Positions 1 through 64,000 of a stretch of DNA of 64,000 nucleotides are shown here, piece after piece. Origin of the DNA: Tetradesmus obliquus (taxonomy: Eukaryota; Chlorophyta; Chlorophyceae; Sphaeropleales; Scenedesmaceae); contig CP126202.1 in the NCBI GenBank assembly GCA_030272155.1, forward strand, positions 1,364,001 through 1,428,000, written 5' to 3'. A program made the translations under genes and the position numbers. The notes below the pieces were generated by a model, which did no database searches, was not told the origin of the DNA, and was given only the letters and a program-made list of their open reading frames with translations. Numbering within the stretch: position 1 is the first letter of the stretch; each line of letters opens with the position of its first letter.

Positions 1-429
1 GAGTGCAGGTTCAGCCGTGGCTAGGCAGGCAATGGCTTGAAGCATTGTCAGTAGTGTGGGGCGCAAGCTGCTGGTGTCGACCGTGGCGCCACACTTTGCA
101 GAAGAAAGCCCCCTGCAGGTGAGCCGACGTGACAGCATCCAGTGTGTGGACTGCAGGCTGTTTCAGTGTGCTGTCAACAGTGGGTCGTCACTGGACAGGC
201 GAGTGCCGTTATGTGGTGTTGTCAGTGGGGTGGGCCGCAAGCTGCTGGTTTTAAAAGTGGCATCACACTTTGCTGAAGAGTCGTCGCTGCAGGTAGGGTG
301 TCACCTGTGTCGTTGGGCAGGCAAAGGCTTCAAGTGTTGTCGGTGGCGTGGGGCATGAGCTGCTGGTGTCATAGGTGGGACCACACTTTGCTGCCTTTTC
401 TAGGGGCGATGTCTGAGACTGAGCATGGA

Positions 430-495
<66 letters not shown>

Positions 496-3471
496 GCCCT
501 ATTGTAGGGCTGGAACGGCAGCGGCACGGTGTCTCTTCTCTTTGTGCAACCTGATGCTGCTGATACCCTGTGCTGCTGCTGCTGTTGCTGCAGGGCTGGA
601 ACGGCAGCGGCACTGTCTTTTTCTCCATGTGCAACCTGCGCTGCGTGTTCTGCCAGAACTGGGACATCAGCCAGAAGCGAGCAGGTGGGCAAGGGGAAGA
701 GACACAAAGCCAGCTCATGTGCAGCACCTAATGCCCTGTGTTTGACGCTGCAGTGGGATGATCATGTGCAGCAGAAGGCTTTGCTGCAGGGTTGTGGATG
801 CAGGTGTCAGTGTGACTGAGCACCGCACGCAGCAGAAAAAGATGTTACCTCTCACCATGGCTTGTCAAGTCGCTGCCTTCATATATAGATGCCGCAGGTG
901 CCTGGAGCCAGCAGGCGCAGAACCTGAAGCAAGTGATGCAGCTGATGTGCTGAATAACACAGTAATGGCAGAGGCAGCAGCAGCGCAGGCCAAGCAGCCA
1001 CTAGTATTTGGCTGTCCCCTTCAAACTGTCATATTTACATTCCCGCAGGCTTTGAGCTGTCAGGGGTGGAGCTTGCTGACTGGATGATGAAGCTGCACAA
1101 TGCAAGTTTCAAGTGCACTTTCAAGTTTCCACTGGATATCCGAGTTTCTGTGGCATGTGCTGTTCCCGCAGGCTTTGAGCTGTCAGGGGCGGAGCTTGCT
1201 GACTGGATGATGAAGCTGCAGGACTTTGGAAACTGCCACAACATCAACTTTGTGACACCAGAACACGTGGCTCCTCAGGTGCGGAGCATGTCATAAACTT
1301 GCCTTATAGAATTTGTATCATAACATGGGATGTGCTGTGCAGTAGAGCAGTAGGAGGTGGTGCAACGAACGATGCAAGCCTGCTGCTTTGGATGCTGCTG
1401 CCTGCATGCGCATGGTAACTGCACGAGGCATTTCAAGCAAAACTGCTTGCAACTGTATCATTGTAGCAATTGCTTGGGATGCCGCCTCCACATCAGGGCC
1501 TGAACATGTCCATGATCTACAACACTGCTTCACAGCTGCTGCATCTGCTGCTGCTGCTGCTGCTGCTGCTGATGCTGATGCTGATGCTGATGCTGATGCT
1601 GCTCCTCTCCCCACCAAAGCTGGTGGAAGCCATTGCAGCAGCAGTGGAGAAGGGCCTAAACATTCCTATCATCTACAACACCAGCGCGTATGATGGCCTG
1701 CCCTCACTGGCCCTCATGGATGGCCTTGTTGACATCTACATGCCAGACTTTAAGTTTTTCACGGCAGAGTCAGGCCAGCGCTACGCAAAGGCGCGCGACT
1801 ATGCAGAAGTGGCAAAGGCAGCGATCAAGGAGATGCACAGACAGGTGCGCTTTGGATACTGGCTGCACAGCGCACAGTGATCGATCGTTGGATCTGATTA
1901 CTAATTGGACACATAACATGTGTGCTGCTGGTCTGTAATGCCTTCCCTGGCACTCATGGATGGCCTTGCTGAGATTTACATGCCAGGTTTCAAGCTTTTC
2001 ACGGCAGAGTCGGGCCAGCGCTACTTAAAGGCGCGGGACTATGCAGAAGTGGCAAAGGCAGCGACCAAGGAGATGCACAGACAGGTGCGCTTCAAGAACT
2101 GGCTGCATAGCGCACAGTGATTGGTCGTTGGATCTGAGTACAAACTGGACACATAACATGTGTGCTGCTGGTTTGTAATGCCCTCCCTGGCACTCATGGA
2201 TGGCCTTGCTCAGATTCATTTGCCAGATTCAAAGTTCTTCACAGCAGAGTCAGGCCAGCGCTGTGCTAAGGCGCAAAGGCGCACGACTATGCAGAAGTGG
2301 CAAAGGCAGTGATCAAAGAGATGAACAGACATGTGGGGGCCCTGGCTACTTGTTGCGCATGATAGTCTGCCATTGGAGGTTTGTGTTTGCGCCTAATGTG
2401 TACTGCGGATGTGTCTGTTAGGCGTGATGGTATCAGGTACTATGGCTTTCAGCGTGCCCTCCAGGTGAAAGCTGAAGAGGTGCTACTTGATCTGTGTGAT
2501 AGCTTGCTGCTGGAGTGCGACGTTTGCGGGAGGTGGCAACGCAGCTGTATCAGCTGAGCATGGGATTTCATACTTTCTGCCTGCCAGGCAGCGCCTTCTG
2601 AGCAGCCGACGCTGCTCATGCTGCTGCACTGCTTCGTGCCGTTTTCCACAACTTTGCAGGTTGGCGACCTGGTATTTTCTCCTGATGGCCTGGCCAAGTG
2701 CGGCCTGCTGCTGCGCCACCTGGTGATGTCGAGTTGGCGATGATCTTCCTGCATCACTGTGTTCACCTGCTGTGAATTGCAGGTTGGAGAACTGTTGTTT
2801 CCGCCTGACGGCCTGGCCAAGTGCGGCCTGCCGCCTGCTGCCTGCTGATCAGAGCCTTGCTGCGCAGCTGACAAGCACGTGCCCCACTGCGCTGCTCAAC
2901 TGTCTGCGCTGCTCAACTGTCTGCGGGTGTACAGGTTGGAAATGATTTTCTCCTTACCGCCTGTTCAAGCGCGGCCTGCTGCCTACTGCCTGCCAATCAG
3001 AGCGCAGCTGACAAGCACATGCCCCCCTGCGCTGACAAGCACATGCCCCCCTGCGCTGACAAGCACATGCCCCCCTGCGCTGACAAGCACATGCCCCCCT
3101 GCGCTGACAAGCACATGGCCCACTGCGCTGCCGAACTGTCTGTCTGAATGCAGGTGGGCGACCTGGTGTTCTCCCCTGACGGCCTGGCCAAGCGTGGCCT
3201 GCTGCTGCGCCACCTGGTGATGCCTGGCCTGGTTGATGAAGGGAAAGCAATCCTGGACTGGGTGGTGATGGAACTGGGCAGGTGGGCGTGGCCGTGTGCG
3301 TTGCAATGCGCATGCGTAGATCAAGAGGAGTCCGCTGCTGCGGCACCTGGGCTCTGGGCAGCAGCCGCGTGGACTGTGACAGCTGCTGCTGCTGCTGCTG
3401 CGGCGGCGGCGGCGGCACTTGGGCTCTGGGCAGCAGCCGTGTGGACTGTCCTGTCTGGGTGAACCGTAACA

Positions 3472-3527
<56 letters not shown>

Positions 3528-3612
3528 AGGGACACGTATGTGCACATCATGGAGCAGTACTCCCCTCGCCACCTGGTTGGCTCTGGTGAGCAGCGGCATG
3601 ACCCATGACAGC

Positions 3613-3681
<69 letters not shown>

Positions 3682-3897
3682 AGGGACACCTACGTGCACA
3701 TCATGGAGCAGTACTCCCCTCGCCACCTGGTTGGCTCTGGTGAGCAGCGCAGCAGGCAGGGCTGGGACAGCTATGAAGATATCAACAGGCCAGTGAGCAG
3801 TGATGAGGTGCAGCAGCTGCGGCAGTATGCTCGCAGTATTGGGCTGTGGCGGTTTGAGGAGGCTCCTAGATATGAGGCTGGGGAGATGGCCGGCTAG
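1..3897 (+). CDS. Radical SAM protein, PflX/COG1313 type (5' end outside or unresolved)
   Basis: Exons read: up to 118, 594-684, 1172-1278, 1620-1844, 3154-3281, 3684-3897; all phases join. The first exon encodes a segment with PHFAEE; the second holds the [4Fe-4S]/SAM motif CNLRCVFC (CX3CX2C) followed by QNWDIS; the third has ELADWMMKLQ and HNINFVTPEH; the fourth has IPIIYNTSAYDG and DIYMPDFKFF; the fifth has GLLLRHLVMPG; the sixth has YVHIMEQYSP and the stop TAG. The order and motifs match the family of pyruvate formate-lyase activating enzyme-like radical SAM proteins (COG1313). The substrate is unknown for this family as far as I can say. The start lies left of the readable first exon, so the gene is partial. 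Several exons have degenerate extra copies in introns (see repeats). The family is clear; the exact role is not. Confidence 0.85.
130..552 (+). repeat. Extra copies of radical SAM exons 1 and 2 in intron
   Basis: The exon ending at 118 recurs at about 228-292 (still open, with a GTAGGG donor) and in decayed form at about 350-402. A damaged copy of the 5' part of the CNLRC exon lies at about 508-552, after a (CTG)n tract. Copies share sequence and splice-site position with the real exons. Confidence 0.75.
1050..1092 (+). repeat. Truncated upstream copy of radical SAM exon 3
   Basis: The segment repeats the acceptor TTCCCGCAG and the first 40 or so bases of the exon beginning at 1172, then diverges. 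A similar short copy of the exon-4 YNTSA region sits at about 1495-1530. Confidence 0.75.
1939..2335 (+). repeat. Two downstream copies of radical SAM exon 4
   Basis: The 3' part of the exon ending at 1844 is repeated at about 1939-2084, open and with the same GTGCGC donor, and at about 2179-2333, decayed by small indels. Flanking intron sequence (ACATAACATGTGTGCTGCTGGT) is repeated too, so the unit of about 240 bp spans the exon-intron border. Confidence 0.85.
2655..2960 (+). repeat. Three upstream copies of radical SAM exon 5 (acceptor plus 5' part)
   Basis: Copies of the 5' end of the exon at 3154 (coding GDLVFSPDGLAK) start at about 2660 and 2783, with a poor third near 2937. Each is preceded by a TTGCAG- or GTACAG-type acceptor. 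Confidence 0.75.
3007..3126. repeat. 24-bp minisatellite, five copies
   Basis: A GC-rich 24-bp unit starting GCTGACAAGCACATG is repeated at 3007, 3031, 3055, 3079 and 3103, the last with one substitution. It lies in the intron before radical SAM exon 5. Confidence 0.95.
3471..3682 (+). repeat. (CTG)n tracts flanking a duplicated last exon 5' part
   Basis: Two CTG runs (3471-3530 and 3611-3682) each end in CTGCAG, immediately followed by a copy of the last-exon start (3531 and 3684; GGACAC...). Only the second copy continues in frame to the stop, so 3531-3588 is an extra truncated copy of the 5' part of the exon. Confidence 0.9.
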
Positions 3898-6800
3898 GCC
3901 CAGCCTTGCAAATATTGCATGTGCATGCATTTGCCAGTGTTGTTTACCGTCCAGCACACGGCGTCATTGCAGGGGTAGCTGTGGCATTGTTTGTTTGTTT
4001 GATTTGCAGGCTGCGCTGAGCGCAGCAAGCAGGGCTGCGACAGCTGCAACGCAACGGACATGCGAGTGACCAGTGATGAGGTGTCGAGAGAGACTGCATC
4101 CAGCCGTCTGGTCCCTTTTTCCTGTAGCTCTACAGCGACTGTTTGCTCAGCAACTTCACTACCTTCAATGCCAAGTTACTAGCAGCAGCAGTTGGCGTCC
4201 AACTGCATATATCACTCAGCTCAGCTCACGAGACAGAGGTGCAGCAGCTGCGGCAGTATGCGCGCAGCATTTGGCTGTGGCGGTTTGAGGAGGCTCCTAG
4301 GTACGAAGCTGGGGAGATGGCTGACTGACGGCTTTTGTCAGTTGCATGTGTGACTTTTTGAATAGAGCTACTGCAAATATAAGGTCATGCATGTGCCCAA
4401 GCTTGGTGGCTCATGACAGGACACAATGCACGTCCGAATCTGGTCCCGCGCACTGGCGTGGACCAGGCTGCATTGAGTATCAATACCCAGTGATATCAGG
4501 CTGTAGAGCAAATGTTGCAAGCAGCGGTCATGTAACTACCGCCGTCGCAAAGCACTGGCATAAGCAGTGCTTATTGCTGTAGACGAGTGCATCTCACCAA
4601 GCAGTTCAGTTTTAAAATGTACTGATAACGGGTCAGCCGTACGGGTCAATGCTGCAATGCGCTAGCTGCCAACGTGTGCAGTAGTGGCAGGATCAACAGT
4701 ACTGCTAGCCCAGCCAGCACACTGCGCAAAGCCAGGCACTGGCATTGTGTATGGCCAGTGGCCAGAGACATCAGCAGAGCACATCATGTGCAACCAAGCA
4801 AACCGCAGCTGCAATCATACTCTGCTCCACACTTGATGCCTGCCTGGCAGTTTGTGCTGCACTCGGGTGATGAGAAAACAACACAGGGCCCTTCATAATG
4901 GAGAGAATGAAGCAGCTGCTGATACTGCACACCGTGCACTGTGCCACGGTCGTGGCTGGCCTGGCGGCAATGTAGCAGCCGCACACGGGAATCATGCATC
5001 TCGCAGTGTTATAAGTGCTGCCTGTAACCACGATGCAGAAGCGTACGCGCGCCACCCCGGGTGGTGCTGGCAGCAGCACTCAGCAGCTGTCCCGGTGCCT
5101 CCAACTCGTGGCAGCCAGGCCTCGTGCATATCCATGCGCTGCTTGTAGCCTTGATGCAGGAGCGAGTAACACCAAGAGAAGATCCTGGGGACTCAAACAC
5201 GTCACACAATGCAGCAGTGCTTGCAATGTTATCAATGCCAGAGATTCTGTTGGTAGCACTGCGCAGTGCTACACCCTTTGTGTAAGGCAGTTCCTCAACA
5301 CTAATAGCGTCACACAACAGCTGTGATACACATTTCTGCAATGATGCATCCTACAATCCACTCATGCCAAGTGTGTGCCGCTGCGGGCAGTAAGCCAAGT
5401 AATGCCCTGGCAGCAATGTGCCCAGGTATAAAGCACTCTAAAACCCTGAGCATATATGGTATATACCACACACCAGTCCCTCCCTTAGATGACAAGCATC
5501 CTGCCCACTGCAGCAGCTTTGCCGCAAAGGCTTCAGCTCCACACCGCATCTGCTGCAAATGCGTCAAAAGAGCTCCACCCCGCATCTGCTGCAAATGCGT
5601 CAAAAGAGCTCCACCCCGCATCTGCTGCAAATGCGTCAAAAGAGCTCCACCCCGCATCTGCTGCAAATGCGTCAAAAGAGCTGCCAGCTGTGCCTGCTGC
5701 CCATGTGCAGCCAGCCGCATGCCATGCTGACATGTATGCCCATGACGGCTAACAACTCTGCTCCCTCAAGGAACAACTGGCCTCAAAGGACCACTGGACC
5801 TGTAGGCTATGATGGGCGCATTGGCCACAAGTGTTTTATGTGGCACAGCCACACAATGCAGCGATGCAAAGAGAGTGCCTTTGTCAAGTCAACGGTTACA
5901 CAGCTGGCATCCTGCTAGTGACTCAGCTGCTACAGCGACACTGACTCGGCTGTTATGATAATGGTGACTCAGCAGCTGTAACAGCAATTCGGCCGTCATT
6001 AACACAACAACACAGCTGTTATGGCAACAGAATGAGCTGCTGTAATTAACATGCACATCCTGCTGTGACAGAAGTGAGTGATCTGGCATGACAAAAGGGC
6101 TCAGTTCTTACTATACTAGAGACAGCTGCAAGGAAGCAAACGTCAAAAACTGCAGTCCCAACATTCAACAAGTTTTGGTAGATGCGGCCACAACGTGTCA
6201 AGCCATATGGCTTGATTGCTAACATGCATGTCAAGCCAAGATGCAGCATCACTGTTTATGATGCTCAAAAATCAGCTCTCAACACAAGCATGCAAGCTGT
6301 TGCAAGCATGAAGATAGTCCAAAAGTTTGAAAATGATATAACATCAGCTGTCAAACCAGGGTTGAGCATGTTTTGGCGCTTTGGTGCCAAAAGCAGCGCA
6401 GCACTGCAGGCAGGTGACAGAAACACTAGTACTTCCTGATATAACAAGCAGCAACTGGCAAACATGGTGTCACCAGTGCTCATCAAGCGCACTGTAGTTG
6501 TTTTGGTTTTATGTTTGCTGCTGGTGAAGAAGCCCTTTGGCACACAGAACCTCAGACAGGGGTCTGTTGCAACTGGCATCATTGGTGCCACAGGGTGGAT
6601 CATAGCCATGCAGAAGCTCCTTGAGATGCTAAACTCAAAACCAAGAAGCCAGCCGTGAATACCAACCAGATCTCAACTTCAACAAACTAAGACTGCAGCG
6701 ATGTTGTGTGTGTACTATCATAGTATGATGGTGACAACAGGGCAACACACATTGCGTAGCATTGCATGCAAACAACATGCAGGCAGGGATAAGAAGTTGG

Positions 6801-7260
6801 TTTCACTTCTTGCGAGATAGGGGTTGCAACCTTTAATTGAAAGCCTGCCCTTGTGGTTTGCCAGCAGCATGCGCTGGCCCAAACATATGTTGAGGATGTT
6901 GCTGGTGAAAAGCTTCACAGCTGATGCAGCAACGATAAGCTGTTTTGGCACCTAGAGTTGATCGCAGAGCAGATCATCAGCACGGGCAAGAAAGAACCAC
7001 AGCAGGTCACAAGAATCATGACACACACCAAGGCCAGGTGCAGGAATCAAACTCTCTAAGTGCAACAACCCAGAAAAGTCATATATTGTGAGCAGTAAGC
7101 AACTTCAAGCCATGGCAACATGTAACCAATGCCTGCAAGCTGGATGCAGAAATCAGCTGTTGATCAACCTTCATGATGCACATTGCAGACTGCTGTTTGC
7201 AGAGAATGCACTCAAGTTCTTGTTTAATATTGTCATCTATAAATCTCCCAAGCACATTGC
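3898..7260. other. Intergenic region; decayed radical SAM terminal-exon copies, no gene recognised
   Basis: Decayed copies of the last radical SAM exon lie near 4017-4078 and at 4232-4328; the second still ends with a stop. The rest holds only short open frames without recognisable motifs. A strand-neutral 36-bp repeat is listed separately. The stretch separates two convergent genes. Confidence 0.6.
5545..5688. repeat. 36-bp tandem repeat, four copies
   Basis: Units starting CGCATCTGCTGCAAATGCGT begin at 5545, 5581, 5617 and 5653. The period is a multiple of three, so both strands show spurious open frames here. No function is suggested. Confidence 0.95.
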
Positions 7261-10200
7261 TCAGCAGTCACCATGCCGAACAGCTGAGGCTGCGACAGCA
7301 GCATTGTTCTCTGGAGCATCTTGCTGGATGTACTTGGATCTGCGCTTGCGCCGTTTGATCAACGCCAGAAGCCCAACAACCACAAACGCAAGCAGCGCAA
7401 CACCGCCGATCAAACCACCTAGCAGCGCGTCCACATTGAACCAGCTCTTGCGACGCTGCCGAGGCGGCAGGCCAGCTACAACAGCATCATAGGGGTATGC
7501 GCCGTCACATGCCTCTGCTGTGCATGGCATGCCGAGCCAAGGAGCACGCAGCAGCTCAGGCACCTCACCATCCACAATGACAGACCCATCAGGATCAATG
7601 TAAGCAATGCCGCTGGTGGCATTGGCACTAGTGGTGCCAGTAATGCGCTGCTCCCGCACCGCAACTGCTCCCTGCACAGGTGCCGCCAGCGCATTCAAGC
7701 CAGGTCCTGCAAGCTTGCGGCGGTTGCTTCCGGCAGGTGGAGTGTTGTTGTCAAGGAAGGGATTAGGAGTAAGGGTGAGGTCTCCTGTCAGCTGGTACCT
7801 GCCAGTGAAACCAGGCCCAGGGTATGTGGCACTGAGCAGGTTCACAAAGCCAGCCACATCTACAAGCTTGAACTCCCCAGTTGCAGTGTTTTGCACGTTG
7901 AAAGTCCCGTCCACTGCCACCTGAGTGGCAAACATCTGCAGGTCTGGCTTGTACTGCCATGCCATGAGGCGGGAGGTGCTGAAGTTGCCAAACCAGGGCA
8001 GGCTCAGGCCCAGCGTTGTGAACACCAGCGTGCCATTCAGCTGCGTTGTGCGTGGCGACAGCAGGACCTGGCTGTTGTTGCTGCTGCTGTTGATGCGTGG
8101 CGCTGCGCTGCTTCCAATAATGCTCAGGTTGCCACCCACAATGGCTTTGCCTGCTGCTGGTAGCTCAGGCAGCTGTGCTGGTACAACCAGTGGGTAGCGC
8201 ATGCAGCACGTGGCAGCATCAAGCTGCTGGCTGCTGCTGTTTGCGCTGTTGAGTACAAAGCCCCTGGGGCAGGCAAACTGCGATGGTCCCCACCAGCCAG
8301 GGTCTGTCATGTTGCAGGTAGGGCATGGCGCGGGGTTGCTGCAGTTGATCAGTTGCTCGTCGCCCGCTGCATGTGTGCACTGGCTGCCGTTGTGTGCCGC
8401 TGCAGTGAGGATCACATATTGTTCCTTCATAAAGCCCGTGCCGTTGCCACATGAAGCATTGCATGATTGTGCCAGTTGCCAAGCTCCAATGCAGCCCACA
8501 GGGCAAGGATCACTGTTGTTGCAGCTTGGGAACCGCAGCGTGCCGTTGGCCGCCTCACAGGAGCCATTGAATTGGGCTTCAGTCACCACACTGAAATACT
8601 CAGTGGAAGCGCCAGTGCCATTGCCGCATGAAGCGTTGCATGGTGACAGCGGCACCCAAGCTCCAAAGCAATCCACTGGGCAAGGATCGGTGTTGACGCA
8701 GCTTGGGAACCGCAGCGTGCCTTTGGCCGCCTCACAGGAGCCATTGAATTGGGCTTCAGTCACCACACTGAAATACTCAGTGGAAGCGCCAGTGCCATTG
8801 CCGCATGAAGCGTTGCATGGTGACAGCGGCACCCAAGCTCCAAAGCAATCCACTGGGCAAGGATCGGTGTTGACGCAGCTTGGGAACCGCAGCGTGCCGT
8901 TGGCCGCCTCACAGGAGCCATTGAATTGGGCTTCAGTCACCACACTGAAATACTCAGTGGAAGCGCCAGTGCCATTGCCGCATGAAGCGTTGCATGGTGA
9001 CAGCGGCACCCAAGCTCCAAAGCAATCCACTGGGCAAGGATCGGTGTTGACGCAGCTTGGGAACCGCAGCGTGCCGTTGGCCGCCTCACAGGAGCCGTTG
9101 AATTTGGCTTCAGTCACCACACTGAAATACTCAGTGGAAGCGCCAGTGCCATTGCCGCATGAAGCGTTGCATGGTGACAGCGGCACCCAAGCTCCAAAGC
9201 AATCCACTGGGCAAGGATCGGTGTTGACGCAGCTTGGGAACCGCAGCGTGCCATTGGCAGCCTCACATGTGCCATTGTACAGCGCTTCAGTAACCACATT
9301 GAAGTACTCAGTAGTAAAGCCAGTGCCATTGCCGCATGACGCATTGCAGGCTGCGGCCAGCTGCCAGCTTCCTGTGCAGTTCACTGGGCAGGGATCGGTG
9401 TTGGTGCAGTTTGGGAAGCGCAGGGTGCCATTAGCCGCCTCACATGCTGTCCCATTGTACTCTGCTGCCACAGTGACGTTGAAACTCTCAGTTGTGAAGC
9501 CAGTGCCATTGTCGCACGCACCATTGCATGGAAACGCCACCACCCACGCCCCTTCACAATTGACAGGGCAAGGCGTAGTGTTGGTGCAGTTGCGTGTACG
9601 CTCTTCACAGTGAGCGGCCTCGCATTGCGTTCCATTGTGCTGCGCTTGCACAGTGACCTTGTAGCGGTCTGTAGCAATGCCGCTGCCGTTGTTGCATGAG
9701 CAGTTGCAGGGTGTCACCTCCTCCCAAACCCCTTGGCAGTTGATGGGGCATGGCTGGCTGTTGCTGCAGTTCACAAGACGTACTGCTGCATGAGCTGCCG
9801 TACAGTTTGTCCCGCCGAACTGCGCTGGGACTGTGACAATATACTGCTCTGTGATGTAGCCAGTACTGTTGCAGGTGGCATTGCAAGGTGCTGCCACCGG
9901 CCACGCACCTTGGCAGTTGATGGGGCACGGGGTGCTGTTGCTGCAGGTGACGGTGCGCACCGTGCCGTTTGTAGCCGCACAAGCTGTGCCATTGTACTGT
10001 GCTTGGACGCTGATGCTGAAGCGTTCAGTAGTGAAGCCAACGCCATTGCCACAGGAAGCATTGCAGGGAGCTGTGACTTGCCAGGAGCCCACGCAGTTGA
10101 TTGGGCAAGGGGTGCTGTTTGTGCAGTTGGCAGTGCGAGTGTCACCATCTGCGGCCTCGCAGGAAGCTCCTCCAGGATAGGCAGCCTGTGTAACTTTGAA

Positions 10201-11901
10201 GACCTCCTGCCAGGTGCCATTGCCTCCTTGGCATTGCTTGACACAGGTTGCGCCAGGCACTGACTGCCAGCTTCCAACACAGTCCGCTGCAAATCAATGG
10301 ATTAGCACGGGTATGTGATGCTCAAATTTGACAGCAAGGGTGCGGGACATTGCCACCAGCTATCGAAGAAAACAAATGAGCAGCAAGTGGATCTTGCGGA
10401 GCTCAAACATCTGCATGCACACATTGAGCATCATGGTGCTTTGACATGATTCAAACCACCTGGCTTGCCAACTGGCAAGTGACATATTCCCAAGCCGACA
10501 CATTCTGCAAGACGTAAGACTTACATGAGATCTGCAGGGAACCGGCTTTGACCCAGACCATGGTGTCATACGTGTTGTCACCAATGTCTGCCACCACCAA
10601 CTTGATCCTGTACCGGACTCCAGCCGCAATTTCGTACGCCTGAGTTTTGAAAAGGGTAGTCAGGCCGCTTGCTGCTGTAGCCCGGGCAGGGGGATTTGCT
10701 CGGTTGTCGATGTAGGAATTGTTGTTGGTCTCCCAGTTGACAGTGCTGATTGCCACACTGCTGTTGGTGCCAGGCACTTTGGTCAGAATGGTTCCAACTG
10801 AGTCACCAGGAGCTTTGACTGACATGACAAAGGCATCCATGAATGATGTTGATCCTAAGGGCAATTTTAAAAAGCTGTACTCAGTGCTGCCCATCACGTA
10901 CTGCCACTCCAGAATGCCGGGCTTGGAGGACTGAATGTCAAACGCCAACGTTGCAGCATCAAACACTGAGTTGGTGTAGCTGTCAAGTCCAATGGATGTC
11001 AAAGCTACTACAAACTCTGGGTCTGCATTTCCATTCGATCTATTGAAGTAATTTGTAGTGACATCGGCTGTCTCTGCAACAGCTGTGCTTGATGCGGCAA
11101 ACTTGGCCTTGCCTGTGCTCAACACAACAGCACCTGCAGCAAGCACCACCCGATCCGTGTCAGCAGCATGATCACAGCAATGCTAAAAATCATACGTTGA
11201 GCTTGTCAGTTGCTCAGTCTAGAGCGTAGGGGTTGCTGGCATCACTTCTTTTGAAGTTGAGTGTCACTAAACATAACCGGATCACGCCAGGCATGAGATG
11301 GTCGTTCAACCACATGCAAGCGAGCTGTGTTAAGCATGAATTCCTGCAGACTGCTGAGACATACCCCATATACCCAAGATCACCCGCATATGCCATGCAT
11401 GGCAGCCTCTGCCGCAACAGACATGCTGTAGTTGCAGCTTGTGCTGTTTGGCAATCGCCTGACATTGTTTTGAACGTCTGGCATTCAGGTGAGATTGTTT
11501 GGAACCGTGCCAAGTTGGCTGACAGTGCTTGACTGACATTGCTTTGACTGCTGGCACCACTCACTTGAGCCTGTGAAGCCTGCTGTGGTGCCCAGGTAGT
11601 GGCAGGGTCCAAAGCTGGTGATGATGCCAAGCTGGCCATCTGTGGCAGAGCAACTAGCCGAAGTACTTCCAGTGAAGGTGGCATTGCCGATTGTGATGCC
11701 ACTGTTGTTTCCCACCAGGGCCTGTACTGCTGTAAGGGCACTGGCACATCCCAAGCCAGTGAAGCTAGCATTTGTGGTGCAAGCAGCAACTGCCGCTGCC
11801 GGTTGCAGGCCGCAGCCAAGGAGCAGCAGGGTTGCAATGAGCAGCTGCAGTATGTTCTGCTGTTGTGCAGCAAAGAACCCTTGCTGCCTGGCCCGCTCCA
11901 T
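7261..11901 (-). CDS. Cell-surface protein: choice-of-anchor-L-like domain, 11 TSP1-like repeats, C-terminal TM helix
   Basis: Exons 11901-11565, 11136-10525 and 10286-7261 join in phase, giving about 1324 aa. The chosen ATG at 11901 is followed by a hydrophobic segment (LLIATLLLLGCG) that fits a signal peptide; an in-frame ATG at 11946 is possible, but a TTGCAG acceptor-like site lies just after it. Exons 1-2 resemble the choice-of-anchor-L family: AVVLSTG, LEWQYVMGSTEYS, DAFVMSV, STVNW, YRIKLVVADIGDNTYD. Exon 3 carries 11 units of about 59 residues of the form C-x-G-x-W...PCNASCGNGTG...CPV. The end has GGLIGGVALLAFVVVGLLAL followed by RKRRSK, a stop-transfer, so a type I membrane protein of the plasma membrane or wall interface is expected. 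Many N-x-S/T sites are present. A role in adhesion or matrix contact is inference. Confidence 0.8.
8545..9255 (-). repeat. 177-bp tandem coding repeat (TSP1-like units)
   Basis: Identical 20-mers recur at 8671, 8848, 9025 and 9202, an exact 177-bp (59-codon) spacing. The units are almost identical at DNA level, unlike the more diverged repeats at 9256-10286, which indicates recent amplification or gene conversion. Confidence 0.95.
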
Positions 11902-11946
11902 GACGTGCGCCACGCACAGCTGCGGCCTAGACCTGCAACGAAACAT

Positions 11947-13240
11947 ATACGTTGGTATAGCACGTCATATGGTTCTTTTTGGGTTGGTTTTTGAGTCAAG
12001 GCATCAAGCATCAACACCACCCAACCACAGGTTTGACTGCAGCTGGAGTCATTGTGCAGTGTTAAAGCGTTGGTGGGCAAGTCCCGCATAAAACGTGCAG
12101 GCTTCCATTATGTTCCATTTGATTTAAGAAGCTTGGTTGCTCACTTTGTATCAGCGGTGCTGTTCCGCGACGTAGAACGTCCTTATGCTTGCACCCAACA
12201 GTGAAGGTACTGCCTCTGCAATTATGGACAGCCCGCCGGAGTCACATGTAATCACAATTTGTGATTCTTATAGGTTGCGTGTATAAAAACTGATTATTTA
12301 AGTGTCTGGCCGACATCATGTGACCAGTGTAACAGGTGCGACTGGTCAAATACATGTGGCACAAGCCCACCACTATCTCAGATAGGAAGCTGCTGACCTG
12401 GCCCCGAGACGCTGAGTTCAATCAATAATGGCCGTATATGAGAACAATGTGCCACACGACAAAGCAAGCTAGCCTGATCAAAGAAGGCAGCCCTGTGCTG
12501 TTCAACGCTGGGCTGGTGCAGCCAACATGGCAGATTTCGGCAGCGGCAGCGTTAACCGATCCCATTGCAAGCCGTGACAAGAGTAGGAGCCTCTAAACCG
12601 CGCACACCCACACCCGCTGCCGTTGTATGCCTCTGGCAGCAGTGCTGCAGCAACAGCAGTACTTCAAGTACAGTGTGCTACAGCAGTACATGTATGCTGG
12701 CCCAGCTGAGTGGTCACCTGCTCCTGTATTCAAGGGTTATAACGTGCATGCAGTTCAATCATTGCAAGTGCATGCAACGCAGCGCATGCTCCTGCCGTTG
12801 CACCCAGGAATGCGTCTCATTACATCATGGTGGAGCTCTGAAATCGAATGATGCATTTTCCTAGCTGGCATTGACGAAGTGCCTTGTGCATCCTGATACA
12901 GATGATAACCGCCAGACCAAAGAGCAACGTGGCCGTGGACATGAAAACTCTGCTGCAGTTTTCACAGCTTGAGAGCCCCACCGCAGCCAAAGAATGCTTG
13001 ATGCCACTGCACAAGACCTAGACTCTTCTCCTTGACACATTGCTTGTGCAAGACACACCAACACCTTATCAACCATCGTAGGCTGCGGGTGCAACCGCAG
13101 CCACTGAGCTGCACGGCACCCAACACACTGCACAGCATGTTGCAGCCGTGCTGCAACAGCAGGCGCAGTACATCATAATCTTCTGGTCAAACCTCACAGC
13201 TGCAGGCTGTGGCTTTCCTGGTAGACCTCCAACAGCCAGT
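11947..13240. other. Intergenic region upstream of the surface-protein gene
   Basis: No convincing exon is seen. Short open frames at 12565-12864 lack motifs. The part next to 11946 should hold the promoter and 5' UTR of the minus-strand gene. Confidence 0.5.
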
Positions 13241-13245
13241 CACCT

Positions 13246-13545
13246 ATGCAGCAGCTCACTTGGCGCCCTCAGTCAAACAAAAGGTCAGCTCCCAAGGGGC
13301 GCAAAAGGCAACTCATATCAGGTCACGCTGCACAGCTGCAGGCTGTACCCCAGCCTGGTGAGACCCTCCTAACCAGGCGATCGTCTCTGAAGAAGACTCT
13401 TCTCATGTATACAGCAGCTCACTTGTTGCTTTCGGTCAAAAAGAAGGTCAACTCTCCTGGAGCATCGCGAAGGTCAACCTTTTGCCACAGCAGCTGCCCA
13501 CCACTGACCCAGCAGCCTGTCACTTCTTGTCACCTTCCCAGCAGC
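13246..13545 (-). repeat. Two decayed copies of the last exon of the barrel-like gene
   Basis: On the minus strand the 3' part of the exon ending at 13546 (coding CWVSGGQLLW...GELSFYLTE) recurs at about 13420-13515 and, shorter, at about 13246-13305. The first still ends AACAAGTGAGC, which reads as a donor. They lie just downstream of the stop codon used in the gene model. Confidence 0.75.
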
Positions 13546-13778
13546 TCATTTGTCGCCCTCAGTGAGGTAGAAGCTCAACTCTCCTGGGGCACCGGGAGCA
13601 GGCGCAACCTTCTTCCACAGCAGCTGCCCACCACTGACCCAACAGAAGCTGCCCGTACCGCCCACAATGCGCAGGTTCACATATGCACCCTCATTGATGC
13701 CGGCACCCACTGCACTGATGCTGCCTGCGCCGTAGCTGCTGTACTTGCCTGGGCCCTGGGTGAACACGCTGCAGCAGG

Positions 13779-13853
<75 letters not shown>

Positions 13854-14070
13854 GACAGAAGTAGGATTCAAGCAGGCTACAGCTGGATGCTGGTCTATTT
13901 GTCGCTGCTGCGTAACGGCTGAGGCCCGCGCCCGCCGCTTCGAACCAGCAGCTGCTTCAAGATCCACTCCATGCGCATAACAGTTGTGTGCAGCATGTCA
14001 CAAGACATGGCGTGCTGGTGCGCTGGCGAGCTGGCACGCTGGCATGCTGGCATGTTGCTGGGTTGATTCA

Positions 14071-14109
<39 letters not shown>

Positions 14110-14830
14110 TGCCAGCCTGATCCTTGGCATGTACTGTTACTGCCGCTGGAGCCCAGCAGCACTGTAAGGTGCATGTGCCCGTCACAGCACTGCTGGCACC
14201 TGCAGAGTACTCATGCGCATCATGCGCATCTGGCACCTCATGCGCATCTAGCACTCGCACAGCACTCACAATGTGACCTGCCAGTTGACGATCGCCTGGT
14301 AGGGGTTGGCAGCGTTCACGAGGCCCATGGAGACACCGCTCCAGTATGCATAGCCAACCTCCTTGCCACCTGCTGTTGGGTCCAAGCTCTTGGCCCTGCA
14401 GGTGCATGATACAGAATGTCTAGGAAAGTGTTATGCACAGTATGCATGCATGCTTTCATCACATGCAGCTGCTGGGTCTAAGCTCTTGGCCCTGCGGGTG
14501 CACAAAACAGAGGGCATGTGAGGCTAGTCATCAGCATGTTTAGAGGTGGTTTGGGGGTTGACTACATGGCGCATGCAGCTGCTGGGTCCAGATTTATGCC
14601 CAGGCCGGTGCATGCAACAGGTGCGCGCCTGTGGAGGCTGCTCGTGACGTGTTTCGGGCATGGTGATGTTGCATGCTCTGTGGTGTGCAAAGAAAACATG
14701 TCATGCAGGGCGTTGGCGTTGATGATGGCGTACTGCAGCAGCAGCAGGGTCCTGCAGGTGTCCTGCAGCGCACGTGCACTGGCAGGTGGCCATGGCGGTA
14801 CAGCACAACTGTTGACAGAGCACCAGCATG

Positions 14831-14866
<36 letters not shown>

Positions 14867-15330
14867 GCTGCTGCTGCTGCTGAGACATGTGTGCACCAGC
14901 TGCTTCTAGTCAAGATGTTGACTGCCTTATTCAAGCCCCATGCGGCAAGGCAGTGTGCAATTTGAAAACTGGCCTGGTCACTAGGTCAACTACGTGATGG
15001 GTGTGGGTGCACCCCGGGCGACTACGAAGTAGACTGGTGGCAAGACGCGTCATGGCCTGCTGCTCACTTCACTGCCACGGTTTCTCCGATGTCCAGCGGT
15101 GAAAATTTGTAAGGCAGCATGAACTCCTCGCCCAGTTTGAAGGAAGGCGCCACAAAGCCCTCCGAAGCAATTATAGTGCCATTGTTCAGAGGTACGGCGT
15201 ATGGCAGGCCACGGCAGGTGCGGCCGGGGTTTCCAGGTTTGTTGCTGCCGTGATCAGGGCGCTTGGCGAAGGCGCCAGTGCTCAACAGCAGCAGCGAGAG
15301 AGCCAGCAACGCGGTTGCACGAGCAGCCAT
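13546..15330 (-). CDS. Secreted small protein resembling the allene-oxide-cyclase/dirigent barrel
   Basis: Exons 15330-15068, 14395-14270 and 13768-13546 join in phase and give 203 aa. Residues 1-22 are a strong signal peptide (ALLALSLLLLSTGAFA). The mature part has CRGLPYAVPLNNG, KEVGYAYWSGVSMGL, QAIVNWQVTFVFTQG, then YVNLRIVGGTGSF and WVSGGQLLW. The alternating strands and the VGGTGsF turn resemble dirigent and allene-oxide-cyclase barrels; this is a resemblance by eye only. A protein of the wall or secretory pathway is expected; no reaction can be assigned. Intron 2 ends in a long (CTG)n run touching the acceptor at 13769. ATG 15330 is the first in-frame start next to the signal peptide; an upstream ATG at 15372 would extend it. 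Confidence 0.6.
13786..13852 (-). repeat. (CTG)n tract abutting a 3' splice site
   Basis: On the minus strand the tract reads CTG repeats, then GTCCTGCTGCAG directly before exon 3 of the barrel-like gene. It replaces an ordinary polypyrimidine tract. Confidence 0.9.
14460..14615 (-). repeat. Decayed copies of barrel-like exon 2 start
   Basis: At about 14465-14510 and 14570-14615 the minus strand repeats the acceptor region and the first codons of the exon at 14395 (coding AKSLDP). Both are short and diverged. Two further CAG/CTG runs lie in the introns at 14070-14106 and 14834-14881. Confidence 0.65.
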
Positions 15331-17226
15331 TGCAGTTGTTTTGCTGGCGGATCTAACACTAAAAGTATTCAAATGTTTTTGTCACAGTCGATCGCTGCAG
15401 CTTGCTGCCAGTGGAGAAGCGACCGAGGTGAGGCTGCACCAGCAGTTGCTCCAAGGAGTCCTGCAGGACTGCAGACTATCTTCAACACAAATGCTTTAAA
15501 CACATTCTTGCATGTATAGCAGTGCGCGTGTTGATTGCAGACAGGTGTTGTGTCGCATGTGTACGAACCATGACACACATGACAGCGAAGTCCTCCCACG
15601 TGCGCTGACTGCTTTCTTTGTCTGCAACACCACGGCATTCGAGCTTTTCAGCTGAAGCGAGTGAACGTTTGCATCGCAAGCGGCTCAGCAACAGGCACCA
15701 ACTCAATCTCCAGCAGTGTGCAGCTGGTTGAGATGCTTACAGGTCTGCTGCTGTTGTTCCAGCACTCCCGAAGCGCTACAGCCAGCGCAGCGGTGCTACA
15801 GCCAGCGCTGCTGCGCAGCTGCACCAGCTCGGCTCCCAAAATAATCAACGTGCACTCTTCATACTATTCACCACCAAACATCACACAGGAACTGCACGCA
15901 GTGCGGTCTGACATACTATGTGCAGTTAGTAACGTTACTAGCAGTTAACTGCAACCAACCTGGCAAAATCACACATGACTCAGCTCGGAGCCCATGCATG
16001 GCCTTTGTACAGTGCTGTACTATATATGAGTTTGGTCCGTGTGCACAGAGTCTCTGGAAGCTGAGTAGGCTGCTTGACAATGAGCCTGCAGGCTGTCATT
16101 CCCTAAAAAATGGCTATGTTGCCGCTGTGTAACACACACATGTAGCAGGCATTCCTATGCTGAGAACGCTTACTTCCTCACATCGTGGCAAGTCCACGAT
16201 GCCCCTAGAGGTTTAGGAAACCACAAAACACAGGCCTCAGTACTCTGTTGGGACCCTCTTGATGCTTGCCAGCGTCACGAGCTGTCACAGCGCAGCGGCT
16301 GCCCTAAGCGCAGCGGCTGCGCTAAGCCGCTCACCATGACAGCAAACGCTTTCAGCCAACATAGGCACCTCAGAATTTCCATATTTCTTGTGCAGTGTGT
16401 CAACAGTACGCTGCAGCACCCCAGCTCAAGGGCACACTCGTCAAACATAAAGCTGGTAAAGCTGGTCCAGGCTATACCACAAAGCCTAGAAGCGCTGCCC
16501 TGCGCAGCATGCCGCTGCAGCAATGCAGCATCAACTCAAACAAACACAACTGTGCACATGCATATGGAGGCTATGCAGCATGGCTGTTGCTGATGCTTTA
16601 TACTGAAGGAGAGCCTTGCCGCTTGATGGCAGCACTGCAGTGCAGCTGCTTGCGCAGCATTATTGTTTGACATGATACCATACACTTCATCAGTGCTGAA
16701 ATAGATATCGCTCCAGGGAGCACCTTGCCAAGTGCAGCTGCAGCCAATGAAATGGTGCAAAATGTCACATCAGCTTGAGTGCGCATATGCACAGGTGCGC
16801 AAGAATGTACTACATTGACGGTCAACTGCAGTGCATAGCCAACTATGTCATGTCGCTGCGTGTGCAGAGTTGTTATTGCTTCATGCATGCTCATATTTTC
16901 ACATGGTTGCATGCACAGGTGTGGAAGCTGTGCCCAGAGTCTGACAGCGTTCTTTATTGCTGTAATGACAATCACGGATAACACTTGTGAGAACTCAACC
17001 CAGACAGATAGCAGCAGCAATTGCTGTATCATGATGCATCATGATGCTGTAATCCCAGTACTTGCCATCATTGACCAAACGTCTCAATCACTTCTCACAG
17101 ATCTACTAGCCGCCAGTCATAGTAATATCGTCAGTGTGGTACACTCCAGTGTCACTCCAGTATCACTCCAGTGTCACTCCAGCATCACTCCAGCGTCACT
17201 CCAGCGTCACTCCCGTGTCACCGCAC
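15331..17226. other. Intergenic region, no gene recognised
   Basis: Only short open frames without motifs on either strand. The left end should hold the promoter of the minus-strand barrel-like gene. An 11-bp minisatellite of the form TCACTCCAGTG lies at about 17146-17222, just past the kinase stop codon. Confidence 0.5.
17146..17222. repeat. 11-bp minisatellite
   Basis: About seven imperfect units of the form TCACTCCAGYR lie in a row, directly downstream of the kinase stop codon at 17227. Confidence 0.9.
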
Positions 17227-19626
17227 CTACCACCCGCCAGCATAGCCAGTCATGCCGTTGTCATCGGTGTGGTACACTCCAGCAGCAGCAACAGCAGCGC
17301 TGCTCAGCTTCCCCTCCTCCCTGCTACTGCCAGCTACGTCCTTCTTGCTGACGCTTTTGGAAGCCAGCTGCGGCAGTAGCTGTTGGGAGCGCTGCATGCT
17401 GGATGAAGCAGCACTAGCCGCCGCATTGGCAGCAGCAGCAGCAGCAGCACCAGGCACCAGCAGCTTTCCCTGCCGGGCATATTCCTGGGAGCTGCGCCGC
17501 TCCGACCTGTCATTTGAGTTGGATCTCTGCACGATGCAGCAGGCAGCGGCACGAGCATAGAGCTGTCAGAACTGCTGAAGACGAACATACGTTAAATGCT
17601 TGCAGATGGTGCGTACATGTGGCGGCCAAAGTTGGGCATCGAAGTCACTGCCCGCCGCACAGACAGTACTTGAAATTGAGGTCCGTACATCTCTGGCTGT
17701 TATTCCGTCTGGCAGAACTGCACACCTGCAAGCAATGTATCCGAGGGTGCTGCAGCATGGCCAGGATGCTTGGTCGCTACCTTGTATCACGACATTGGAT
17801 CAAACCATTTGAGTTTACTGATCGCACCTGGAAACTACGAATCCAGGGGTGCTGCAGCATGGCCAGGATGCTTGGGCGCTTCTCTGGCCGCTGATAATCA
17901 CTCTACTCTCTGCTAGTCATTACTCAAGGTTCTGGTTAGGTTGTTTGCATTTGCAGCAACACGCACCTGGAAGCTGCGTATCCAGGGGTGCTGCAGCATA
18001 GCCAGTATGCTCGGCCGCTTCTCAGGCTGCTTGTGCAGCGCAGCAGCGATGAAGCTTGAGGCAGGCTCTGACATGCGGCTTGGGAAGGCTGGTGCAGCGC
18101 AGTGGATTGCTGCTTCGATGGCGCTGTCGCTTGCACCAGTTGCGGAGAAGGGAGCCCTGGCAGCAGCAGCAGCAGCAGCAGCAGAAGGTGTGCAGCTGTC
18201 AGGTTGGTGGTCATTGTTGTCTACAACGGACTAGGCATGCCACCAGCCCACCACCAGCTGCCCATCAGCTGCCCACCATCAGCCCACCAGCAGCACACCA
18301 GCCCACCACCAGCCCACCATCAGCCCAGCAGCACACCACCAGTCGCAAGCAGCCCACCTGCCCGTGAGCAGCCCATAGCTGACCAATCAACACCGCTAGC
18401 CCACCACCAGCACACCACCAGCACACCAGCGGCCCACAACCACCTGCCCGTGAGCAGCTCATAGCTCAGCACCCCCACAGCCCACGCATCCCCTTACTGG
18501 CTGTAGAACAGCTCCGCGCGGCCCCAGGCTGGCCCACCACCAGCTCACATCAGCACACGTTACTGTGGCACGTGACTGTTAGAGGACATGTGACCTACCT
18601 GCCCGTGAGCAGCTCATAGCTCACCACCCCCACAGCCCACGCATCCCCATACTGGCTGTAGAAGAGCTCCGGGCGGCCCCAGCTGGCCCACCACCAGCTC
18701 ACATCAGCACACGTTACTGTGACACATGATTGTGAGAAGACGTGCAACGTACCTGCCCGTCAGCAGCTCATAGCTCAGCACCCCCACAGCCCACACGTCA
18801 ACAGCCTGGCTGTAGAAGAGCTCTGGGCGGTCCTTGTTGTCCCCAGGCTGCCGCTTCAGCGGGCAGCGCAGCACCTCGGGCGCCATGTAGTCAAGCGTGC
18901 CTGCAAGTGCCAGCAATTGAAACAGCAGGTGACACGAGTGCTGTGGTCCACTAGATGATGCAAGTGTGGCACCTGGCTGGTGCTTCAGCGGGCAGCGCAG
19001 CACCTCAGGAGCAGCGTAGTCAAGCGTGCCTGCATGTGCCAGCGCAGGAAATATGGTGAACTTGAGTTCAACAGACTTTGTTCTTTTACAGCAGACTAGG
19101 CAGTGCACAGTCTGTCCAACTTGTGCGCAGCACCTTGAGCGCCATGAATCCAGCTGGCACGCTTGCAAGCCACAGCATGTTTAAAACCTGTCAAGGTCAG
19201 TACAGCACATTATTCAGCACAGAATTTGACAATCTGGCAGCGTGGCAGCAATTGCAAGCAGCACCTCAGCAGCCACACAGGGCAGCATGTGCTACAGCTC
19301 ACCAACTCGTGTTTCCGCTCGCTCCTCCCTGAGGTTCACTGCCAGGCCAAAACCACTGTCAAGGGCAAGCAAGAGCAACAGTCAACAGCATGCTGCTGCT
19401 GCAGATCACCAACTCGTGTGACCGCTCGCTCCTCCCTCAGGTTTACAGCCAGGCCAAAACCCCTGTCAAGGGCAAGCAAGAGCAACAGTTAACAGCATGC
19501 TGCTGCTGCAACTCACCAACTCGTGTGACCGCTCGCTCCTCCCTCAAGTTTACTGCCAGCCCGAAATCTGCCACCTTGAGCACCATGCCGCTGCTGAACA
19601 GCACGTTCTCAGGCTTGATGTCCCTG

Positions 19627-19669
<43 letters not shown>

Positions 19670-19761
19670 GTGCACAGCCAAGAGCACGGCATACAGCACA
19701 GGCCACCTTGAGCACCATGCCGCTGCTGCACAGCACGTTCTCAGGCTTGATGTCCCTGCGT

Positions 19762-19850
<89 letters not shown>

Positions 19851-22800
19851 CTCATATGGCAGTGAGTATGACACAGCCAGCTCTTCTTTCTGCACAGCAT
19901 TGTCATGCCGTACCGCAGAGATGCAGTCGCAGAGAGACGGCAGAGAGAGATGAACAGTGTGCCTGTTTGTGTGCGCAGTGCGCGAAGACTACGTATACAC
20001 TAGGACCCATGTGCAGTGTGATGCAGACTAGATAACACGCAGCTGTGTGCAATGCCCACAAAGTGCAAGCAGCCACGCATGACGCTGTGCAATGCAGCTA
20101 TCCGTGCAAAGCAGTCACTGACGCATGCACCTGTGCGCAATGCCTGCGGTGTGCAGGTAGTGCACTGCCCTGTGGAAGTGCTGCGGCGCAATGCACACAT
20201 CCACTAATGCACACATCCACCAAGGGCAGTACCCCAAAGCAGTGTATTGAATTGCACTCGCACCTGTGCGCAATGCCCGCAGTATGCAGGTAGTGCACTG
20301 CCCGCAGGAAAGGCTGCAACCCAATGGACACAGCTGTGCCACAGCAGCAGTACACAACCCACTGCACACCCCGCTGTGTGCAACATGACCCACGCGCACG
20401 CACCTGTGCGCAATGCCCGCGGTGTGCAGGTACTGCACCGCTCTCAGAAAGGGCTGCAGCACACTGCACACACCCACGTACGCACTACCGGTAGTGCGGC
20501 AAAGCAATGAAAGGGCTGCAGCACACTGCACATACCCACGTATGCACTACTGGTAGTGCGGCAAAGCAATGATTGCAACCGAACCTCAAAACACGCACCT
20601 GTGCGCAATGCCCGCGGTGTGCAGGTACTGCACCGCTCTCAGAAAGGGCTGCAGCACACTGCACACACCCACGTACGCACTACCGGTAGTGCGGCAAAGC
20701 AATGAAAGGGCTGCAGCACACTGCACATACCCACGTATGCACTACTGGTAGTGCGGCAAAGCAATGATTGCAACCGAACCTCAAAACACGCAACTGTGCG
20801 CAATGCCTGCGGTGTGCAGGTAGTGTATCGCCCTGAGAACGGCTGCAGCACACTGCACAACCACGGCTTCGCACAACACCGGCTTTTCCACCCAACCGCA
20901 TGAGGCAGCCCAATACATACGCACCTGTGTGCAATGCCTGCGGTGTGCAGGTAGTGTATCGCCCGTGCGCAATGCCACGCGCTGTTCTAGTCCTCAGCTA
21001 CAACTTTGCGTTACACAAACCAGTGCACCCGCACCTGTGCGCAATGCCCGCGGTGTGCAGGTAGTGTATCGCCCGCAGGAAGGGCTGCAGCACCAGTGAC
21101 ACCGTCACGCGCTCCGTCAGGCGTCCACTGTTGGCATCCATGAAGGACCACAGGTCGCCGCCACCAGCAAACTCCTGCATATCACGTGCAGTCAGTTGGT
21201 TAGTTGGTTACTCACGACGCACGTGCTGGTAAGGTCACGATGTGGCGTGGAATGACCTGCTGGTGTGACTAGTTTAGTAATTTGCTGGCGACAAAGCAGC
21301 CCAGCATGACTGCTGCATGTCGACCGGCAACCGGGTGCGCTGCAAGTGCATCCTATTCACAGCAGGTGACATGGTACATGTTCCACCACTTCCGTAAGTG
21401 ACACCATAATGGCACCGGCTGCCATGTGCGCACCTGCAGCATCACCACGTTGCCAGCCTCCTGACATGCTGTGGCAAACAACGTGACACATTATCTCAGA
21501 AGTAACACATCCTACATAGCACTGGTCACTGTGCCCGCACCTGCACCATGACCACATTGCCGGCTTCCTGGAATGCTGCGTAGAGTGAGATAATGTTCTC
21601 GTGGTCCACCCAAGCATTTTACATGCTGCAGGATATATACCCCAAGCTGCTTATGTACAAAAGTATTTAGATATAGCACATAACTTGCCACTATGTCACG
21701 TAGCCCAATAAACAGCACAGCAGAGTGTTTGCTGTGCCCGCACCTGCACCATCACCACGTTGCCAGCCTCCTGGAATGCCGCATACAGTGAGATGATGTT
21801 CTCGTGGTCAAGCCCTATGTGCAGCCGCACCTGCAGCAGTACATACATCAGCAGCAAAGCATGAGAGTTGAGCTCAGCTGAACAGCACAGCCTACACATT
21901 TATCGCAGTTGGTGCGGTGTACCGCAGAAGCTGGCTGGTGTGGTCCAGCCCCGTGTGCAGCGGCACCTGCAGCAGCAGCAGCAGCAGTGCGGCACACCCA
22001 TGAGTGTATCACAGCACTGGAGGTGGCAGCATTCAGCGGTGGCAATTTGGGAATGGATTTGCGTATCAAGACAGCAGCTGCTGCACAGGTTTCGAGACGC
22101 TTGCGGGTGCATCGTCGACCGTGCTTCGGCAAACTTGCCCAAGGATGCCGACTCCTGCCACAATACATGCGCACAGTGCACTACGGCATCTCGTGCTTGC
22201 TTGCCGACTTTGTACCAGGCAGGGCACTGTGAAGTACCAGGCAGGGCACTGTGAAGTACCAGGCAGGGCACTGTGAAGAACAAACCCTGAACCACAGATC
22301 AAATGCAGCCCCACCTCTCTCGCCACTTGGTGGCTACTGATGCTGTTGAGCTTGCTCATGTGGTACAGCTTGAGCGCGACTGTGGAGCCTGATACGCGGT
22401 CAAAAGCCTGCAGCAAGAGCACAACACAACGCATCAGATCATGTGTTGCACGGTGTAGGAGCCAGGACAGCGAAATCCGCAGTTTCAGAGCATGCTGTGA
22501 GAACTTCAGCTGTGGATTGCTGTGTGAAATTCAGCTGTGAAGCAGTTAAAAGTGCCGAAATTCCGCAGACCTGCACAAGCAGCTCAGGCTGCGGCAGCAT
22601 GCAATTCCCAGCTGAGTTGACGTCACCTGGTAGCGTTTTAGAGACAGGGCTATAACGTAGGCCAGCAGCTGGGTAGCTGTTACCACCAGAGCCGTCACCC
22701 TTGCAGAAGGTCGAGGCGCAGCCTTCGCGCAGCTTCTTTGGTAATGCGACAGCAGCTAAACTTGCACACTACGGCTGAATGTCAGCAAGAAACATTTCAA

Positions 22801-25767
22801 CATCTCACCTTGCAGATGGTTGAAGCGTAGCCTTCATACAGCTTCTTTTGAATCACAAAGTCTGCCATGCACCAGCAAGGCCGCTGCATAGCCGGCGCAA
22901 GCCGCGGCGACACCGCAAGCAGCATTGGCTGCACCATACTCGCTGGTGCCAGCGACAAAGATTTTGGGATTTGGACGGGCTGTAAACTAGCTGCTGCCGG
23001 CGGCTGCTGCAGCGGCGGCGGCTGCTGCCGCTGCTGTGGTGCTTGAGTACTGCTGGCATTTGCCTGAGCAACAGATGAAGGCAGCGGCACCCTAGGTACC
23101 GCTGTTGGGGCACTGCTGGCAGCCGCAGCAGCTGCAGCAGCTGCGCTTGCTGGGCTCGTCACTGCTGCTGTTGCAGCAATACTGCTGCTGCTGCTGCTGC
23201 CGACAGCAAACATTGGAATGACGCCAGGTGGCAGGGCCGGCAGCAAGCTTCCAACATCGCCATCATCGTCATCATCGTCATCATCGACATCATTGGGTGT
23301 TGTGTCGCCGTCCTGGCATTCTGTCAAATGTGAGGCTGAGTTGCCGGCGCTGTCATCCACTTCGAGCACACTGCTGCAAGCCCGGGACAGGCTCGACTTG
23401 ATGCTGGTGGCTTGCCTGAAAGAAGGCAGATGGCCAGGGGATGATCCGGAAGGAGACGGCAGGTAGCCGTGCTGCTGCTTGTACTCAATCGCCTGCGATC
23501 GAGGCGTGCTGCTGCTGCTGCAGTGAATGCTGCTATCAATTGCAACTGAGAGCCTTGCAAGGGCATGCGCGAGGCCTTGTTTGAAACCTGCTGCAGGCTT
23601 GTGTCTGCTGCTGCTGCCTGCAGCAGACAGCTCGGCTGGGCTGCTGTCCACTGGGGAGGTTTCTGGCAGGGGAGTGGTTTTGGAGCGCTTGTAGTCCTTG
23701 CTGCTGTCACGTGCTGTTGTTGCACCCTGAATGACAAACGACAAATGCAGAGCAAGGCTTTTGAGTCAGGCATGGTTTGGACGGCTGCCACAGTCTGATA
23801 CGTTTTGGAGTGCAGGAGAAGGGTATTGTTTGGAGCACTTGTAGCCTTGCTGCTGTCGCGAGCTACTGTTGCACCCTGATTGACATATGCACAGCAAGGC
23901 ATGTGATGCAGGAAGTGTTCGGAAGGCTGCATACGCCTGATATGATTCAAGTGCAGGAGAAGGGTGGCAGAGTAGCTGGATGGCGCGGCATGCTGCAGCA
24001 ATGCGTGCTGTTGGTGCCATGACATTGAAATCATTCCTAAACCTCCCTGCACACATATAACCGTCCTTACCTCAGCAACTTGACTGTCATCTGTAGCCCA
24101 CAGCACCCGGTTGCCACTGCTGCTGCTGCTGCCGCCGCCGCTGCTGCTGCTGCTGTTCACAGTGTCCCTTGCATCTTCCATCAGGAAATTTACCCGTGAC
24201 TTCCTGCAGGCGCGGGCAACACAGCAATGTGTGTGGTACTATGCAACGCATTTGCACCAAAACTGTGTGGATTTTGCCCACCACACAAGCAGGTTCTGCA
24301 GTGGACTGCTGCTGCGCTCTGTGCAAGTCTGGCCAGCTGATATTTGGCCCGCAGCCACCAAGGCAGGTGTGTTGTCACATCTTGTGGCGTTACAAGAGCA
24401 GTGTGCAGCACCTTGCATCACGCGACACCATGTGGCAGCTGCGCATGCTCTACTACTATATGCAGCCCACCAACTGCTCTACCAACCCACCTGGCACGCA
24501 GCCCGCACCACATCTCATGACATGCCATACTGCCAATAGCTATTTGCAGCCCCTGGCATCACCCGACATCATGTGGCATCCACGCATCCTCAAGTACAAA
24601 TCAATCATGCCAGCCACGGCGGCACCGACTTACCTGGCAGACAGCGCACCACCAGCAGCAATGCCCGAGCCTCCCGCAGCGCTGTTGTTCGGAGTCGTGC
24701 CACTAGCCGCCAGCTGCTGCTTTATGTCTGACAACCCAGCTGCTGCTTCAAACTTGGAGTCGGGTGCTGCGGCGTACAGGTTGGTGGTGCTGCTGGCGCT
24801 GATTCTGGCGAGGTTTGGAAGGTCTGGCGTGAACACTGCATCAGGCAGCAGCCGCTTGCTGCTGTTAATGGTGAGGCTGTGGCGGCTCAGGGACTTGCCG
24901 ACAGGGGTCAGGGTGCCTGCGCGCATGAGAGAGGGGTTAAGGGGTTCAGTTTAGGGGTTGAAAAACAGGCGCTTGCTGCTGTTTATGGTGAGGCTGTGGC
25001 GGCTCAGGGACTTGCCACGGGGCGTCAGGGTGCCTGCGTGTGTGTGCGGATGACAGCAGCAAACACATGCAGCAGCCAGTTATGATGAGCAAGCAAAAGC
25101 AGGTGCTCTCTTGCTATGACCTGCACAGACAGTCAAGTGCCATCCCACGTTCAAAGCTGGCCTGCCATACCACGTCTTCGAATACAAACCATACCCGGTT
25201 CATGCAAGTCCCACAGCAATGGTTGGCATAGGAATGAATTCTGATCACCAGCAGTCAGCTACAGTCAGCATTGTACTGCTGTCCTGCAGCAGTACACTCA
25301 CCAGGGTCAGTGAAGCTGCCAAGTCCAACACCAGCAGTCATGACTGCGTTGCAGCTGGCGCTCCCACCGGACCAGCTGAAAGGACTCGCCTCTGCGTTAT
25401 TCCTACTGAATGAGCCAATCATAGAGATAGTCGAGGTATTTGGGCTGCCTGCTGCGTTTGAAATTGCTGCTGCTGATGTGGCAGTGGTGAAGCTGCTGCC
25501 ACTGCCCTTGGGGCTTGAGCTACCAGACACTGCTGCTGACTCTGCGCGTGTTACAGAGGGCCCGCTGCTGCTTCCCAGGCTTGAAATGAGAGAGGAGACC
25601 AGGCTGCTGGCACTGCGCTTTATGCTTGCTTTATGTGCCAGGCTGCTGCTGCTTGCTGGGGGTCCGGCACTGCTTGCTTCTGTTGAGCTAGGGGTGGCCA
25701 CCTGCCACGTGACGCCGCTCTTTCGTAACTCGCCGGAGTTGGCTCCGTTTTTCTTGCTTTTGTCCAT
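17227..25767 (-). CDS. Serine/threonine protein kinase, Aurora/CALK-like
   Basis: Eleven exons join in phase: 25767-25302, 24916-24634, 24203-24071, 23726-22809, 22407-22315, 21830-21744, 21174-21035, 19623-19517, 18900-18753, 18156-17967, 17526-17227; 954 aa. The first 590 or so residues are Ser-, Ala- and Gln-rich with an Asp run, probably disordered. The kinase domain then begins IQKKLYEGYAST and shows VALKLY (Lys), HENIISLYAAF, EFAGGGDLW, a catalytic loop HRDIKPEN, DFGLAV, VTRVGTLDYMAPEVL, DVWAVGVLSYELLTG and KRPSILAMLQHPWI, so all catalytic residues are present. The activation loop and APE region look like Aurora and algal Aurora-like kinases (CALK), known from cell division and flagellar control; which role applies here is inference. 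ATG 25767 gives the longest open exon. Most introns hold partial copies of the adjoining exon. Confidence 0.85.
17715..17880 (-). repeat. Two downstream copies of kinase exon 10 3' part
   Basis: The stretch coding RPSILAMLQHPWIRSF before the donor at 17966 recurs at about 17824-17892 (with a GTGCGA donor) and, decayed, at about 17728-17790. Confidence 0.85.
18236..18700 (-). repeat. Two downstream copies of kinase exon 9 3' part plus CCACCAGC-rich tract
   Basis: The segment coding AVGVLSYELLTGR before the donor at 18752 recurs at about 18597-18690 and 18444-18520, each followed by a donor-like GTAGG or GTGG. The neighbouring 18236-18450 is a CCACCAGC-rich low-complexity tract. Confidence 0.8.
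18964..19030 (-). repeat. Upstream copy of kinase exon 9 5' part
   Basis: The minus strand repeats the acceptor and the first 60 or so bases of the exon at 18900, coding GTLDYAAPEVLRCPLK with one changed residue, then runs into intron. Confidence 0.85.
19285..19465 (-). repeat. Two downstream copies of kinase exon 8 3' part
   Basis: The segment coding LAVNLREERAVTRVG plus its donor recurs at about 19405-19465 and 19290-19345, with the local intron sequence (AGCAACAGT...CAGCATGCTGCTGCT) repeated between. Confidence 0.85.
19631..19852 (-). repeat. (CTG)n tracts and an upstream copy of kinase exon 8 5' part
   Basis: Sense-strand CTG runs at 19631-19669 and 19762-19849 each end at an acceptor (GGCGCAG and GACGCAG). 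Between them, at about 19700-19761, is a copy of the first 60 bases of exon 8 (coding DIKPENVL). The first run abuts the real exon at 19623. Confidence 0.9.
20120..20970 (-). repeat. Six extra copies of kinase exon 7 3' part
   Basis: The segment coding FLRAIHYLHTAGIAHR next to the donor at 21034 recurs with its border at about 20127, 20262, 20400, 20597, 20790 and 20921. The block from about 20398 to 20590 is repeated almost without change about 195 bp later. The copy at 20790 has lost the donor G. Confidence 0.9.
21415..21600 (-). repeat. Two downstream copies of kinase exon 6 3' part
   Basis: The segment coding HENIISLYAAFQEAGNVVMVQ before the donor at 21743 recurs at about 21540-21606 and, shortened, at about 21430-21470. 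Confidence 0.85.
22212..22277. repeat. 22-bp tandem repeat, three copies
   Basis: GTACCAGGCAGGGCACTGTG starts at 22212, 22234 and 22256, within a kinase intron. Confidence 0.95.
23820..23890 (-). repeat. Upstream copy of kinase exon 4 5' part
   Basis: The minus strand repeats the acceptor and first codons of the exon at 23726 (coding GAT-ARDSSK). A copy of the exon-2 5' part also lies at about 24965-25037. Confidence 0.75.
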
Positions 25768-26256
25768 TGCGTTGTGCGGCGTGGCACGATAAATGTACTG
25801 CTGTGCTGCTGTCAGGTGGAGCTGTGAAGTGGTGGGCTGCTGCTGTGCTAGGACCTCGCTGCTGTGCTACTGGGAGCTATCATTGTTCAATAGCTATTTT
25901 TATTGAAACCGAGCTGCATGTGATACGTATGTGAAGTGTCTCGGAGCTACTACAATGCTAAGCAAGCCAGGACGTGCGCATGCCAAACCACAACATATGT
26001 GCAAACTCAGGGCACGAATGAAGATTCAATGGATGTTCTAGCCTACAGCCATGTCGCCCTGCAGCAAACGTTGCGTCTGTCGACGAACTCGAAGCCCTAG
26101 TAACACAGCAACAGACAGTACTGCGCCCACCACCGTGAGTGCCAAGAAAATTCAAGATTCAACAAATATATTGAAGATGAAGTAACTTTGTTTTTAGATC
26201 CTTATGCTGCTTACTAACTGAGCACATCAGGACACAGCAGCAGCTGGCTGTGCGAA
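25768..26256. promoter_or_regulatory. Shared intergenic region between divergent genes
   Basis: This 489-bp gap lies between the kinase start (minus) and the Pkr1-like start (plus), so it must hold both promoters. I see no definite TATA box or other element. Confidence 0.5.
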
Positions 26257-26625
26257 ATGTCCGATTTCTTCTCCCAGATTGCAACCGGCGCTGTTGAAAG
26301 CGGCGTGAACTATCCAACTTTCATCGCCATAAACGTGGTGCTCTTTGCTGTCATCCTCTCGCTCATCCTGTTCCTGGCAGCAGCTGCCAGCAGCCCAGCC
26401 CACAACTGGCTGGTGGTGCACATAATAGTCCTAATCCTTCTGGCAATCGGCTTATGGGGCGCGCTTATCTACGTCCTTGGATTAACCGGAATAGTCGACG
26501 GCGACCAGCAGCAGCAAGAGCAACAGAGCCAGGAGGAGCAGGAGGCAGAGGAAGAGCAGGAGCCAATACAGCAGCAGCAACAGCAGCAGGCACGGCCGCA
26601 GCCCACCCGAAGGAGGAAAGCATAG
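26257..26625 (+). CDS. PKR1: Pkr1-like small ER membrane protein (possible V-ATPase assembly factor)
   Basis: A single-exon gene of 122 aa. Residues 1-25 (MSDFFSQIATGAVESGVNYP) lead into two hydrophobic helices at about 26-48 and 53-78 (VVLFAVILSLILFLAAA; IIVLILLAIGLWGALIYVL). A Gln/Glu-rich tail follows, ending in basic TRRRKA. The short FF...G.NYPTFIAINV start followed by two helices resembles Pkr1, an ER protein needed for V-ATPase assembly in yeast. The match is by pattern only. The downstream mnmA start is only 58 bp after the stop, a very tight spacing for a nuclear genome. Confidence 0.6.
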   Translation: MSDFFSQIATGAVESGVNYPTFIAINVVLFAVILSLILFLAAAASSPAHNWLVVHIIVLILLAIGLWGALIYVLGLTGIVDGDQQQQEQQSQEEQEAEEEQEPIQQQQQQQARPQPTRRRKA

Positions 26626-26665
26626 CCAGTTGCAGCTCAACAAAACCAAACACATATTGACTTAG

Positions 26666-29453
<2,788 letters not shown>

Positions 29454-29899
29454 TGCTGCCAGGTGCAGCAGCATTGAACAAATGCATGCACAGCAGTGCA
29501 CTCAGGCTGATGGGATGGACCTCAAGTAGCGCCTGTGCCGTGTAGTATCTGCTGAGCTTGAATGACCACTGCCTGATATGCGTGTCATGCAAGCGTGAGC
29601 GGTTGTGCTGTGGCTGTTGTACCATTTGAATGCTGTGGCTGTGTGGTGAGTGTCAAGCGGGTCAAGAATCCAAGGTATGTTTAGGGGGGCGGTTTAGTTG
29701 AAGCTGAGACACCTTGTTCCTCCCCCTTACTTCCTTGCCCTTATCTGTGTACCAAGCTACATGTTAATGGCACCCAAGTTGATCGCGGAAACTGCAGTTG
29801 ATAATGTAGTGATCTATATCCTTCACGGCAAGCTTGGAGGGAGCATGTCAGCGTCCCAGTGCTGCAGATCACGAAGCAACGACTCAACAGCCACGCGCC
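29454..29899. other. Intergenic gap, nothing recognised
   Basis: The 446 bp between the mnmA stop and the MYND-family start must hold the mnmA 3' UTR and the next promoter. No RNA gene or repeat is seen. Confidence 0.5.
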
Positions 29900-30791
29900 A
29901 TGTCCCGCACGCAAGCAAATCAACAAAGCTTGGAGGCTTTATCCAGCTCATTGCGGCAGTTGCCCAACAACGCAACAACGCTGTCGTATCTCAGGCAGTG
30001 GACAAGTAGTGCTGCAGCCCTGGGAGCGCTGGTAAAGGATAGCCGAAGCCTGCGGCCGCTGATTGCTTCTTCCGACCTATTCGAACTGCTGTGCAACAGC
30101 CTGTCCCTTTGCCTGCGACTGCTGGTTGCTGCCAGCACTGCAGCTACAGCAGCAGCGTCAACAGCAGCACCCCTAGATGCCGTAGAGCTCGAGGTGCTGC
30201 TACTCCTGGCGTGTGCTGTGCTGGAGTGCCGCACCCTGTTTGGCAGCCAGGACAGTGACAGGCTGCTTGAGGTTGTGGACAGCAGCGGTGCGTGCAAAAA
30301 GCACAGCATCTCGGTACTTGGCCAACTTTCCTGCAAGCAACTTTGCAGGACAAGGAAACATGTGTATTCATGCATCTCTCATCCTCAACAGCAGTCTTTG
30401 GCAGGCATCCTGATGTTATGTGGAGGAGGTCAGCCGTGGGCCCTGCACTTTCAGGGCAACTGCTGCAGCTTGCTGTGTCCGCCGCTGTGTCATGGTAGAC
30501 TCTGTATGCTGCTTTGCATACCACTTCGCATACAACTGCATGACACATACAACTACATCACAGCACACGATATTTATTCAAAGCCCGTAAACGACTGGGA
30601 GCCCAGCCAGGCATGAATGAGCCAGCCCTTGCCTTTTGCTGTTGGCTTGAAGTTCTTGACATGCTTGCACTGCACTGCTTTGCAGGTATACTGGCCGCAG
30701 TTGCTGCTGCATGCCCTGCGGTGACCGCACTGTGTGCAACCGGCAACACACAGCAGCAAGCAGACTCGCGCATCTCGCAGCAGGGCCGCAG

Positions 30792-30827
<36 letters not shown>

Positions 30828-32898
30828 CAGTCAGATACGCAACAAGCTGAACCTAGCTGGTGCCGTGGTGGAGCTGTTGCGGGTCTTCGCTCTGCTGAGC
30901 AAGCACCGGACGTCTGACCTGCAGCAGTGGCAAGCAGTGCTGCTGCCAGCCGCAGAGGTTGGTGCAGCTGCACTGCAGGCTTTGCCAGGACCATCCGATA
31001 CAGCCAGCAGCATCAGCACCACCGCAACATCACCCGGGTGCAGCAGCAGCTGCGGCGGCGGCGGCCGGCGCAATGCTGCTGCCTCGGCAGCTGCTCATTG
31101 GGCGCCGGCGCCGTCAGAATACTCCTTTCTGGTTGCAAGCATGATTTATGCTCTGGCGGAGATGCTGGCAAAGTCCGGCATGCTAGAAGACTCGGATGGT
31201 GGAGGCCCTGCTGCATGGGAGCAGCTGGCACTCGACAACCCAGCAGGCGCCTGCTGCCTGCTGCGGCTGCTGCACCTGCAGCTGGCCTGGTCGTTGCAAG
31301 CTGAGCACGGGAAGCTCAAAGGAAGGTCACCGATAGCAGCACAGCTCCCCAGCAGCAGCAGCAGCAGCAGCAGCAGGCAGCAGATTCTGCAGGTCCCTTG
31401 CTACCACCAGCAGTACCTTCGTGCTGTTGGTGCTCCCACAGACAAGCTGGCAGCTGTCTGCCCAAGGCCTTTAGCACTGGCAACACTGGCAGCTGCGATG
31501 CATACGCACGCAGCGAGAGCCCAGCAGCAGCAGAAGAAGAAGAAGAAGAAGCAGAGCACACTGAGTGTTGCAGCCTGGCGCGAGCTGGAGGTGTCTGCAC
31601 TGGTACCCACCCCTGAGCAGCTGCTGATGGTGCTAGAGGTAGCACTGCTGGACCCTCCCAATGGCATTGGCTTTGCACTCCACATGTTCCGTGTCACCTG
31701 CTGCTCGCTGGCAGAGCATGACTGCTTAGAGGAGGCCGCAGGGGTGCTGCTGCCGACTGCGCTGCACCTGCTGCCGCTGGTAGTGCAGCACGTGATGCAG
31801 CAGCAGTCGGAGCGAGTGGCAGGTTGCGCTGGTGCTGCGGAGCTGCCAGATCTCTTTGCTGCAATGGTGATAAGGCTGCTCCTGCCCGAAGGTGCGATGC
31901 GACAGGAGCTTGCTGCGTGCCTGAGTTGCTTCAAGTTTCGAAAGGGGGTAGTGGCCAACCGGCTTTCACTGCTTCATCAACAGTTCAAACGTGCTTGCTG
32001 TCAGTACTGTCACAAACGTTAGCTACGCATTTGCGACCAATATATCCAGGCCCATCATCAATTGTCCCGGTCCATCATCGAGTTGCTCCGAGTTGTGGCA
32101 GCCGGCGCATGGAGAGCAGCCAGCATGTTCAGCAGCGTCCTTTGCCTGATGCTCATCATGCTCTATTAGCTGCTCAGATGGCTGCTCAGGCGGCAACCTT
32201 GTTCGCTGCTGGAAGTCTTGATGGCAGCTTGCCCCCTTTTTTGAAAGCACATGCTGCTGCTCAGGCAGTAGATCACATTCTGGGCGCTCAGCAGTCTCTC
32301 TTGTGGTCACAGCAGCCGGCACCAAGCAGCAGGTTAGGATGTGCGCTTTCACATGACTGCGGCCACTGCTGCGATATCCCAAAGAACGCTCCATTGCACC
32401 TCTCTATGCGCAGGTAGCAAGCAGCAGCTGCTGGCAATGCTGCAGCAGGAGCCACAGCTGACGTGTCAGGCGCTGGAGCTGGCAGTCAGGGGCAGCCTCC
32501 CGCAGGATTTGGAGCATTGCACACTGCTGACCAACCTAACCATGCAGCTGTGCGATGCTGCACAGCTAGGCGCAGCAGTCGCGGGGCCAGGCCCTGCAGG
32601 GCCAGCACCACACACATTCTCGCCGCCTTTCAGCTGCGTGAAGCAAATGCGTGCTGCTGCAGTGGCTGCAGCCGCTGCTTCTGCTGCTGCTGCTGGGGGC
32701 AGAGAGCGGCGCGCAGCACAGCTCTGCGATACGCTTGCTGGCCATGCAGTGACAGCATCCATGGCGCTGATGTACTCAGCGCAGCTGTGTGGGGGGCAGC
32801 AGCAGGAGGGGCCGGATGGCCAAACAGCCGCAGCAGCAGCAGCAAGCCGGGATGATGGCTGCTCATCTTCATCGGCAGCAGCTGCAGCCAGCGGCTGA
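29900..32898 (+). CDS. MYND-family paralog module A (lacks the MYND finger)
   Basis: Exons 29900-30287, 30686-31891 and 32414-32898 join in phase and give 692 aa. The protein is Ala/Leu/Gln-rich and helical, with poly-Gln, poly-Ser and a KKKKKK run. It has no motif of known function, but it is homologous throughout to module B: PLIASSDLFELLC against PLIEAVSQAELFQLYC, NPAGACCLLRLLHL against DPAGACCLLQLLYL, HGKLK, LTCQALELAVR against ITCQALELAVR. Exon phases are the same in both. Module A stops at 32898 just before module B begins, so either this is a separate gene without the zinc finger or both are parts of one long gene. I cannot decide. Confidence 0.6.
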
Positions 32899-32924
32899 GC
32901 CAGCAGTGGCGCTGCACCTTTCAG

Positions 32925-33556
32925 CGTGGTGGGAGCGATTACAGCCCACTTATCGAGGCAGTGTCTCAGGCTGAGCTGTTTCAGCTGTACTGCAACTGCC
33001 TAGTAAAAGGATTTCAGCTGTTGGCTGCAACGGCTGCAACAGCCAGTGAAATTTCGCCAGCAGCAGCAGCAGCAACAGAAGCACCAGGTATACCACTTCT
33101 AGATGCTCTGGCATGCCTTGTAGTGGCGACTCTTGAGTTCACCACAGATGTGACCAGGTGCACCGCGGACAACCACCAGACCCGCAACAGCATGACGACC
33201 AGTCTGGACGCAAGTGGTGCGTGAGCGCAGCAGCAACAAACCGCCGACGTCGAGGTGGCATCTGAATGTAGCGTTAGAGCGAAGTGGCCGGTGACTCATG
33301 TATCCAGTTGATAGTGACAAACAAAAGAACCACTTGGCTCGACTGGGAACTGTGACAATGGCTGTTTGGCTGTTCCTGAAGCTCTGCCAACTGACACTGA
33401 GCTCGTACACATGCTGCCGCGCCACCCTGCACCTCACTACGCTGCCTGCAGGTCTGCTGGGTACCCTGGCTGCGACGCAGCCAGCAATAGCAGCACTTTG
33501 TGCAGCAGACCAAGCTGGGCCAGTGCAGCAGCTGCGGGGGCCCCACCGCCAGCCCG

Positions 33557-33595
<39 letters not shown>

Positions 33596-34068
33596 GTGGC
33601 CATGAAGAGCTAGCAGAAAGCTTGCTGAGGCTCGTCCATGCCTTCACAACACTGTGCAGGCACCGCACAAGTGATGAGCAGCAGTGGCAGCAGCTGCTGT
33701 TCCCACTGGCACAGCTGTGCACAGCACTGCTGAAAACTCAACCTGTCAGCAGCAGGAGTAGCACTGGAAGTGCTGCTGCTGCCACTCCCGCTGCAACAAC
33801 AGTAGCAGCAGCAGCAGCAGCCTACACAGATGATGTTTCCACGGTTCACATGAGCCTGATGACAGCCCTGGACAAGGCTGTTGCTGCCAGCATACGCGAA
33901 TGCTCACAGCCCACATGCTACAACCGTTGAAGAAGCCTTTTCTGAGATGGCAGGAGCAGATCCAGCAGGCGCCTGCTGCCTGCTGCAGCTGCTGTATCTG
34001 CTGCTGGCTTGGGGGCTGCAAGTTGAGCACGGCAAGCTCAAAACAATGTCGATAGCAGCAGCAACATC

Positions 34069-34111
<43 letters not shown>

Positions 34112-36640
34112 AGAAGCAGCAGGCGGCAGCAGCTGGAGGCGCCCAGTTACCATGAGCAGTACCTTACTGTAATTGGTGCTCCATGCACCAAGCTATCCAT
34201 CAGGGAGGATGTGCCGCCTGTGAGCTTGGCTGGCCTCATTCGATTCCTGCAAGCTCGAGCTATTCAAGGCTGCTATGAAGCCAGCAGCAGTGGCAGTGGC
34301 ATTGCCGGCAGTAGAGGCGCAGGGGTGATGCTACATGCACAGCAGCAGCAGCAGCAGCAGCACAGCTGGCAGAGCTTGCAGGCAGCTGCAGCAGTTCCTT
34401 CGCTGGAGCAGGTGCTGCTGATGGTTGAGGCCGCACTGCTGGACCCTGCCAACTGCTGCTGGACTGCTGTCTGCTTGTGCTTCCACACCACCCAAGCACT
34501 GGACCTGCATGGCTGCTTAGAGGCTGCTGCTGCTGCTGTGCTGCTGCCGCCGGTGCTGCATTTGCTGTCGCAAGCAGTGCAGCATGTGCTACAGCATCCA
34601 GAAGTGCTTCACCAACAGCATCCAAAAGACACCTGTCAGGTGTTTGGATCAGTAGTGGGGCAGCTGGTAGGGGCAGGTGAGCAAGCCATACAGTGCAGAA
34701 GGGCATCAGAGAAAGAGAGTGCTCTGATTTCGTGACTGCCACAACCTGTGCTGGCTGTTTAGATCGTACTAGGTTGGGTTACCAGTGGCGTACGGCGCGC
34801 CCCAGCGTTTTGTTATCTCAGATGTAGCTGAAGCACGCTTTCTGCCAACCATGCTGCACTGCACATCTGCACTGCAACACACGCACAACACACATGAGTC
34901 TGGACTTCATGCCTTGAACTGTATGGACTGAACAGCCTGCTGTGCCTATACATTTGCAGGTGACCCGCAGCTGCTGGCAGAGCTGCTGCAGCAGCAGCCG
35001 CTGATAACATGCCAAGCGCTGGAGCTGGCAGTTCGGAGCAGCACAGCAGATCAGCTGAGGGACTTCCTACCCTTGGCAACCATCAGCTTAGAAGCTTGCA
35101 GCATTGCTGTGGACGGCGACAACAACAGCGCAGGCGCAGAGCAGCAGGAGCTGCCTGAACTGCAGATGTTCTCTCTGCAGTGCAGCTGCATGAAACTTGT
35201 GCAGGCTGTCTACGCAGCACTGGCTGCTGCTCCTCAGCTTGCGGTTACACCTGCAATGAGCAGTGCTCGGATCTTAGGAGCTAGCATGGACGCAGCGTCA
35301 CTTGCAGGAGTCATGAGACACGCGGCTGCACTGCGTCAGAGCACGCAGGAAGCAACAGAAGCAACAGCGGCTGGAGCAGCAGCAGCAGCAGCTGCTGCGG
35401 GCAGCTCTGCTGGCAGCACCAGTGCTGCTGCTGCTGCTAACAGCGCTGCTTCCAGCACCAGTGCTGCTGCTGCTAACAGCTCTGCTGGCAGCACCGGTGC
35501 TGCTGCTGCTAACAGCTCTGCTGGCAGCACCAGTGCTGCTGCTTCGAACTGCTCTGCTGGCAGCACCAGTGCTGCTGCAGCAGGCAGCACTGCCGCACAC
35601 AACCAGGGCCTCATGTTGGCTGCACGCAGCTGTACTGCTGCAGGCGGGGTCTTGCATAACTTAGTTGTTGCCTGCGGCCAGGCCTCGCTGCTTCCAATGG
35701 AACCCCAAGGGGATGACCCCAGCGCAATGGTTCTGTACAGGTTCTCATCTACATGCAGCAGCAAGAGGCATTCAGCCGCCTGCACACCGCTGTGGGTGAC
35801 TTTCTGGAGGGAGTTGGGGCCTTGCAACAGCTGCTGCCTGCAGCAGACCTGCCTGCTGGGTCCGAGATGCGTGCGTACGAGCGGCAGCAGCTGCTGAAGA
35901 AGCTTAAGGCTCTGCAGCAGCAGCTGGTCGCTACCCAGGATGCACTGCGTGCTGCAAGCGGGGCAGAATCCGCAGATGCTGACCGCGGCAGCAGCAGCAG
36001 CAGCCAGGCATCAGCTGCAGCATTGCTTGTGCTGCTGCCTAGGCTGAGTCAGCGGCTGGTGGCGTGTGGGGAGGCGCTGGCTGCGCTGTGCCCTGTGCTG
36101 CTGTGCTGCAACAACCCTGGATGTATTGAGCTGCGCGGTGCGAGTGAGCAGCAGCTGGTGTCGCACAGGGACAGCCTGTGCTCCCGCTGCAGGTGGGTGC
36201 AATGCTGCCTGCTTTTCAGGCGCTTTCCGCTCATGAGGTTCATCGGCTCCTTAGCAGTTGACTGCTGTTGTACATCTGTTGCCACTGGCTGCAAGTTGCA
36301 CATTCTATGCCTCACCTGCGTTTGGCGCATGCTGTCAATGGTGATATTGCAGTTGCTTGCTGTGTTTTTGCATGACTGCGCTGCTGTACAGCATGTACAT
36401 GCGTTCCCTTGCAGGACTGCATGTACACGTAGCACATACTGACATGACTCGCCCACCAGATAATGCCAACATTGTCGCTCAAAGAAAGATGATGATTTCA
36501 CACCAAACTTCAGCGCATGTGCTGCACCTGCTGCTACTGCTTGCAGGGCTGCGCACTACTGCAGCAAGGCCTGCCAGGTGGCGCACTTCCCGGCCCATAA
36601 GGAGATCTGCAAGAGCATCGCCGACAGCCAGGCCAAGTAG
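32925..36640 (+). CDS. MYND zinc-finger protein, module B (possible frameshift)
   Basis: Segments 32925-33216, 33452-about 33880, about 33881-34676, 34970 to about 35700, 35741-36192 and 36547-36640. The C-terminus is a MYND finger: CNNPGC, then CSRCR, then HYCSKACQVAHFPAHKEIC, with all zinc ligands present. MYND fingers bind proline-rich partners or sit in methyltransferases; no SET domain is seen here. Near 33880 the frame must shift by +1 to keep homology with module A, with no room for a normal intron, so this is a one-base indel or an assembly error. Between 34970 and 36192 another intron or shift is needed; an acceptor CTGTACAG ends at 35740. The start is unclear: a TTTCAG acceptor precedes 32925, which favours one gene with module A. 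Confidence 0.55.
35398..35585 (+). repeat. 36-39-bp coding repeat (ANSSAGSTSAAA type)
   Basis: Four to five units encode a repeated Ala-rich stretch of the form AAANSSAGST in MYND module B. It is probably a disordered spacer. Confidence 0.85.
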
Positions 36641-38868
36641 GGCTGCAGCATTCCTGCTGTCGTCACAAACCAGCGCTAAGTGTAGCTGGGAACAACACCA
36701 AGACAAGAAGATCTGCAAGAGCATCAGCACAAGCTGGAGCACATAGCCTGCCTGCACTGCATCTGCTGCTGTAGCAATAGTCAAATTGGCAGCACTGGCA
36801 GGTCAAGGAGGCAGTAGCACAGCAGCAGCGCCAGCCGGGTGGCTGCAGCATTTTAAAAGCTGGTTGCCAAGAGGCTGCGCACTTGCAGGGCAGCACTGCA
36901 CGGTTGCCTGCTGCTGCCGGCAGCTGCAGGTTCTGCGTCTGCAGCCCAGTGCGCCTGATGACCTGCAGCAGCATTCACCTCTGCAGACACATTGCAGTGA
37001 CCCCAGCTTTGAGGCAGACCTGTAACACGCACAGCCGGCCCGCTGCTGCAGGCCTGTCAGGTGTGGTCTGCTGCTGGCCAGCTGCCGCAGCATCTGCGTT
37101 GCATTCTACAGCCGTTGCAGTTGACTACAAAGGGTTGGGTGTGTGCATGCTGGTCTTAGCAGCGCTGAAGCAGTAGAGTACCACGTGCAGATTGCCAGCA
37201 GCATTGGCAATCAAGCAGCAGCACAGTCCGAATGTGCTGGTGCTAGCCATGCCGTGTTTCAAGGCCCATGAAACTGCAGGTCTCTCAAGAAAGTGCCGCA
37301 GCAGTTTTAGTCCTCAAGCTGAACATATGGTCGCAGTTGGCTCGCATGTCCTTGTCAGTAGCACTGATGTTCAGTCAGCAGGGCCCAGGACATGCACCGA
37401 TGACACGTCGCCCTCTCCTGCCCGTAATGTAGTGTAACTTGAGCACACTGAATCCCGCGTTACCCTGTATTGGCACAGAAAACGGGGCAGGGTTGGGTGA
37501 TCTGGTCCGTTCGTGCTGCTCACGGCGCAGCACGCTGCTGTTACGCTACATCTCCAGTTCCATTTGTCGGCTTTGAAAATCTGGGCGCTTACGCACTCGC
37601 AGCAAAAAGTAGCACCCCATGCCTGGCTCACTGGCCACAGGGCTGCTTGCCCTGGCGCGATCTGGAGCAGGTATGTGCCCTACGCTTGTATAAAGCTTTC
37701 AACGCAATGACTGGCGTTTTGACTGCTCAAAGTTGACGGGAGGCATCTGGCAAGACAGGCAGCGATGGCAACGAGCAGCAGACCTCATACGTTGCTTTGC
37801 GTGCCTTGCAGCAGGCTTTTCAGCGCTTCCAGCTGTCAGCCATGCTCTAGCAGCGCTGGGCGAGGCTCAGAAGCGCAGCCTGCACAGGTGAGGCAGCAGC
37901 AGTCCCAGCAGTGCTGCTGTGGCAGGGACAGTGGATGCCAGACATGGCTATGTAGATGCTGCTGAGGCGCTGGGGCAACTTGTAATTACGTTTTGCCACA
38001 CAGATTGCCTGTTTGGGGCACTGCAGCAGCACTGTTGAACCTGCAGTTGAACAGCAGCAGCTTCCTGCAAGCCATGCATGTGTGAGAGAGTGTCTGCTGG
38101 AGTGGTGCTTTGAGCACATCTTGATGCTGCAGCCTTCAACTACTCCCTGCATGGCATGGAATACGCAGCAGCAGCAACCGCAGCAGCAGCAGCAGCCATG
38201 CGCGCAAGCAGTGTCGTACAGGCTGGCCAACCGTATTGCGCCAGCAGCTGCATGGCGCTCCATGCATGGCTTGCATTCACCACAGGCTCATTGTACCACT
38301 CTAGCTTGCAAAAACAGCATGTTGAGCACCCTTCTGCAACATTTGCTTGTCCTGCAGCGGGCTGCTTTCGAGCCAGCCAGCCAGCAGCAGCAGCGGCCTG
38401 CCAGCGTTCGGCCAGGCCCCCAGCAGCAGCAACCCCTTCACGCCTGGATGGGCTTTTGGCAGCCGCAGTGCCACCACACAGCCGCTGGCACCAGCAAAGG
38501 TGAGCCCCAAAAATAGGCAGCAGTTGCAGCATTCAGCAGTGGTTGTGGGAGTGCCAATGGGTTATGCAACTTTTGGCAGCAGGCATAGCAGGTGGACGGC
38601 TTTTAGCAGCAGCAGTGGCAGTGGAAGCGGCATGGCCAGCAACAGCAACGGCAGCAGCATGCCTTGTTGCTGTGGAGCGTCTGCCACGATGATGATGAGT
38701 TGCAGTAGCAGGCCAGCATTCGCATGCTTGGGGACTTGGGTGGGCTGTGCAGTGCATAGTGTGTGTGGTGTGTGCATGCTGCTGCTTTGGGTGTTTGCCG
38801 TGCACGGGATGATGTTCCAGCAGTAGAGTTCTGCTGTCTCTGAAGTGAGTGATCTGCATCTCCATTGT
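36641..38868. other. Intergenic region with a truncated copy of the MYND last exon
   Basis: At about 36706-36746 the + strand repeats the last-exon end (coding KKICKSI...) with its own stop TAG. A Ser/Gly/Phe-rich open stretch near 38370-38500 ends at a GTGAGC donor-like site, but nothing identifies it as an exon. The rest holds only low-complexity short frames. Confidence 0.5.
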
Positions 38869-38915
38869 ATGCAACAGCACAGCATGCACTGTGCAGCTTT
38901 ATGGATTCAAGCACC

Positions 38916-38956
<41 letters not shown>

Positions 38957-41900
38957 GAAGCAGGCACCTCTGCGTTCTCGCTCCTGCTGGCAGCACGCCA
39001 CACACAGTTCATGGCTCCTTTGCACGGCCGTGGCACATCCCAGTGGCAGTGCAGGTGTGTGCCCCAATGTGTAGTTGCATGCTAGGTTACATGTTTATAC
39101 TGTTGCGGTGGCCTGCTGCTCTACTGTGTGCAGGTGAACCAGTTCACCATCAACTTCGGCCCGCAGCATCCTGCAGCGCACGGCGTGCTGCGGCTGGTGC
39201 TGGAGATGAAAGGTGAGCGCAGCAGGGCTGTAGTTATGCAGGCAGTTTGCTTAGGGTTGACATGATCAACCAAGGTTGGCTGCATGCCTACACCAACATG
39301 CAGCACCCCGCAGCTCATGGGGTGCTGCGGCTGGTGCTGGAGATGAAAGGTGAGTGCAGCAGGGCTGTAGTTTTGCAGGCAGTTTGCATAGGGTTGACAT
39401 GATTGACCAAGGTTGGCTGCATGCATACACCAGCCCGCAGCACCCCGCAGCTCATGGGGTGCTGCGGCTGGTGCTGGAGATGAAAGGTGAGTGCAGCAGG
39501 GCTGTAGTTTTGCAGGCAGTTTGCATAGGGTTGACATGATTGACCAAGGTTGGCTGCATGCATACACCAGCCCGCAGCATCCTGCAGCTCATGGGGTGCT
39601 GCGGCTGGTGCTGGAGATGAAAGGTGAGTGCAGCAGGCTCTAGGTTTGTAGGCTGTTCATACAGGGTTGACCGGTGTTGACCAAGGTTGGCTGCATGCTT
39701 ACTCCAGCCTGCAGCTGCCAGCAGGGCACTGCGTGCTGTGGTTGGTGCTGGAGGTGAATGGTGGGTGGGGTAGCGCGTGCTGCAGTGCAGTCGACTGTCA
39801 GGATGTTGACCGACGTTGACCACAGTTTGACCAGCAGCTGTCACCCTTCATGCACTGATGTCACCGCTTGCGGTGCTGCCTTTTATGAACCTGCTTTAAG
39901 CCGTCTTTCAACGGGTTTGCAAGCTGCACTTCAGCCGCACTCCAGCTGGCCTCAACACAATCTGCTCTGTGCTGCTGCTGTGTTTGTGGTTTGCAGGAGA
40001 GCTGGTGGAGCGCGCGGACCCCCACATCGGGCTGCTGCACCGCGGCACTGAGAAGCTGATTGAGTACAAGACGTACCTGCAGGTGGGTTGACATCACTTG
40101 CAGGATGCATCTGGGTGAAGATGAAGTGTTATAGCGTGCAAGACATATCTGCAGGTGAAGCCTGTGGCAGCAGTGCGCTACGGCATGGTGCTGCCTGTCC
40201 ACCTACAGGTTTATCCATTTCAACAGCTGACGTTCACATGTTGTTACAAATGTGTGACTTTGTAATTGTGGCTTGCAGGGCCTGCCCTATTTTGACCGCC
40301 TGGACTACGTGTCCATGATGTGCATGGAGCACTCCTACGTGCTGCCTCTGTCCATCACCAGCTGACTTTCGAATAATCAACATGTCATTTTGTCATTTTG
40401 ACTTGCAGGGCCTGCCCTACTTTGACCGCCTGGACTATGTGTCCATGATGTGCATGGAGCACTCATACGTGCTGGCCATTGAGCAGCTGTGCAACGTGAC
40501 AGTGCCAGCGCGCGCGCAGTACATCCGCGTGCTGTTCTCTGAGATCACGCGCATCATGAACCACCTGCTGGCGGTCACGTGCCACGCCATGGACGTGGGG
40601 GCCCTCACTCCCTTCCTGTGGGCCTTCGAGGTGCGCAGCGGCTTTTATGCAATGAATGCGTTATGCAGCTGCTTGCAAGCTTTGTTGAGGTGCAGCTCAT
40701 GTCACCTTGAGGGCCTGGGAGCTGCGCGACAGCCTGTTGGTTCATGTGGTGCTGGTGTGGGAGATTTGTACATCCGCGTGCTGTTCTCAACATTACGCGC
40801 ATCACACGAATCACCTGTTGCCGTTCACCTTAATGCTTTGTCCCTGCAGGAGCGCGAGAAGCTGATGGAGTTCTACGAGCGCGTGTCGGGTGCCCGCATG
40901 CACGCGGCCTACTTCAGGCCCGGCGGCGTCTCCCAGGACCTGCCCATCGGCCTGCTCAAGGACATCTACGACTTTGCGCGCCAGGTGTGTTTGCTTTTCA
41001 GAACTCAACTTTGCGCGCCAGGTGTGTCTGCTTTCCCACCAAGAAATGGGAGTGGTGCACGCCAACGGGCGTTCTGTTGTGTTGAAAGCACCCGCGATAA
41101 TAACAACAACAACAACCGAGTGTGTGATGCGTGCCGCGTGCTGTCTTTGTTGAGCTTGAGAAGCAGCTGCGCAGCACCCGGCAGTGCATCTGTACATATT
41201 TAGACGCTTTGCTCAAAGCCCATCTCGCCCAACAAATTTTTCAAACGGTTTATCTGCTTATGCGCGCAGTTCTCCAGCCGCATGGATGAGCTGGAGGAGC
41301 TGCTGAGCGACAACCGCGTGTGGAAGGAGCGCACCGTGGGCATCGGGCTCATCAACGCACAGCAGGCCTGGGACTGGGGCTGCAGGTGAGCCAGATGGCG
41401 CACAGCAGGGTTTGGGACTTAGTATGCCTGTCGCAGAGTAGGCTGGGGATAAGGGGATCAGGTGAGGGGGCATCGGCCTCATCAACGCGCAGCAGGCCTG
41501 GGACTGGGGCTGCAGGTGAGGGCAGCGCCCGTGCAGGGGACTGACTGTGTATCACAACAGACACGTTTGTCTCATCGTGGGGCCGTGTTGGGCTCATCAA
41601 CGCGCAGCAGGCCTGGGACTGGGGCTGCAGGTGAGCCGCCGTCGTGTACAACGCGTGGTAGTCATGTAATCAAAGTTTGTAATCAAAGTTTCACCAGATT
41701 TTTTGTGAGGGGCATGGGGCACCTCATTCCTGGGACTGGGGCTGCCAAAGAGGACATTCGGGACGCAGCAGGCCTAGGACACAGATGAACTGGACACAGC
41801 CTGGAAGCAGGAGAGTGGTGCAGCAGGTCGTTTTGCCCACAATCCACTGTCCTGCTGCTGTGACCTGTGCTTGGCACTTGTGTTTCTGCTCGTTTTCTTG

Positions 41901-43900
41901 CCGTCATTTTCTCTGCTGCTGCAGCGGCCCCATCCTGCGTGCATCCGGCATCGACTGGGACCTGCGCAAGGCGCAGCCGTATGATGCGTACGGCAAGATG
42001 GAGTTCAACGTGCCCGTGGCGGGACACGGCGACTGCTACGACCGCTACCTGGTGAGGCTGGAACCTAAGTATTGGTTTTGTGTTATGTATTGTTTTGGCT
42101 GCGGGTGTTGTTGCTGAGCGTGCACGCCACATTGCGGCAGAGTTGAAAATGGATTTCAACGTGCCCGTGGCGGGCCACGGCGACTGCTACGGCCGCTACC
42201 TGGTGAGACTGAAACCCTTCGTTTCGGCCGCTGCCTGTGTTGATAGTGCTACACATGGCCAGCTGGTGCGACTGCTATGTATGGTGTGCCCTAGCAGGCA
42301 CACATGTGGTGTTGCTTGCGAGAGTTGCGCATAGCAAATCACTGCTGTGATTTAGGCTGCTGCAGTTCGCCTGCAGCATGCTGATGTTGATGCTGCTTCA
42401 CCGCTAAAACGGTGTTACATGCTGCGTCATGCTGCAGGTGCGCACGCACGAGATGCGTGAGAGCCTGCACATCATCACGTAGCTGTCCATTTGTCACTGC
42501 TGCCGGACTTTGAACATATTGTCATTGTGTTATTGTGTTATTTGTGTGCAGGTGCGCATGCACGAGATGCGTGAGAGCCTGCGCATCATCTTCCAGTGCC
42601 TCAACGAGATGCCTGAGGGGCCCTACAAGTCCATCGACGGCAAGGTGTCACCACCATCCAGGTGCGGATAAGAGGCTCGATGGGTTGTGTTAAGGTTCTG
42701 TTGTGAAGAAGCACACACCATTTACTGGTCAAGTTCACAAAGCAAAGGTGTCACAGCCATATAGTTGGGACGGGCGCTGCCGCTGCTGCTGCCCCAATCC
42801 TTGGAGGCAAGGCTTTCATTTAGCGCCCTGAGAGCTGCAGAACCAAGACGGCGGGCAAATTGTATATCTGGATTTGGCATGGGTCATGCAAATGATGTCT
42901 GGTGCGCCCTCCACTGGCCCATGCAGGTCCACCATAAAGCAGTCCATGGAGGCGCTCATCCACCACTTCAAGCTCTACTCTCCCTCAAGCACTGCTGCTT
43001 AACAAAGCTTTGCACATTATGTGATGTATGTTTGCAGGTCCACCATGAAGCAGTCCATGGAGGCGCTCATCCACCACTTCAAGCTCTACACTCTTTCAGG
43101 CACACTGCTGCTTACCAAAGCATTATAACGATTGAAAACCCTTTTGCCTTCGCAGGTCCACCATGAAGCAGTCCATGGAGGCGCTGATCCACCACTTCAA
43201 GCTCTACACTGAGGGCTTCCACGTGCCGCCAGGCGAGACCTACAAGGGCGTGGAAGCGCCCAAGGGAGAGTTTGGCGTGTACCTGGTCTCCAGGGGCGGC
43301 AACAGGCCCTACAGGTGAGGGTCTAACCGTGAGGGTTCAAAGTTTGAGTCAGGATTTGGGTCATGGTGCTCCCCGGAGAGACCTACAAGGGCGTTGAAGC
43401 GCCCAAGGGAGAGTTTGGCGTGTACCTGGTCTCCAGGGGCGGCAACAAGCCGTACAGGTGCGGCTGCGTGGTTGCCGCAGTTCTTGAACACTGTCTGCTA
43501 CATGCATGCCAGAGATCAGCCAGCGAGGATGTTGCCTGTAGAGGCGCACAAACATGTGCTTTGCTGCACTAATCTGGGCATACCTACAGTCACGGCCGTG
43601 TTGGCCAAGCACACCTCACTCACTGCTGCTGCCGTGCAGGTGCAAGATCCGCTCGCCCGGCTTTGCGCACCTGCAGACCACGGACTTCATGTGCAAGAAG
43701 TTCATGCTGGCTGACTTGTGCTGCTGCTGCCGCTGCTGCTGCTGCTCCTCCTGCTGCTGCTGCTGCGCAGGTGCAAGATCCGCTCACCCGGCTTTGCGCA
43801 CCTGCAGACCACGGACTTCATGTGCAAGAAGTTCATGCTGGCTGACGTGGTGACTGTGATTGGCACGCTGGACGTGGTGTTTGGAGAGATTGACAGGTAG
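38869..43900 (+). CDS. nad7: NADH:ubiquinone oxidoreductase 49-kDa subunit (Nad7), nuclear copy
   Basis: Ten exons: 38869-39054, 39134-39212, 39997-40082, 40409-40630, 40850-40984, 41270-41385, 41925-42051, 42552-42661, 43156-43314, 43771-43900; all phases fit, 449 aa. From exon 2 the match to the 49-kDa core subunit of complex I is end to end: [58 protein letters not shown]-type [63 protein letters not shown], and the C-terminal VVFGEIDR. It forms part of the quinone site in the matrix arm. Exon 1 (62 aa, Arg- and Ser-rich) is a possible mitochondrial presequence and the least certain part. Nearly every intron holds truncated exon copies. Confidence 0.9.
39164..39760 (+). repeat. 137-bp tandem array of nad7 exon 2 3' part plus donor
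   Basis: The end of exon 2 (AAAG before the donor at 39213) recurs with exact 137-bp spacing: 39209, 39346, 39483, 39620 and a decayed 39757. Each unit carries about 49 bp of exon, then the donor and intron sequence (CAGCAGGGCTGTAGTT). Confidence 0.95.
40279..40346 (+). repeat. Upstream copy of nad7 exon 4 5' part
   Basis: The acceptor and first 67 or so bases of the exon at 40409 are repeated, coding [20 protein letters not shown] decayed internal fragment of exon 4 lies at about 40766-40825, and a decayed exon 3 3' copy at about 40122-40154. Confidence 0.9.
41468..41745 (+). repeat. Downstream copies of nad7 exon 6 3' part
   Basis: The segment coding [13 protein letters not shown] plus the GTGAG donor recurs at 41468-41515 and 41590-41630; a 16-bp remnant lies near 41728-41743. 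Confidence 0.9.
42149..42202 (+). repeat. Downstream copy of nad7 exon 7 3' part
   Basis: This repeats the stretch coding [16 protein letters not shown] and its GTGAG donor from the exon ending at 42051. Confidence 0.9.
42438..42478 (+). repeat. Upstream copy of nad7 exon 8 5' part
   Basis: An acceptor CTGCAG is followed by about 41 bp matching the exon at 42552 with two changes, then a stop in frame. Confidence 0.85.
42927..43092 (+). repeat. Two upstream copies of nad7 exon 9 5' part
   Basis: Copies at 42927-42980 and 43038-43092 each have their own acceptor and code [17 protein letters not shown] (one with Met changed to Ile), then diverge. The full exon begins at 43156. Confidence 0.9.
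43374..43457 (+). repeat. Downstream copy of nad7 exon 9 3' part
   Basis: About 84 bp coding [20 protein letters not shown] and the following residues up to the donor at 43458 are repeated after the real exon. Confidence 0.9.
43640..43714 (+). repeat. Upstream copy of nad7 exon 10 5' part
   Basis: An acceptor GTGCAG is followed by about 75 bp nearly identical to the last exon (coding [20 protein letters not shown]). The real exon at 43771 follows a CTG-rich tract. A remnant of the gene end lies at about 43947-43987. Confidence 0.9.
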
Positions 43901-45220
43901 AGCAGCGGCAGCGGCGGCGGCGGCAGCAGCAGCGGGGCCGGCGTTGGCAGGCTGGATGTGGTGTTTGAGTGAAAAGTGACAGGTAGAGCCGCAGCAGCAG
44001 CAGCGGGGGCAGCACGCAGCAGCGGCGCTGGCGCCGGCCGCGGCAGGAATGTTGCTGCCATCGGCATGCTGGGCCCTGCAGCAGCAGCAGCAGCAGCTTG
44101 GGCTGCAGCCAAGTGGAGCAGCAGCTGCAGGTGTGACAGAAGTGGTGCTGTGGGTTGTGCTGTGAAGCTGCCACAGCGCGTGCAGCAGCGGCTGCACGAG
44201 TGGCAGCGGCTCATTGCCGATGCAGTAGCAAAACTGTTCAGGTGTCCTCACAGCCTTCACAGTGACAGTAGGGATGGGACAATGTGATACAAATCATGCC
44301 TGCTGCGATGGCTATGGTTGGCTAGCAGCAGCTCACAGTGTGCGAGCCTCCCTGCTAGTTGACATAGTCTCCTGTGCTGTAGGCGGATGTTGGTGGTGCT
44401 TCTGCACACGAGCTTAACAAGTTGACAACTGCGGTGTTCTGGCATTGATTGGGAAGGGTGGATGCATGGGTTGTAGCAGTGCGCAGTGAGGAGGTGTTGG
44501 TGTGATGCCTGTTGGTGCTGATTTTTACAAGCACTGTTGTGCCACCTAACGATGCGTGCTTGTAAGTGATCACATCAGCACTGTTGCACAGCCATTTGTG
44601 GAGGTGCTGTGTGTGTTGGGGCAGTACTATGCGACGTTTGCTATGTGGCCTGAGGTTGCTGCAAGTCGTAGAAGCTACACGCGCCGCGAAGAGCCGGCGG
44701 CAGTGCAGCAGCATGCAAGAGACACGGATGCATGGATCAGCATCATGTTTTACACTGTAACCAGAGTACTATCCAAAGACCATCAAATGCCTTTTGAGTA
44801 CTGCGTTGTGTTATACATGCATACTTTTTCCCTGCAACTCTCTATGTTGTCCACCACTCTGCAAGGCAGTTTGAGGCCAGGTGGCCCAGCGATATGCAAT
44901 GGATCTGCCACATTGCGCTATGCGCAAGTGTGCCTATGTTGCACTGCAGATCAGCTTTTAGTATAGCCCTCCTGTATAGCGTGCAACCCGCTGGAGTGAC
45001 AGATACACTTGCTCACTCCTCCTAGGGTTTCAAACCCTGGTTTTGGCAGGCAACATCTGGCACCTTATGCGCTTGTAGCCCTTTGATGATGGACCTAGTT
45101 ACAGTAAAGTGTATGTGCTTGCTTCAAATAAAGTACGTCGCTGCCTGCACGTTCGGAAGCCCCCGATCGCTGCCACGCTTGGTTACAGTTGCTTCAAAAG
45201 CAGACTGCCGATTTCGCTGC
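43901..45220. other. Intergenic region, no gene recognised
   Basis: Besides the nad7 end remnant, this holds GGC/GCA-rich low complexity (43905-44100) and short open frames without motifs. The sorbitol dehydrogenase promoter should lie near 45000-45200. Confidence 0.5.
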
Positions 45221-47628
45221 ATGGCTGACCCTGACAGCAACACCGCAGCAGTGCTGTACGGCATCAATGACTTGCGTGTGCATCAGTGGGAGCTTCCGAA
45301 GGAGCTTGCAGCAGGCCATGTCAGGGTGCAGATGAGCAATGTGGGCATCTGCGGCTCTGATGTGCACTACCTGCAGCACGGCAGGTGGGAAAGGGCGTAA
45401 CAGCGACTCGATGATGGCTGATTAGGCACACAGCTGGCCGCAACCGGCGCATATGCTGTAGCAGCAGCAGGCAGTACAGCAGCAGCAGCAGCAATGCATG
45501 GAGGATGCAGCTCTAGCGCTTCCAGGCTTTTCATTGCTGTTGTTGCATATCAGCTGAAGTCCATGTTCAATCACGCGGCTTGCCACGGTCACCGAGGCAT
45601 GTTGCTAGCCCTGCTTACGCCTGGCAGCTTTTCAGTGCTCCCTGCCCACTGCAGCCCTTTCATGCAGTCCTATTTACAATGGCTCACCGCAGAACGTTCA
45701 TACATGCAGATCACATCAAACATCTACAGTCCAAAATCATGTCAAATCAAGCGGTCTGCCACTAGGCTAGCCTAGTTGGTTACGCCTGGCAGCGTCTGAG
45801 CTCCCTGCGCACTGCCACCCTTTCATGCAGTCCTTTCACAATGGCTGACCGCAGCACGCTTGCACATCTACATGCACGTATCATCATGGGCATCACGGTG
45901 CTTGCAGGATCGGCGACTTTGTGGTGGATGCACCAATGGTGATTGGGCATGAGTCAAGCGGCGTTGTGGCTGCAGTGGGGCCTGGCGTCACCAGGCTGGC
46001 TGTGGGTGACAGGGTTGCGCTGGAGCCTGGTGCACCCTGCTGGCACTGCAAGGCAGCAAGGGAAGGCAGGTGCGGCCGCATACACACAATAAGCTGTTGT
46101 GCGCTGTCTTTCAAGTAGATGGTTTAGCTGTGGGTGTGGGTGACAGGGTTGCAATTGAGCCTGGTGCACCCTGCTGGCACTGCAAGGCGGCGAGGGAGGG
46201 CAGGTGCGCAAAAGGATGCGTATCTACTTTCTTCGTTGTGTAGTGTGTGCATCTGTGGTTGTGGTGACAGGGTTGCGCTGGAGCCTGGCGCACCCTGCTG
46301 GCACTGCAAAGCAGCAAGAGAGGGCAGGTAAGGGAGTAGGAATGCATCTGCTGGTGTTACATGTAGTGTGTGTGGTGTGGCTGTGGGTGACAGGGTTGCG
46401 CTGGAGCCTGGTGCGCCTTGCTTGCACTGCAAGGCGGCACGGGAGGGCAGGTAACGGAGTAGGAATGCATCTGCTGGCATCATATAAAGTGTGTGTATCT
46501 GTGGTTGTGGGTGGCAGGGTTGCTCTGAGGCCTGGCGCACCCTGCTGGCACTGCAAGGCAGCAAGAGAGGGCAGGTCAGGGAGAAGAAACGCATTTGCTG
46601 GCATCATATGCAGAGTGTGTATCTGTGGTTGTGGGTGGCAGGGTTGCGCTGGAGCCTGGGGCCCCCTGCTGGCACTGCAAGGCAGCACGGGAGGGCGCCG
46701 CATACACACGATAAGCTGTTGCACGCTGTGTTGTTGTAGATTGTGTGTGGTGTGGCTGTGGGTGGCAGGTTGCGCTGGAGCCTGGCGCACCCTGCTGGCA
46801 CTGCAAGGCAGCAAGAGAGGGCAGGTGAGGGATTGGAGACATATTTGCTGGCGTTATAGGTAGTGAGTGTGGTGTGGTTGTGGGTGACAGGGTTGCGCTG
46901 GAGCCTGGCGCGCCCTGCTGGCACTGCAAGGCAGCAAGAGAGGGCAGGTAAGGGAAAAGAAACACATCTGCCGGCATATGTAGTGTGTGTATCTGTGGCT
47001 GTGGGTGACAGGGTTGCGCTGGAGCCTGGCGCGCCCTGCTGGCACTGCAAGGCGGCAAGAGAGGGCAGGTAAGGGAAAAGAAACACATCTGCCGGCATAT
47101 GTAGTGTGTGTATCTGTGGCTGTGGGTGACAGGGTTGCGCTGGAGCCTGGTGCACCCTGCTGGCACTGCAAGGCAGCAAGAGAGGGCAGGTAAGGGAAAA
47201 GAAACACATCTGCCGGCATATGTAGTGTGTGTATCTGTGGCTGTGGGTGACAGGGTTGCGCTGGAGCCTGGTGCACCCTGCTGGCACTGCAAGGCAGCAA
47301 GAGAGGGCAGGTGCGGAAGCAAATGTCCTCTGCTGGAGCGTTATTTGTAGTGCGTACCTGCAGCTGTGGGTGACAGGGTTGTTCTGGTGCGCCCTGCTGG
47401 CACTGCAAGGTGGCAACGGAGGTTAGGTGCGCAGGCAGACACATGTCCGCTCTCAGTATATAGTGAAGTTGCGGCTGCGCGTGACCGGGCTGCATCTTCA
47501 TTCAGTAAGCTATTTCCAAATGCTGCTGCTGCGGCAGTTGTGCAGGTACAACCTTGACCCTGACATCCAATTCTTTGCCAACTCTCCAGTGCACGGCAGC
47601 CTATCAGTCAGCCAGTTGGTGCAAAACC

Positions 47629-47662
<34 letters not shown>

Positions 47663-48076
47663 AACAGGTACAACCTTGACCCTGATATCCAATTCTTTGC
47701 CACACCCCCAGTGCACGGCAGCCTGGCTTCATTTGTGGACCACCCAGCAGAGCTGTGTTACAAGCTGCCAGCAAGCGTCACTTTGGAAGAGGGGGCGATG
47801 TGTGAGCCGCTGTCAGTGGGAGTACACGCATGCAGGTGAGACGCCACCAGGCGCGTGCGGCCGGTAGCATATTGCTGCTGCGCTTTTGGGATGGGTGCCT
47901 TCTGCGGTTGCTGTCGAATGTCCACCTTGCACACCTCCAGTGAAAGCAGCAGAGTAGGTGCACCTACTCTGCTGCTGTGAAGCGGAACTTGTCACTCATT
48001 GGGACTCGGTCTTGCATGAGGTCGATTTTGATAGAGTCGTCTTGTCCTTTTGCGTGACTTCTGCTGGTGGTGGTGG

Positions 48077-48130
<54 letters not shown>

Positions 48131-50282
48131 AGGCGTGCGCAGGTGCAGCCGGGCAAGTCCGTTGCTGTGCTGGGTGCCGGCCCCATTGGGCTGGTGGTGC
48201 TGATGTGTGCACAGGCCTTTGGCGCAGACCAAGTGGTTATCACAGGTGGGCCTGATCAGCCCGCCAGGCACATGCAGCGCTTGCAGGAAGCCAACAGAGT
48301 TTGCAGGAAACACTGCAGGACTTGCAGGAAGAGGCCTTTGGTGCTGATCAAGTGGTCTGAACAGGCGGGTGTGGTTGGCAGCATGTTGCTTTGTCAGGGG
48401 CACATGCACCACTTGCAGGAAACACCGCAGTCTTCTACAAGACTAACTGATTTCAGGCAGAACATGAGCCCCCCTACAACACTGCGCTCATTCAATAGCC
48501 CACAGTATATCTTCACCTGGCTCGCTGTAACCACCTTCCTTCTTAGATTCCTTTTTGTGCTTGTTGCATGCCAGATGTGCGGCAGAGCTGCCTCGACTTT
48601 GCTGCAAAACAATACGCAGCAGACCTGCATATGACTGATTGCCACTCCCTTCTGTCCTTCTTCTTTCTTTCCGCTTGTCAGATGTGCGGCAGAGCTGCCT
48701 CGACTTTGCTGCGCAGCACTACGCAGCCACCACCCTACTCACCACACCCCAGCAAACCCCATCAGACCTTGCGCAGCAGCTGCAGCACACGCTCGCTGCA
48801 GCAGCAGCCGGCGCAGACCCAACACCAGCAGCAGCAACAGCAGCAGGCGTGCAGCCCGACATAGTGATTGACTGTGTGGGAGTGCAGCAGACGCTGGAGG
48901 CTGCTGTGCGTGCTGTTGCACCTGGAGGGAAGATTGTGCTGGTGGGGATGGGCAGTGAGCAGCTGCAGCTGCCTGCTACACTGCTGACGTGCAAGGAGGT
49001 GGATCTGCTGGGAAGCTTCAGGTGCGGTCAAGCTGCTTGTTGTTTGGTGAAGGCAGATACATCATGTGCTGGTTGCTTGCCGAGTAGTTGTGTGTGTGCT
49101 GCAATCTGAATGTGAGAACGCTGCTGTTCAGTTGTCTGCAAGTGCTTGTGCGGCAGGCCGGGTTGTTGTTGCTGTCGCACCTGGAGGCAAGATTGTGCTG
49201 GGGGGGATGGGCAGTGAGCAGCTGCAGCTGCCTGCTATGCTGCTGACGTGCAAGGAGGTGGATCTGCTGGGGAGCTTCAGGTGCGGTTGCTGTGTTGCTC
49301 GCTCAACATGTGCTTCATGTGTTCATGCGTGCGTGGTGGACCTGCTAGGAAGCTTCAGGTGGGGCTGCTTGTTGCTAGGTGTACCTGATTGGTCACGCGC
49401 TTGCTTCATGCATGTTGTGTATCAGCCCGAGTATGCGCAAGGAGGTGGACCTGCTGGGAAGCTTCAGGTGCGGTCAAGCTGCTTGTTGTTTGGTGTAGCT
49501 GGATGAATCATGTGCTGGTTGCGCATTAGGCAATTATGTGCATGCTGCTGTTTGAATGTGAGAACGCTGCTGTTCAGTTGTCTGCAAGTGCTTGTGCGGC
49601 AGGCCGGGTGGTTTTTGATGCTGTAGCACCTGGAGGCAAGATTGTGCTAGTAGGGATGGGCAGTGAGCAGCTGCAGCTGCATGCTACGCTGCTGACATGC
49701 AAGGAGGTGGACCTGCTGGGAAGCTTCAGGTGCGGTGAAGCTGCCTGTTGTTTGGTGTATCTGTTTGGTCATGTGCTGCACTGGATCTTTTGAAGCATGG
49801 AGGCTGTTCATTAAGGATTCGCCCATGCTGCTTCTGAAACGAAGTGCTGTTCAGTGTTGTGCAAGTGCTTGTAGTCGGCAGCTGAAGATGCCAAGTGGCA
49901 GCCAGTGTGCCATTTGCCTCGCTGGCAACCATTCCTTAAATATCCATATTCTATCATTGCTGCTGATGCTACTGCCGCTGTGGCACTCCCCACCCTTTCC
50001 ACATGCTTTTGCATGCTTCCCACCATTATCCCATGCCTTCTTCATGCTTCTTGCAGGTACTGCAACACCTACCCCCTTTGCATCAGCCTCATCGCATCGA
50101 AGCGAGTACATGTGGCGCCAATGATCACACATCGCTTCCCTTTTAGCGCAGCTGGGGTGGCTGAAGGCTTTGACACAGCAGCACGGGCAGCGCAGACAGG
50201 AGCAATAAAGGTCATGTTTGACCTGCAGCAGCAGCAGCAGCAGCAGCAGCAGGAAGAGGAGGAGGAGGTCAGAGAACAGTAG
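45221..50282 (+). CDS. SDH: Sorbitol (polyol) dehydrogenase, zinc MDR family
   Basis: Exons 45221-45384, 45908-46069, 47668-47835, 48133-48245, 48682-49021 and 50057-50282 join in phase; 390 aa. It should oxidise sorbitol or a related polyol to the ketose with NAD in the cytosol. GICGSDVHY gives the catalytic Zn Cys, GHESSGVV the Zn His-Glu, and [16 protein letters not shown] the next ligand region. [18 protein letters not shown] is the Rossmann loop, and [36 protein letters not shown] and [10 protein letters not shown] match animal and plant sorbitol dehydrogenases along the length. The structural-zinc loop has only CWHC, as in forms that lack that zinc. The tail is poly-Gln/Glu. ATG 45221 is the family start. 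Intron 2 holds a striking exon-copy array. TGTAA at 50499-50503 may be the poly(A) signal. Confidence 0.92.
46147..47426 (+). repeat. Eleven-copy array of a 57-nt phase-symmetric exon fragment of SDH exon 2
   Basis: Copies lie at 46147-46203, 46271-46327, 46394-46450, 46518-46574, 46642-46698, 46769-46824, 46891-46947, 47012-47068, 47133-47189, 47254-47310 and 47377-47426. Nine are exactly 57 nt. Each starts after ACAG or GCAG, as at the matching point inside exon 2, and most end GGCAG before GTAAGG or GTGCGG. Each 57-nt copy is open and codes a version of [19 protein letters not shown] (19 aa). Fault lines: 46642 copy has no GT donor, 46769 copy is 56 nt, the last is shortened. Spacing is 121-127 bp and exactly 121 bp for the youngest-looking units. 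Confidence 0.95.
47546..47620 (+). repeat. Upstream copy of SDH exon 3 5' part
   Basis: Acceptor TGTGCAG is followed by about 70 bp matching the exon at 47668 (coding [11 protein letters not shown]...SPVHGSL), then the copy ends. A CTG run lies between copy and real exon. Confidence 0.9.
48070..48131 (+). repeat. (CTG)n tract abutting SDH exon 4 acceptor
   Basis: A run of GTGGTG then CTG triplets ends CTGCTGCAG directly before exon 4 at 48133. A decayed copy of the exon 4 end lies at about 48325-48360. Confidence 0.9.
48575..48614 (+). repeat. Upstream copy of SDH exon 5 5' part
   Basis: An acceptor GCCAG is followed by about 37 bp identical to the start of exon 5 at 48682 (coding [10 protein letters not shown]). 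Confidence 0.9.
49171..49729 (+). repeat. Four downstream copies of SDH exon 5 3' part
   Basis: Copies end at donors after 49280, 49358, 49467 and 49729. The first and last are about 110 bp and code [17 protein letters not shown]...[10 protein letters not shown]; the middle two keep only about 25-28 bp. Flanking intron sequence around the first and last copies is repeated too. Confidence 0.9.
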
Positions 50283-51461
50283 CAGCCCAGTCCTGGGGTA
50301 TGCTGAGATAGTGAGAATCTACACTAACCGCGGCAGCAGGTTTTGAAGCAGCAGCAGGTTCTGCAGGAGCCAGTGCCCAGCAGCTCAAGGACTGGGGCTG
50401 CCAGTCCCAATGGGACTATGGCATTCGACTTGATGGAGAGCCAAACCTAATAGCAGCAGCAGCAGTGCTGCGGCATTTAGGCTTAGTGGAGAACTCACTG
50501 TAATAGCAGCAGCAGCAGCAGGCCCAGCAGCAACCGGTGCACAGCATCTCAGTGCCAATGGGACTGGCAGCAGTGCTGTGCAGTCCCAGCACAGCAGCTG
50601 CCCGCTGAAGTGAGGCAATCTCTATTATCATGTATTTGATGATGCATTACTTTGTTGCTGCATGGTTGCTGCGCTGGGCACGCACCAGTAGCTCTTTACC
50701 TGCAGTTGTGGTGTAACCAGCTGCATGCAGCCTCACCAATACCCCCCAGCAGCAGCGCATGGGACTGCCGACACTTTGCTTCTGAGGGCAGAGAAGTTGA
50801 AGATTTACTCAGGGACGATGTCTAATCAGTTTTGTAAACGTCTGTATTTGCTGATCGCGGCAGTCAGGTGCCCGCTGGGTAGCTGGCTAGCTACAGCGCA
50901 TTCCCACCACGCACCAGGCACCAGATGCAGCCCGCGAAGCTCAAACCTGGAACTCGAGGTCCTGGTATCGACAATGCATATTAAAATTACATCCGCAGTT
51001 CGATTAAGTTCTAATAGCTTTGTAATGAAACGAAATGGAAGGTCACATGTCGTGTTCGCCAGGTGGGACTTCTCGGCAGGTGACCGCCGTCCTGATGGGA
51101 GGTTGTCTGGCAGCCTACCATCAATCTTCAACGACCTTCTCCAGAGCAATCGTAACAGTTCAAAATACCATATATATGTCCTCGATTCAGTATACTGGAC
51201 ATGCTGTTGACTTTCGAGCACGTAACCAATCATCCCGCACGTGCACGGCCACCTTCCGCACCGCGTCCATCGTAGCAGCCTTCCTGTGAAACAACTCCAA
51301 GATATACTATTTGCATGTTTCATAGCTAACATAATACCATTTGATCGGCGTTCTGCAGCTGGAGCAGCAGTGGGACACTGCAGCCTGGCGTGCCTGCCCA
51401 GCACCCGTAAAAACACCGAAGGTCAAACACTCCCCAGCCGAAAGTGTCTCAAACCATCCAT
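50283..51461. other. Intergenic region, no gene recognised
   Basis: It holds a possible TGTAA poly(A) signal for SDH at 50499-50503 and open frames on both strands at 50725-51416 that show no family motif. The ferric reductase promoter should lie at the right end. Confidence 0.5.
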
Positions 51462-51922
51462 ATGGCACCAAAATCAGTGTTAAGGGCCGTTCAAGGAATC
51501 TGGCTGGCAGCTGTGCTGGCCATGGTCACCTGGCTGCTGTGTGCAGGCACACCATTCTGGCGCTACAGCAGCAGCTTTAGCAGCAACCTGGCTTTCCTGG
51601 TAGTGGCTCCTGCACTGCTGGCTCTGTCATCCCTGGGGATTGTAGTGCTGCAGCCACTGTGCGGCAAGGGACAGCAGCAGGCGAATTCATGCAGCTCCCT
51701 GACACGCCTACTGCCCTCAAGGTGAGTCCCACGCAACAAGTCCCACTTAGAAGGCTTCGGCCGATACCTTGTGCCAGGAGGGCGTTGCTGCTGTGAATTC
51801 AAATTGTTAGCTGGAAGCTGCCCAAACTGTGCAAGATACTGTTGCCAGGGGAACAGAGGGACTGGTGTCCTCCCTGCCAGGCACGTTGCATGAGCTTCTA
51901 CCTTTCCTGGACCTGCTGAACC

Positions 51923-51962
<40 letters not shown>

Positions 51963-52966
51963 GACAGGCACTTCTGGCAGCAGACCTGGCGTGGCCTCAC
52001 CATGCGGGACTGGGCAGTGCTGTGCTTCCTGGCTGCTGTGAACATCATCTGGGCAGCTGCACAGCTGACTGACCACTGGCAGCAACTGCTGCTCAAGGCC
52101 GCTTCAGAGGGCCTGTCAACTCCATCAAATGTGAGTCATGAATATTTCAGAGAGGATAGTTATATGTGGGTCCTGTCACCATATTAAATGCCGCAACAGG
52201 TTGAACACAGCGTCTGAGACCAGAAAAGGAGAGTGACATGTGTGGTGTTGTCATGTTTTGCGGCTCATGCTGGTTGCCTGCCTGCTGCTCCTGGTGACAA
52301 CTTGGCTGAGCCAGCACACTTGTCGTATCATGTGTCATCATGTGTGACAGCCAACCTGTGCAGGCCGCACCCCAGCTGCTGCAGCAGAGATGGCTAAAAC
52401 AACACATCATACTTTACAACCACAACACAAGCACAACACAAGCACAACAAAACACAATTTACCGAGCAGTGCCTTTTCTGTTGTTGCCATCCGCAGGCCA
52501 TGATCTTCAAGATGCTTGCAAAATCCTTTGCCTCCCTGCTCGCGCCGCACCTGGTGCTGCTGCTGTACCCCATCAGCAGGGGCTCAGTGGTACTGCAGGC
52601 CCTGAGGCTGCCCTACCCAGAGGCCATTCGGTGAGCAGTGTGGCAGTGTGGTTTACAGTGAGCTTGAATCTTGCCTAAAGGGGCACCTAAAGTAAGTGAG
52701 ACAAGGTTTTGCAGCACTGTGGTGATGCTGCAGCAGCCTGCTGCACTTGTACATGTGCTTGGTTGAAATTGTAATTTGCCGCAGCTGCCCGCTGTGCCAC
52801 ATGCTCATTATCTCACAGAAACTAGTCGGACATTCACCACGCTCTTATCTGTTGCAGCTGCAGTATGTCCACTAGCAAATGCCAGCGCTGCCAGCATGTG
52901 TGCTTTTATTGTGTTGTTGCCAGCCTTACCTTCTTTTGCTGCTGCGGGCTGCTATGCTGCTGCCAG

Positions 52967-53010
52967 GTACCACCGCTGGGTTGGACACTGGTCGATGCTG
53001 CTGCTGCTGC
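52967..53010 (+). repeat. Upstream copy of FR1 exon 4 5' part
   Basis: Acceptor TGCCAG is followed by bases coding YHRWVGHWSML, a copy of the exon start at 53095. A decayed copy of the last-exon 5' part lies at about 55289-55360. Confidence 0.85.
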
Positions 53011-54051
53011 TGCTCCTGCCGCTGCACATGCATGCGCTGGACCTGACCATGTCACCCTGCCGCCGCTGCTGCTGCTGCTGCTGCCGCTCGCCAGGTACCA
53101 CAAATGGGTTGGCCATTGGACAATGCTGCTGGTGCTGCTGCATTCCGTGCTGTACTACGCAGCCTGGAGCTACGAAGGGACAATCGTACATAAGGCTTTC
53201 AAACAGGGCAAACGCCATAACAGCCTATTCGGCGGCATGGCATTCATGGTGCTGATGATAATGTGGGTTGCGTGCGCGCAAGCGATCCGCAGGAAAGCCT
53301 ACGCGGTGTTTAAGGCCGTGCATCACGTAGGGTTTTACTCGTTCCTGGTGCTGGGGTGCTGTCATTACTGGCGAATGATATGGTGGTGGCTGCCGGGACT
53401 TGTTTTGTACTTTCTGGAAGTTGCGCTGCGGCTGCTGCAGGCTGGCAGCAGCAGCGTACGTGTGCTGCATGCATCGGCATCACCGGACAGCAAGCTGTGC
53501 TCGCTGGTGCTGTCAGCGCCGCAGTATGCAGCAGCAAGCAGCGGCATTGTGTGGCTACATGCTCCCGGGATGGGCTGGTTTAATACCTGGCATCCTTTCG
53601 ACTACGTTGCTGTGCCATGGAAATCCAGCCAGGATGGAATCAACAACCCACAATATGAGACTGCCATTCTGATCAACATGAAGGCCTTTGACGGCTGGAC
53701 TGCGAAGTTCATAGCGCGAGTGGCGCAGCAGGGTGTGAAAACCAGCGTGCAGATGCAGGGGCCCTACGCAGATGTGGGCAGCCCAGTCATTGACGGCTCT
53801 GGGACACAGCTGCTGCCAGCTGCTGCTGCTGCTGCTGGTGGTGGGCAGCGCAGCAGTAATGAGCCAGCAGGCGCCATCATCATTGCTGGTGAGAGCAGCA
53901 CTGCAGAAGTGTGTTGTGAGGTGCATGATGTGCATGATGTCTTCAAACGTGAGTTGGCAGACAGTGCATACATCTGTGCGGTGGCAGCTCTGGGCGCTCC
54001 AATGCCAGATGAGCTGGGCGCGTCGACATTGCCGTGGTACAACTCAGCTTG

Positions 54052-54091
<40 letters not shown>

Positions 54092-54807
54092 AACTGCCGC
54101 TGCTGCTGCTGCAACCACGTTTCAGGTGGCGTCAGCATCACCCCTGCCATGGCAGTCCTGCAGGAGCTGGCAGCATCTTCTGCTCCACAGAAGCCTGTGC
54201 TGCTGCTGTGGAGCTTCAGGCAGCGTCATGAGCTGGAGCTGCTGTGCCCGCCGCTGCTGGCGCTGGCGGGGGCGCTGCGGCTGAGCCTGACCACGCGCCT
54301 CTTTTACACAGGTGATTGCTTACACACTGATTAGCACATTTTAGTTTTAACCTCTGTGGTGGATTGTTGGTGTAGGCCTGGAAGCGAAGGTGACTATGCA
54401 GAGAGCAGGCGCTGCGCTGTGTTTGTGCAAAGAAGAGGATCGCCAGTATATACCACAGTCATGCAGCTGTTGCAGCATCTATTGCCGTTGCAGCACAACA
54501 CTAAAAACTTGTGATTGCTCTGCTGCTCTGCGCTGCAACTCTGTAGTCAGCGCTTGGACCAGTTGCTGTTTTTTTGCTGATTCTTTGTCTACCTGCTGCT
54601 CCTGAAACCTACCTGCAGGCCCTGCGCTAAACAGCGTGCCCAAAGCCGTTGCAGAGCCTCAGCAGCATGTGCTGCTGCTGAGGAACAAAGCAGACACCGA
54701 TGAGTTTGCAGCCGATACTGACATCATCCAGGCCAAAGACCAGAATGACAACTCCGTTATCCATGTGAACGCGGACCCGTCTGCATACGAGAGCTTCAAG
54801 ACCTGCA

Positions 54808-54885
54808 TCAGCAGCTGCAGCAGCAGCAGCTGCAGCAGCAGCAGCTGCAGCAGCAGCAGCTGCAGCAGCAGCAGTCTCAGCAGCT
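54808..54885 (+). repeat. 15-bp coding repeat (SSSSC)n in FR1
   Basis: Four units of a 15-bp repeat encode Ser-Ser-Ser-Ser-Cys in the hydrophilic loop before the last TM helices. The paralog FR2 lacks it, although the exon length is the same (429 bp). Confidence 0.85.
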
Positions 54886-55768
54886 TTAGAAGCAGCAGGG
54901 CTAGCAGCGAGTGCGGCAGTGGCCGCATTGAAGCAGCTGCAAGCCAGCCGTGCCTGCAGGTCAGTCCGCTGGCTCCAGGAATCTCCGTTGGCAGCTTCAG
55001 GAGCCAGGCTTGGCTCAAGCTGCTGCTGCTGGTGGCTGGCTACACAGGTAAGGCTCGGCATTTGCTTCTTCATAGACCCAGGGCATACCGGCTAGAACTA
55101 CTGCATCAGTGCACCAAGCAACTTGTAGTGCGTTGCTGTTGATGAATTAATGGCACACTGCTGACGCTATCTTTGCACGTGTGATGCTGTCGTGCCGCAG
55201 CCTCGCTACCCACCCACGCCAGCTTTGCGAATGCATCACTAACTCGCCTCACACCTGCTGCTGTGCACCTACGCTATGCTGCCATGCAGGTGTGCTGGCT
55301 GCGGTGCTGCGAGGTGTCTACACGTCATCACCAGCAGCCAGACGGAGCCATCTCACCAGTAACACTGGGCTCCGAAACCATCTCCTGACCTGTGATGCTG
55401 CCTTGTTTTCCTTCTGACCTGCAGGCGTGCTGGCTGCGGTGCTGCTCGGTGTCCACGTCATCAGCAGCAACCGCCTGCCCACCAATCAGGCGGGCGCCCT
55501 GATCACCGCCCTGGTGGCTGCTGCTGTGCTGCTGCCCGCAACGGCAATACTGGCGCTGGCACTGGTTTTCAAATCCCGTGCAGCTGCTGGCAAGCACAAC
55601 AACAGTGAAGGTTCATTTGGTGGATCCCACAGCCAGACAAGGTTTTCAAGGGAAATAGAGTCAGGTGAGGGTGTTGCGTTGCTTGTTGCAGGCGCTGCTG
55701 CAGCGGCAGAGGCTGTGAGGCAGGGCAGCTGCGCCAAGCTTGTCAGCAGCAGCAGCAGCGGCGGCGGC

Positions 55769-55804
<36 letters not shown>

Positions 55805-55807
<3 letters not shown>

Positions 55808-58800
55808 CATACATTACATTACATTACATGCTCCACTCAACGAGGAGTGGGAACCCCAGTCAGGAGCCAACGAGAGGCTCATAGGGGGAGGAAACATCGA
55901 AGAACAACTCATCATCGTCCAAACCGTCAGACGACAACGCAGAAAAAAACTCATCAGCATCATCAATAGCTTGAGCAATAGCCTGAGAGGACAGAAGGAT
56001 CTCAGGATCAGTGTCCGGGTGACACCGCATCAGATAGCAGCAGTGCACAAAAGCGGCCACCAAAGCAGGTGCCTGCTTCATAAAAGTGATCATGTCATCG
56101 CCTGCTGGGTGACAACCAGCAATAGTAGCCCATGTTTGTGACGAGTCCCCGAAGGGTTCGAACAACATAGCAAATCGCTCGCGGACTGGTGCATAGAAAG
56201 GGCACTCAAAGACCATATGAAACTCATCCTCAACAACCTCAGACTGGCAGCCAGGGCGTAGGCACACCCTGTCACTTCGCGGCACAGGTGGTCGCTGCCA
56301 CCTGCCACTGCAGACACGTAAATCATGAGCACCCAAACGGAAACGGGTCAAGGACCCCAGATGCTCTCTGTTGATCCCAGCAGTTTGAGAGACATAATCT
56401 GGGCACCATAAAGCTGGGCTCACAGACAGCATGTCAGCAGAAGAGCATGCCGCAAACCACCGCTCATAAGTACTGTAGACACCATGACCACTAGCAGCAT
56501 CACGCGGGTTGACAGGGCACCCCTGCCACTGCTGATACAAGACGCCATCAAAAGCACGCGCTATGGTTTTCAGATCCAGAGACTGGAAGTTTTGCAGCCT
56601 TTGCACGGCATCTCCCAGCTGCTGTGAGTGGGCATGCACATATTCAAGTACACGTCGCAACTGTGTGCACCACACTGCGCCGCTGCTGGAAACAGTGGAC
56701 AGCCGTAAGTTGTCACGCATAGCACAGACCAAAAGGGAGGACGCATCCATATCCACAACCCTATTCCACATGCTCACTGCCGCACGAAGCCACAAACTGA
56801 CCAAAGGCTGGGCCCCAAATTCTCTTGACAGAAGCAAGCGAGCAGTGGACTTGCGGACGCGTCCTGCAAGTGTACGCAGAAACGTGAACTGCACCCTGCT
56901 GATGACATTGTTCTGCAACTTGCTGACCAAAGCAGCACCCGAGCCCGCCTGGCTCAGCAGGGCTGGACCCCACACTTCGGAACAGTAGCACAAAATTGGA
57001 GACACAAGAGAGTTGAACAGCTGCACCTGCATTGACAAACTGCGAATGCCATGCTCCTTGCATCTGGCCAGCATAGCCCACATCGCTCTACTACCAGCTG
57101 CAGCCAGAGCATCAGTGCAAACAAACACACCCTGAGTGGAATGGAACTGGACGCCCAAGTACCTGAACTGCTGTGACACCGGAACCTGCTGCCCCTGGTA
57201 CTGCCACACTGCTGCACCGCTGTAGCGCTTCCTGTCAAACACAACTACTTCTGTCTTGCCCACATTAACCTGCATGTCATACTCGCTACAAAATGATTGC
57301 AGGGCATCCAGCAGCTGCTGTAGTTTGCCGGCTGTTTCTGCTAGCAGCACCAGGTCATCAGCATACAGCAGCAGTCTCACCATTCTGCTGCCCAGAGCCG
57401 TGCCACACGCACCACAGCAGTCGGCTAGCCATTGCTCCACTCGATCGATGAATATGCCAAACAGCAGAGGCGATAGTGGATCGCCTTGCTTCACACCACG
57501 AGTACTGTCAAAGGGCTGCCCAACTCTGCCTGACAACTTAGTGATCATAGGCGCATTCCAGTACATAGAAACGATAGATGCAAGCACATTGCCCCGCAAG
57601 CCAATGTCTGCCAGGCACCGCATAAGCAGGTCGCGTCGAACCAGGTCATACGCCTTCCTGAAATCCACAAAGCAAGCAAACAAGCGACCGTGACCCAAAC
57701 GGCTGCGATCCACAAGGTGCTTCAGCACAAAAACATGGTCACACGTCCTGTGCCTATCCCTAAAACCAGCCTGTCCCCACGCCCTGTAACCACGCTCTTC
57801 ACAGAAGGCTGCCAAACGCTTCTCGATCAACATACTGAACATTTTGCCCATGACTGAGCCAACAGCTATACCACGGTAGTTATCCAGGTCACTGGGGTCA
57901 CCCTTTTTGAACACTGCTGACAGGTAAGCAGAACACCACACTCCAGGCACCTGACCACACTTCATGACTGCTGTGAAAATTGCACTCAAGTCCTCATGCA
58001 GGACATACAGGTGTTTTTTGTAACCTCGACTCGTGACATAAACATTATATGCACCCTTGAACAGCTCACCACGCAGCCCATCTGGCCCTGGCATCCGCCC
58101 ATTATGCATTCGCAGCAACACAGTCTCCATCTCACCCGCAGAAAAAGGATCATTCAGGTGCGATGCAGCAGCCACAGCTGGGCCGTCCTGGCACTGTGAC
58201 AACAATTTCGCCATAAAAGAGGTAGGGCTTGCGCCCTCCTCAGGTAAACTGTGCTGCCCAGGGGACCCATAGAGGGCACGCCAATGTCTGTCAACAGCAC
58301 TCATGTCCTGAAGCATGCACGCCATCCGCCGACCCCTGTACGCCGTCCAAAAACGCCTGGGATTGTGCTTCAGATCATCTGCCAAACGCGCCTGCCACTG
58401 CTTCTCACAATGCCGCTTGGCCCTGCGCTTAGCAGCATTGAAAACCCTGCGCGCTGCTGCTGCTGCATGCGAGTTCTGGCTGCGCACTGCCGCACGTAAT
58501 GCTGCCCACTCCTGCTTGCAGTGGACAAACCACCGCTTTGCCACACGACCATCCTGAGCACGCTTGCACTGACCATTGCCACTCACACCAAAGATAGGCT
58601 CGGCAGCCTGTCGGATAACATCACACCACGCCTCACACGCATCAAAAACTTGCTCAGTTGTCGCAGTAGGAGCACTCAGGCGCTGTAGAGCTGCCTCCCG
58701 CTTTGAAACACATGCATCTGCCTCCAGCGCCCTCACGTACTGTGTCCTTTTGCAGGGATCCCACCTAATGCACCGCACAAATGGCAGATCTGCAAAGGGC

Positions 58801-59210
58801 TGCAGCTCCTCCACAGGGGGTTCAGGTACACTCAGCGCACACACCAGCATATTATGATCCGACAAACCGCCTGATGACACCACAGCAAAGTTATCGACTC
58901 GGGGTAGCAGAGTGCGTGAGACAACGCCATAATCAATCACACTTTTGCTGACTGCTCTTTTCTTTGCCCGCTTTGCACCACTGCTGCTGCCAGGGCAGCC
59001 ATCAACAGCAGCTGACTGCGCAGATTGAAAAGTAGCAGCACCTGTAGGATCGCCTGCTGTCCGGCCATTAAGAATGACGCTGTTTGTAGCTGCACACAGA
59101 GCCAGGAGCTGCTCACCAAAGTTACACACAGGCCGCTGATCAGTGTTCCTCCGCTGGCGCAGCGCCACAGGCGCCACTTGCCCTGCCAACACACCCATGG
59201 AGTCCAGCAG
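55805..59210 (-). mobile_element. 5'-truncated APE-type (L1-like) non-LTR retrotransposon
   Basis: Read on the minus strand, the element begins inside an apurinic-type endonuclease domain near 59210 and ends with a short 3' tail of ATGTA/TGTAA units at 55805-55830. No LTRs are seen. The loss of the endonuclease N-terminus at the 5' end is typical of target-primed reverse transcription. It sits in the serine-coding (AGC)n tract of the FR1 last exon. The 5' border is uncertain by about 15 bp because host sequence there (CCAGCA.TGCATGGAG in the paralog) is similar to the junction. A clear target-site duplication cannot be defined within the microsatellite. Confidence 0.85.
55860..59205 (-). CDS. 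Endonuclease (partial)-reverse transcriptase of the non-LTR element
   Basis: The frame is open for about 1115 codons within the element and continues by chance into antisense host sequence up to 59468. In order: endonuclease C-terminal half (LLALCAATNSVILNGR, SVIDYGVV, SDHNMLVC); reverse transcriptase with AGFRDRHRTCDHVFVLKHL, FVDFRKAYD near 57650, GVKQGDPLSPLLF, and YADD at 57354-57365; a Cys/His motif CLRPGCQS...EFHMVFECPF near 56200-56270; and an acidic tail. The catalytic Asp residues are present and there is no internal stop, so the insertion is probably young. Copying activity is doubtful because the endonuclease N-terminus is missing. The clade is inferred from the APE-type domain order. 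Confidence 0.88.
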
Positions 59211-59495
59211 TTGCATGGAGCCACTTACACAGCTGGTAGAAGTGTGCTGCCAGTGGCTACAGAGAGGCCACAGCTGCAGCCTTTGGTTGAGGGCTGGCTG
59301 GCTATGCTCAGGCAGCTGCCAAAAGCAGCAGATAGCTCTGAAAGTGAGGGTGGTAAGGAGCAGCGGAAGGCAGCATGCAGCCAGCCGCTGTGTGCTGTGT
59401 ATGCGATGGGACCTGCACCGCTGGTATCGGCTGCAAGGGTGTTGTGTGGTGGCATGAAAGAGGTGCATTTCATGCAGAAGACTTACACGCTGTGA

Positions 59496-61934
59496 TCACG
59501 AAGATGTGTGCATCATATTATTCATTCTATGGTGTTTGGCAGCCCGTGGTTTACAAAACAATCCATATTTTATTGCCAGCTTTCATCACATCTACATCCA
59601 AGAAACTCCTGAGGGACACGGTGTCATGCATCAACAGCTTCGTTGAAGCCCTCTTGCATGCCAAAAGTGCAAGGGTACAGGACGAGCAGCTGGGTTCAAC
59701 AGTCACCTACTCCTGGTGTGCCACTTGTTGACAAAGCTCACATCCAGTGTTATGATGACCCATTCAGCTCTTTACGAAGCAGGTGTGATCAAAGCCCTGG
59801 TTTCAAGCTTTGCAGCAGTGCTGCAAAGCAAGCTGTTGGGAGTTACAGTGGTGTTGAAGCACTGGAACGCCGGCAGAAGCAGGGTGAGCAGCGGCGGTGA
59901 TCTGGCAGCGCTTTGCTGGCATGGCCCGCAATAAATTATGTGGACAGGGTGTATTATCAGCGCGTGTCTATGTTGTCAGCTGTCCAGTGTGACTGTGTTG
60001 CATCTGGTGCTGATGTTGTCCCACTGACTGTGGCTGCTGGTGAAGCGCTGGGTGCGTTTGAGTTCCGCGGTCAGGTGGGTGCAAGTGTTGGCTTTGTGGG
60101 AAGTGCCAGCATGTGTTTGATTGAGGGTTGCAACCCTCTGATCCCGTAATCAGGAGATCAGGAGTTATTGTGTAACATGGTCAAAGTGCAAGCGTGTGTT
60201 GTGATGCACCGCATGACCAGTTGCCGGGATCTGTTTGGCATCACGTGCTCAAATTTACACGCTGACAAAGACGCCATGAATGTGATAATCTGCCGCATGA
60301 GCCTGTGCGTGGTTTTTCACAGAGCAGAGCAGAGCTGGGCAACAGTGGTGCCAGCGGTGTTCATCAATTGTTTATGTCTCTTTGTAGCGCTGTGTGGCAC
60401 TACAGGTTACACGTTTTGACAGCACGCTTGGGATACTCTGACGTGATCACAATCAGAAGGAGGGTTTGTGGGTAGCAGTACGCGTACTGCATTCGTACGT
60501 ATGTTTAGATGCAAGTACAAGTGCGACAGCATGTGGTGGTACATGTAGGGGTATGTAGTGTGGAAGCATGTACCATGTGCTACAACATGCTGCGGTGCAT
60601 ATGTGTGGGTGGATCTGCGTGCGCTGCGAACATGTGGCGGTACTACGTAGTACGTATGCTGCGGTGCATATGTGTGCGTGCACATGTTGACACATGAACA
60701 AGGGATGCGTGCCGGGGTGCGTGGATGTGTTGCTGTTCGTTGTGGACGCGCACATTCAGAGAAGGCTGCAGGCTGTTTCCACGCATGAAGTTCGTTGTAC
60801 CATAGCAGCGCCATAGGGCCTATTGCTGTGGCCGTTTTCGTATTCAGAACTGGCAAGGGTTGATGTCTGTGCTCTCATTTCATTGGGGGCATACAAATGT
60901 AAAACAGCGTTGGTGCTGCATCAAGACCAAACTGTCAAATGGCATCTTCTTGATGCAGATCTCTCAGAAATCCACAGCACAACATCCTGTGTTGCGCTGG
61001 CGAGTTGGCCTGCGATTTACTGCAAGCAGGCCACAACTACAACAGCAGATGCAACTGGTCGCCAGCACTCAAGCCCAATGAACACCCACACGCAAGTAGC
61101 TCCTCTCACTGAATCTGAGGCAGGCCAGCAAGACTCGTAGCTGCCTGTAGGCACCACATTAAGTTGCCCCTGAGCATGCTGCTGCATGCTGCCACTAGTT
61201 GCCAACATGGCCAGCTCTGAGGGCCTCAAGCAGCTGGTTGACCCCTGTTGTGGCATCTGCATGCATGCTAGATATGTCTACGAGTTGCCCTCCTCCACCA
61301 CTCCACACGCAGACACAATGCGCAAGCCAGCAGCAGTGGTCCCCCAAAGCACAACAGTAACGCATCCACGAAACCACAAGCCATCATGCAGCATGCATGA
61401 CGTATGGCAGGGCACGCACACACCATGCGCAAGCGACAGTCATACGCCAACACACAGCCACGGCGGTTAACGCCTGAAGCAGGTTGTGGTCCCGCTGTTT
61501 GATATCCAGCACGTCACACAGCATGCGTCGCAGCCACACACAATTTTGCACGGCTGAATCTAAGCACAGCATGAGTTCCACACAATGCCCCACAATCACC
61601 AGCCGCACACAATTCAAGACTCTTAGATGATGATGCAACTGTGTGGCGTCTGGCTGACTCAGCCAGCTCCTCGGAGGAGGGGGGCACAGCAGGGAATTGA
61701 GTTTCACATTAAAACCAAGCTCAGCTGGCTGACATGCCCAGCTGGTCACCTCGGCCGCTCAGAGCCCCATGCTGATTGAAGTAGCTACACACGCAGCGAG
61801 CATATTTTAGGCTTGCTGCACGGTGCATGCAGGTGTGCCAGGATTGCCTGACACTGCTGCTGTAAATGTACACGAACACCAGGCAAAAGCGCCAGATACT
61901 CTCAGTGATGTCAGGCAATACCGGCCCTCATGCA
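59496..61934. other. Region between the convergent ferric reductases, no gene recognised
   Basis: Open frames at 59643-60149 and on the minus strand at 61384-61749 have no motif I recognise. About 60470-60700 is rich in GTAC/GTAT/CATATG words, with TGCTGCGGTGCATATGTGTG present twice (about 60587 and 60657). Confidence 0.5.
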
Positions 61935-63659
61935 TCACAGCTGGTATGTCTTCTGCACGAAATGCACCCCCTTCATGCCACCACACAGCACCCGAGCATC
62001 TGCCACCAGCGGTGCAGGACCCATCGCATACACAGCACACAGCGGCTGGCTGCCTGATGCCTTCTGCTGCTCTTTGCCACCCTCACTTTCACTGCTGTCT
62101 GCTGCTTTTGGCAGCTGCTTAAGCATTGTCAGCCAATTTTTAATCAGTGGCTGCAGCTGCGGCCGTCCTGCAGTCACTGGCAGCACATTGCTGCTGTCCA
62201 TTGCAGCCACTCCATGCATTGCTGGCAGCTCCAGCTGCAGCGTACCACTGCTGCTGCTGACAAGCTTGGCGCAGCTGCCCTGCTGCACAGCCTCTGCCGC
62301 TGCAGCCGCAGCACCCGCCTGCAGTGCAGCCCTACCACCTGCCTGCTGGGTTACAAAACCACCCTGGACAGCAGCCTTGTCACATGAGCAGTTGCTGCTG
62401 CTGCTGCTGTGCTTGCCGGTAGCTGTGCGGGATCCGAGCAGCAGTGCAAGCGCCAGAATTGCAGCAGCAGGCAGCAGCACAGCAGCAGCCACCAAGGCGG
62501 TGATCAGCGCGCCCGCCTGATTGGTGGGCAGGGGCTCTGAGTGTGTCTTGAAGATGATGTGGTGACCCAGCAGCACAGCAGCCAGGGCGCCTGCAAGAGA
62601 ACTAAGCAGCGGCACAGGTGAGACGGCTAACCTGATGACTGCTGCCACAAGGTCGGCACTTCCTGTTGCTGCCGGCGGCGCTGCCTGAAGGCATCAGGCA
62701 TGCAAAGCACAAGGCAACCGATCAACAGCAGTGTATCCAGAGAAGTGTCCACCGATACAAGGTGCGGTACAGACATCCGGTGGTGTATGCAGTTGGACTG
62801 TAGAGGGTGCAGCTGCCGCGCCCCACCTGCATAGCCAGCCGCCAGCAGCAGCAGCTGCAGCCAAGCCTGGCCACTGAAGCTGCCCATTGACACCCCAGGG
62901 GCCAGCGGGCTGACCTTCAGCCCCGGCTCGCTGGCACCTGCTGCTGCTGTTCTTTCCGCTGCTGCTTCTGCTGCTCCTGGCTGACTCGCGCTGCATCCTT
63001 TTTGATTCGCGCTGCTTTCTGTGTCACTAGCGTCAGTGTCTGGATCGGTCATGATGTTCACCACTGCCTGGGCGGGACTGGCATCATCATTCTGCTGCAG
63101 GGCGTTCACCACAGCAGCGTCAGCATCAGCTGCGCTGTCAGGGAGCTGCTGATGGCCAGGCACTGCAGCTGGGTTGCTGGCTGCTGCTGCTAGCTGTAGC
63201 TGCTGCAACTTGCCACCTGTCAGAGGCATGGATGGCTGGAGGTCAGACATGGGTCCTGCATGCAGCGTGCAATAGATGTGAATCCAATCCATGTGGTCAC
63301 ACCTTCAAACACCTTTGAAGTGCTATGGCTTGATGGGTACAATGATGATGATGACCTTCGAATTGCTGGAGGCCGGTGCTCCCATCAAAGTGGATGATTA
63401 TGCGCACAGTTGAAGTGGCACGAACTGGTGAACTGCGCACGAGTGCTAGAGCTCACCTGTGTAGAAGAGGCGCGTGGTCAGGCTCAGCCGCAGCGCCCCC
63501 GCCAGCGCCAGCAGCGGCGGGCACAGCAGCTCCAGCTCATGACGCTGCCTGAAGCTCCACAGCAGCAGCACCGGCTTTTGGGGGGCAGAAGAAGCTGCCA
63601 GCTCCTGCAGGACTGCCATGGCTGGCGTGATGCTGACACCACCTGAAGGGCAGAGTGCC

Positions 63660-63728
<69 letters not shown>

Positions 63729-63730
63729 GA

Positions 63731-63764
<34 letters not shown>

Positions 63765-64000
63765 GCAGCAGCAAGCTAAGTCGCAGCTTGGCATGACCCG
63801 CATGAGCGCTGATCACTTTCCAGTAAGGCCAAAGCAGAGTGCCCATCTGCGCTTCATCATGCCATACAGCCTGCATCCGCAGCTGCACACCAAGTAGCAC
63901 GCAACATATGTTTTCTTCAACTCCAACTGCTCTCACCTGCAATGATAATGGCGCCTGAAGGCTCCTGGCTGCTGCGCTGCCCAGCAGCAGCAGCAGCAGC
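61935..64000 (-). CDS. Ferric-reductase/NOX-like gene FR2, C-terminal part (5' end beyond window)
   Basis: Exons from the right edge: beyond 64000 to 63937, 63642-63457, 63255-62827, 62590-61935, all in phase. This is the paralog of FR1, in inverted, tail-to-tail orientation. It holds GAIIIAG joined to GVSITPAMAVLQELAAS, WSFRQRHELELLCPPLLALAG, RLFYTG, a hydrophilic loop, TM segments (LQLLLLAAGYAG; GALITALVAAAVLLPAAAIL), then LPKAADSSESEGGKEQ and the terminal LCAVYAMGPAPLV...QKTYQL. The 186- and 429-bp exons have exactly the same lengths as in FR1. Its last exon is uninterrupted (656 bp), so this copy is probably the functional one; the N-terminal half is not in view. Confidence 0.85.
63658..63776 (-). 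repeat. Long (CTG)n tract close to an FR2 acceptor
   Basis: Sense-strand CTG triplets with a few CTT changes fill the intron before the exon at 63642. FR1 has a shorter tract at 54051-54107 in the same intron. Confidence 0.9.

Follow-up and report, generated by a model that had tools for sequence, protein, structure and literature searches.

Tandem copies of an exon end in a sorbitol dehydrogenase intron of Tetradesmus obliquus carry fewer amino-acid changes than unselected copies would

Internal gene duplication in eukaryotes, in which exonic segments are duplicated locally within a gene, was reportedly described by Gao and Lynch in 2009; by comparison, the genome considered here holds about one family of local direct duplications per 2 kb, including multi-copy arrays at exon edges. 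Tandem exon duplication of the DSCAM1 type, with mutually exclusive or cassette exons (PMC9013439), resembles the sorbitol dehydrogenase (SDH) locus described in this work in that tandem exon-like units lie in one intron with their amino-acid identity kept. However, the SDH copies comprise only the 3′ part of the exon, the native acceptor is uncopied, and an internal AGG codon would have to serve as the acceptor. The system of PMC3443670 likewise involves a duplicated piece with AG/GT across an exon–intron boundary (a slash marks the splice junction throughout), the copy of which is absorbed in an intron, but the SDH duplications enlarge an existing intron rather than forming a new one, number 11 copies, and keep a coding-like constraint. 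Repair-derived direct tandem duplications, from 2016 work as cited in PMC7464560, are a possible origin of the SDH array. We found no report of such arrays in Scenedesmaceae in an open-licence literature library; the main text of PMC7590803 makes no mention of intron, exon, tandem or alternative splicing, and the available part of PMC7955037 holds nothing relevant to such arrays. What is new here is that local direct duplications fill the genome and that the SDH copies are not drifting freely.

The array lies in the window, by which we mean the whole 64,000-nucleotide stretch of Tetradesmus obliquus DNA that was analysed, positions 1364001–1428000 of its contig, and its host is a single-copy SDH gene (exon map in Table 1; canonical splice from 46069 to 47668). 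The protein encoded in the window is 99% identical to P0001, a 388-residue T. obliquus protein, and because the two differ by two substitutions, one indel and the length of a poly-Q tract, P0001 is probably from another strain or assembly. P0001 shows near full-length homology to solved sorbitol dehydrogenases (3qe3, E 5e-98, residues 6–368; 1pl6, E 4e-95), and the enzyme thus belongs to this branch of the medium-chain dehydrogenases/reductases. When P0001 was compared with the whole genome (104.66 Mb, 17 contigs), all 19 matches among the best candidates scored were at the SDH locus, and a paralogue or second locus as the source of the variants was rejected on this basis. The read-through frame of P0123, from a related species, suggests an intron inside CWHC/AAREGR and none before YNLD, so that this loop would be interrupted at another point. 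The SDH gene model P0125 of Parachlorella kessleri contains doubled segments (GRIADFVVREPMV twice, and DIxGSFRYCNT twice) at the positions of the exon boundaries of the window gene, a doubling that suggests exon-edge duplications in another green alga.

Intron 2 of SDH contains 11 tandem copies (c1–c11) of the tail of exon 2 together with its 5′ splice site, the parent tail being c0, which ends at 46069. Tandem Repeats Finder (TRF) reports the array at 46128–47312, with a period of 121, 9.6 copies, a score of 1424, and 83% matches; c1 lies 134 nt downstream of c0, and later copies are 116–126 nt apart. The core is 57 nt long in nine of the 11 copies (c1–c5 and c7–c10), 56 nt in c6, and 50 nt in c11. 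All nine 57-nt cores are open; AG and GT are both retained in eight of them, c1–c4 and c7–c10, for which in-phase 57-nt AG sites were found. The donor reads GGCAG/GT in nine of 11 copies and TTAG/GT in c11, and is lost in c5. These observations bear out the eleven-copy array of the original prediction, as well as its claim that the AG of the copies lies inside coding sequence in the parent, where it is part of an AGG (Arg) codon of exon 2. Since AG/G and AG/GT share a codon phase in the parent, faithful copies are phase-symmetric and open; thus, the further claim that nine copies are phase 2-2 and open is true of all nine, but their common phase is one inherited coincidence and not nine independent facts.

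Table 1. Coordinates of the SDH exons and introns, and of the exon-end copies, in the window.
Feature	Position	Strand	Observations
SDH exon 1 (start codon 45221)	45221..45384	+	Match to P0001; donor AG/GTGGGA
SDH exon 2 (162 nt, phase 2-2), parent exon whose tail was copied	45908..46069	+	Acceptor TTGCAG/GATC, donor GGCAG/GTGCGG
SDH intron 2, 1598 nt, contains entire array	46070..47667	+	P0001 continuous across intron
c1	46147..46203	+	57 nt, AG and GT kept, L>I
c2	46271..46327	+	57 nt, AG and GT kept, amino acids as in parent
c3	46394..46450	+	57 nt, AG and GT kept, W>L
c4	46518..46574	+	57 nt, AG and GT kept, E>R
c5	46642..46698	+	57-nt core, donor GT lost; spacer like parent's intron start
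c6	46769..46824	+	56 nt, one G missing beside AG, GT kept
c7	46891..46947	+	57 nt, AG and GT kept
c8	47012..47068	+	57 nt, AG and GT kept
c9	47133..47189	+	57 nt, AG and GT kept
c10	47254..47310	+	57 nt, AG and GT kept
c11	47377..47426	+	50 nt, 7-nt deletion, several amino-acid changes; decaying copy
Exon-head copy inside intron 2	47546..47602	+	First ~57 nt of exon 3 and acceptor AG
SDH exon 3	47668..47835	+	Acceptor CAACAG/GTAC
SDH exon 4	48133..48245	+	
SDH exon 5	48682..49021	+	
SDH intron 5	49022..50056	+	Further exon 5 tail copies (49165–49280, 49330–49358, 49439–49467, 49620–49729)
SDH exon 6, stop included	50057..50282	+	

The near-identity of units at a 121-bp period was likewise confirmed, with 97% identity at 121-nt spacing in 46873–47312, and growth by tandem duplication with a recent expansion of 121-nt units is supported. 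Sorted by eye, the spacers of c0 and c5 correspond to the parent's intron start, those of c2, c3, c4 and c6–c9 form a second type, and those of c1, c10 and c11 differ. The spacers of c7–c9 are identical, a situation in which assemblers can miscount, but c1–c6, c10 and c11 each have changes or spacers of their own, and we consider a unit count inflated by misassembly to be very improbable. With a TRF period of 121, the locus has the head-to-tail layout of an intronic minisatellite, the units of which span tens to about 200 nt. A search of a plasmid collection gave no match, and among 845 candidates obtained with the array's own open frame (46204–46860) as the query, none reached E ≤ 1e-3.

The SDH array can be placed in a genome-wide context by self-comparison of 264 kb (the window and 20 stretches of 10 kb), which gave 281 local direct HSPs in 128 families and 7 inverted HSPs. 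The smallest period per family has quartiles of 112/128/160 nt (median 128), and many families span splice sites. Dinucleotide-shuffled 10-kb pieces subjected to the same self-comparison yielded 0 local direct repeats, and chance is therefore excluded as their origin. Within SDH, exons 4 and 5 have also had their tails copied, and exons 3 and 5 their heads. Exon-edge copies are likewise found in two genes that we take from their motifs to be NDUFS2-like (38950–44000) and PFL-activating-enzyme-like (1600–3900), and in exons that we take to be kinase-like (17700–21900, minus strand). At 3472–3749, we also observed an almost perfect duplication of an entire short exon, including its two splice sites and a (GCT)n acceptor tract; the exon measures about 56 nt, a length not divisible by 3, and inclusion of both copies would shift the frame.

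In the 54-nt codon block of c0–c10, from which c11 was left out because of its deletion, there are 14 synonymous (S) and 4 nonsynonymous (N) unique changes, corresponding to a binomial p between 2e-6 and 6e-4 if the sequence is neutral, depending on the mutation model, and of 0.0026 at the 57.5% N expected when the copy is neutral and its parent fully constrained. Pairwise means over all 55 pairs are 0.28 for pS and 0.02 for pN. In seven copies picked by eye for their common spacer type (c2, c3, c4 and c6–c9, the frame-shifted c6 among them), variants fall on 3 of 41 N sites, 8 of 13 S sites, and 16 of 28 spacer sites (Fisher p 1e-5 for N against spacer, and p 1 for S against spacer). Codon models of the ten copies alone are worse by 11.6 (GY, with kappa fixed as well) and 14.1 (MG) lnL when omega is set to 1, although exchange between units violates the tree that these models assume. 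The deficit is smaller in other subsets: singleton changes alone give S 8 and N 4 (p 0.0095 to 0.081), and inclusion of c11 and the edge codons gives S 16 and N 11 (p 3e-4 at 73% N). Gene conversion among unselected copies was simulated for a single lineage, without population effects, allowing parent-to-copy, copy-to-copy and copy-to-parent conversion at 11 settings; of the 1650 resulting states, 266 carried 13–23 changes, and none of these 266 reached an N share of 4/18, on which grounds this explanation was rejected.

These counts show that the SDH copies carry fewer amino-acid changes than unselected copies would, which rules against free drift, and the array does not behave as a minisatellite the units of which evolve without codon structure. 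The corresponding alternative is that the array is an inert passenger, a functionless intronic minisatellite that is always spliced out, with the low N count being due to chance, a small sample, or an unmodelled mutational bias. Such duplications are indeed pervasive in this genome, the acceptors of the copies are mostly unremarkable, and the frames of relatives lack the tail array (both discussed below), while the more conservative p value, the count with c11 and the edge codons, and a pooled count over 16 groups that fits neutral copies would all sit comfortably with it. Nevertheless, it would have to accommodate N variation approximately eightfold under that of the spacers with S equal to it, the likelihood loss at omega = 1, the failure of simulated unselected copies, and a bias in the same direction among 20 further tail copies, and we therefore regard it as unlikely.

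These 20 tail copies, all outside the SDH exon 2 array and counted over their aligned extent only, carry S 65 and N 35, where ~57% N is expected; with one copy per array, the counts are S 28 and N 15 (p 0.0023). The set omits the SDH exon 2 array, head copies, SDH exon 4, the copy at 20404 (which has the same counts as 20599), those at 17710 and 2178 (no alignable codons), and KIN_17, KIN_21 and L019_5, which had earlier been picked by their synonymous excess. Untrimmed, 16 curated groups (16 of 17 aligned groups, with the C-terminal NDUFS2-like group omitted) give S 90 and N 90, a balance near that expected if the copies are neutral and their parents constrained. A six-frame scan gave p ≤ 0.01 in 12 and p ≤ 0.05 in 23 of 114 families, some of which are possibly repeats in ordinary coding exons. 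An N/S of 0.27 over 59 families is biased low by the choice of segments and frames by codon usage, and the same choice applies to the S 141 and N 123 obtained for the 51 non-window families.

Among individual arrays, the kinase-like tails at 17823–18031 and 21529–21809 (minus strand) show 8 synonymous and no other differences, with a further, more decayed or shorter copy after each. The kinase-like catalytic-loop exon tail at 20043–21035 (minus strand) comprises a presumed parent and seven copies, with RA[IV][HQ]YLHTAGIAH in seven of the eight units, a donor GT in six of the eight, and spacers that are mostly unalignable. The NDUFS2-like exon tail (39136–39767) has four tail copies, the first three of which show only synonymous differences from the parent in the aligned part, whereas the last is decayed; in the SDH, NDUFS2-like and kinase-like arrays, the most distal copies are decayed. 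Taken together, constraint beyond SDH exon 2 is partly general, with a trend weaker than in SDH. Because an in-phase AG immediately 5′ of the conserved block is absent from copy 20264 of the catalytic-loop set, and also from copies 19410 and 21541, cassette translation cannot be the general cause of this constraint.

This bears directly on the main rival, which is also how the copies were originally read, namely that the eight intact copies, or some of them, are cassette exons, included in a fraction of transcripts at 19 residues each and kept by selection on the protein. What stands of this reading is that eight of the 11 copies are open, phase-symmetric, and retain AG and GT, that their cores evolve in a coding-like manner, with the low N and spacer-like S that are the usual signature of a translated exon, and that the frame-broken distal c11 carries several amino-acid changes; it explains the SDH locus as well as replacement of the exon end (see below) does. 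As a speculation, two units in a row would give CxxC...CxxC where the enzyme has one CxxC. The splice sites are less favorable to it. While the donors of the copies resemble real donors (GTAAGG, GTGCGG, GTGAGG and similar), the unit lacks the exon's own 3′ splice site, as the exon 2 acceptor (45906–45907) is absent and only the internal AG is available. On a matrix built from 14 real acceptors only, the AG sites of the copies score −8.6 to 8.1, compared with −2.2 to 19.9 for real sites (leave-one-out) and a median of −3.8 and 95th percentile of 5.7 for 141 other intronic AGs; that is, nine of 11 copies fall below the 88th percentile of these decoys and one at the 88th, with only c2, at the 97th, exceeding the 95th. 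Cassette use would further imply introns of 64–67 nt between copies and of 77 nt ahead of c1, whereas SDH's own introns are 297–1598 nt long.

We note that long (CTG)n-type tracts lie directly 5′ of 3′ splice sites at 3614–3681, 19630–19668, 43719–43766, 47632–47662 and 48061–48130, and are present at five of the 14 acceptors of the scoring set; these tracts may stand in for a polypyrimidine tract.

At the protein level, the T. obliquus gene model P0001, the record of which differs slightly from the window, contains no array copies. When 7998 candidates were scored against a query of four successive units, there were 13 hits, three at full coverage, and each of the 13 holds a single unit. The point at which the additional residues would enter the protein also lies inside a stretch that aligns without a gap to 3qe3, and the intron 2 of relatives is without tail copies. 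Finally, a milder shortage of amino-acid changes is found in other arrays, including copies without a usable in-phase acceptor, where a cassette is impossible, and thus cassette use is not needed to account for low N. Inclusion of the copies as cassettes therefore appears rather unlikely to us.

A different explanation for the same pattern is that the copies came by unequal exchange from diverged functional alleles, in a hybrid or very diverse population, and were thus born with their synonymous differences, their decay being yet to come. Such an origin could mimic both replacement and cassette use, as it would yield a low N and a high S along with diverged spacers, regardless of the acceptor, and it would fit the patch-like differences, such as the three synonymous differences between c8 and c9 despite identical spacers, and the five synonymous changes within 18 nt in the NDUFS2-like tail. 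However, SDH would have to have had several different haplotypes at a pS of nearly 0.3, the few differences between P0001 and the window suggest modest divergence, and there is no second locus among the best candidates scored in the P0001 genome search. We consider this origin improbable.

We instead favor the reading that the array is normally skipped, and that its copies are kept near right by recombinational replacement of the real exon end, to which we assign a probability of roughly 0.45. The array arose when a ~120-nt piece across the exon 2/intron 2 boundary (exon tail, 5′ splice site and intron start) was repeatedly duplicated in tandem, as one instance of a duplication process running genome-wide; this origin, its genomic context and the deficit of amino-acid changes in SDH are shown by the sequence data. 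The spliceosome would normally pair the first donor (46069) with the exon 3 acceptor (47668), so that the copies are removed with the intron. Skipping by default is favored because P0001 is without copies and intron 2 of the relatives P0121 and P0122 is without tail copies: their read-through frames hold 72 and 81 codons between the end of exon 2 and the start of exon 3. P0122 does have an exon 3 head duplicate, and from these frames, the tail array looks lineage-specific and the duplication process shared.

Because repeats recombine, contraction or conversion would occasionally install the tail and donor of a copy as the real exon end, and lineages in which a copy has a nonfunctional donor or an incorrect amino acid would lose progeny at the rate of replacement, as a form of second-order selection. 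The rate required can be estimated from the standard fixation formula. By this formula, we computed that a 2*Ne*r of about 4 cuts amino-acid changes to about 8% of neutral; assuming Ne in the millions, this would be reached with r between 1e-7 and 1e-6 per generation. Replacement would account for constrained codons and donors alongside free spacers and synonymous sites, as well as for constraint in copies without an acceptor, and is favored on this basis, although the event itself is something that we infer. Several observations speak against it: the drop in N changes toward the splice site that replacement would favor was not seen in the groups compared, several of which are misregistered (the SDH exon 4 tail was set aside on that account, as were the PFL-like head set and most other head copies); in the PFL-like exon-head set, amino-acid changes are most numerous in the copy closest to the real exon, contrary to an effect of distance; c5 is free of amino-acid changes despite the loss of its donor; singleton changes alone number only S 8 and N 4; and the untrimmed groups come near what neutral copies with constrained parents would show.

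More broadly, it is plausible, although we hold this still more tentatively, that exon-end copies in introns are reservoirs under selection at the amino-acid level, whether through recombination swaps or through cassette splicing. If so, genome-wide duplication would create intron sequence that evolves in a coding-like manner beside many exon ends. If intronic exon-end duplicates are under protein-level selection, an intron would carry coding constraint without translation, and gene finding based on dN/dS would misread such copies as exons; if splicing instead includes the copies, as many as eight cassettes of 19 residues would be available from a single intron of a core enzyme. The genome of this alga is a natural laboratory for intron growth, exon birth, and the bypass of successive good donors by the spliceosome.
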